33,490 bases of DNA, from positions 1,341,864 through 1,375,353 of the forward strand of contig NC_022444.1 in the NCBI RefSeq assembly GCF_000468495.1, in the 5' to 3' direction. The translations under genes were made by a program, and so were the position numbers. This document shows positions 1 to 33,490 of this stretch, piece by piece. Below the pieces are notes generated by a model. It searched no databases. It saw only the letters and a program-made list of their open reading frames with translations, and was not told the DNA's origin. The DNA comes from Megalodesulfovibrio gigas DSM 1382 = ATCC 19364. Its GTDB lineage: Bacteria > Desulfobacterota > Desulfovibrionia > Desulfovibrionales > Desulfovibrionaceae. How positions within the stretch are numbered: position 1 is the first letter of the stretch; each line of letters opens with the position of its first letter.

Positions 1-66
1 CTCGCGCTCTCCCCTTCCAAAGCCTTCATAGTGCTTTGGAATAGCTACAAAAAATCTTTGGAAAGG
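1..66. repeat. 66-bp palindromic dispersed repeat, left copy
   Basis: This copy aligns without gaps to 33425-33490; by hand count 51 of 66 positions match. It holds a perfect 9-bp stem (TTCCAAAGC at 15-23 with GCTTTGGAA at 33-41, 9-nt loop) and ends in CTTTGGAAAGG, which mirrors the CCTTCCAAAG near its left side. It lies 16 nt beyond the murB stop, so it may also end murB transcription, but there is no clean U-run after the stem on that strand. Positions 3-21 recur exactly at 15675-15693. The element may extend left of the window. Confidence 0.75.
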
Positions 67-82
67 TGGTTCTGGGGGCGTG

Positions 83-1063
83 CTATGGCTGCGGCGCGGC
101 GTCGTGGGCCGGCATGATGGCACCCTGCGGGGACACATAGCGGACCTCGCATTCCATCTGGATCCCCGTGCGCTCGCAGACCCGGGCCCGGACCTCGCCG
201 ATGAGCGCCAGCATGTCCGCGGACGACGCGCCGCCAAGATTCACAAAAAAATTCGCATGTTTTGATGAAACCTGACACTGGCCCACGGTCAGCCCTTTGA
301 GTTGCGTGTCTTCGATCACCTTTCCCGGAGGGCCGAAGGCGGCGTACATGGCGTCCGAGTTCTTGAACACGGACCCGCAGCTGGGCAGATCCAGGGGGAA
401 CTTGGCCTCGCGTTCGGCCACGTCCGCCTCCATGGCGGCCTTGATGGCGGCAGGATCGCCCCGGGGCAGGTCCAGTTCCGCGCCCACGACGATGCAGCCA
501 TTGCGCTGGAACACGCTGGTGCGGTAGCCGAAGCCGCAGGCGACGCAGGGAAAGTCGAGCAGGGCGCCGGTGTGGTCCACGGCCGAGACGCGGACAATCA
601 CATCCCCGATGGCCTGGCGACGGCTGCCGCCGTTCATGGCCACCAGCCCCCCCAGGGTGCCGGGAATGCCCACGGCGTGTTCCAGTCCGGCCAGACCGGC
701 GCGCTGGGCGGCCCAGGCCAGATCGGCCACGTGGACCCCGGCGTCGGCGGCGATGCGGGTGCCCTGGATGTGCAGGGAGGCGAAGGCCGGCCCCAGGCGG
801 ACCACCACGCCGCGCAGGCCGGCATCGTCAAACAGCAGGTTGGAGCCTTCGCCGATGACCACGCACGGCGCCCCGTGTTCACGGCACCAGGCGAGGATGC
901 GGGCCAGATGCGCGGCCGAGGCGGGTTCCACCAGCAGGTCGGCAGGGCCGCCCATGCGCCAGGTGCAATAGTCTGCCAGGGGGGCATGCACGCGCACTGC
1001 GCCGATGTCTTCCTGGGACAGGGCCTCAAGCAGGGGAGAGACTGGGGAGGCTGGGGGGGTCAC
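83..1063 (-). CDS. murB: UDP-N-acetylenolpyruvoylglucosamine reductase MurB
   Basis: Cytoplasmic FAD/NADPH enzyme that reduces UDP-GlcNAc-enolpyruvate to UDP-MurNAc in peptidoglycan precursor synthesis. The 326-residue protein has the N-terminal FAD-binding fold (VIGEGSNLLF, then AVGIPGTLGGLVAMNGG) and the C-terminal MurB domain. PSCGSVFKN carries the likely catalytic serine and MECEVRY the catalytic glutamate. The compact length fits the shorter type II MurB. The start is GTG, and it overlaps the TGA of the upstream phosphatase gene as GTGA; a GGAGG lies 9 nt before it, so translation is probably coupled. Unusually, no division/cell-wall (dcw) genes are adjacent. The C-terminal tail after VRYVSP looks non-conserved. 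Confidence 0.95.
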   Translation of the reverse strand: MTPPASPVSPLLEALSQEDIGAVRVHAPLADYCTWRMGGPADLLVEPASAAHLARILAWCREHGAPCVVIGEGSNLLFDDAGLRGVVVRLGPAFASLHIQGTRIAADAGVHVADLAWAAQRAGLAGLEHAVGIPGTLGGLVAMNGGSRRQAIGDVIVRVSAVDHTGALLDFPCVACGFGYRTSVFQRNGCIVVGAELDLPRGDPAAIKAAMEADVAEREAKFPLDLPSCGSVFKNSDAMYAAFGPPGKVIEDTQLKGLTVGQCQVSSKHANFFVNLGGASSADMLALIGEVRARVCERTGIQMECEVRYVSPQGAIMPAHDAAPQP

Positions 1064-3171
1064 CGGGAGGGTCCTCCGGAAAGGTTCGCACGGCAGGTGG
1101 TGTCTTCGCCGTCAGCATCGTCATCGTCTGGGTCGGCGTCAAGCAGGTTGCCGGGGAGTGTGGCCAGGAGGCGGCGGCGCAGGAGCACCAGGGTCACGTC
1201 GTCTTCCTGGGGCACGTGGCGGCGGAAGCCGGCCACATCCTGCAGCAGGCCGTCCAGAATCTCCTGCAGGGTGGCCTCCGGGGTGGTCAGGCGCTGCAGG
1301 GCGGCGCGGAAGCGGGTTTTGCCGTAGCGCTCGCCCGCGGGATTCTGGGTTTCCCAGATGCCGTCGGTGCCGATGGCCAGAATGTGATCCGCCGGCAGGA
1401 GGTGCGCCTGCTCCTCGTAGCGCCATTGTTCTTCCACACCCAGAGGAATGCCCGCGCCGCCGAGTTCCAGGAAGGAGTGGTCCGCGGGGTTGTAGAGCAG
1501 GGCCGGATCGTGTCCGGCGCGGATCCAGGCCATCTCGCCAGTGCGGGGGATGATGCGCAGGCAGGCCAGGGTGACGAAGTTGCCGGAGAGGGCCAGGTCG
1601 CGGCAGAGCTGGCGGTTGACGTCGTTGATGTTGCAGGCCAGCCGCACTTCGCCGCAGCAGACCGAGCGCAGGGCCGCGCGTTGGCGCAGGCTGGCCCGGG
1701 TGGTGGCCATGAGCAGGGCCGCGGACAGGCCGTGGCCGGTCACATCGCCCACCACCACATCCACGGCCCGGGCCGAGGGGGTGAGGAAGTCGTAAAAATC
1801 TCCACCCGTGGCTTCGCAGTACAGGCAGGCGCCGGCCAGCTCCAGGCCGGGCACGACTGGCGGCGCCTGGGGCAGCAGCCGCTGTTGCATGGCGTGGGCC
1901 AGATCCAGGGCCTCCATGATGCGGAACCGTTCCTCCAGGGCCGGCACCATGGCGTTGAAGGACCGGGCCAGCTGGCCCAGCTCGTCGCGGGAGGTGGCGT
2001 CCACCCGGACGGCGAAGTTGCCGCGGGCCACCTGGGCAAAGCCGTGCAGGAGCCGCATCACGCGCTGGTGCATGCGGCGGGAAACGATGAGGGAGCAGCA
2101 GAAGGCCAGGACCATCAGCACCGCAAAGGAACTGGCGCTGAAGGCGCGCAAGGCGGCCAGGCGGCGGTCGATGAAGGATTGCATGGCCACGGTTTCCGCG
2201 GTCACATCGTCCAGGGGCAGGCAGGCCAGCAGGGACAGGCGGTCGCGACCCAGGGGGGCATAGGCCCAGAGCATGGCCGGCTCGTTGGGGGCTTCCTCGC
2301 GTTTCAGGATGGCCGAGCCGGCGCGCTCGGCCTGCAGGTCCGCGAGCATGCGTTCCCCGCCGGCGATGACGGTCTTGCCTTGCCGCCAGTCCATGGAGAG
2401 CGTGTCATGCCCTTCTCCCTGCGGCCGCTCCTGCACGGCCAGCGCTTGCAGGCCGCTGCCGCCGGGATCCGGCCGTACGAGCATGGTTTCCAGGCGCGGG
2501 GACAGGTTGTCCAGGTGCCCACCGCCGTGCAGCAGGGTGTGAGCGGCCACGACGCACACGGCAAAGCTGGTGGTGGCGTTGCCCATGGACACGGCCAGGG
2601 CCAGCTGGCCGGACAGGGGATCTTGGAAGGGGTCGGACCAGAAGGGCTGGTCGCTCCGGGGCAGGGCTTCCAGCAGGTGCGCCAGCGTGACGGCATCGTG
2701 CCGGGTGGCTGGCGGCGGATACACCGTGAAGGGCGCATCCGGCAGGCGGGCGGCCTGCCAGAGCAGACGCTGCCCGAAGCGGGAGGCCACGGCTTCGAAG
2801 ACGGTGTCCGGCGGCGATGCCGGCCCTGGTGACGAAGGCGGGGCGGCGTCGGGCATGCGATGCCGGAACATGCCCGGCCTGAGCAGCATGCCGCCAGGGC
2901 CCGGGAGCTTGCCCTGCTCCCAGGCCAGGCCCGCGGCCTGCATCTGTACGGCCAGTTCGAGCAGTTCTTCCTGCAGCCGGATGTGCCGGGCATGGTCCAG
3001 CACCTGCATGGTGACTGCCTGGCGGGCGCGTTCCACCAGAGTGGCGTTGGTCTGACGCACCAAATCCAGGCGCATGTCCTGAAAGGCCCTGGCATTGTAC
3101 AGCCGGCTGGCCAGCATGGGGGCCACGGCGAAGAGCAGCAGAAGGATGAGGAGTTTCCAGCGCAGGTGCAT
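1060..3171 (-). CDS. Membrane sensor with HAMP and SpoIIE/RsbU-type PP2C phosphatase domain
   Basis: Predicted inner-membrane serine phosphatase of 703 residues. It has an N-terminal membrane segment (about 7-22), a periplasmic sensory region of about 320 residues, a second membrane segment (about 348-366), a HAMP linker, and a PPM/SpoIIE catalytic domain. Metal-site motifs are present: GGDFYDF, GDVTGHGLSAALLMA, AGHDPALLY, GTDGIWE and EDDVTLV. Such proteins usually dephosphorylate an anti-sigma-factor antagonist in a partner-switching pathway; no partner gene is in this window. I chose the ATG at 3171 because upstream sequence in this frame overlaps the preceding gene and has unlike composition, whereas MHLRWKLLILLLL starts a clean membrane anchor. 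The start follows the upstream stop by only 7 nt, all C on the coding strand, with no clear Shine-Dalgarno sequence, so reinitiation is likely. Confidence 0.9.
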   Translation of the reverse strand: MHLRWKLLILLLLFAVAPMLASRLYNARAFQDMRLDLVRQTNATLVERARQAVTMQVLDHARHIRLQEELLELAVQMQAAGLAWEQGKLPGPGGMLLRPGMFRHRMPDAAPPSSPGPASPPDTVFEAVASRFGQRLLWQAARLPDAPFTVYPPPATRHDAVTLAHLLEALPRSDQPFWSDPFQDPLSGQLALAVSMGNATTSFAVCVVAAHTLLHGGGHLDNLSPRLETMLVRPDPGGSGLQALAVQERPQGEGHDTLSMDWRQGKTVIAGGERMLADLQAERAGSAILKREEAPNEPAMLWAYAPLGRDRLSLLACLPLDDVTAETVAMQSFIDRRLAALRAFSASSFAVLMVLAFCCSLIVSRRMHQRVMRLLHGFAQVARGNFAVRVDATSRDELGQLARSFNAMVPALEERFRIMEALDLAHAMQQRLLPQAPPVVPGLELAGACLYCEATGGDFYDFLTPSARAVDVVVGDVTGHGLSAALLMATTRASLRQRAALRSVCCGEVRLACNINDVNRQLCRDLALSGNFVTLACLRIIPRTGEMAWIRAGHDPALLYNPADHSFLELGGAGIPLGVEEQWRYEEQAHLLPADHILAIGTDGIWETQNPAGERYGKTRFRAALQRLTTPEATLQEILDGLLQDVAGFRRHVPQEDDVTLVLLRRRLLATLPGNLLDADPDDDDADGEDTTCRANLSGGPSR

Positions 3172-3178
3172 GGGGGGG

Positions 3179-3763
3179 TTATTTCTTGATGAAAAGGTCC
3201 AGATCAAAGGTCTTGGGATTCTTCCAGGTGTCGCGTTCCATCGTGGAGGTGTTAATGGTGGCGAAGAGCGCATCGGCCCTGGCCAGGGTTTCGGCGTCCA
3301 CATGGGCCTGGGAGACATAACACAGGCGGGAGTCGTTGTTGATCTTGCTGTGCTGCATGAGGGCCAGGACGCCCCCGCGGCTCCAGCGCGAGGTTTCGAT
3401 GCTGGTGTCTGCCTGACGTTCGGGCTGGCCCAGCTCAAGGCGCAGGCTGTTGTGGATCTGGCGGTACATGTTTTCGTTGCGCATGCGCATGTACGCGGCA
3501 AAGAACACGCCGTTCTGCGCGGCGTAATAGATTTTTACCACACCGAAGCCGCCGAAGGTGTAGTCGCTCTGTTCCTGAGCGTAGATGGCCAGGGGCCCCT
3601 GAGTGGCCAGGGCATGAAAGCCCGGGGTCTGGTCCAGGCGCGTGCCCCAGGCCACCTTGTTGAAGCCGTCCGCAGGCAGCAGGTGCTGGGCCCGGGCGGC
3701 GGCGGCAGGCAGGGCCAGCAGGATGGCGCACAGCAGCAGGATGGTGGACGCTCGGACAATCAT
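3179..3763 (-). CDS. Exported protein of unknown function
   Basis: This 194-residue protein has a good signal peptide (positive start, leucine-rich core, AAARAQ cleavage region near residue 25), so it is probably periplasmic. I do not recognise the family. The mature part is soluble-looking, with an aromatic stretch (YTFGGFGVVKIYYAAQNGVFF) and no obvious catalytic motif. AAGGAG lies 7 nt before the ATG. It is first of three closely packed minus-strand genes, directly before the membrane phosphatase. It could therefore act in the same periplasmic sensing or envelope function, but that rests on position only. Confidence 0.85.
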   Translation of the reverse strand: MIVRASTILLLCAILLALPAAAARAQHLLPADGFNKVAWGTRLDQTPGFHALATQGPLAIYAQEQSDYTFGGFGVVKIYYAAQNGVFFAAYMRMRNENMYRQIHNSLRLELGQPERQADTSIETSRWSRGGVLALMQHSKINNDSRLCYVSQAHVDAETLARADALFATINTSTMERDTWKNPKTFDLDLFIKK

Positions 3764-3886
3764 GCAGCGCTCCTTGTCTTTGGTGATGCTTTGTTTCCAC
3801 TAGCCTCTTTGGGCCAGGAGGACAACGAGGAAGCGGGCATTGCCCGCGGCCTGGGCGGGCGGGTGGCGGAGAAGATTATGTTAGTC

Positions 3887-3914
3887 TTGAAAATCAGTAA
3901 GTTAATGGTAAAAT
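3887..3914 (+). promoter_or_regulatory. Candidate sigma70 promoter for cydAB
   Basis: TTGAAA (3887-3892) and TAAAAT (3909-3914) are separated by 16 nt in a locally A/T-rich patch. If used, the cydA leader would be about 180 nt and would include all three hairpins at 4007-4054. Confidence 0.4.
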
Positions 3915-4006
3915 GCGCGCGTGCGGGGTAAAAATGATGTTCAAATAGCCCCTGGTTGTTGCATTTTTTCTGTTCTCCGTTAAAAAAATGTCAGCTTTCG
4001 TCTTAT

Positions 4007-4054
4007 GGGGGGGCATCCCCCCGAGGCAACCAACTCGGGCGCAAGATTGCCCGA
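4007..4054 (+). promoter_or_regulatory. Leader hairpin cluster with mutually exclusive stems upstream of cydA
   Basis: Three stems can form. H1 pairs GGGGGG (4007-4013) with CCCCCC (4017-4022). H2 pairs CCCGAG (4020-4025) with CTCGGG (4034-4039). H3 pairs TCGGGC (4035-4040) with GCCCGA (4049-4054). H2 shares bases with both H1 and H3, so H2 excludes the other two, an attenuator-like or switch-like layout. The H2 and H3 loops both start with GCAA. I could not match it to a named riboswitch class. Confidence 0.4.
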
Positions 4055-4102
4055 TGGATATACCACCCTGAGTGACCTTTAACGGTACGCAAGGAGTTTT
4101 AC

Positions 4103-5434
4103 ATGGACGCCTTGTTGTTGTCGCGATGGCAATTTGCCGTTGCGTCCTTTTTTCACTTCCTGTTTGTCCCGCTGACGCTGGGACTCTCTGTCCTGGTCGC
4201 CATGATGGAGACGAAATACGTCCGCACTGGCGACGAAACCTATAAACGCATGGCCAAGTTCTGGGGCCGGCTGTTCCTCATCAACTTCGCCCTGGGCGTG
4301 GTGACGGGCATTACCCTGGAGTTCCAGTTCGGCACCAACTGGGCCCGGTATTCCTCGTTTGTGGGGGATATCTTCGGCTCGCTGCTGGCCGTGGAGGCCA
4401 CGGTGGCCTTCTTCCTGGAGTCCACCTTCATCGCGGTCTGGGTCTTCGGCTGGGACCGGCTCTCCAAAAAGATGCACAATGCAGCCATTTGGATTGTGGC
4501 CATCGCCACCAACCTGTCCGCCATCTGGATCCTGCTGGCCAACGGCTTCATGCAGAATCCCGTGGGCTACGTCATTCGCAACGGTCGCGCCGAGTTGGAC
4601 AGCTTCTATGAGGTGGTGACCAACGGCTTTGGCTGGAGCCAGTTCTTCCACACCGTGTCCGGGGCGTGGATGCTCGCCGGCTTTTTCGTGATGGGCATTT
4701 CCGCCTGGCATCTGCTGCGCAACAACGAGATGGATTTCTTCAAACGCTCGTTCAAGTTCGGGGCGGCGTTCGCCATCATCTTCTCGGTGCTGGTGGCCGT
4801 GCAGGGGCACCACCACGGCAACCAGGTGGCCCGGCTGCAGCCCACCAAGATGGCGGCCATGGAATCCTTGTGGGAGACGGAAAAGCCGGCCGGCATGTCT
4901 TTGCTGGTGATTCCGGACGAAGCCAACGAGCGCAATCTTGTGGAATTCCTCAAGATTCCGTATGTGCTCTCCATCCTGGCCTTCAATGATCCCATGGCGG
5001 AAGTGAAGGGCCTGAAGGAATGGCCCAAGGAAGACCGCCCTCCCGTAACCCTGACCTTCCTGAGCTTCCGGGCCATGGTGGGGTTGGGCACGCTCTTCAT
5101 CGCCCTGGGGGCCATGGCCTGGCTGTGGCGCAACAAGATTGAAACCAAGCGGACGCTGCTGCGGGTGCTGGTGTATGCCATCCCCCTGCCGTATCTGGCG
5201 TTGGAGTTCGGCTGGGCCGTGGCGGAAATCGGCCGGCAGCCGTGGATCGTCTGGGGGCTCATGCGCACCGAGAACGCGCACTCCGTGGGCGTGAGCGCCA
5301 CGCAGGTGGCGGTCTCCCTGGGCGCATTCTTCGTGGTCTACACCCTGCTCGGGCTCATCGACTTCTTCCTGCTGCGCAAGTATGCGGTGAAGGGGCCGGA
5401 AAAGGCCAGCACCTCTGAACCCAAAGCCGCCTAA
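4103..5434 (+). CDS. cydA: Cytochrome bd quinol oxidase subunit I
   Basis: Integral membrane, haem-bearing subunit of the bd oxidase, which oxidises quinol and reduces O2 to water at high affinity. The 443-residue protein begins WQFAVASFFHFLFVPLTLG, with H18 matching the haem b595 histidine. E98 and E106 in LLAVEATVAFFLEST match the conserved glutamate pair, and H183 in FFHTVSGAW fits a haem b ligand. The GRQPWIVWG signature is present. It is much shorter than the E. coli protein, as expected for the short-Q-loop type. AAGGAG precedes the ATG; cydB follows after 12 nt. In a presumed anaerobe its likely role is O2 scavenging or microaerobic respiration. Confidence 0.97.
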   Translation: MDALLLSRWQFAVASFFHFLFVPLTLGLSVLVAMMETKYVRTGDETYKRMAKFWGRLFLINFALGVVTGITLEFQFGTNWARYSSFVGDIFGSLLAVEATVAFFLESTFIAVWVFGWDRLSKKMHNAAIWIVAIATNLSAIWILLANGFMQNPVGYVIRNGRAELDSFYEVVTNGFGWSQFFHTVSGAWMLAGFFVMGISAWHLLRNNEMDFFKRSFKFGAAFAIIFSVLVAVQGHHHGNQVARLQPTKMAAMESLWETEKPAGMSLLVIPDEANERNLVEFLKIPYVLSILAFNDPMAEVKGLKEWPKEDRPPVTLTFLSFRAMVGLGTLFIALGAMAWLWRNKIETKRTLLRVLVYAIPLPYLALEFGWAVAEIGRQPWIVWGLMRTENAHSVGVSATQVAVSLGAFFVVYTLLGLIDFFLLRKYAVKGPEKASTSEPKAA

Positions 5435-5446
5435 GGAGAGATTGCC

Positions 5447-6457
5447 ATGTTGGAGACCATTTGGTTCATCCTCTGGGGCGTTCTGTGGGCCATGTACTTC
5501 GTGCTGGATGGCTTTGATTTCGGCATCGGCACACTCATGCCCTTCCTGGCCAAGAACGAGACCGACCGACGCATCATGTACAACGCCCAGGGACCCTTCT
5601 GGGATGGCAATGAAGTGTGGCTCATCACTGCCGGCGGCGTGACCTTCGCCGCCTTCCCCGAGGTGTACGCGGTGATGTTCTCCCAGCTGTACACCCCGCT
5701 GTACCTGCTGCTCTTTGCCCTCATCTTCCGCGGCGTGACCTTTGAGTTCCGCCACCTGAGCGAGAGCCCGACCATGAAGAAATTCATGGACATCTGCCAC
5801 GTGCTGGGCAGCTTCCTGCCGGCCCTGCTGCTGGGTGTGGCATTCTCGAACATCTTCATGGGCCTGCCCCTGGAGAATGGCGTGAGCCAGGGCAGCTTCT
5901 TCGGGCTGCTGAACCCCTACGCCCTGGCCGGCGGCCTGCTGTTTGTGACGGCCTTCTGCTACCATGGCGCAGTGTGGCTGGCCATCAAGTCCCCCGCCAG
6001 CATGCGGCAGCGGGCCATCCGGGCGGCCGAGGAGATCTGGCCGGCCCTGGTGCTGCTGGCGGTCGTTTTCCTGGCGGCCTCGGCCCTGGCCACGGATCTG
6101 TACGCCAACTACCTCAAGTATCCGTTCCTGCTCTTCATCCCCATGATCCCCGTGGCCGGCCTGGTGCTCACCCGCGTGGCCCTGGGCAAACGCAACCTGT
6201 GGCAGAGCTGGATCTTCTCCGCGGCCACCATCTTCGGCACCACGGCCTTCGGCGTGGCCGGGATCTTCCCGGCGCTGCTGCCGTCGTCCATTGGTCCCGA
6301 ACATTCCGTGACCATCCACAACGGCGCCTCCAGCCCCCTGACCCTGCAGATCATGCTGGGCGTGGCGCTGGTGATGGTGCCGGCGATTATCCTGTATCAG
6401 GCCTGGGTGTTCAAGCATTTCAGCTTCCAGATCAAGGAAGAGGAAATGATTTATTGA
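5447..6457 (+). CDS. cydB: Cytochrome bd quinol oxidase subunit II
   Basis: The 336-residue multi-spanning partner of CydA. The N-terminus (WFILWGVLWAMYFVLDGFDFGIG) is the classic CydB signature, followed by GPFWDGNEVWLITAGG. Length is toward the short end of the family. AGGAGAG precedes the ATG. No cydX-like small gene and no cydDC assembly transporter follow in this window. Transcription probably ends at the hairpin at 6495-6528. Confidence 0.97.
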   Translation: MLETIWFILWGVLWAMYFVLDGFDFGIGTLMPFLAKNETDRRIMYNAQGPFWDGNEVWLITAGGVTFAAFPEVYAVMFSQLYTPLYLLLFALIFRGVTFEFRHLSESPTMKKFMDICHVLGSFLPALLLGVAFSNIFMGLPLENGVSQGSFFGLLNPYALAGGLLFVTAFCYHGAVWLAIKSPASMRQRAIRAAEEIWPALVLLAVVFLAASALATDLYANYLKYPFLLFIPMIPVAGLVLTRVALGKRNLWQSWIFSAATIFGTTAFGVAGIFPALLPSSIGPEHSVTIHNGASSPLTLQIMLGVALVMVPAIILYQAWVFKHFSFQIKEEEMIY

Positions 6458-6494
6458 TGCTGTAACCGTCACCGCTTGCCGCAGCGCATGACAG

Positions 6495-6528
6495 GACGGC
6501 GGATGGGGCTTTGGCCCTGTCCGCCGTC
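6495..6528 (+). terminator. Terminator-like hairpin after cydAB
   Basis: GACGGCGGA (6495-6503) pairs with TCCGCCGTC (6520-6528), and an inner GGGC/GCCC extends the stem. The following bases are only moderately T-rich (CGTTTGT), so intrinsic termination may be partial. Confidence 0.55.
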
Positions 6529-6635
6529 GCTCGTTTGTCCGACAGGCTTTGACAAAGGCGCAGGGGCGTGCGAGGGAGCACGGATTCGGTCGATTTTTTG
6601 ATCAATTCCCCCCGAATTTTTTGGAGTTTCCACTC

Positions 6636-7658
6636 ATGGTATTGGCGTTGTTCGCGATGGTCTGCGGCCTGGCGCTGCTCGTCTGGAGTGCGGACCGTTT
6701 TGTGGAAGGATCCGCGGTTGCCGCCCGGCATTTTGGCATGCCGCCCCTGCTCATCGGCATGGTGGTGGTGGGCTTCGGGACGTCTGCGCCGGAGATGGTC
6801 GTCTCGGCCCTGGCCTCCCTGCAGGGGGTGCCGGGCATTGCCCTGGGCAATGCCTACGGCTCCAACATCACCAACATCGCCTGCATTGTGGGCATCTCGG
6901 CCATGATCAGCCCCATTGCCGTGCACTCCCAGGTGCTGCGCAAGGAGTTGCCCATCCTGGCCGGGGTGACGCTGCTCACCGTGCTGCTGCTGTGGGACGG
7001 CCGGCTTTCGCGCCTGGATGCGGGGCTGCTGCTGCTGGTGTTTGCCGGATTGATGGCCTGGACCATCCGCCAGGGGTTGCGGCAGCGGCGCAACGGGTTG
7101 CTCGGAGCGCCCGGCGAGGCCGAATTGCCTGATAGTCCCGATGCCCTGGGCGAGGAAGTGGCCCTGGAGCTGGCAACGAAATCCATGCCCATCAACAAGG
7201 CGCTGTTCTGGGTGGGCGTCGGGCTGGTGCTGCTCATCATCAGTTCGCGGCTGCTGGTCTGGGGGGCGGTGGAGATTGCGCACTCTTTCGGCGTGAGCGA
7301 TCTGCTGATCGGCCTGACCATCGTGGCCCTGGGCACTTCCCTGCCGGAGCTGGCCTCTTCCGTGGCCGCGGCCCGCAAGGGAGAGGACGACATCGCCCTG
7401 GGCAACATCATCGGCTCCAATCTGTTCAATACGCTGGTGGTGGTGGGCATCGCCGGCATGATCCACCCCATGGACGTTACCCGCGACGTGCTGTTGCGCG
7501 ACATGCCGGTCATGGGCCTGCTCACGCTTTCCCTGTTCGTGCTGGGCTATGGCCTGCGCCGGCCCGGAGCCATCACCCGGCCGGAAGGGGCCGTGCTGAC
7601 GGCCTGTTACCTGGGCTACACCGCCTGGCTGGTGGTGACGGCCCTGGGCGGGGCGTAG
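6636..7658 (+). CDS. Calcium/sodium antiporter family membrane protein (CaCA family)
   Basis: Inner-membrane cation exchanger of 340 residues with two homologous Na/Ca-exchanger repeats. The alpha motifs are GFGTSAPEMVVS in the first half and ALGTSLPELASS in the second; each is followed by an ALGNAYGSNITN or ALGNIIGSNLFN segment. The acidic residues in these motifs coordinate the cation in the family. A hydrophilic loop (RQRRNGLLGAPGEAELPDS) links the halves. I chose the ATG at 6636 because GGAG lies 9 nt upstream and the protein then begins in its first membrane helix; an in-frame start at 6549 would add 29 charged residues unlike the family. The exchanged ion is assigned by family only. Confidence 0.9.
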   Translation: MVLALFAMVCGLALLVWSADRFVEGSAVAARHFGMPPLLIGMVVVGFGTSAPEMVVSALASLQGVPGIALGNAYGSNITNIACIVGISAMISPIAVHSQVLRKELPILAGVTLLTVLLLWDGRLSRLDAGLLLLVFAGLMAWTIRQGLRQRRNGLLGAPGEAELPDSPDALGEEVALELATKSMPINKALFWVGVGLVLLIISSRLLVWGAVEIAHSFGVSDLLIGLTIVALGTSLPELASSVAAARKGEDDIALGNIIGSNLFNTLVVVGIAGMIHPMDVTRDVLLRDMPVMGLLTLSLFVLGYGLRRPGAITRPEGAVLTACYLGYTAWLVVTALGGA

Positions 7659-7685
7659 GGCCGTCTTCAGTTCCCGGGCGTGTTG

Positions 7686-9092
7686 TCAGCGCCGGACCTT
7701 GCCCGGGGTGGGCAGGCCGATCTGCTGCAGCCGGCGGTAGATGCTGGGCACGCTGAGGCCGGAAATCTGGCTGGCCCGGACCACATCCGGCCCGGTGATC
7801 TCCAGCAGCTGCTGAAAATACTGGCGATCCTGGGCCGCCTTGAATGCGTCATACGTGGACAATGGGGCCGGCAGGGCGGCTGGTGTTACGGGAGGGGACA
7901 GGACTGGGGCCGCCGCCTCAGCCTCGCCGATGGCGGACAGCCGCACATGCGGCGGCAGGTGTTTGGGATACAGCGCAGGATCCTGCCCGGCTTCGATGAC
8001 CGCTGCCTCCATGACATTGCCCAGCTCCCGGACGTTGCCGGGCCAGTCGTATCCACCCAGGGCCTGGAGCAGGTGCGGCGAGAGGAGTTTCTGCGGCAGC
8101 CGGTAACGCGAGCAGCTTTTGGCCGCGAAGTGCCGCGCCAGCAGCAGCAGATCGTCACCGCGCTCGCGCAGGGCCGGCAGGGTCACGTCCATGGTCCGCA
8201 GGCGGAAGAGCAGGTCGCCCCGGAAGGCGCCGGCCGCGGTCATGGCGTCCAGATCCCGGTTGGTGGCCGCCACCAGCCGAAAATCGCTGACCAGTTCCCG
8301 GGTGCCGCCCACGGGCCGGTAGCGACGTTCCTGCAGCACGCGCAGCAGGGACTTCTGCAGGGTCAGGGGCAGTTCGCCCACTTCATCCAGAAACAGCACC
8401 CCACCATGGGCCGCGGCCACCAGCCCGGCGTGGTCGGCATGCGCCCCGGTGAAGGAGCCGCGCATGTGCCCGTAGAGCTGGCTTTCCACCAGTTGTCTGG
8501 ACATGGTGGAGCAGTCCACCACCACAAACGGCCCGCCGGCCCGGGGGCTGTTGGCGTGCACGGCCTTGGCGGCCAGTTCCTTGCCCACGCCGGTTTCGCC
8601 GGTGATGAGCACATTGGCCTCGCTCTGGGCGGCCCGGGCCAGCAGGTGCTTGACGCGGCTCATGCTGGCCGACTCGCCAAGGATGCCACAGGCGTTGAAA
8701 GCCTGGGGCAGGGCGGCATCCTGGTGCCGGGAGGCGCGATAATGCAGGGCCCCGGCCAGGGAGGCCTTGACCTGGTGCGGCGAGGCCGGCTTGCGCAGGT
8801 AGTCCCAGGCGCCGCAGGCCAGGGCTTCCCGCGCGCCGTAGTTGTCGCCCAGGCCGGTGATGACGATGATTTCCGGCCGCGTGGCCGTGGCGGCCAGCTG
8901 ATCGATGGCGGCCTTGCCGTCGCCGTCGGGCAGGCCGAGATCCAGATAGATCACATCCGCCCCGGCCTCGGCCTGGGCCAGCCCCTCCTGCAGATTGGCG
9001 GCAAGCAGCGTCTCGTGACCGAGATCGGCAAAACAGCGGGCCAGGCTGCTGCGGATGAAGTCGTCGTCGTCGATGATCAGCACTCGGGCCAT
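7686..9092 (-). CDS. Sigma54-dependent response regulator (NtrC type)
   Basis: Transcription activator of 468 residues. Its receiver domain (about 3-115) has the acidic pocket DDDD near residue 8, phospho-acceptor D51 and K at KPAS. The AAA+ domain (about 140-375) has Walker A GETGVGKE and Walker B GGVLFLDEVGELP. The sigma54-contacting loop reads GSFTGA (212-217) instead of GAFTGA, a conservative change. A C-terminal Fis-type helix-turn-helix (about 425-465) contains ASQISGLSVPSIYRRLQQIGL. It lies 13 nt behind the hybrid kinase gene and has GAAGGA before its ATG. A candidate sigma54 promoter sits beyond the kinase, before the divergent metabolic cluster, so that cluster is the likely target. 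Confidence 0.94.
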   Translation of the reverse strand: MARVLIIDDDDFIRSSLARCFADLGHETLLAANLQEGLAQAEAGADVIYLDLGLPDGDGKAAIDQLAATATRPEIIVITGLGDNYGAREALACGAWDYLRKPASPHQVKASLAGALHYRASRHQDAALPQAFNACGILGESASMSRVKHLLARAAQSEANVLITGETGVGKELAAKAVHANSPRAGGPFVVVDCSTMSRQLVESQLYGHMRGSFTGAHADHAGLVAAAHGGVLFLDEVGELPLTLQKSLLRVLQERRYRPVGGTRELVSDFRLVAATNRDLDAMTAAGAFRGDLLFRLRTMDVTLPALRERGDDLLLLARHFAAKSCSRYRLPQKLLSPHLLQALGGYDWPGNVRELGNVMEAAVIEAGQDPALYPKHLPPHVRLSAIGEAEAAAPVLSPPVTPAALPAPLSTYDAFKAAQDRQYFQQLLEITGPDVVRASQISGLSVPSIYRRLQQIGLPTPGKVRR

Positions 9093-9105
9093 GGGTGGGT
9101 TCCTT

Positions 9106-11103
9106 CTACCGGCAATGCCGGCGGACGCATTCCGCCAGGGTTCGCGGGGTCATGGGTTTCATGAGGAAATCCACCACCCCGGCGGCGATGGCCCGGCGCT
9201 CCAGGGCCGGTTCCACGTGGCCGGTGCACATGACGATTCTGGCCGAGGCGTCCAGGGCCAGCAGTCGGGACGCCATCTCCAGGCCGTCCATGTCCGGCAT
9301 GAAGTGGTCGGCCAGCACAAGGTTGAACCGGCCCCCGGCCTGGCGGAAGGCCTCCAGCCCCTCGGCGGCGCTGGCGGCGGCCGTCACCTGATAGCCGGCC
9401 TCCCGCAGCACCCGGTCCATGGCCTGGAGTGCGGCCTGATCGTCATCCACCAACAGCAGATGGCCGTGTTCCGGGCCGGCATGCCGCGGCGGCGGGGTCC
9501 GGGCGGGCAGGGGGGCTGGTCCGGGCGGTCCGGGCGGTCCGGGCGGTCCGGGGGACTCGGCCGGGCCGGCCTCGCAGCGGGGCAGGAGGATTTCAAAGAC
9601 CGTGCCCCGGCCCGGGACGCTGTTCACGGCGATGATGCCGCCGCAACTGGCCACGATGGAATGCACCACGGCCAGCCCCATGCCCGTGCCGCCGGCGCCT
9701 TTTTTGGTGGTGTAGAAGGGCTCGAAGATCCGTTCCAGCCGGTCCGGTTCAATGCCCTGGCCCGTGTCCGCCACGCGCAGGGCCGCGTACTCGCCCGGCG
9801 CAAGGCCGGGATGGGGCGCAGCCTGCCCGCTGCCGGCCGCCTGCCCCTGCCCCTGCCCCTGTCCTTGCCCCGGCATGCGGAAGCCGCGCAGCTGCACGCG
9901 CAGCAGCCCGCCATCGGGCATGGCCTGCACGGCGTTGCGGCACAGATTGTCCAGCAGCTGCTGCATCTGGCCGGCATTGGCCAGCACGCAATCCTGGCCG
10001 GCGGCGGCATCGACCTCGCAGCGCAGATCCAGGCGGACGTTGCGGGGCAGGGAGGCGCGGAACAGGGCCAGATGCTCCTGCAGCAGCGGCTCCAGGCGCA
10101 GCGGTTCGCGGCTGACATGCTGCCGGCGGCCGAATTCCAGCACCTGTTCCACCAGATCCGCGGCGCGGTAGGCGGCGCGCAGGGCCTCGGCCAGGGGGGC
10201 GCGGTCTGCCTCTCCGGCCAGCCGGCCCAGGACGTAATCCAGGTTGAAGATGATGGGCACGAGGTTGTTGTTCAGATCGTGGGCAATGCCCCCGGCCAGC
10301 ACGCCGATGGCCCGCATCTTCTGGGCCTGATACAGCTCCCGCTCCACGCGCTTGAGCTCGGTGACGTCGATGCCCAGCTCCATCACCAGGGGCTCGCCGT
10401 GTTCGTCCTCGAAGGGATAATCGTAGACGTGAAAGGTCCGGCCCTGGCGGTCCGTAAACTGCCAGCTCTCGGTCTTGCCGGTCTCGAACACGCGGAAGGT
10501 AGGGCAGACCGGACAGGGCGAGGTGCGGCCGCCAAAGACTTCATAGCACAGCCGGCCCTCGGTGGGGCCGTACAGGTCGCGGGTTTTGCGGTTGGCATAG
10601 GCCACGGTGTAGTCGCGGCGCTGCATGTAGACGAAGATGGGCACCTCGTCGATGACGTTGTAAAACAGCTCGCGGCCCCGCTCCTTGAGGCGCTCGGCCT
10701 CGCGGCGCACTTGGCGTTCGGTCAGCAGGGCCTTCTTGAGGCGCTCGGCGTCCGGCACCTCCCGAAATTCCACCACCGCCTGACCGCCACCGTCGCGGTC
10801 CGCCGGGATGCAGCGACAGCGGTACGGCTGCTGGCCGGCATCCAGGTACCAATCCGGACAGGGATCCCAGATGAAGGCCTGCTCCTGGCCGGTGCGGCGG
10901 GCACGGTTCAGCCCCTGGGCCAGGGAGGCGGCCAGGGAGGGCGGCAGGCCGAGATCGGCCAGGCCGCGGCCGGAGGCCTGATCGTCCCCGCCAAGGAATG
11001 TGGCGCAGAAGGCGGGGTTGGCATAGGTCAGGCGGCGCTTGGCGTCGAAGCTGGCCAGGGGGCTGGGGCATCCCTCGGCAAAGTGCGCGAAACTGCAGGG
11101 CAT
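9106..11103 (-). CDS. Hybrid PAS sensor histidine kinase with C-terminal receiver
   Basis: A 665-residue kinase with no membrane segment, so it is probably cytoplasmic. It has an N-terminal PAS-like domain (about 1-115), a charged helix, a second PAS (about 143-255) containing a C197-P-V-C200 motif, and a HisKA region with H275 in GIAHDLNNNL. An ATPase domain follows (NLCRNAVQAM N-box, DTGQGI G1 box, GTGMGLAVVHSI). A proline-glycine linker then leads to a receiver with D599 in LVLADHFMPDMDG. Two low-complexity stretches are odd: GQ repeats (about 412-421) inside the ATPase domain and GPP repeats (about 517-529) in the linker. The ATG at 11103 has GGAGG 5 nt upstream; an earlier in-frame TTG lacks this. 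Confidence 0.93.
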   Translation of the reverse strand: MPCSFAHFAEGCPSPLASFDAKRRLTYANPAFCATFLGGDDQASGRGLADLGLPPSLAASLAQGLNRARRTGQEQAFIWDPCPDWYLDAGQQPYRCRCIPADRDGGGQAVVEFREVPDAERLKKALLTERQVRREAERLKERGRELFYNVIDEVPIFVYMQRRDYTVAYANRKTRDLYGPTEGRLCYEVFGGRTSPCPVCPTFRVFETGKTESWQFTDRQGRTFHVYDYPFEDEHGEPLVMELGIDVTELKRVERELYQAQKMRAIGVLAGGIAHDLNNNLVPIIFNLDYVLGRLAGEADRAPLAEALRAAYRAADLVEQVLEFGRRQHVSREPLRLEPLLQEHLALFRASLPRNVRLDLRCEVDAAAGQDCVLANAGQMQQLLDNLCRNAVQAMPDGGLLRVQLRGFRMPGQGQGQGQGQAAGSGQAAPHPGLAPGEYAALRVADTGQGIEPDRLERIFEPFYTTKKGAGGTGMGLAVVHSIVASCGGIIAVNSVPGRGTVFEILLPRCEAGPAESPGPPGPPGPPGPAPLPARTPPPRHAGPEHGHLLLVDDDQAALQAMDRVLREAGYQVTAAASAAEGLEAFRQAGGRFNLVLADHFMPDMDGLEMASRLLALDASARIVMCTGHVEPALERRAIAAGVVDFLMKPMTPRTLAECVRRHCR
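9518..9553. repeat. Four tandem 9-bp units in the kinase linker
   Basis: GGTCCGGGC occurs four times in tandem (last unit ends in G). On the coding strand each unit encodes Gly-Pro-Pro, giving a collagen-like linker between ATPase and receiver domains. Unit length is a multiple of three, so slippage would alter linker length without a frameshift. Confidence 0.85.
9841..9870. repeat. Five tandem 6-bp units inside the kinase ATPase domain
   Basis: CTGCCC occurs three times, followed by CTGTCC and TTGCCC. The coding strand reads as Gly-Gln repeats between the N-box and the G1 box of the ATPase domain, where a surface loop is expected. In-frame length variation between strains is plausible. Confidence 0.85.
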
Positions 11104-11255
11104 GGGAGCCTCCGCGCGGCGGGTCGATTTATGCAATTCTGTCAATCAGTCGCGTCAGGCTATCGCGGAACGACCCAAAAGGCAAACGCGACCGCAGTCT
11201 GACAATCGCCTGAAATTGCACGGAACAAACGATCAATGCGCCTGCGGGCGCCAGA

Positions 11256-11300
11256 GATTCTCACCAATGATTCTCGATTCTAAGAATTGCGAGGGAATCA
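11256..11300 (+). promoter_or_regulatory. Candidate upstream activator site for the sigma54 regulator
   Basis: GATTC occurs at 11256, 11269 and 11276 on the plus strand and once inverted (GAATC, 11295-11299). A nested dyad runs from 11268 to 11300: outer TGATTC/GAATCA, then CTCG/CGAG, then ATTCT/AGAAT around the centre. Its centre is about 125 nt before the predicted transcription start, the usual place for enhancer sites of NtrC-type activators. Confidence 0.45.
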
Positions 11301-11381
11301 GCCCGGGATTGTCCGCCTATGGCCGGGCTGGATTGCGACTCAATTTACTGTAAAAGAAGGATATTTCCTGTGCGCCCGTTC

Positions 11382-11397
11382 TGGCACGGCCCTTGAT
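11382..11397 (+). promoter_or_regulatory. Candidate sigma54 (-24/-12) promoter of the metabolic cluster
   Basis: TGGCACG, then 4 nt, then TTGAT matches the -24/-12 consensus (TGGCACG-N4-TTGCW) with exact spacing; the only core mismatch is A for C in the -12 GC. Predicted start is near 11408, about 69 nt before the ligase ATG. A sigma54-activator gene in the neighbouring divergent operon supports the assignment. Confidence 0.6.
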
Positions 11398-11476
11398 AGA
11401 GGGGAAGCATGCTCCGCATATTTGTCAAACAGCATGATTCCCGCCCGCGGATTGCCGCGGCAGAAAGGGTGCAGGC

Positions 11477-12859
11477 ATGACCATGTTCCAGCAACGCTCC
11501 AGTTCCCTCGACAGCATCAAGCAGACCATCCGCGAACACGACATCCATTTTGTCCGCTTCGAGCAGGCCGATCTGTACGGCGTCTCCCGCAGCAAGACCG
11601 TGCCCATCAACAGCTTCATGGATTACGTGGAAAACGGGCTGAACTTCTACGGCGGCCTGCTGGGGCTGGACATTCAGTCCATGGTGCCCAGCGGCACGGG
11701 CTATGCCGAGGAAGTGGCCTTTGCGGACCACTGCACCGTGCCGGATCTGTCCACGTTCACCGTGCTGCCCTGGGCCCCGCACACGGCGAACATCATTGTG
11801 GATCCCTACTGGTACGACGGCACGCCGGCCATGGCCTCCCCCCGGCTGCTGCTCAAGAAGCTCCTGCAGGCGTACGACGATCTCGGCTTCATCTGCCGCC
11901 TGGGCTACGAGTTTGAATTCTACGTGCTGCACAAGGACACCCGCCAGCCGGTCTACGGCGGGCAGCCCATCTTCGTGACGCTCAAGAACAACTTCGACAT
12001 GGACTTCACCTACGATCTGATGCGCAAGATGGAGCAGGCCGGCGTGCGCATCATCACCCAGAATTCCGAGCATGGCCCGGGCCAGCAGGAACTGAATCTC
12101 TATTACAAGGACGGCCTGCCCGCTGCGGACACGGCCATGCTCTTCAAGATGGGGGCCAAGGAAATCGCCCTGCAGCACGGCTACATGGCCACCTGGATGA
12201 CCAAGCCCTTCATCGATTCCAGCGGCTCGGGGTCCCACTTTCATGTGAGTCTCATCGACAAGCAGACCGGCAAGAATGTTTTTGATGATCCAGACGGCGC
12301 CTGCGGCCTGACGGATCTGGCCCGCAGGTTCCTGGCCGGCCTGCTCAAGCATGCCCGGGCCAACACCGTGTTCACCGCGCCCACCATCAACTGCTACAAG
12401 CGCTACCGCGTGAATTCCTTTGCCCCGCACAGCGCCACCTGGGGCATGGAGAACCGCACCGTGGGCATTCGCCTCAAGGGCTGCCGCGGCCAGAGCACGC
12501 ACTTTGAGAACCGGCTGGCGTGCGGCGGGTCCAACCCGTACCTGATGGCCGTGAGCACCCTGGCCGCCGGGCTGGAGGGGCTGCGGTCCAATCCGCCCCT
12601 GCCCGATCCCATCATGGACATCGCCTATACCAGAAACGACGTGCCCGTGCTGCCGCACAGTCTGGAAGAGGCCATCCGGGAATTCGAGCAGGATACGTCC
12701 CTGCACGAGGTGCTGGATCCGGAATTCGTCAAGCTGGTGCTGGCGGTGAAGAAGTTCGAGGTGCAGACGGCCAAGGCCCAGTTTGCGGATTACGGCACGC
12801 CGGCCTTCAACAACCGTGTGGATCCCTGGGAATGGGATTACTACATGGAACTGCTGTAG
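11477..12859 (+). CDS. Glutamine-synthetase-family ligase (probable gamma-glutamyl-amine/amide ligase)
   Basis: A 460-residue member of the glutamine synthetase superfamily, which activates the gamma-carboxyl of glutamate with ATP and joins it to ammonia or an amine. A beta-grasp N-terminal domain (ADLYGVSRSKTVPI) precedes the catalytic domain. GS signatures are visible: GYEFEFYV, HGPGQQELNL, GSHFHVS, ENRTVGIRLKG and ENRLACGGSNPYL. The motifs deviate from housekeeping GlnA, and the gene sits first in a transporter/catabolic cluster. That favours a GlnT/PuuA/GMAS-like role in which a substrate amine is glutamylated. The amine cannot be read from sequence. The C45-hydrolase gene follows after 12 nt. 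Confidence 0.85.
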   Translation: MTMFQQRSSSLDSIKQTIREHDIHFVRFEQADLYGVSRSKTVPINSFMDYVENGLNFYGGLLGLDIQSMVPSGTGYAEEVAFADHCTVPDLSTFTVLPWAPHTANIIVDPYWYDGTPAMASPRLLLKKLLQAYDDLGFICRLGYEFEFYVLHKDTRQPVYGGQPIFVTLKNNFDMDFTYDLMRKMEQAGVRIITQNSEHGPGQQELNLYYKDGLPAADTAMLFKMGAKEIALQHGYMATWMTKPFIDSSGSGSHFHVSLIDKQTGKNVFDDPDGACGLTDLARRFLAGLLKHARANTVFTAPTINCYKRYRVNSFAPHSATWGMENRTVGIRLKGCRGQSTHFENRLACGGSNPYLMAVSTLAAGLEGLRSNPPLPDPIMDIAYTRNDVPVLPHSLEEAIREFEQDTSLHEVLDPEFVKLVLAVKKFEVQTAKAQFADYGTPAFNNRVDPWEWDYYMELL

Positions 12860-12871
12860 GCGGGGGGCGAC

Positions 12872-14002
12872 ATGGAAGGCACCCTCCCCGCTGCTGCTCC
12901 TGTTTCCAGTTCCCCGCTGGTGGTGGACCTGGCCGGCACGCCCTATGAAATGGGCCTGACCCACGGCCAGGCCTGCCGCGAGCTGATCCGCGAATTCGCC
13001 GCCTCCGTGCTCCAGGTGCACCAGGCCAACAATCGCTTTCTGAAGGCCGAGCGCGAGGAGCTGACCGGCTTCTGCCTGCGCAATCTGGGGTTCCTGCAAA
13101 AGTGGTGTCCCGAGCTGGTGGAGGAGATGCGCGGCATCGCCGCCGGCGCAGGCCTGCCCTTCGAGGACATCCTGTACCTCAACTCCTTTTTGGAACTGGA
13201 GGATCTGCGCGCCCCCGGCCTGGGCGGCCGCACCATGCCCGATGCCCTGTGGGGCTGCACCACGTACAACGTGGCCCCTGCCGCCGCCGCCGGTGGGCAG
13301 GCATTGATCGGCCAGACCTACGACATGGAGCGCTACTACGAAAAGTTCGTGGTGCTGCTGCGCATCACGCCCCAAGACGGCCCGGCGCAGCTGGTGGTGA
13401 CCTTTGCCGGGGTGCTGGGCGTGAACGGCGTGAACGCCGCCGGGGTGGCCGCAGTCATCAACAAGGTGGTGGCCACGGACGCCCGGCCCGGGGTGATCTA
13501 CCCCTGCATCATGCGCCGGGCGCTGGCGTCCCGCCGCATCGGGGATGCCCTGGGCGCGGTGATCTTCTCCCCCCGGGCCACGGGCATGAACTATCAGCTG
13601 GCCGGCATGGGCGTGGCGTTCTGCGCCGAAGTCTCGGCCACGTCCTACGAGCTGTTGGAGTTCGACGGCGCCATCGCCCACACCAACCACTACCTGAGCC
13701 AGGCCATGCGCCGGTTCGAAACGCCCAACTGGCTCAGCCACGGCGGGTCCATGGTCCGTCGCCAGGTGGCCCAGGACTTCCTGGACCGCCACCGCGGGGA
13801 CATTACCCCGGCCCTGCTGGCGGAGCTGAGCCGCAATCACGTGAACCATCCGCGCTGCATCTGCGCGCATGGCTTTGACGGCGAGGCAGAAACCACAGCG
13901 TTCCACACCGTGTTTGCGGTGGTGATGGATCCGGCTGCCGGCTGGCTGGATCTGTGCGTGGGCAACCCCTGCCAGGGCGACTACCGCCGGCATCAACTCT
14001 GA
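12872..14002 (+). CDS. C45-family Ntn hydrolase / acyl-CoA:6-aminopenicillanate acyltransferase-like protein
   Basis: A 376-residue protein resembling the AAT/C45 family, whose members self-cleave before a cysteine and then hydrolyse or transfer amide-linked acyl groups. The candidate junction is G128-C129 in LWGCTTYNV, which would give chains of about 128 and 248 residues. GQTYDME and AHTNHYLSQAM fit family active-site segments. There is no signal peptide, so it should be cytoplasmic. It lies 12 nt after the GS-family ligase with a G-rich Shine-Dalgarno region. Together the pair could make and break an amide bond on an imported compound. A beta-lactam role is not implied. Confidence 0.82.
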   Translation: MEGTLPAAAPVSSSPLVVDLAGTPYEMGLTHGQACRELIREFAASVLQVHQANNRFLKAEREELTGFCLRNLGFLQKWCPELVEEMRGIAAGAGLPFEDILYLNSFLELEDLRAPGLGGRTMPDALWGCTTYNVAPAAAAGGQALIGQTYDMERYYEKFVVLLRITPQDGPAQLVVTFAGVLGVNGVNAAGVAAVINKVVATDARPGVIYPCIMRRALASRRIGDALGAVIFSPRATGMNYQLAGMGVAFCAEVSATSYELLEFDGAIAHTNHYLSQAMRRFETPNWLSHGGSMVRRQVAQDFLDRHRGDITPALLAELSRNHVNHPRCICAHGFDGEAETTAFHTVFAVVMDPAAGWLDLCVGNPCQGDYRRHQL

Positions 14003-14052
14003 AAATCCCCAGGTCCGCAACCGCTTCAACGCGATATTCCAAGAGGTGCAGC

Positions 14053-15621
14053 ATGCAGTCCAACCGAGCGAAGATTGATACCCTTTGTGCCGAGTACGAT
14101 GCCGGCGGCATGGATCGCCGCAGCTTTCTGAAGAAAATGGGCTTTTTGGGTGTGGCCGCCGTGGTGGCCAACGCTGTGAGCCTGTCTTCGTTGGGGGCCA
14201 CGCTGGCCTTTGCCCAGATCAGCGGGGCCGAGGAGCGCGCCTGGGAACTGGCCAAGGTGGCCGCGGCCAAGGCCACCAAAAAGACCCTGACCCTGCTCAT
14301 CCCCACGGGGTCCATCGGCAACATGACGCCTTACGTGGACAAGTGGAAGAACGAGCTGGGCATCACCCTGGAATTCATCGAGGAACCCGATGAGGTGGTG
14401 CACACCAAAGGCATGCAGGAAGCCGTGGCCAAGACCGGCCGCTACGACGTGATGATGCCCACGGCCATGTCCTATCCGGACTGGATCGATTCCGGCGTCA
14501 TCTACGACCTCACCGAATGGACTGAAAAATACCAGCCCGACCTGTTCCACAAGGAATGGGGCGTGGTGTTTCCGGCCAGCCATCATGCCCAGCTCTACAA
14601 CGGGCGCGTGGCCGGCCTGCTCAACGACGGCGACCAGATCACCCTGCTGTGCCGCGACGACTACCTGAAGAATCCCGAGAAGCAGAAGGCCTTTGCCGAC
14701 AAGTACGGCTACCCCCTGGCCGTGCCCTCCACCTGGGCCGAGTATTACAATCTGGCCGAGTTCATGCACGATCCGGCCAACAAGTTCTACGGCAGCCTGG
14801 AGTACCGCTCGCCGTACTACGTCAAATGGATGTTCATGCAGCGCCTCGTCTCCAAGGGCCGGCTGTACTTTGACGGCGACATGAACCCCACCTTCAATTC
14901 CGAAGAAGGGGTGGCTGCGCTGGAAGACATGCTCAAGATGAACCAGTACCTCCACCCGGACGCCTTCAGCTTCACCTGGTCCTCCAACTACAACGCCTTC
15001 GGCCGCGGCGAAGGCTTCATGAACATCGTCTGGCCCTCGGGCTTCAAGTACTCCAAGGCGCCTTCCACCGGGCCGGCCACCACGGGCAAGATTGCCGCCA
15101 CGGTCATGCCGGCGGACACCCTCAAGGACGGCACCAAGCTCTATGCCGGCCTGTTCTGCTGGGGCTACGGCTACGCCGTGTCCAGGTACTCGGCCAACCC
15201 CGAACTGGCCTATGCCTACGCCCAGTGGATGACCTCCCCCACCATCGGCGCGGACGCCATCCCCTACCTGGGCGGCTACTCCGATCCCTACCGCATCAAC
15301 CACATGCTCAAGCCCACCCAGCGCCTCATCGACACGTATTCCCCCGAATACCTGCAGACGCTGTACGACAACATGGTCAACACCGTGCCGGATTTCTGCA
15401 TCCCCGGCGGCTTCGAGTATCAGGACGCCCTGGACAAGCAGGTGCACGCCTGCATGACCGGCGACAAGAAGCCCAAGGAAGCCCTGGACGACGCCGCCAA
15501 GGCCTTTGAGCGCATCACCCGCCGCATCGGCAAGGACAAGGTCAAGAAGTCCTGGCTGGCCCTGGCCAAGAACCTGGCCGAGCCCATCCGCAAGGCCAGC
15601 GGCGCGGACAAGTGGAGCTAG
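14053..15621 (+). CDS. Tat-exported ABC transporter solute-binding protein
   Basis: A 522-residue periplasmic solute-binding protein, longer than most sugar-type binding proteins (about 400-450) and closer to the large GlpV-like group. The twin-arginine motif DRRSFLKK (R22-R23) follows a 19-residue hydrophilic extension, then a hydrophobic core ending TLAFAQ, so export should be by Tat in folded form. The mature part starts TLTLLIPTGSIGNMTPYVDKW, a typical extracellular binding-protein opening. GAGG lies about 6 nt before the ATG at 14053; M20 is an alternative start. Two permeases and two ATPases follow. The ligand is unknown; glycerol, polyol and amino-alcohol transport are possibilities from gene layout only. 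Confidence 0.87.
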   Translation: MQSNRAKIDTLCAEYDAGGMDRRSFLKKMGFLGVAAVVANAVSLSSLGATLAFAQISGAEERAWELAKVAAAKATKKTLTLLIPTGSIGNMTPYVDKWKNELGITLEFIEEPDEVVHTKGMQEAVAKTGRYDVMMPTAMSYPDWIDSGVIYDLTEWTEKYQPDLFHKEWGVVFPASHHAQLYNGRVAGLLNDGDQITLLCRDDYLKNPEKQKAFADKYGYPLAVPSTWAEYYNLAEFMHDPANKFYGSLEYRSPYYVKWMFMQRLVSKGRLYFDGDMNPTFNSEEGVAALEDMLKMNQYLHPDAFSFTWSSNYNAFGRGEGFMNIVWPSGFKYSKAPSTGPATTGKIAATVMPADTLKDGTKLYAGLFCWGYGYAVSRYSANPELAYAYAQWMTSPTIGADAIPYLGGYSDPYRINHMLKPTQRLIDTYSPEYLQTLYDNMVNTVPDFCIPGGFEYQDALDKQVHACMTGDKKPKEALDDAAKAFERITRRIGKDKVKKSWLALAKNLAEPIRKASGADKWS

Positions 15622-15666
15622 AGCAACAAGATCCTTGCGAGAGGGGAAACCTTTTGATTTTCCAAG

Positions 15667-15693
15667 AGGGGAGACGCGCTCTCCCCTTCCAAA
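15667..15693 (+). repeat. Intercistronic hairpin plus partial copy of the terminal repeat
   Basis: AGGGGAGA (15667-15674) pairs with TCTCCCCT (15680-15687) across a 5-nt loop. The 19-mer CGCGCTCTCCCCTTCCAAA (15675-15693) is identical to positions 3-21 of the left terminal repeat. It lies between the binding-protein and permease genes, where such stems commonly stabilise upstream mRNA or cause partial termination, giving more binding protein than membrane components. Confidence 0.65.
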
Positions 15694-15759
15694 ACGGTGA
15701 TGGTGGGTACACGATGCGGCCTAACCGGGCGGCATCGCAGCAAAGGGCAGGAGTTGAAC

Positions 15760-16698
15760 GTGGCTGAGAACACAATGCAAGCAACGGCCTCCGGCAGACC
15801 GCCCGGCGGTCTGAGCCGGGGCGCGGTGGTCAGGCTGCTCACCCTGCCGGGGACGCTCGTTTCCCTGGTGGTGCTGGTGACGCCGCTGCTGGTGGCCCTG
15901 TACATGAGCTTTACGGACTGGTCCCCCACCCGCAGCTCCTTTTTCGACGCCAGCTTTGTGGGCTTCGACAACTACAGCGAACTGACCATCTACGACACGC
16001 GCTTTCTGTACGCCGTATTGCGCACGCTGTGCATTGCCGCGGTGTGTCTGGGGCTGGAATTCGTCATCGGGCTGGGGCTGGCCGTGCTCTTTTTGCGGGA
16101 GTTCCGGGGCAAGTCCCTGCTGTTTTCGGCATTTCTTTCGCCCATGATGATCCTGCCCGTGGTGGTGGGATACACCTTCTGGATGCTCTTTCAGTCCAAC
16201 GGGCCCATCAATCAGATCGTTGAGCTGTGCTTCGGGCCGGGATCGAGTCCGGAGTGGTTCCGCAGCGCGCCCCTGGCCGTGTTGGCGGTCGTTATCACTG
16301 AAGTCTGGCACTGGACGCCGTTGTTTTTCCTCATCCTGCTTTCGGGATTGAACGCCGTGCCCGAAAACCCGGTGCGGGCGGCGGTCATCCTGGGGGCCTC
16401 GCCGCGGCAGGTGTTCTGGCGGGTGGTCATGCCCATGCTCAAGCCGGTCATCGTGGTGGCCTTCGTCATCCGGACCATGGAAATCATCAAGCTGTTCGAC
16501 GAGGTGTACATGCTTACCCGCGGCGGGCCCGGCTCGGCCACGGAAACCATCAGCCTGTACATCTACAAGCTGGCGTTCAACGACTTCCAGTTGGCGTACG
16601 GCGCGGCGGCGGCCTTTCTGGTGCTGCTGGGCTGCCTGCTGCTCATCCATCTGCTGCTTTCTCCGGTGCGGGACCAGCTGCTGAAAGGGGGACGCTGA
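15760..16698 (+). CDS. ABC transporter permease (sugar type, MalF-like)
   Basis: A 312-residue inner-membrane permease with about six membrane segments. The cytoplasmic coupling loop reads NPVRAAVILGASPRQVFWRVVMPML, a variant EAA motif (RAA) that docks on the ATPases. I chose the GTG at 15760 because AGGAG lies 6 nt upstream; earlier in-frame ATGs lack a ribosome site and run into the hairpin region. The stop overlaps the next start by 1 nt (TGATG), so the two permeases should be co-translated. Confidence 0.9.
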   Translation: MAENTMQATASGRPPGGLSRGAVVRLLTLPGTLVSLVVLVTPLLVALYMSFTDWSPTRSSFFDASFVGFDNYSELTIYDTRFLYAVLRTLCIAAVCLGLEFVIGLGLAVLFLREFRGKSLLFSAFLSPMMILPVVVGYTFWMLFQSNGPINQIVELCFGPGSSPEWFRSAPLAVLAVVITEVWHWTPLFFLILLSGLNAVPENPVRAAVILGASPRQVFWRVVMPMLKPVIVVAFVIRTMEIIKLFDEVYMLTRGGPGSATETISLYIYKLAFNDFQLAYGAAAAFLVLLGCLLLIHLLLSPVRDQLLKGGR

Positions 16699-17558
16699 TG
16701 CACGCCAAGAAACTTTCCCCGCTGCTGGCCGTAGTCATGGGCCTGGCCCTGGCCGTGACGTTGTTTCCGGTGTTCTGGATCGTGATGACGGCCGTCAAGC
16801 CGCCCATCGACTGGAACGCCTCCCCGGCCATCTGGATTCCTTCGGACCCCACGCACATCAACTTCATGACCCTGTTCGATCCCGACGCCATCCGGGCCTA
16901 TGGCGTGGGCGGGGTCAGCCAGTCGGCCACCAAGGCGGTGTGGGGCTCGGTGCGGGCGTCCATCATCGCCACGGCTCTGTCGGTGGGCATCGGGCTGTTC
17001 TCGGCCATCGGCATCACCCGCTACGGCAACGGCAGCAAGCTTGCGCCGCTGATCATCCTTTCGGGCCGCATGTTTCCGCCGGCGGCCATCGCCGTGCCGT
17101 TTGTGATCATCTTTTCCAACGTGGGACTGATAGACAGCTACGCCGGCCTCATCGCCATCTACACCGCCGCCACGCTGCCGTTTTCCACCTGGATGCTCAA
17201 AAGTTTCGTGGAGGACCTGCCCCGGGAGGTGGAGGAGGCCGCCATGATCGACGGCCGTTCCCGGCTCATGGCCCATCTGACGGTGACGATTCCCCTTATC
17301 CGCGGCGGCATCTTTGCCACCACGCTGTTCATCTTCATCCTGAACTGGTCGGAATTCATGTTCTCCCTGGTGCTGTCGTATACCAACATCAGCACCATTC
17401 CGGTGCAGTTGGCGCGCTATGTCACGGCCACGGCCGGCACGCTGTACGGCGTGCAGGCGGCCCTGGCCGTGCTGGCCATGGTGCCGCTGATGCTCATGGG
17501 CTACCTCATCCAGTCCCATCTGGCCCGGGGCATGACCTTTGGAGCGATCAAGCAATGA
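16698..17558 (+). CDS. ABC transporter permease (sugar type, MalG-like)
   Basis: A 286-residue second permease of the importer. It opens with a membrane helix (LLAVVMGLALAVTLFPVFWIVM) and carries a standard EAA coupling loop, EVEEAAMIDGRSRLMAHLTVTIPL. With the preceding permease it would form the heterodimeric channel. Its stop overlaps the first ATPase start as ATGA, a tight translational coupling. Confidence 0.92.
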   Translation: MHAKKLSPLLAVVMGLALAVTLFPVFWIVMTAVKPPIDWNASPAIWIPSDPTHINFMTLFDPDAIRAYGVGGVSQSATKAVWGSVRASIIATALSVGIGLFSAIGITRYGNGSKLAPLIILSGRMFPPAAIAVPFVIIFSNVGLIDSYAGLIAIYTAATLPFSTWMLKSFVEDLPREVEEAAMIDGRSRLMAHLTVTIPLIRGGIFATTLFIFILNWSEFMFSLVLSYTNISTIPVQLARYVTATAGTLYGVQAALAVLAMVPLMLMGYLIQSHLARGMTFGAIKQ

Positions 17559-18649
17559 ACAAGCCCAAACTGGAACTGGTGGCCCTGCGCAAGGACTACG
17601 CCGACGGCTCCGTGCCCGCGGTGGACGGCATCGACCTCGCCGTGCAGCCCGGCGAAACCCTGGCGCTGCTGGGGCCCTCCGGCTGCGGCAAGTCCACCAC
17701 CCTGAACATGATTGTGGGGCTGGAGTCTCCCACCTCGGGCGACATCCAGATAGACGGCCGCTCCATCCTCGGGGTGCCGGCCGGCCGGCGCAACGTGGGC
17801 ATGGTCTTTCAGGATTATGCGGTGTTCACCTCCATGACCGTGCGCAAGAACCTGGCCTTTGGGCTGGAGATCCGCAAGATGCCCAAGGCCGAGATTAACC
17901 GCGCCGTGCACGAGGTGGCCGAGCTGCTGGGCATGGCCGACCGTCTGGACGCCCGCGCCCGGGATCTGGGCGGCTCGGAGCTGCAGCGCGTGGCCATCGG
18001 CCGCACCCTGGCCACCCGGCCGGCCTTGCTGCTGCTGGACGAGCCCCTCTCCAATCTGGAATACGCCGCCCGCCTGGCCATGCGCCGCGAACTGCGCCGG
18101 CTGCAGCAGGAAATCGGTCTGACCATCATTTATGTGACGCACGATCAGATCGAAGCCCTGTCCCTGGCAGACCGCATCGCCGTGATGCGCGCGGGCAAGA
18201 TTCTGCAAGTGGAGAAGACCACCACCATGTACGACACGCCGGACCACGTGTTCGTGGCCAGCTTTCTGGGCTCGCCGCCCATGAACCTGCTGCGGGGCAA
18301 CCTGGAGGCCCACGGCCAGGGCATGCTGTTCAGGATCGGCCAGTTCCGCCTGCAATTGCCGCCGCCCAGGCCGGGCGTGGCCATGCCGCGGGGGGTGACG
18401 CTGGGGGTGCGGCCGGAATCCCTGCGGCTGGCGCCGGCCGAGACGGCGCCCATCACCGGGCAGGTGCTCCTGGCCGAGCCGCGCGGGCCGGAAGTGGTGC
18501 TCACCGTGGAGTCGGCCGCGGTGCAGCTCAAGGCCGTGGCGCCGTCGCAGAGCCATCCCAGGGAAGGGGCCATGGTGGGATTGGAGTTTGATCCTGCCTC
18601 CCTGGTCTTCTTCAGCAACGACACCAGCCACCGCATGGAGCTGTGTTGA
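17555..18649 (+). CDS. ABC transporter ATPase 1 (degenerate signature motif)
   Basis: A 364-residue MalK/GlpS-like ATPase with an N-terminal nucleotide-binding domain and C-terminal regulatory (TOBE/MOP-like) domain. Walker A is GPSGCGKST (40-48), the Q-loop Gln is Q86, Walker B ends D162-E163 and the switch His is H196; all are present. The signature, normally LSGGQ, is LGGSE (138-142), losing the serine and altering the glycines, and the D-loop reads SNLE rather than SNLD. GGAG lies upstream of the ATG at 17555, which overlaps the permease stop. Its own Walker site would be completed by the intact signature of ATPase 2. Confidence 0.93.
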   Translation: MNKPKLELVALRKDYADGSVPAVDGIDLAVQPGETLALLGPSGCGKSTTLNMIVGLESPTSGDIQIDGRSILGVPAGRRNVGMVFQDYAVFTSMTVRKNLAFGLEIRKMPKAEINRAVHEVAELLGMADRLDARARDLGGSELQRVAIGRTLATRPALLLLDEPLSNLEYAARLAMRRELRRLQQEIGLTIIYVTHDQIEALSLADRIAVMRAGKILQVEKTTTMYDTPDHVFVASFLGSPPMNLLRGNLEAHGQGMLFRIGQFRLQLPPPRPGVAMPRGVTLGVRPESLRLAPAETAPITGQVLLAEPRGPEVVLTVESAAVQLKAVAPSQSHPREGAMVGLEFDPASLVFFSNDTSHRMELC

Positions 18650-18650
18650 C

Positions 18651-19793
18651 ATGACCACCGCATTCGCCACAACTACTGCGCCGGTGCTGGCGCTGGAGCA
18701 GGTGCACAAGCGTTTTCGCGCCACCCAGGCCCTGCACGACGTCACCCTGACCGTGCCCGAGGCGTCCTTCACCGTGTTGCTGGGGCCGGCCGGGGCCGGC
18801 AAGACCACCACCTTGCGCGTCATTGCCGGGCTCGATCAGCCAGACGCCGGCCGCGTGCTGCTGGCCGGGCAGGACATGCGCGGCTGGGAGCCCAAGGATC
18901 GCAACGTCGCCATGATCTTTGACAATCTGGCGCTGTATCCCAACAAGACCGGCTTCCAGAACTTGGCCAGCCCCCTGCGCATCCGCGGCGAGAAGTCCGA
19001 GGCGATTCGGGAAAAGGTCGAGGCTATGGCCAAGACGCTGAAAGTGCTGCATATCCTGGACCGTCTGCCCAGGACCATGAGCGGCGGGGAGCGTCAGCGC
19101 ATTGCCCTGGGCCGGGCGCTCATCCGCACGCCGCGGCTTTTTCTGCTGGACGAACCCCTGTCCAGCCTGGACGCCATGCTGCGCATCGAACTGCGGGCCG
19201 AGCTCAAGCGCCTGCAGCGCGAATGCGGTGCGACCTTCCTCATGGCCACGCCGGACTATACCGAAGCCCTGGCCATTGCGGATACCGTGGCCCTGCTGCG
19301 GGAGGGCCGGGTGGTGCAGCTGGCCGGGCCGCAGACGCTGTATGACCTGCCCGCGGACCGCGAAGTTGCCCGCTTTGTGGGCGCGCCGCAGATCAACTGC
19401 CTGCCGGCCCGGTATGTGCCGGGGCAGGGCAGGGTGGAGGCGGCCGGCGGCAGCATCCGTGCGCCGCGGGCCTTTGTGGAGGCCTTCGGCGAGGCGGAGA
19501 CGGCCTTTGAATTGGGCCTGCGGCCCGAGCATCTGGCCCCGGCCGATCCCGACCGCGCTGCCCTGCGGGCCGAAGTGATTGATGTGGAGCCCCTGGGCCT
19601 CAAGTCCGTGCTCACGGTGCGCAACGAGGATGCCGAGCTGCGCGTGGTGGTGGAGACGGCGACGCTGCCGCGTCTGGGCCTTGCCGTGGGCGCATCCCTG
19701 GGCGTGACGGTGACCAATCCTGACGCGTTGCTGGCCTTCGACCTGCAATCCGGCCGACGCATCGCACCGGTCCAAGCGATGGCGGCACCATAG
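18651..19793 (+). CDS. ABC transporter ATPase 2 (degenerate Q-loop and switch)
   Basis: A 380-residue MalK/GlpT-like ATPase. Walker A is GPAGAGKTT (45-53), the signature MSGGE (143-147) is near canonical, and Walker B D167-E168 is intact. The Q-loop glutamine is replaced by D91 (MIFDNLALYP), and the switch histidine by P201 (MATPDYTEA in place of VTHDQTEA). A regulatory domain follows (LRPEHLAPAD). GGAG precedes the ATG. The defects complement those of ATPase 1, so an asymmetric heterodimer with one complete and one degenerate ATP site is likely. The paired-ATPase layout recalls GlpS/GlpT glycerol importers. Confidence 0.92.
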   Translation: MTTAFATTTAPVLALEQVHKRFRATQALHDVTLTVPEASFTVLLGPAGAGKTTTLRVIAGLDQPDAGRVLLAGQDMRGWEPKDRNVAMIFDNLALYPNKTGFQNLASPLRIRGEKSEAIREKVEAMAKTLKVLHILDRLPRTMSGGERQRIALGRALIRTPRLFLLDEPLSSLDAMLRIELRAELKRLQRECGATFLMATPDYTEALAIADTVALLREGRVVQLAGPQTLYDLPADREVARFVGAPQINCLPARYVPGQGRVEAAGGSIRAPRAFVEAFGEAETAFELGLRPEHLAPADPDRAALRAEVIDVEPLGLKSVLTVRNEDAELRVVVETATLPRLGLAVGASLGVTVTNPDALLAFDLQSGRRIAPVQAMAAP

Positions 19794-19803
19794 GCGCGGG
19801 CGC

Positions 19804-20760
19804 ATGATCAATCTCTTTGTCACCTACCGCTGCAACCTGGCCTGCCCGTACTGTTTTGCCCGGCCCCTGGCAGCCCGTCATCCGGGGGACATCACGCCGG
19901 AGCGTTTCGCCGCCTTTCTGGACTGGGCCAGCCGCGCCGCCGTGCCGGCTGTGGCCTTTCTGGGCGGCGAGCCGACGCTGCATCCGCATCTGGCGGCCAT
20001 GATCCAGGCCACGGCCGAGGCCGGCATGGCCGCGGTGCTCTTCAGCAATGGCCTGTTCTCCCGGGAGCTGGTCCGCCGCCTGGCTCCGCAGGTGTCGAAT
20101 TTCGTCATCAACTACAACAACCCCGAGTGCTACGCCCGCGGTCAGCAGGAGATGCTGCACGGCACGCTGTCCACCCTGCGGGAGCTGGGGGCGCGGATCA
20201 CCTTTTCCAAGAACTTTTCGCCGCAGTTGTCGGCATGGGACTATCTGATGGACGCCATCGAGCGCTACGGCGTCAGCGCCGTGCGGTACGACATCTCCCG
20301 CCCTGCAGCCGATGCCGCCAACGATTTCTGCCGTCCCGAAGACGCCCGCCGGATGCTGGGCCGGGTGGTGGACTTTGTGCGGGCCTGCGAGGCCAGGGGC
20401 GTGCGCACGGGGCTGGACTGCAGCATCCGTCTGTGCGATCTGGACACCGCAGACCGGCGCTACCTGGAGCAGGTGTCCATGAAGTTTCGGGGCATTTGCC
20501 ATCCGTCCATGGACGTGCATCCCGATCTTTCCGCCTCCTATTGCCTGCCCATGCATGACGTGCAGGTGCCGGACGTGACCGCCTTTGCCGATGCCGCTGC
20601 CCTGATGCGCCACTTCGCCCAGACCGTGCGGCCCCTGCGCACCGGGCATGCCCCGGCTGGCTGCGCTGAATGCGAGGAATACCTGCGCCGCTGCCAGGGC
20701 GGGTGTCTGGCCCTGCTGCGTGCGCAGGCGCCGGCTGTTCACAAGGAGTATTTGCCATGA
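19804..20760 (+). CDS. Radical SAM enzyme with SPASM-type auxiliary cluster domain
   Basis: A 318-residue cytoplasmic enzyme. The SAM-binding [4Fe-4S] motif CNLACPYC supplies C10, C14 and C17, and FLGGEPTLHP follows as the SAM-contact GGEP. The C-terminus carries C232-x14-C247 and C287-x2-C290-x6-C297-x3-C301, a SPASM-like spacing expected to hold auxiliary Fe-S clusters. Relatives mature peptides or proteins or oxidise small molecules. No candidate precursor peptide is nearby, so maturation of the adjacent Mo/W enzyme or direct catabolic action are the alternatives. The ribosome site is weak. Its stop overlaps the next start as ATGA, which argues for a functional link to the molybdoenzyme. 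Confidence 0.9.
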   Translation: MINLFVTYRCNLACPYCFARPLAARHPGDITPERFAAFLDWASRAAVPAVAFLGGEPTLHPHLAAMIQATAEAGMAAVLFSNGLFSRELVRRLAPQVSNFVINYNNPECYARGQQEMLHGTLSTLRELGARITFSKNFSPQLSAWDYLMDAIERYGVSAVRYDISRPAADAANDFCRPEDARRMLGRVVDFVRACEARGVRTGLDCSIRLCDLDTADRRYLEQVSMKFRGICHPSMDVHPDLSASYCLPMHDVQVPDVTAFADAAALMRHFAQTVRPLRTGHAPAGCAECEEYLRRCQGGCLALLRAQAPAVHKEYLP

Positions 20761-23507
20761 GCGTCCGCACCGTTGTCACCACATGCACCCGGGACTGTCC
20801 CAACACCTGCGGCCTGCTGGCCACGGTGGAGGGCGACCGGCTCACCCGTCTGGCCGGCGATCCTGCCCACCCGTTCATCAAGGGCAAGGTCTGCCGCAAG
20901 GCCATGCGCTACATCGAGCGCGTCTACAGCCCGGAGCGGATCACCCGGCCCATGCTGCGCCGCGGGGACCAATGGGAAATCGTCTCCTGGGATACGGCCC
21001 TGGATCTGATTGCCGGGCGCATGCACCGCATCCGGGACGAGTCCGGCCCCGAAGCCATCCTGTATTACCAGGGCTTCGGCGAGCGCACTGCGCTGAAGTT
21101 GCTGAACAAGTATTTTTTCAACCTGTTCGGTGGCGTCACCACCATGCACGGCACCCTGTGCGGCGGCACGGGGCAGGCGTCCCAGAATCTGGACTATGGC
21201 GAGCGGGTGTCCCATGATCCGCTGGACCACCTCCACAGCGCCTCCATGGTCCTCTGGGCCCGCAACCCCGTGACCACCAACATCAGCCTGGCGCCCATCG
21301 CCCGCGACGTTGCCCGTCGTGGCGGCCGGGTGCTGCTGGTGGATCCCGCCCCCACCAAGTCCGCGAGTCTGGCCAGCCGGCACATTGCCCCCCGGCCCGG
21401 CGGCGATGCCTTCCTGGCCCTGGCCGCGGCCCGGCTGATCCTGGATGCAGGGGCCGAGGACCGCGCCTTCCTGGAGCAGCATGCCGAGGGGCTGGACGGC
21501 TATCTGCGTCTGGTGCACCGCTGGGACGTGGCCGAGTTGTGCCGCTTGGCCGGCGTGCCCGTGGCCGACGCCGAGCACCTGGCCGAGACGCTGATGACCC
21601 AAAAACCCACGTCCATCCTGCTGGGCTGGGGCTTGCACCGTCACGTGCAGGCGCATCTGACCATCCGGGCCATCGATGCCCTGGGCGCGGTGAGCGGGAA
21701 CATTGGCGTGGCCGGCGGCGGCGTGAGCCAGGGCTTTGAGGAGTATGGCCCCTACGATCAGCACTACTGGGGCGATTCCCTGCGCCCGCCGCGGCGTACC
21801 CTGCTCATGCCCCGGGTGGGCGAGGAGATTCTGGCGGCCACCGATCCGCCCATCCGCATGATTTACGTCACCGCGGCCAACCCCGTGTGCACCGCGCCAC
21901 GCTCGGACAAGGTGGCCCAGGCCTTCCGTCAGGCGGAATTCGTGGTCTATTCCGGCCATTTTCTGGACGATACCGCCGCCCTGGCCCATGTGTTCCTGCC
22001 GGCCACCACCTTTCTGGAAGAAGAGGATGTGGTCGCCAGCTACGGCCACAACTATGTTGGTCCCATCACGCCGGCCATCGCGCCCGTGGGGCAGTGCAAG
22101 TCCGAGTTCCGCATGTTTTACGAGCTGGCCGCGCGGTTCGACTTTGCCGACCAGTTCCGCAAGCCCGAGGCCGAGTGGCTGGAGCGCATCTGCGCCCCCA
22201 TCCGTCAACAGGGCTGTTCCCTGGAGCAGCTGCGGCAGGGCGCGTTCCGGCTGGATGCGCCGATGGTCCCCTTTGCGGACCGCACCTTCCCCACGCCGTC
22301 GGGCCGGTTCAGACTGGTGGGAGATCTTGCGGAGATGGAGGCCATGGCCGACGCGCTGGGTGCGGCGGATCCTGCCCGTCCCTTCCGTCTGTTGACCATC
22401 GCCCCGCATCGCTTCATCTGTTCGGAACGGACCATGGCCGAACACGAGCCGCTGCCTGAGGTCCAGTGCAACGCTGCCGTGGCGGCGTCCCTGGGATTGG
22501 AAGACGGCGACGCCGTGCGCCTGCACAGCGCCGAGGGCCAGGCCGCGGCCCGGCTGCGCACCCGGGAGGATCTCCGGCCGGATATCCTGGTGGCCGAGCG
22601 TGGCGGCTGGACCCGGGCCGGGCACGATCTGAACCGGCTGATCAAGGACGTGGCCAGCCGAGTGGGAAACGGCACGCCGTACTACGAAGCCACCGTGGGG
22701 CTGGAGCCGCTGCCGTCGTCCTGCTCCGGGAGCCCTCAGGCCTCGCCGTGCAGGCCGCCGCAGGTGCTGGTGATCCAGCACGGGCTGCATTCCCTGGGCG
22801 GCAATTTCCTGAAGCATCTGGAACAGCAGGGCTGCCGTCTCCACACGGTGCGCGCCTTCGAGGGCGAGGCCCTGCCGCACACCCCGCAGGACTACGCCGC
22901 CCTGGTGGTCATGGGCGGGCCGCAACACGCCTGGGACGACGAGGCCTGGCCGCACATTCCACCCTTGCTGCGGCTCATGCGGGAATTTGATGCCCTGGGC
23001 CGGCCCGTGGCCGGGGTGTGTCTGGGGGCCCAGCTCCTGGCCCGGGCCTGGGGCGGGGAGTGCTTCGCCATGGAGGCCCTGGAGTTCGGCTTTGTGCAGC
23101 ATGCCGTCACCGAGGCCGGGCAGGTCGATCCCGTGCTGGGGCCGGCGCTGCCCCTGCCGCGGCTCATGGAGTTTCATCAGGACTCCTTCCGCCTGCCGCC
23201 GGAAGCCACGCTGCTGGTGCGGGGCGAGGCCTGCGAGGCCCAGTGCTTCCGCGTGGGCCGGGTCTCCTACGGCTTCCAGTTCCATCTGGAGGTGGACGCC
23301 GCCACCGTGGCCCACTGGACAAGGCTGCTGCGCGAGGGCGCGGTGGAGACGTATCGTCAGTACCGCGAGCAGCATGACGAGGCCTGTTTCGAGACCCTTG
23401 CCGCCGAACTGCCCGTGCTGGCCGATCGTGGCGAGCGCTTCTGCCGGGAGATCGTCGCCCGTTGGCTGGCCCAGACCCAGACCCAGACCCAGGTCCAGGC
23501 CCATTGA
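20757..23507 (+). CDS. Molybdopterin (bis-PGD) oxidoreductase fused to class I glutamine-amidotransferase domain
   Basis: A 916-residue cytoplasmic fusion. Residues 1 to about 660 form a DMSO-reductase-family enzyme: C10, C14, C18 and C46 (Cx3Cx3Cx27C) bind a [4Fe-4S] cluster, and C135 in GTLCGGTG is the probable Mo/W ligand. The usual cofactor-binding segments follow (FLPATTFLEEEDVVAS, PTPSGRFRL). There is no Tat signal. Residues about 669-916 form a GMP-synthase-like amidotransferase or gamma-glutamyl-peptidase domain with C755 in GVCLGAQ and H843/E845 in FQFHLEVD. The linker is continuous with no stop or frameshift. AAGGAG precedes the ATG at 20757. The reaction is unknown. Confidence 0.9.
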   Translation: MSVRTVVTTCTRDCPNTCGLLATVEGDRLTRLAGDPAHPFIKGKVCRKAMRYIERVYSPERITRPMLRRGDQWEIVSWDTALDLIAGRMHRIRDESGPEAILYYQGFGERTALKLLNKYFFNLFGGVTTMHGTLCGGTGQASQNLDYGERVSHDPLDHLHSASMVLWARNPVTTNISLAPIARDVARRGGRVLLVDPAPTKSASLASRHIAPRPGGDAFLALAAARLILDAGAEDRAFLEQHAEGLDGYLRLVHRWDVAELCRLAGVPVADAEHLAETLMTQKPTSILLGWGLHRHVQAHLTIRAIDALGAVSGNIGVAGGGVSQGFEEYGPYDQHYWGDSLRPPRRTLLMPRVGEEILAATDPPIRMIYVTAANPVCTAPRSDKVAQAFRQAEFVVYSGHFLDDTAALAHVFLPATTFLEEEDVVASYGHNYVGPITPAIAPVGQCKSEFRMFYELAARFDFADQFRKPEAEWLERICAPIRQQGCSLEQLRQGAFRLDAPMVPFADRTFPTPSGRFRLVGDLAEMEAMADALGAADPARPFRLLTIAPHRFICSERTMAEHEPLPEVQCNAAVAASLGLEDGDAVRLHSAEGQAAARLRTREDLRPDILVAERGGWTRAGHDLNRLIKDVASRVGNGTPYYEATVGLEPLPSSCSGSPQASPCRPPQVLVIQHGLHSLGGNFLKHLEQQGCRLHTVRAFEGEALPHTPQDYAALVVMGGPQHAWDDEAWPHIPPLLRLMREFDALGRPVAGVCLGAQLLARAWGGECFAMEALEFGFVQHAVTEAGQVDPVLGPALPLPRLMEFHQDSFRLPPEATLLVRGEACEAQCFRVGRVSYGFQFHLEVDAATVAHWTRLLREGAVETYRQYREQHDEACFETLAAELPVLADRGERFCREIVARWLAQTQTQTQVQAH
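23472..23501. repeat. Tandem 6-bp repeat at the 3' end of the fusion gene
   Basis: CAGACC occurs three times, followed by CAGGTC and CAGGCC, encoding a QTQTQTQVQA tail immediately before the stop. It is probably a disordered tail generated by slippage. Confidence 0.85.
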
Positions 23508-23573
23508 GATTTTTGCGGAATATTTTCTTGACCCGCTGGTGCAAAAACGTCACGGTATGGAGGCTTGACCCTA

Positions 23574-23582
23574 TGCTATGAT
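23574..23582 (+). promoter_or_regulatory. Candidate extended -10 promoter for tamAB
   Basis: TGCTATGAT (TG-n-TATGAT) lies 33 nt before the tamA start, with no good -35 hexamer at standard spacing. The 108-nt gap holds no clear terminator for the upstream cluster. Confidence 0.4.
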
Positions 23583-23615
23583 GGCTGTGTCTTGAACTGA
23601 ACAGGGAACCCGCTC

Positions 23616-25499
23616 ATGCCAACGCCGCGAGTATCCACATCTTTGCGCATCGCCCTGGGGTGGATGCTGTGGGCTGCCCTGGTGATTGCCTCGGCGACAT
23701 CCCCCGGCTGGTGCGCCGATCTCATCCAGACCGATGCCGCGACGCCCTCTGACAATGGGAATGGCGATGCCCCGGCCATCACCAGTTATGCCGTGCAGTT
23801 GGAGGGCGTGTCCGGCGATGTGGCCGGGCTCCTGACCGCCCTTTCCGCAAGTGAATCCCAGAAAAACGCCCCGGTGGCCTCCGTCGGCCTGCTGCGCAAA
23901 CGCGGCGAGGACGATGCCGCCACGTTCAAGAAGGCCCTCATCGCCCGGGGGCACCTGAACGCCACCGTGGCCGTGACCGTGGAGCAGGAGCAGACGCCGC
24001 CCGTGCTCCGGTTCGGCATCACGCCCGGCCCGGTGTATGTGCTTTCCAAGGTAGAGATTACCCTGGCCGATCAGCCCGGCGTGGACGCCTCCGCCTCCTT
24101 CCCCCCGCTGCCCGGCCTGGGGCTGGTGGTGGGTGGGCCGTTCCAGGCCAAGGCTGTGCTGGATGCTCAGGGCCAGCTCACGGCCCAGCTGCGCCGCACC
24201 GGGTATCCCTATGCCACGGCGGCCCGGCCCCTGGTGCTGGCCTCCACCACCGAACCCACGGTGCGCGTGGTGTACACCCTCACCCCCGGGCCTCGGGCCA
24301 CCTTCGGCGCCACCCGCTTTGAGGGCCTGACCTCGGTGAAGACATCTTTTCTGGAAGACGAGCCCCTCTGGAAGCCCGGCGATCTCTACAACCACGACCT
24401 GCTGCGCGAGCTGGAAAAGCGTCTGGCCCGGCACAATCTCTTCGGGGCCATCGGCGCCATGCCCGCGGAAACCCCCAATGCTGATGGCTCCGTGGATATC
24501 ATCGTCACCCTGGGCGAGCGCAAACACCGCACCGTCAAGGGCGGTGCCGGCTACAAGTCGGATGTGGGCGCGAGCATCTCCCTGGGCTGGGAGCATCGCA
24601 ATCTTTTTGGCGGCGGTGAGCGGCTCGCCCTGGTGCTGGACGTCTCCATGCTGGAATCCAAGGCCTTGGCGGAATTTGAAAAACCCAAGTTCCTGCGGCC
24701 GGACCAGTCCCTGAAATCCTCGCTGGAAGCCAAAACCGAAGACACCTCGGCCTACGAGGCAGACAGCCTGACCGGCAAGGTGCTGGTGGAGCGCGAATTC
24801 GGTGAGCGCTGGCGGGGCTCCGTCGGGGTGGCCTTCCGTCAGGCCGACGTCCTGCGCGACGAGGCCCGCCCCGAACAGGACGAGCTCAAATACTCCCTGG
24901 CCTCCACCCCCCTGGCCCTGACCTACGACTCCCGTGATTCCGTGCTGGATCCCACCCGCGGCGTGCTCCTGGCCTGGATGGCCGAGCCGTTCTACAGCGT
25001 GGGCGAATCCACCATGAGCAGCGACGCCTTCCTCAAGCTGGAAACCCAGGCCCGCGGCTTTCTGACCCTGTTGGAAAAGCCCCGGCTGGTGCTGGCTGGC
25101 CGCGGCACCTTTGGCGCGTTTCTGGGCCTGCCCGGCGAGGAACTGCCCCCGGTGTTGCGCTACTACACCGGCGGCGGCGGCTCGGTGCGGGGTTATCGCT
25201 ACCAGACGGCCGGCCCCATGCGTGGCGAAAATCCCACCGGCGGCAGCTATCTGGCGGAAGTCTCGGCGGAAATCCGTTTGCGCCTTACCGAGGATCTCGG
25301 CTTCGTTCCCTTCCTCGACGGCGGCAACGTCTATGACACCCTGGACGACCTGAGCAACGGCCTGCTCTGGGGCGGCGGCGCAGGCTTGCGCTACGCCACA
25401 CCCATCGGCCCCCTGCGGTTGGACCTGGCCTTCCCCTTTGAACAACGCAGCACGGACGACACCTTCCAGGTGTACGTCAGCGTAGGACAGGCATTCTGA
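23616..25499 (+). CDS. tamA: TamA, Omp85-family outer-membrane assembly protein
   Basis: Outer-membrane component of the translocation and assembly module. The 627-residue protein has a signal peptide (cleavage near WCAD), POTRA-like periplasmic repeats through about residue 290, and a C-terminal 16-stranded-type barrel. The Omp85 loop-6 motif appears as GSVRGYRY (about 523-530), and the protein ends in VSVGQAF with the terminal phenylalanine typical of barrel proteins. tamB follows after 2 nt, the standard pairing, and this favours TamA over BamA. AGGGAA precedes the ATG. Confidence 0.92.
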   Translation: MPTPRVSTSLRIALGWMLWAALVIASATSPGWCADLIQTDAATPSDNGNGDAPAITSYAVQLEGVSGDVAGLLTALSASESQKNAPVASVGLLRKRGEDDAATFKKALIARGHLNATVAVTVEQEQTPPVLRFGITPGPVYVLSKVEITLADQPGVDASASFPPLPGLGLVVGGPFQAKAVLDAQGQLTAQLRRTGYPYATAARPLVLASTTEPTVRVVYTLTPGPRATFGATRFEGLTSVKTSFLEDEPLWKPGDLYNHDLLRELEKRLARHNLFGAIGAMPAETPNADGSVDIIVTLGERKHRTVKGGAGYKSDVGASISLGWEHRNLFGGGERLALVLDVSMLESKALAEFEKPKFLRPDQSLKSSLEAKTEDTSAYEADSLTGKVLVEREFGERWRGSVGVAFRQADVLRDEARPEQDELKYSLASTPLALTYDSRDSVLDPTRGVLLAWMAEPFYSVGESTMSSDAFLKLETQARGFLTLLEKPRLVLAGRGTFGAFLGLPGEELPPVLRYYTGGGGSVRGYRYQTAGPMRGENPTGGSYLAEVSAEIRLRLTEDLGFVPFLDGGNVYDTLDDLSNGLLWGGGAGLRYATPIGPLRLDLAFPFEQRSTDDTFQVYVSVGQAF

Positions 25500-25501
25500 T
25501 C

Positions 25502-28500
25502 ATGCAATTGCAGCGTCGTCATGCCCTGGTGCTCCTTGGCGGGCTGGCCGCGGCGCCGGTGGTGTTCGTGCTGGCCGCGTGGCTGGTGTTGCAGACCTCC
25601 GCGGCCCATCGGGAACTGGCCTCCCTGCTGGCCTCCACCCTGGCCAGCGAAAACGGCACGGCAGAGGTCAAGGGCCTCTCGGGCCGGCTGCCTTTCACCC
25701 TCCGCCTGGAACGCTTTGCCCTGGGCGACGAGCACGGCTGGTGGCTGGAAATCGACGACCTCTCCCTGGACTGGAACCCCCTGGCCCTGCTGCGCACGCG
25801 CGTCCGCGTGGCCTCCCTGGCCGCGGCGCGCATCCGGCTGGATCGCCTGCCCCCCTCCACGGAAGACACCGCCCCGCCAGTGGAGGCCGGGCCGCTCTGG
25901 CCGCCGCCGCCTGTGTCGCTCCCTGATATTTTGCTGGATTCATTGGAAATTGGACGATTCGAGCTCGGCGAGGCCGTGCTTGGACAGGCTGCGGCGTACC
26001 GGGTGTCCGGTTCGGCCGAGGGCAAGGGCGCGCGCGTGGATGCCCGGCTGGACATGCCACGCATCGACGGGCACGATTCTGCCCTGCATCTGACCGCCAC
26101 GGCCGACCTGATCGCCTGGTCCCTGGCCCTGGACGCCCGGCTGCACGAAGCGCCCGGCGGGCTGATCGCCGGGCTGGCCTCCCTGCCGGCGTATCTGCCC
26201 CTGGCCGGCTCCCTCGCGGGGCAGGGTTCGCTGCAGGACTGGCGGGGCACCCTCGAAGCTCGGGCAGACAACGCCACCTTGCTGGAAGGGGCGGTGCATC
26301 TGGCCGTGCCACCGCGCAAGGAGCAGGATGCGCGCCTCGGGCTGGATCTGATGCTGCATCCGCAACTCGATCTGCTGCCGGCCGATGCCGCGCCCCAGGC
26401 CCGCGCTGCCTTGCAGACCCTGGGTGGCGTCGTGCGATTGCAGGCGGACATCCAATGCTCCTCAGACCTCGCCACCCTGGGCATTCATGAGGTCACCCTG
26501 GATGCCGGCCCGGTGTTCCTGCGCAGCCATGGTTCGCTGACCGAAAAGGCGCTGACCCTGGACGCCACCGTGGCCGCCGCGGATCTCGCCCCCCTGGGGC
26601 TGGTGGCCGGGGAGGCCCTGACCGGCGGGTTCGAGGCCGCCATCCGGTTGCGCGGCACGCCGCAGGCCCCTGTTGTCTCGGTGGCGGCGCAGCTCCAGCG
26701 CGCCCGCCTGCCCGGCGTGGCTGTGGAGTCCCTGACCATCCAGACCCAGGCCGCCCCCCTGGCCTCCCTGGATCAGCCCTTCGCCGGCGTCAGCACGCAC
26801 GGCGCCTGCAACGCCACAGGCCTGCTGCTGGACGGTGCGCCGGGTGTCCTGGGGCCGAAGGTGCAGGCGACGTGGAATGTCGAAGCCGATCCCCACGGCG
26901 GCATGCGCGTGGTGGAATTGTCCGTGCGCGATGGCGACACCGTGGTCTCGGCGTCTGGTCCCATCAATCTTTCTGGCGCGTTGGATCTGCAACTGGCCGT
27001 GGAGGGCCTGGGCTTGCGGGAGCGGTTGCCCGGCGTGCCCCTGACGGGCACGGCCTCCCTCGCAGCCACGGCATCCGGCAATCTGGCGCAGCAGCAGGTA
27101 TCCCTGAACGCCACGGTGGCGGTGCAGCAGTTGACCGCCCGCGCGCCGGATCTGGAGCCCGCCGTCAGGCTGCTGGGCGCGTCGCCGTCCGTGATGCTGG
27201 CGGCGCAGTGGCACAATCAGACGGTTGTCCTGGAATCCCTGCGGCTTGCTGGCGCATCCCTCGGGCTTGAGGGCGCAGGCGATGTGGATCTGGCCGCCGG
27301 CGTCATGGACGTCCGCACCAGCCTGCGGCTGGCCACCCTGGCCCCGCTGGAAGGGTGGATCGGCCAGCCCATCGCCGGCGTGTGCGAACTGGATCTCAAC
27401 GCCACCGGCCCCCTGGCTGCGCCCACTGCGGTGCTGCGGCTGGACGCGCAACACATCGCCTCCCCGGGTATGGCCCTCAAGCGCCTGCGGCTGGCCGGGG
27501 ATCTGCAACCCCAGGCCGGCGGGGACGCGGCACAACAGATTCTGGCCGGAGCCCTGCGTCTGGACCTGACCGGGGACCAGGGCGACTTTGCCCTGTCCAC
27601 GCGCTACCGCCTCCAGGAACCGCAGCTCAGGCTGGACGCCCTGGAATTGCGCGGCCCCGGCACCTCCCTGGCCGGGACGCTGGAGCTGGATCTGCAACGC
27701 ACGCTGGCCGCCGGCGTCCTCAAGGGCGGGGCGCAGGATCTCGCGCCCCTGGGCCGGACCCTGGGGCAGCAGCTCCTGGGCTCGGTGCAGCTTGCCTCGG
27801 AATTCATCGTCAGGGACGGCCGGCAGGATGTGGAACTCAGTCTGGAGGCGGCCCGGCTGCAGGCCGGGGATCTGTCCCTGGGCCGGCTCAAGCTGACCTC
27901 CTCCTTGCGCGATGTGCTGCGGATGCCCCAGGGATCGGTGTCGCTCCAGGCCACAGCCCTGGGTGCGGGCGGCGATGTGCGCCTGGGCTCGGCTGCGGTC
28001 ACGGCCAAGGGTGACGGCGCGAAGATCGCCTTCACCGTGGTGGCCAAGGACGGCGAGGCCGGCGGCGCGCCGTTCTCCGCCGATCTGGCCGGGGATGTGG
28101 CCCTGCCGCAAGGCGGCGTGGATCTGACCCTTTCCCGCCTCGCCGCCGCCTATGCCGGCACGCCGGCCAAGCTGCTGGCCCCGTTGCGGGTGAGCCAGCG
28201 GGGAACATCCCTGGAGGTCAAGGGCCTCTCCCTGCAGTACGGCCCGGCCAAATTGACGGCCAATATCTTGAAATCGTCTGACAAGCTTGCCGGAGAAGCC
28301 GCGGTTTCGGCATTGTCGCTGTCCCGGCTTGCAGAGCTCGGCGTGGCAGGCATGGAAGAGGTGCGCGGCGAGGTGCGGCTGCAGCTGGGCCTGAGCGGCA
28401 CCCCGGCCAATCCCAAGGCCACGGTGCAGCTCAAGGGCACGGGCCTGCGGGCCGCCGGGGATGCGGCGCTGGCGGAAATGCCGGCCCTGACCCTGGACGT

Positions 28501-29935
28501 GGACGCCGGCCTGACCCGCGACGCCGCCAAGGCCACCGTGCGCCTGACCGGGCTGGACGGCGCCGGCAACGCGCCGCTGACCGTCACAGCCAGCCTGCCG
28601 GCCACCTTCGTGTTGGAGCCCTTCCAGTTCCGCCTGGGGGACGGCCCCCTGGCCGCCTCGGCCAAGGGAGGCGTGGATCTGGCCCGCTTCTCCACCATGC
28701 TGGAACACTTCGACGCTCGCTGCAAGGGCCGGCTGACCGTGGATGTGGACGTGGCCGGAACCCTGGCCGTCCCGCAGGTGCGCGGCGGCATCACGCTGGA
28801 GAAGGGCTTTCTGGAAGCGCTCTCCACGGGCACGGTGCTGGATCCCGTGTCCATGGACATCCAGGCCAGCAACACAGCCATCGCCCTCACCGCCCTGGAC
28901 GTGCGCGACCGCGCCGGCGGCCGGCTCCTGGCCACCGGCTCCCTGACGCTCAACGAGGAGATGCCTTTTCAGATCAAGGTTGCCTTCAGCAACTTCACGC
29001 CGGCGCGGCACAAGCTGGGCACGGGCAAGCTGAGCGGCGACGTGGCTGTGACCGGCACGGCCAAGGGCGGCAAGGCGACAGGCGCGCTGAGCGTCAATCC
29101 TGCGTCCGTCAGCCTGCCCACGCGGCTGCCGCCGGACGTGGCCCCGGTGGACAAGCTGGACATCGTGTTCGGCGATGCCGTCGCGGCCGAAACCGACACT
29201 GCCGGCGTTCCGGCCGGTCCCGGCTGGCCCCTGGATCTGGACATCCTGATCCGCATCCCCAATTCCCTGCGTATTCATGGGCTTGGATTGGATTCCACCT
29301 GGGGCGGCAATCTGCATGTCCAGGGCACGGCGGCCCGGCCCACGCTGGTGGGGGCGGTGGCTGTCTCCCGCGGGGACGTGAATTTCCTGAGCAAGCGGTT
29401 CGTCATCTCCAAAGGCGAGGTGGGCTTCGGGGGCGACTGGCCGCCGGATCCCCTGGTGGTGGTGGAAGCCACCACGGACGCCGGGGACGTCACAGCCGTC
29501 CTCAGCCTCCAGGGCCATGCGGACGACCTGGACCTGAATCTGAGTTCCAATCCGGCGTTGCCGCGGGAAGAGGTGCTCTCGCGCATCCTCTTTGGTCGGG
29601 ACTTGCAGAATCTCTCGGCCCTGCAGGCCGTGCAGCTGGCCAAGGCCGGCAGCATGCTCCTGGGCAGCAGCGGCGCCTGGGACATGCTTGGCAGCAACGA
29701 CGAGCTGATTCCCGGCCTGTCCCTTGGCGGCGACGGCGACGGCGAGTCCTCGGGGCTGGGCCGGTTCCTGGACCGCGCCCGCAACTCCATGCGCGTGGAC
29801 GTGCGCCAGCCTGTGGGCAAGACGAGCAACGAAGTTGCCGTGGAGGTGGACATTACCAATGACATCATGCTCCACGGCACGGTGGACGACCGCGGCCAGG
29901 AAGGCGTGGGGTTGCAATGGAAGCATGACTACTGA
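25502..29935 (+). CDS. tamB: TamB, inner-membrane-anchored translocation/assembly (lipid-bridge) protein
   Basis: A 1477-residue AsmA-like envelope protein with one N-terminal membrane anchor (LVLLGGLAAAPVVFVLAAWLVL) and a long periplasmic beta-rich body of repeated amphipathic strands. The C-terminal TamB (DUF490) domain includes the conserved LSRILFGRDLQNLSALQAVQLAKA. Members span the periplasm as a hydrophobic groove and act with TamA in outer-membrane protein assembly or phospholipid transfer. The length is usual for the family. The start is 2 nt after the tamA stop, so the genes are co-translated. It ends with a barrel-like strand segment (VGLQWKHDY). Confidence 0.95.
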   Translation: MQLQRRHALVLLGGLAAAPVVFVLAAWLVLQTSAAHRELASLLASTLASENGTAEVKGLSGRLPFTLRLERFALGDEHGWWLEIDDLSLDWNPLALLRTRVRVASLAAARIRLDRLPPSTEDTAPPVEAGPLWPPPPVSLPDILLDSLEIGRFELGEAVLGQAAAYRVSGSAEGKGARVDARLDMPRIDGHDSALHLTATADLIAWSLALDARLHEAPGGLIAGLASLPAYLPLAGSLAGQGSLQDWRGTLEARADNATLLEGAVHLAVPPRKEQDARLGLDLMLHPQLDLLPADAAPQARAALQTLGGVVRLQADIQCSSDLATLGIHEVTLDAGPVFLRSHGSLTEKALTLDATVAAADLAPLGLVAGEALTGGFEAAIRLRGTPQAPVVSVAAQLQRARLPGVAVESLTIQTQAAPLASLDQPFAGVSTHGACNATGLLLDGAPGVLGPKVQATWNVEADPHGGMRVVELSVRDGDTVVSASGPINLSGALDLQLAVEGLGLRERLPGVPLTGTASLAATASGNLAQQQVSLNATVAVQQLTARAPDLEPAVRLLGASPSVMLAAQWHNQTVVLESLRLAGASLGLEGAGDVDLAAGVMDVRTSLRLATLAPLEGWIGQPIAGVCELDLNATGPLAAPTAVLRLDAQHIASPGMALKRLRLAGDLQPQAGGDAAQQILAGALRLDLTGDQGDFALSTRYRLQEPQLRLDALELRGPGTSLAGTLELDLQRTLAAGVLKGGAQDLAPLGRTLGQQLLGSVQLASEFIVRDGRQDVELSLEAARLQAGDLSLGRLKLTSSLRDVLRMPQGSVSLQATALGAGGDVRLGSAAVTAKGDGAKIAFTVVAKDGEAGGAPFSADLAGDVALPQGGVDLTLSRLAAAYAGTPAKLLAPLRVSQRGTSLEVKGLSLQYGPAKLTANILKSSDKLAGEAAVSALSLSRLAELGVAGMEEVRGEVRLQLGLSGTPANPKATVQLKGTGLRAAGDAALAEMPALTLDVDAGLTRDAAKATVRLTGLDGAGNAPLTVTASLPATFVLEPFQFRLGDGPLAASAKGGVDLARFSTMLEHFDARCKGRLTVDVDVAGTLAVPQVRGGITLEKGFLEALSTGTVLDPVSMDIQASNTAIALTALDVRDRAGGRLLATGSLTLNEEMPFQIKVAFSNFTPARHKLGTGKLSGDVAVTGTAKGGKATGALSVNPASVSLPTRLPPDVAPVDKLDIVFGDAVAAETDTAGVPAGPGWPLDLDILIRIPNSLRIHGLGLDSTWGGNLHVQGTAARPTLVGAVAVSRGDVNFLSKRFVISKGEVGFGGDWPPDPLVVVEATTDAGDVTAVLSLQGHADDLDLNLSSNPALPREEVLSRILFGRDLQNLSALQAVQLAKAGSMLLGSSGAWDMLGSNDELIPGLSLGGDGDGESSGLGRFLDRARNSMRVDVRQPVGKTSNEVAVEVDITNDIMLHGTVDDRGQEGVGLQWKHDY

Positions 29936-30106
29936 GCAACGCGGCAGGTGGATGCGGCCCCGGCGTGCCCGGAAAATCCGGATTGCGTCTGCGTCCAATC
30001 TGGATTATCCTGATAGAGTGACGGCCGTATCCTGATTTTATGATCGTATCCACGGCGGCACCCGTCCGGTGTGCTGCGTTTCCTTTCCACGCGCGCAGAT
30101 CAGTCC

Positions 30107-30967
30107 ATGAAAAAACGCCTGCTTCCGATTCTCGGTGTCGTCCTGCTGGTTTTGCTTGGCGGCGGCTATTATGCCGCCCAACTGGCTGCGGACCGGCTGG
30201 TGGATGAAAAACTTCAGGCCACCCTGGCCCGCCTGGGCAACAGTACCTCGGTGCAGTACCGCGACCTGCACGTGAACCTGCTGCGTCAGTCCGTCACGTT
30301 GTCCGACGTGGCCATCCGTCTCAAGGATGGCCGCCACGGCTCCATCGGCGCGGTGGTGGTGAAGAATTTTGACCGCAAGCACATGAAGGCTCCCCATTTC
30401 CTGGCCCTGGAGCTGGAGGATCTGACCATCCCTGTGGACGAGCAGAACTTCCGCGCCGAGCTGCCCGCGGTGCAGGAACTCGGCCTGCAGGCCCTGGTGG
30501 TGGATGTGGCTGTGGACTACCGCTACGACCCGGACGCCCGGCGGCTGACGGTGTCGGAGTTCGATGTGGACATCGCCGAGGGCGGGTCCTTCCGCATGGC
30601 CTTTGCCCTGGAAAACTTCGTCGTGGAACAGCTCCGGCAGCAGCAGGTCGATGATCTGGCGCTTGCGTCCTTTTCCATGCAGTACAAGGACAAGACCCTC
30701 CTGCGCGGCGTGCTGCTGGCGGCCGGCGAGGAGGAAAAGGAACTGCTGCGGTTTGTGGAAGACTGGCTCAAGGAAGAAGTGGCCCTGGCAAAGCAGAAGC
30801 AGGACGCCACCGCTACCGCCTCCCTGCAGGCGCTGCTGGCCTACATGCAGAAGCCGGCCGATTTTTCCATGGAACTCGCGCTCAAGCAGCCCCTGACCAT
30901 GGCCAAGATCAATCCCATCAAGAAGATTTCCGAGTTGCTCGGGCTCTTCACCATCAACATCCGCTAG
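30107..30967 (+). CDS. Membrane-anchored periplasmic protein of unknown function
   Basis: A 286-residue protein with a short basic start (MKKR), one membrane segment (about 5-25) and a periplasmic domain. I do not recognise a named family. The first part, with strands such as VQYRDLHVNLLRQSVTLSDVAIRL, resembles the beginning of AsmA/TamB-like proteins, and the second part is helical and charged. No ribosome site is evident at the ATG at 30107 or at an in-frame GTG at 30071; I prefer the ATG because it begins a normal anchor. It lies 171 nt after tamB and 7 nt before the penicillin-binding protein gene, so it may assist envelope assembly, by position only. Confidence 0.8.
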   Translation: MKKRLLPILGVVLLVLLGGGYYAAQLAADRLVDEKLQATLARLGNSTSVQYRDLHVNLLRQSVTLSDVAIRLKDGRHGSIGAVVVKNFDRKHMKAPHFLALELEDLTIPVDEQNFRAELPAVQELGLQALVVDVAVDYRYDPDARRLTVSEFDVDIAEGGSFRMAFALENFVVEQLRQQQVDDLALASFSMQYKDKTLLRGVLLAAGEEEKELLRFVEDWLKEEVALAKQKQDATATASLQALLAYMQKPADFSMELALKQPLTMAKINPIKKISELLGLFTINIR

Positions 30968-30974
30968 GCCCCGC

Positions 30975-33413
30975 ATGCACTCCACGCTTTTTTTGCGCAC
31001 CGTCGCGTTGCTGGCCGCCCTCACGGTTTTGGCTGCTCCGGCTGGCTTGGCTCATGCCCAGCAGGCCACCAACCTGAGCCAGCAGACGCACCTGCCCGAG
31101 TTCGACAAGGTCATGGACTACCGTCCGCCCCTTGTGACCATGGTCTATGCCCGAGACGGCGAACTCATGGGCATGTTCGGTCGGGAGAAGCGTTTTCTGG
31201 CTCCCCTGGCCCAGATTCCCGCGCATGTGGTGAACGCCTTTTTGGCCGCGGAGGATTCGGCGTTCTACGAGCACGAAGGCGTGGACTTGCAGGCCATCTT
31301 CCGGGCGTTTTCCAAAAACGTTGCCGCCGGCGGCATTGTCCAGGGCGCGTCCACCATCACCCAGCAGGTCATCAAGCGGCTGCTGCTCACGTCCGAGAAA
31401 AGTTACATCCGCAAGGCCAAGGAAGCCATTCTGGCCTACCGGCTGGAACGCCGTCTGACCAAGAACGAGATCCTCAGCATCTATCTGAACGATATCTTCC
31501 TGGGCGCCGGCGCCTACGGCGTGGAAGCCGCGGCCCGCATCTATTTCGGCAAGCATGTGACGGACCTGACCCTGTCCGAGGGTGCGCTCCTGGCCGGGTT
31601 GCCCAAGGCTCCCACCACCTACAACCCATACCATGATCCCAAGGTGGCCAAGGAGCGCCAGCAGTACGTGCTGGGCCGCATGCTGGAGCTGACCTGGATT
31701 ACCCAGGAAGAGCATGACGCCGCCCTGGCCGCGCCCCTGGAATACCGGTCCATGGAGGATCCCACCTTCGGCCGCGGGGCGTATTATCTGGAAGAGGTGC
31801 GCCGCACCCTCATCGCTTCCCTCACTGCCGACGCCGTGCAGGCCATGGGTTTTGACACCAACGCCACCGGCGAGGAGGCCCTCTATACCCTGGGGCTGCA
31901 GGTGTTCACCAGCATGGACATGCAGCACCAGATCGCCGCCGAAGACGCCCTGCGCCGCGGGCTGGAGGATGCCACCAGACGCGCCGGCTGGAAGGGGCCG
32001 GTGAAGACCGTCACCCCGGACCGTTTCGATGAGTTCCTGGCGGGTGACGGCGCACTGCCGCCCAACCGGCTGCCGCAGGGGCCGGTGTTGGCGCTGGTGG
32101 TCCGGGTGAACGCCGAGGGCGCGGAAGTGCAGCTGGGGCAGCAGAAAAAGGGCCGCATCCCGGCGGCCTCCATCAGCTGGGCCAGAAAGGCCCGCGGCCC
32201 TGCCGGCAGCGCGCTGGCCGTGGGCGACGTCATCTGGGTCACGCTGGATGAGCCGGCGCAGTTTCTGGACCCCACTGTGTCCCATGCGGCGTGCACCATG
32301 CAGCCCATCGTCAAAATCCAGGGGGCGCTGGTCTCCATGGAGCCTAACACCGGCGACGTCACGGCGCTGGTGGGCGGCTACGACTTTCACGAAAGTTCCT
32401 TCAATCGCGCCACCCAGGCCCAGCGGCAGCCGGGTTCCAGCTTCAAGCCCATTGTCTATTCCGCAGCCATGGACAACGGCTTCACCCCGGCTTCGGTGCT
32501 GTACGACCGGCCCATTTCCATCTGGGACGCCGGGTCCAAAACCCTCTGGGAACCCAAGAACTATTCCAACAAGTTCTACGGCCCCACGTTGCTGACCACC
32601 GGTCTTGCCCTTTCGCGCAATCTGGTGACCATCCAGGTGGCGGATCGCATCGGCATGAACAAGGTGGCGGAACGCGCCCGGGATCTGGGTCTGGGCGAGC
32701 ATCCGGCCTACCTCTCCGTGGCCCTGGGTTCCCAGGTGGTCACGCCCATCAATCTGGTGCAGGCGTACACGGCCTTTGCCAACGGCGGCGTGGTTTCCAG
32801 CCCGCGGCTCATGGCCTCCCTTGCGGACAATCAGGGCCGGCAGCTCAGGTTCTTCGAGCCGCAGCTTCGCCAGGCCATCTCCCCGCAAAATGCCTACATC
32901 ATGGCCAACATGCTCAAACATGTGGTCCTGCGCGGCACGGCCACCAAGGCCCGGGTGCTCAACCGGCCCCTGGCCGGCAAGACCGGCACCACCAACGAGG
33001 AGCGCGACGCCTGGTTCCTTGGGTTTGCGCCATATCTCGTGTCCGGGGTGTACGTGGGCTATGACGATTACTCACCCATGGGCAAGCAGGAAACCGGGGC
33101 GCGCGCGGCCCTGCCCATCTGGATCGACTACCGGCAACAGGTGGAAGGCGAGTATCCGGTCAAGGACTTCCCCGTGCCCGAGGGCATCGTGACCCGCACG
33201 GTGTACGACGTGGGCGAACATGGCGGCCGGTCCTTCGAACTGGCTTTCATCGCCGGGCAGGAACACGGCGGCGCAAGCTACGATGCCGAGACGGCCATGT
33301 ACTACGACGAGATGTACGGCAGCGAGGAAGGCTACAGCGGCACGGAAGGCGGCAGCCGCGGCGGTACTGCCGGATCCCGGCAGGAAGAAGAGCTGCTGAA
33401 GCAGCTCTTTTAG
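30975..33413 (+). CDS. mrcA: Class A penicillin-binding protein (PBP1A-like transglycosylase/transpeptidase)
   Basis: Bifunctional peptidoglycan synthase of 812 residues. The glycosyltransferase domain has catalytic E93 in AAEDSAFYEHEGVD and the QGASTITQQV motif. A PBP1A-type OB domain follows (about 370-440, VLALVVRVNAEGAEVQLG). The transpeptidase domain has S488-S-F-K491, S547-R-N and K669-T-G. The tail is Gly/Ser/Glu-rich and probably disordered. The N-terminus is odd: MHSTLFLRTVALLAALTVLAAPAGLAHAQQ looks like a cleavable signal peptide (AHA-QQ) with almost no cytoplasmic tail, where class A enzymes normally keep a membrane anchor. It starts 7 nt after the previous gene with a weak ribosome site. 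Confidence 0.95.
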   Translation: MHSTLFLRTVALLAALTVLAAPAGLAHAQQATNLSQQTHLPEFDKVMDYRPPLVTMVYARDGELMGMFGREKRFLAPLAQIPAHVVNAFLAAEDSAFYEHEGVDLQAIFRAFSKNVAAGGIVQGASTITQQVIKRLLLTSEKSYIRKAKEAILAYRLERRLTKNEILSIYLNDIFLGAGAYGVEAAARIYFGKHVTDLTLSEGALLAGLPKAPTTYNPYHDPKVAKERQQYVLGRMLELTWITQEEHDAALAAPLEYRSMEDPTFGRGAYYLEEVRRTLIASLTADAVQAMGFDTNATGEEALYTLGLQVFTSMDMQHQIAAEDALRRGLEDATRRAGWKGPVKTVTPDRFDEFLAGDGALPPNRLPQGPVLALVVRVNAEGAEVQLGQQKKGRIPAASISWARKARGPAGSALAVGDVIWVTLDEPAQFLDPTVSHAACTMQPIVKIQGALVSMEPNTGDVTALVGGYDFHESSFNRATQAQRQPGSSFKPIVYSAAMDNGFTPASVLYDRPISIWDAGSKTLWEPKNYSNKFYGPTLLTTGLALSRNLVTIQVADRIGMNKVAERARDLGLGEHPAYLSVALGSQVVTPINLVQAYTAFANGGVVSSPRLMASLADNQGRQLRFFEPQLRQAISPQNAYIMANMLKHVVLRGTATKARVLNRPLAGKTGTTNEERDAWFLGFAPYLVSGVYVGYDDYSPMGKQETGARAALPIWIDYRQQVEGEYPVKDFPVPEGIVTRTVYDVGEHGGRSFELAFIAGQEHGGASYDAETAMYYDEMYGSEEGYSGTEGGSRGGTAGSRQEEELLKQLF

Positions 33414-33424
33414 AGCATGTTACT

Positions 33425-33490
33425 CTCGCAATGTTCCCTTCCAAAACTTTCATAGTGGCCTTGAATCACAATAAAAAGTCTTTGGAAAGG
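33425..33490. repeat. 66-bp palindromic dispersed repeat, right copy
   Basis: Ungapped match to 1-66 in the same orientation, ending exactly at the window edge. Its ends, CCTTCCAAAACTTT and AAAGTCTTTGGAAAGG, form an imperfect inverted repeat, so a long hairpin is possible. It starts 12 nt after the PBP stop and may serve as a transcript end. The core CATAGTG and the right end TCTTTGGAAAGG are the best conserved parts. Confidence 0.75.

Follow-up and report, generated by a model that had tools for sequence, protein, structure and literature searches.

The closest described relatives of the locus studied here are the aniline, chloroaniline and 1-naphthylamine systems (AtdA1-A5, DcaQT and NpaA1-A5) and the isopropylamine (Ipu) pathway of Arthrobacter/Paenarthrobacter. 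In the first group a ligase of the GoaS type (glutamyl-organic-amide synthetases) adjoins a type 1 GATase and an oxidative module, which is an O2-dependent Rieske dioxygenase. The Ipu pathway combines the GoaS ligase IpuC with GATases, and its gamma-glutamyl amide is oxidised and then released. This logic of ligation, oxidation and release has aerobic precedents (PMC11335346, PMC6776027), and the type 1 GATase beside a GoaS ligase has been reported to be a gamma-glutamyl-amide hydrolase (PMC11335346); a similar role in hydrolysis was proposed for AtdA2 (via PMC11335346). In the Puu putrescine pathway (PuuA-PuuD), glutamate is likewise ligated to an amine and hydrolysed off later.

We analysed a stretch of 33,490 nucleotides from Megalodesulfovibrio gigas (the window, whose positions are used throughout), in which nine genes combine a ligase and a GATase of these kinds with other enzymes and an importer. 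The computations described here establish that the unit is conserved, where its promoter lies, which subgroup the ligase belongs to, that catalytic motifs are intact and that the GATase depends on the block. Our preferred reading, to which we give a probability of roughly 0.6, is that the block encodes gamma-glutamyl-amine catabolism in a form that works without oxygen and is induced through sigma54 and the two-component system. The aniline-type systems differ from it in that their GATase is unfused and in having neither a C45 hydrolase, a radical SAM enzyme, a Mo enzyme nor such an importer. The Ipu pathway differs in its P450 with ferredoxin and reductase, its amino-acid permease, and a PuuD-like hydrolase in addition to the type 1 GATase. 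Literature searches found no description of the gene combination.

Gene order and control

All nine genes were confirmed on the forward strand, at the positions first proposed for them, by ORFs, gene models and domain searches, with intergenic gaps of 12, 50, 153, -1, -4, 34, 10 and -4 bp. The first (11477..12859, 460 aa) encodes a predicted GoaS-type gamma-glutamyl ligase of the glutamine-synthetase superfamily, and the second (12872..14002) a C45-family Ntn amide hydrolase/acyltransferase with the putative nucleophile at Cys129 of a 376-aa frame. The importer follows, with a twin-arginine solute-binding protein (14053..15621; PF01547), two ABC permeases (15775..16698 and 16698..17558; PF00528 in each) and two UgpC/MalK-like ATPases (17555..18649, which is UgpC-like, and 18684..19793; PF00005 and TOBE_2 in each). 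After it come a radical SAM enzyme (19804..20760; PF04055) with SPASM-type auxiliary cluster cysteines and, overlapping its gene by 4 bp, a fusion protein (20757..23507) of a predicted cytosolic Mo/W-bis-PGD oxidoreductase (residues ~1-650) and a type 1 class-I GATase (~668-916), matching PF04879, PF00384, PF01568 and PF00117. Divergent from the block, on the reverse strand, lie the gene of an NtrC-type sigma54 activator, a response regulator identified by ORF, gene model and ortholog placement (7686..9092), and that of its apparent partner, a PAS-type histidine kinase with a receiver domain, as judged from its sequence (9106..11103). The preliminary description had passed over both regulators.

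The nine genes and their conserved sigma54-type promoter, together with the divergently encoded two-component system of NtrC type, form a block that is repeated in about 20 genomes, spread over three families of one order. This recurrence is far above chance, and the expectation that these genes are neighbours in related genomes was borne out. The binding protein of the importer is found in 23 of the 297 genomes of the order, and the Mo-GATase gene is present in all 23. The ligase, C45 hydrolase, importer and radical SAM genes are present all together or not at all, and always in the company of the fusion. A scan of contigs with a single protein as the query matched just one sister genome.

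The sigma54 -24/-12 promoter TGGCACGGCCCTTGAT lies at 11382..11397 on the forward strand and has the form TGGCACG-N4-TTGAT. Its first base is the start originally given for the cluster, and no other site on either strand of the window scores 11/12 or higher. Of 18 other loci, 16-17 have an equivalent site 85-107 bp upstream of the start of the ligase. A conserved ATTCT..AGAAT palindrome, some 110 bp upstream of the sigma54 site, was seen in 15 of 19 loci, whereas shuffled sequence gave 0.7 on average. These palindromes are probable upstream activator sites, which in the window fall at 11256..11293 on the forward strand (ATTCTC..AGAAT; shuffle test and alignment), and 16 of the 20 related block-bearing loci have an ortholog of the activator in the same divergent position. 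In line with the earlier proposal, the genes appear to form a single unit under sigma54 control.

Ligase, hydrolase, importer and radical SAM enzyme

The ligase matches PF00120, has NpaA1 (8WWU) as its best PDB match, and fails the curated cut-offs for glutamine synthetase (GS) of type III (266 against 469.6) and type I (230.5 against 429.15). Ammonia-type GS has a Glu in its catalytic flap, whose loss is a GoaS feature (PMC11335346), and in all 19 block ligases this residue is Phe, the GYEAP of housekeeping GS being replaced by N(S/T)FAP. Asp50' is also lost, since the FDGSS of the genome's own housekeeping GS aligns to FYGGLL, and the N-terminal loop insertion (the 15th motif) is present, making the segment 9 residues longer than in the housekeeping enzyme (92 versus 83), as in PuuA and IpuC. 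With the ammonia-site Glu and Asp absent and the extra loop in place, residue comparison assigns the ligase to the GoaS type and not to the ordinary glutamine synthetases, in agreement with the earlier view that it is no ordinary enzyme of nitrogen assimilation. It is not a PuuA either, with 27% identity and a score of 224.9 bits against a cut-off of 650 for the NCBIfam model GGputSyn.

Key motifs of three further proteins are intact. The C45 hydrolase passes NF040521 with 220.6 bits against a cut-off of 85, and its G-C-T-T autoprocessing motif is invariant in 20 of 20 aligned rows. In the same number of rows the binding protein keeps its RR and 326 of 522 positions without change, and the radical SAM enzyme keeps its CX3CX2C motif (C10-C14-C17) as well as the SPASM cysteines C195, C206, C211, C232, C247, C287, C290, C297 and C301. 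The radical SAM enzyme has no close match to any characterised dehydrogenase; plasmid matches to it and to the Mo domain were distant, and the two loci examined for them were uninformative.

The same importer also lies on a plasmid of Rhizobium sp. ACO-34A (CP021374, 190950-202068), where it is 80% identical and accompanied by a type 1 GATase, a GoaS-like ligase (40-42% identical) and an amide hydrolase. The Rhizobium locus differs in that an amidase-signature enzyme replaces the C45 hydrolase, the GATase stands alone, a ferredoxin and SHMT are present, and there is neither a radical SAM nor a Mo enzyme. Conservation of the binding protein is very strong, even between phyla, which would make the substrate a testable question.

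The fusion protein

The GATase domain has an intact CHE triad (C755/H843/E845) and groups with the GATases of the Ipu, Polaromonas, Prescottella and Rhizobium loci, which places it among the type 1 GATases (AtdA2/DcaT-like) found beside GoaS enzymes. Such a GATase adjoins a GoaS-like ligase in the isopropylamine loci, a Rieske locus, the chloroaniline-type plasmid pNB8c and a methylamine locus, and in Rhizobium, Prescottella and Streptomyces the pair is joined by an amide hydrolase of a different fold. PuuD is a C26-type hydrolase of another subgroup; the GATase domain lacks its CRG motif (having GVCLGAQ instead), is 17.6% identical to it and is separated from it by a fully supported split in the tree. 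The flavin oxidase and aldehyde dehydrogenase of the Puu pathway are also absent from the block. The Puu analogy on which the preliminary description drew therefore fails in its details, but its broader idea, of a compound that is glutamylated and later deglutamylated, is well supported by the pairing of GoaS enzymes and GATases in several known pathways.

The Mo domain, with Cys135 as the Mo ligand, shares with the formate dehydrogenases FdhF/FdhA the Mo-bis-PGD fold, the [4Fe-4S] cluster, a Lys adjoining the fourth Cys and a Cys/Sec ligand. It differs from them in the fused GATase and in having no Arg at the place of Arg333. Aligned to 1AA6, it also lacks the His next to the Mo ligand, which is Gly136 in the window and Gly in all fused copies, and we rejected an identity as formate dehydrogenase.

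The two halves of the fusion have separate histories. The GATase triad is intact in each block-positive genome that allowed it to be read. The GATase has been broken or lost about six times, only in block-negative genomes, whereas the Mo domain stays intact there with all its cofactor residues. This pattern ties the GATase to the glutamyl pathway and argues that the Mo domain also has a separate life and may lie outside the pathway, which weakens its earlier casting as a dedicated pathway enzyme. The branch-length ratios of the GATase showed no significant difference when block-positive genomes were compared with block-negative ones (p = 0.14), and a paired sign test on the tree, which has low power, gave p = 0.125. 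Around lone Mo genes we found no common functional clue, since the neighbours (transporters, nif genes, genes for the cell wall and others) simply vary with position in the genome.

Such independence could also mean that two units were joined by chance. One would consist of the importer, ligase, C45 and radical SAM genes, and the other would be a separate housekeeping Mo enzyme, with the fused GATase carried along and playing no part in the pathway. At least 17 genomes have the Mo-GATase on its own, Mo orthologs lacking the GATase exist, and Rhizobium has importer, ligase and GATase without the Mo enzyme. We nevertheless consider a chance joining unlikely, given the fusion in 23 of 23 importer-bearing genomes, the 4 bp overlap of the radical SAM and Mo genes in the window, and the confinement of GATase decay to block-negative lineages. 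It is also improbable that the GATase is a glutaminase serving the Mo domain or the ligase, with ammonia passed on in the manner of classical amidotransferases. Ammonia supply is usual for class-I GATases and the triad is intact, but the ammonia-site residues are absent from the ligase, the Mo domain persists where the GATase is broken or missing, and the reported counterpart beside GoaS ligases is a hydrolase (PMC11335346).

Proposed pathway

The preferred reading remains an oxygen-independent gamma-glutamyl-amine catabolic pathway, for which we infer the substrate class, every reaction, the reaction order and the anaerobic transformation. The TAT-exported binding protein and the UgpC/MalK-like importer would bring in an amine or an amide-bearing compound, and the ligase would use ATP and glutamate to form a gamma-glutamyl amide on its amino group. 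The C45 hydrolase may cut an amide bond, either freeing the amine from an imported acyl amide or releasing a processed product. The redox step, which in aerobes falls to P450s or Rieske oxygenases, could be carried out by the radical SAM enzyme, perhaps together with the Mo domain. Finally, the GATase domain would hydrolyse the gamma-glutamyl amide, so that glutamate is recycled or build-up prevented, in keeping with the proposal for AtdA2. That radical SAM chemistry stands in for the oxygenase, and that the glutamylated intermediate is first oxidised and then unloaded by the two halves of the fusion, in a single polypeptide, is a tentative extension that we regard as doubtful.

SPASM enzymes have frequent roles in biosynthesis and a glutamate tag could serve as a protective group, but it is unlikely that the block makes or detoxifies a compound, with the ligase and radical SAM enzyme building a glutamylated product and the importer acting in salvage, as the central binding-protein importer and sigma54 control favour catabolism, no conserved exporter or biosynthetic partner was found in the neighbourhoods of the related loci, and related GoaS loci appear catabolic.

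The repeated decay of the GATase after loss of the operon provides a clean natural experiment on the separate upkeep of the halves of a fusion protein. The GoaS/GATase pathways with a known oxidative step, those for aniline and isopropylamine, rely on oxygenases. A conserved oxygen-free counterpart, if this reading is true, would account for the use or detoxification of certain amines or amides by sulfate reducers, and would connect glutamylated intermediates with radical SAM and Mo chemistry.

Results

All nine same-strand genes that the preliminary description had placed in one cluster (11477-23507, plus strand) were found, with gaps of 12, 50, 153, -1, -4, 34, 10 and -4 bp between them. The proposed sigma54 control is also supported. 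The -24/-12 site TGGCACG-GCCC-TTGAT, whose first base is 11382, has the top score in the whole window on either strand, and almost every related locus has a match 85-107 bp ahead of its ligase start. A further 110 bp or so upstream lies an ATTCT-N-AGAAT palindrome, seen in 15 of 19 loci versus 0.7 in shuffled sequence. Divergent from the block are an NtrC-type activator (7686-9092) and a PAS histidine kinase (9106-11103), with orthologs in matching position in 16 of 20 related loci. Promoter, palindrome and regulator pair strongly support a dedicated switch. Inside the operon no conspicuous sigma70-like promoter was seen, and the window contains no Rfam RNA family. This presumed anaerobe also has cytochrome bd oxidase genes (cydAB-like, 4103-6457), placed upstream of the two regulator genes.

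The neighbourhood extends to related genomes, as the whole block was read directly, with gene order unchanged, in about 20 loci; a few further loci are split by contig ends. The binding protein of the importer (14053..15621) is present in 23 of the 297 genomes of the order, and all 23 carry the Mo-GATase fusion gene (20757..23507). The ligase ortholog, the C45 hydrolase and the radical SAM enzyme track the binding protein with two exceptions: G247, where the block is scattered in pieces across contigs, and G216, where a remnant of the radical SAM gene, half its length at about 150 aa, sits immediately before an intact Mo-GATase gene and the rest of the block is absent. The latter locus (L059, 13650-16682) is a decaying operon copy. 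The block is unevenly distributed, in 12 of 55 genera and in three families, and the tight grouping of the fusion genes of L043 (family f4) and L040 (family f1) in the Mo-domain tree suggests horizontal transfer of the block between these lineages. When 395 genomes were drawn from across the phylum, the block turned up in the window's own genome, in one other genus of its family and nowhere else; one distant genome had the importer alone. Locus L104 (3630-9251) of G508, from another family of the phylum, has the importer only, with a binding protein 79% identical; no ligase or GATase gene was seen beside it.

The ligase (11477..12859) belongs to the glutamine-synthetase superfamily, and scores far under the cut-offs for type I GS, type III GS and PuuA; a PuuA identity was rejected on this score. 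Its closest solved structure is NpaA1 (8WWU), a glutamyl-organic-amide synthetase (GoaS). GoaS enzymes have lost two GS residues, Asp50' and the flap Glu, and an additional N-terminal motif is present in most of them (PMC11335346). The block copies examined carry all three marks: N(S/T)FAP at the flap versus GYEAP in GS, FYG versus FDG at the Asp50' site, and an N-terminal loop segment longer by 9 residues. Because of these marks an ordinary ammonia-fixing role is unlikely. A related GoaS-like ligase (40%) in Thermomicrobium roseum (L102, 5873-11344) has RidA, a MoaD/ThiS gene and a gene of the tungsten aldehyde:ferredoxin oxidoreductase type in its vicinity; this may be a further variant linked to Mo/W.

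The analogy drawn to PuuD did not survive, as the GATase domain is a type 1 GATase. In plasmid records these GATases repeatedly adjoin GoaS-like ligases: in the Ipu clusters of Paenarthrobacter and Microbacterium, a Rieske locus of Polaromonas, pNB8c (with a ring-hydroxylating dioxygenase), a methylamine-type locus with glnT in Ruegeria, and with an amidase in Prescottella and Rhizobium ACO-34A or a carbon-nitrogen hydrolase in Streptomyces tendae. AtdA2, the GATase-like protein of the aniline system, reportedly hydrolyses gamma-glutamylanilide (PMC11335346). An extra standalone type 1 GATase gene, closer in sequence to the Rhizobium and Polaromonas GATases than to the fused one, lies between the C45 and binding-protein genes in L044 (5937-6635) and L045.

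Rhizobium ACO-34A offers the most telling comparison: it has the importer together with a GoaS-like ligase, a type 1 GATase that is standalone, and an amide hydrolase of another fold (amidase). Since the importers are 80% identical, their sequences point to a ligand that is probably shared. The constant core is thus importer, ligase, GATase and amide hydrolase, and the radical SAM and Mo functions are an addition seen in this order.

Discussion

We infer the following scheme in its entirety, including the step order, the substrate and every activity. The substrate would be imported by the block's importer and glutamylated by the ligase, the C45 hydrolase would cleave an amide, the radical SAM enzyme, perhaps also the Mo domain, would carry out a redox conversion, and the GATase would remove the glutamyl group. 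Because the radical SAM enzyme, whose SPASM cysteines are invariant, goes with the block, it is a better candidate than the Mo domain for the redox step that is specific to the pathway. The pathway logic is already known from aerobic pathways; the operon, its anaerobic composition and the Mo-GATase fusion are new within the open-licence literature searched, where no report of them was found.

The two halves of the fusion fare differently when the block is lost. In the Mo-domain tree, every fused protein falls in one fully supported clade of 45, in which several unfused proteins are nested among the fused ones. All 21 block-positive rows in which the GATase triad (C755/H843/E845) was readable have it intact. 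Three block-negative rows have a broken triad: L047, L061 and L064 (13989-16646; triad R-H-G, with Cys and Glu lost and the 894-residue reading frame intact). Three more block-negative lineages lack the domain altogether (L074; L077; and the group L071-L073, L075, L076, L078). The chance that these roughly six events all fall on block-negative branches, which make up 32% of clade length, is about 0.001, on the assumption that the events are independent and that the block is lost but never gained. Two weaker tests of the same data, a paired sign test (p = 0.125) and a branch-length ratio (p = 0.14), were not significant. The cluster cysteines and Mo-ligand cysteine of the Mo domain are intact in every row. 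A formate dehydrogenase identity was rejected for this domain, which has Gly at the place of the FDH catalytic His. Sister Mo proteins without a GATase (47-54% identical) are common in the order, alone near unrelated genes (L079-L083, L081, L086-L088). Since GATase decay is confined to block-negative genomes and the Mo-domain cysteines persist everywhere, the GATase seems to be kept for the pathway that the block encodes, and the Mo domain for a role that continues after block loss.

Follow-up and report, generated by a model that had tools for sequence, protein, structure and literature searches.

A fusion of a molybdenum/tungsten-type oxidoreductase with a glutamine amidotransferase domain: candidate enzyme of a proposed anaerobic gamma-glutamylation pathway

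Introduction

In the 33,490-nt stretch of Megalodesulfovibrio gigas DNA analyzed here (the window), one gene joins an enzyme of the DMSO reductase (DMSOR) family to a class I glutamine amidotransferase (GATase) domain. What might such a chain do? The initial annotation knew of no characterised enzyme with this architecture and proposed that the GATase either supplies ammonia or removes a gamma-glutamyl group. Novelty of the bare architecture was overstated, because a 2018 survey lists a DMSOR + GuaA1 fusion (PMC6147048, Table 4); in the accessible part of that paper it is a table entry only, with no organism, operon or function. This table was the only item found in a literature search on Mo-GATase fusions or anaerobic gamma-glutamylation, and the accessible part of a D. 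vulgaris transposon-fitness paper (PMC10102598) has nothing on the operon. We propose, with a probability of about 0.5, that an O2-independent pathway processes an imported amine through gamma-glutamylated intermediates and has the fused protein as its final enzyme.

Results

The fused gene. Translation of positions 20757 to 23507 (plus strand) gives one uninterrupted frame of 916 residues. Pfam matches, all above the curated cut-offs, are Molybdop_Fe4S4 (residues 4-58), Molybdopterin (61-459), Molydop_binding (561-642) and GATase PF00117 (682-848), the first three in the canonical order of DMSO reductases. By alignment, the Fe4S4 ligands are Cys10/14/18/46 and the metal ligand is Cys135, residues that are conserved in 58 of 58 aligned rows, relatives without a GATase included. 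The triad (Cys755, His843, Glu845) is intact here and complete in 33 of 36 fused rows; the oxyanion GG and Gln-site motifs are also present. The residues and domains named in the initial annotation are therefore as it had them. On these sequence features the protein is assigned to the DMSO reductase family and its C-terminal part to the class I GATases. An artefact can be dismissed: the linker (22660-22800) lacks a stop codon, the junction falls at the same place in 35 fused homologues from other genomes (most with a linker eight residues shorter), and the fusion occurs in 37 of the 297 genomes of the class.

The score of the fused protein against the formate dehydrogenase alpha family (NCBIfam Fdh-alpha, TIGR01591) is 197 bits, for a cut-off of 666.25. 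The NCBIfam nearest to the GATase domain is PRK07053, below cut-off; the domain is 17% identical to the TC1 protein matched by PRK11366, and Pfam gives only PF00117 there, with no Peptidase_C26 (PuuD-type) match in the fused protein. Pfam matches along the chain include no amidating or ATP-binding module, and nothing was recognised as an electron partner for the Mo domain. No Tat signal is evident on the fused protein, which is therefore probably cytoplasmic. The AlphaFold prediction for P0001 plus one 546-residue relative had a mean pLDDT of 33, too low to use.

The operon. As listed in Table 1, the fused gene is preceded by genes for a glutamine synthetase (GS)-like ligase, a C45 amide hydrolase, an ABC importer and a radical SAM protein, the last one (19804-20760) overlapping with its stop codon the ATG at 20757. 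The same order is found across many genera, the solute-binding protein being 77-96% identical in the relatives that have the operon. ABC ATPase 1 had been overlooked by both gene callers used. The sigma-54 site alone is not significant in the window; of the 21 loci checked, 17 have a similar site 86-106 bases upstream. A terminator scan 3' of the fused gene found none. The fused gene closes a conserved operon that is probably driven by sigma-54.

Table 1. Features of the locus, in window coordinates.
Feature	Position	Strand	Basis or remark
NtrC-type sigma-54 response regulator	7686..9092	-	Divergent
Hybrid histidine kinase (PAS, HATPase, receiver)	9106..11145	-	Divergent
Probable sigma-54 (-24/-12) promoter, TGGCAC-N5-TTGA	11382..11396	+	95 bases upstream of ligase gene
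GS-like ligase, GoaS kind (predicted gamma-glutamyl-amine ligase)	11477..12859	+	Profile and structure-database match, alignment
C45/AAT autoproteolytic acyltransferase or amide hydrolase	12872..14002	+	Domain match
ABC solute-binding protein (SBP_bac_1)	14110..15621	+	Start proposed from Tat-like MDRRSFLKK; open frame from 13954
ABC permease 1 (CUT1-like)	15697..16698	+	Domain match
ABC permease 2	16698..17558	+	Domain match
ABC ATPase 1 (UgpC/MalK-like)	17555..18649	+	Proposed start 17555; open frame from 16940
ABC ATPase 2 (UgpC/MalK-like)	18651..19793	+	Proposed start 18651; open frame from 18588
Radical SAM protein, overlaps fused-gene start	19804..20760	+	Domain match; adjoins fused gene in operon-bearing genomes
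DMSO-reductase-family (Mo/W-bisPGD type) module, residues 1-650	20757..22706	+	Pfam, aligned ligands
Linker and class I GATase domain (Pfam 682-848), triad Cys755/His843/Glu845	22707..23507	+	Pfam, alignment

The ligase. The ligase matches Gln-synt_C with 278 bits and aligns with the catalytic-core motifs of GSI, as expected of a GS fold; its best solved match is NpaA1 (8wwu). The genome encodes a separate GlnA. Unlike this GlnA, the ligase has an extra N-terminal loop and lacks the flap Glu; in the alignment FDGSS is changed to FYGG plus an insert, and GYEAP to NSFAP. An extra N-terminal motif replacing the ammonium loop of GS, and replacement of the flap Glu, are the features given for glutamyl organic amide synthetases (GoaS) in the accessible part of PMC11335346. 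The ligase is thus placed among the GoaS by its sequence, with an amine as predicted substrate.

Distribution and history. The solute-binding protein is encoded in 23 of the 297 genomes, each of which also has a relative of the fused protein; in 22 this is the fusion itself, and the last genome, G001, is truncated at a contig end. The fused gene is the last one of the operon wherever this occurs. All 22 operon-bearing genomes assessed have an intact triad; of 22 relatives that lack the operon, 11 have a broken or missing triad and 11 an intact one. This association has a Fisher p of 1.8e-4, uncorrected for descent, and is not significant on independent tree pairs (median p 0.125). Relative divergence of the GATase is faster in genomes without the operon.

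The initial annotation named homologues consistently split into two genes, with no functional link, as evidence against it. Relatives without the fusion are found: eight older ones, eight GATase losses within the fused lineage, and G513, a distant genome from another family of the phylum. Some of the first two groups have annotated neighbours unrelated to the operon. The lack of a functional link is countered by the operon evidence. In G513, genes for the ligase, the C45 hydrolase, the radical SAM protein and the Mo enzyme stand in one run. No GATase was found in that run, nor a close one elsewhere in that genome; the GATase is therefore not obligatory for the gene set, and C45 could be what deglutamylates. 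In a first tree, long branches included, the older unfused relatives were not clearly outside the fused rows. After removal of two long rows (L050 and L123), 45 fused-lineage rows fell on one side with a support of 75, so that a single fusion followed by several losses of the GATase is favoured, though not proven.

Standalone GATases. In aerobes, similar standalone GATases are encoded beside GoaS-type genes, and no Mo enzyme of this kind is annotated in the vicinity. Rhizobium sp. ACO-34A has a 79% identical binding protein together with permeases, ATPases, a standalone GATase, a GoaS-type gene and an amidase; no Mo enzyme is annotated in the 22 kb viewed around this module. In seven of the 12 annotated plasmid neighbourhoods viewed, a GS-family gene lies close to a GATase of this family. 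The fused domain is more closely related to an Azospirillum GATase, around which no GS-family gene is in view, than to the Rhizobium one, and direct derivation of the fused domain from a Rhizobium-type GATase is not supported by identity. The Rhizobium neighbours (AS amidase, 2Fe-2S ferredoxin, SHMT) indicated no single compound as substrate.

Discussion

The second of the two roles first proposed, removal of a gamma-glutamyl group, gains from the GoaS-like ligase in the operon, the association of triad and operon, and the standalone GATases beside GoaS-type genes. AtdA2, which hydrolyses gamma-glutamylanilide (PMC11335346), and the Ipu amidotransferase discussed below are precedents. In the proposed pathway, the Glp/CUT1-like ABC system would import an organic substrate, and the C45 hydrolase may release an amine from an amide. 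The GoaS-like ligase would couple L-glutamate to the amine with ATP; the Mo/W domain would then act on the gamma-glutamyl amide by a redox reaction or a hydroxylation, taking the place of the P450 of Ipu or the Rieske dioxygenase of Atd; and the fused GATase, through its Cys-His-Glu triad, would hydrolyse the gamma-glutamyl amide to product and glutamate beside the site of the preceding step. The fusion, the intact ligands and triad, the conserved operon, the GoaS-type features of the ligase and the association of triad and operon are seen in the sequences; the reactions, their order, the substrate and the part of the radical SAM protein are inferred. More tentatively, the chain could be a bifunctional Mo/W enzyme and gamma-glutamyl hydrolase by which strict anaerobes oxidise a gamma-glutamylated amine without O2, a metal centre replacing P450, Rieske and flavin oxidases and the deglutamylating site lying on the same chain.

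Several observations count against the pathway: the lack of a GATase in G513, the 11 operon-less genomes with an intact triad, the association of triad and operon that is not significant on independent tree pairs, the lack of a recognised electron partner, and a fused domain whose nearest relative is not the Rhizobium GATase. To these is added that NpaA2 was dispensable for conversion and that AtdA2 presumably acts on the amide before any oxidation, as the accessible part of PMC11335346 has it. By analogy with the role described for AtdA2, the GATase might be a safety valve returning surplus gamma-glutamyl amine to amine and glutamate, the fusion only keeping it near its substrate, and G513, which has the ligase and Mo genes without a GATase, would fit. 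We regard this as rather unlikely, given that the GATase is intact in all 22 operon-bearing rows assessed and that its covalent link to the proposed oxidising enzyme fits action on what that enzyme produces.

It is improbable that C45 is the deglutamylase, with the Mo enzyme acting on something else and the GATase as accessory. G513, which retains C45 and lacks the GATase, speaks for it; against it, Rhizobium ACO-34A, where GATase and GoaS-type ligase occur with an unrelated amidase, looks as if deglutamylation were handled separately from amide hydrolysis.

Class I GATases that are fused to another enzyme usually make ammonia from glutamine, and the triad, oxyanion GG and Gln-site motifs would permit this. 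Ammonia supply for the Mo enzyme's product is nonetheless disfavoured to the point of being very improbable, because eight genomes of the fused lineage dropped the GATase yet retain all metal ligands; moreover, Pfam gives the chain no amidating or ATP-using module, and comparable GATases occur close to GoaS-type ligases in places where a Mo enzyme of this kind is not annotated. Equally slight is the chance that the Mo domain works independently of the operon, for instance as a general reductase or dehydrogenase, and is incidentally fused: it persists alone in the eight losses and eight older relatives, some with unrelated neighbours, but the operon, where present, ends in the fused gene, and the unfused Mo gene of G513 shares a run with ligase, C45 and radical SAM genes.

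If the proposed pathway is correct, it would be an anaerobic version of gamma-glutamylation that relies on a molybdenum or tungsten enzyme. It would also assign a function to the fusion listed in 2018 and to an orphan branch of the DMSO reductase family, and indicate an amine imported by sulfate reducers and their relatives. Comparing the 22 operon-bearing genomes with the 22 that lack the operon offers a ready way to ask why the GATase domain is retained.

Among known systems, the formate dehydrogenase/acetylene hydratase branch of the DMSOR family shares the Cys ligand and Fe4S4 domain and provides the nearest solved relatives (formate dehydrogenases), unlike which the fused protein scores far below the Fdh-alpha cut-off and has a C-terminal GATase. 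The Puu pathway (PuuA to PuuD) glutamylates, oxidises and deglutamylates, as proposed here; it uses a flavin oxidase and an aldehyde dehydrogenase rather than a Mo/W-type enzyme, and PuuD is of the Peptidase_C26 kind, not matched here. PuuA is named as a GoaS in the literature covered, where the oxidative step of described gamma-glutamylation pathways falls to O2-dependent enzymes. The surveyed DMSOR + GuaA1 fusion has the same kind of domain architecture. In composition only, the operon is of the Ipu/Puu/Atd type, encoding ligase, oxidative-type enzyme and putative gamma-glutamyl hydrolase together. The Atd/Npa systems for aniline and naphthylamine (AtdA1, AtdA2, AtdA3-5) share the GoaS ligase, NpaA1 being the best solved match, and a GAT-like gamma-glutamyl-amide hydrolase, but have a Rieske dioxygenase, a GAT that reverses the ligase, and separate genes. 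The Ipu cluster for isopropylamine (IpuC, a P450, amidotransferase/IpuF; PMC6776027) differs in its transporter and in having an O2-dependent P450 and a separate hydrolase, whereas here a Mo/W-type enzyme is fused to the hydrolase; it also unites a GoaS ligase, an oxidising enzyme and a class I GATase-like hydrolase, and its amidotransferase is postulated, in the accessible part of that paper, to hydrolyse oxidised gamma-glutamyl-alaninol.

The fusion is real and conserved

As proposed in the initial annotation, the fused gene forms one uninterrupted frame (916 aa, open throughout), and the residues singled out there (metal ligands Cys10/14/18/46 and Cys135; GATase triad Cys755/His843/Glu845) were all found at their assigned positions by alignment. 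Pfam recognises three DMSO-reductase-family domains followed by a GATase (PF00117) at residues 682-848. Among the best 25 of 34 NCBIfam matches, no family scored above its cut-off; the Mo part was closest to Fdh-alpha (197 bits vs a cut-off of 666) and the GATase part to PRK07053 (123 bits vs 250).

Relatives of the fused protein (E ≤ 1e-100) occur in 68 of 297 class genomes and in 12 of 395 phylum genomes. In 37 of the 68 the match runs through the GATase; this count includes G244 and G296, each showing the fused gene in pieces inside one locus, while G001, where the contig ends within the gene, was assigned to neither class. The phylum set contains only four fused relatives, all from the window's own family and all also present in the class set. 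Because the fusion recurs in so many genomes, with a short linker at a constant position across 36 fused rows of the alignment, the suspicion of a frameshift or assembly artefact can be dismissed. A bare DMSOR-GuaA1 fusion already appears in Table 4 of PMC6147048 (2018), with no function given in the accessible part of that source. The fusion is real and conserved, and the operon is of more interest than the architecture.

Features of the window and of related loci (L-numbers)
Location	Feature	Arrangement
Window 11477-23507	Operon: GS-like ligase, C45/AAT hydrolase, ABC solute-binding protein, two permeases, two ATPases, radical SAM protein, Mo-GATase	Same strand, in this order
Window 11477-12859	Ligase gene	First in operon
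Window 14110-14136	Tat-like signal MDRRSFLKK	Opens solute-binding protein
Window 20757-23507	Mo-GATase (fused) gene	Last in operon
	Hybrid histidine kinase and NtrC-type regulator	Divergent from operon
Window 1060-3501	HAMP and SpoIIE-type phosphatase protein	No relation to operon
L041:5889-8311 (G011)	Operon-less Mo gene	Adjoins two-component system genes
L104:5738-7854 (G168)	Operon-less Mo gene	Adjoins two-component system genes
L115:10567-12838 (G117)	Operon-less Mo gene	Adjoins two-component system genes
L126:6951-18069 (Rhizobium sp. ACO-34A plasmid)	Binding protein (79% identical), GATase, GS-family ligase, amidase, 2Fe-2S ferredoxin and SHMT	All within this stretch
L148:11911-15745 (G513)	Pair of neighbouring GTPase genes, one or both dynamin-like (DLP helical domain)	Separate the radical SAM gene from the Mo gene in the operon lacking a GATase
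L050:6184-12256 (same genome, C2)	Mo-enzyme paralogue (32% identical)	Directly before UbiD decarboxylase and a 213-aa gene

Operon layout, regulation and conservation

The radical SAM and Mo-GATase genes overlap by 4 bases, which suggests translational coupling. A TGGCAC-N5-TTGA element lies 95 bases upstream of the ligase gene. One such match in the window alone is expected by chance; 17 of the 21 operon loci have a similar element, lying 86-106 bases upstream. It is absent from L108, L110, L137 and L139, and these four loci also showed no close counterpart of the divergent regulators. The TamA/TamB-like outer-membrane genes downstream, unmatched in all seven stretches first checked around other genomes' fused genes (L039-L044, L057), are probably unrelated to the operon.

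Of the 297 class genomes, 23 have the binding protein, and each of these 23 also has a relative of the fused protein. Across operon-bearing loci, identity to the window is 72-95% for the ligase, 77-96% for the binding protein, 55-89% for the Mo part and 41-61% for the GATase. G166 has two copies (L140 and L084), one fused and in the operon, the other unfused and of the older type (54%), which suggests that the operon was acquired.

An intact GATase accompanies the operon

Of the 58 aligned rows, 36 are fused and 22 lack a GATase: 5 distant outgroup rows, G001, 8 rows nested in the fused lineage and 8 older relatives (47-54% identity) that are unfused. The comparison used the 44 rows that remain once the outgroup rows, G001 and the older relatives are set aside. 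G296 was scored operon-bearing by its neighbours, its binding protein not being seen at 1e-100, as were G188 and G235, though in these two some operon genes sit on another contig; G244 was examined but lies outside the tree. The triad is intact in 22/22 operon-bearing rows; the 22 operon-less rows divide into 11 intact, 3 broken (G011, G168, G099) and 8 lacking the domain (Fisher p 1.8e-4, shared descent ignored). In independent pairs the tie ran in the expected direction about four times in five and never in the opposite one, with a median p of 0.125, which is not significant. The ratio of GATase to Mo-part divergence has a median of about 2.0 in operon-less fused rows (n=14) vs about 1.4 in operon-bearing rows (n=22; Mann-Whitney p 3e-5, shared descent ignored). 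Immediately upstream of the fused gene, G200 retains a fragment corresponding to the C-terminal half of the radical SAM protein, as if the remaining operon genes had been deleted. The metal ligands are intact in 58/58 rows. We read these patterns as indicating that the GATase would be retained for the chemistry of the operon and that the Mo part may have an independent existence.

The ligase and the substrate of the GATase

The best solved match of the window ligase is 8wwu, taken here to be NpaA1 since the code occurs in PMC11335346. The accessible part of that paper presents NpaA1 as the type case of a proposed class of glutamyl organic amide synthetases (GoaS), reports that NpaA1 has other residues in place of the flap Glu and Asp50' found in true GS, and describes an extra N-terminal motif in most GoaS. 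In the window ligase, FYGG followed by an insert stands in place of the FDGSS of the genome's own GlnA, and NSFAP in place of its GYEAP. Together with the 8wwu match, these features point to what is most likely a gamma-glutamyl-amine ligase, and production of gamma-glutamyl amides is quite probable. For the GATase we favour hydrolysis of a gamma-glutamyl amide (probability roughly 0.6).

Standalone GATases bear on this reading. On a Rhizobium sp. ACO-34A plasmid, a binding protein (79% identical), the permeases and the ATPases form one run with a standalone GATase, a ligase of the GS family (42%) and an amidase of the AS family; no Mo enzyme is annotated within the 22 kb viewed. The importer module was probably transferred horizontally between unlike hosts, and could disclose the substrate. 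Over the whole domain, identity to the fused GATase is 29% for Rhizobium vs 38% for an Azospirillum GATase with no GS-family gene in view; on these comparisons the Rhizobium module supports function, not direct descent. Thirteen GATase-match neighbourhoods were viewed, H5 carrying no annotation. Of the 12 annotated ones, seven have a GS-family gene in view (H6, H7, H9, H11, H14, H18, H25) and five do not (H1, H3, H12, H15, H22). H6, H11, H14 and H25 were picked since their records also surfaced in the GS search; among rank-picked neighbourhoods the count is 3/8. In Alisedimentitalea, a 42% identical binding protein comes with its transporter, and the stretch viewed shows no ligase, no GATase and no Mo gene.

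Counter-evidence comes from G513, in another family of the phylum, where ligase (55%), C45 (53%), radical SAM (39%) and an unfused Mo gene (49%) form one same-strand run, with transporter genes on a separate contig. The Mo gene has neither a fused nor a neighbouring GATase, the best GATase match genome-wide scoring 21 bits. This arrangement argues that the GATase was probably a later addition or is replaceable there, C45 perhaps acting as substitute.

No electron partner was recognised for the Mo domain. The 213-aa gene beside UbiD at L050 may encode UbiX, and a separate aromatic pathway is possible for this locus.

Comparison with known pathways

The literature covered, outside which most subscription papers lie, yielded no account of the operon and none of an anaerobic gamma-glutamylation route that uses a molybdoenzyme. 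According to the accessible part of PMC6776027, isopropylamine is glutamylated by IpuC in the Ipu pathway; oxidation of the resulting amide by a P450 yields gamma-glutamyl-alaninol, from which a postulated amidotransferase step frees alaninol. In the aniline system, gamma-glutamylanilide is hydrolysed by a GAT-like protein (PMC11335346, accessible part). Action of the Mo domain on a glutamylated intermediate is a tentative suggestion, somewhat short of an even chance. By its gene content, the operon has the same three roles as these systems, with a Mo/W-type enzyme as the putative oxidising member.
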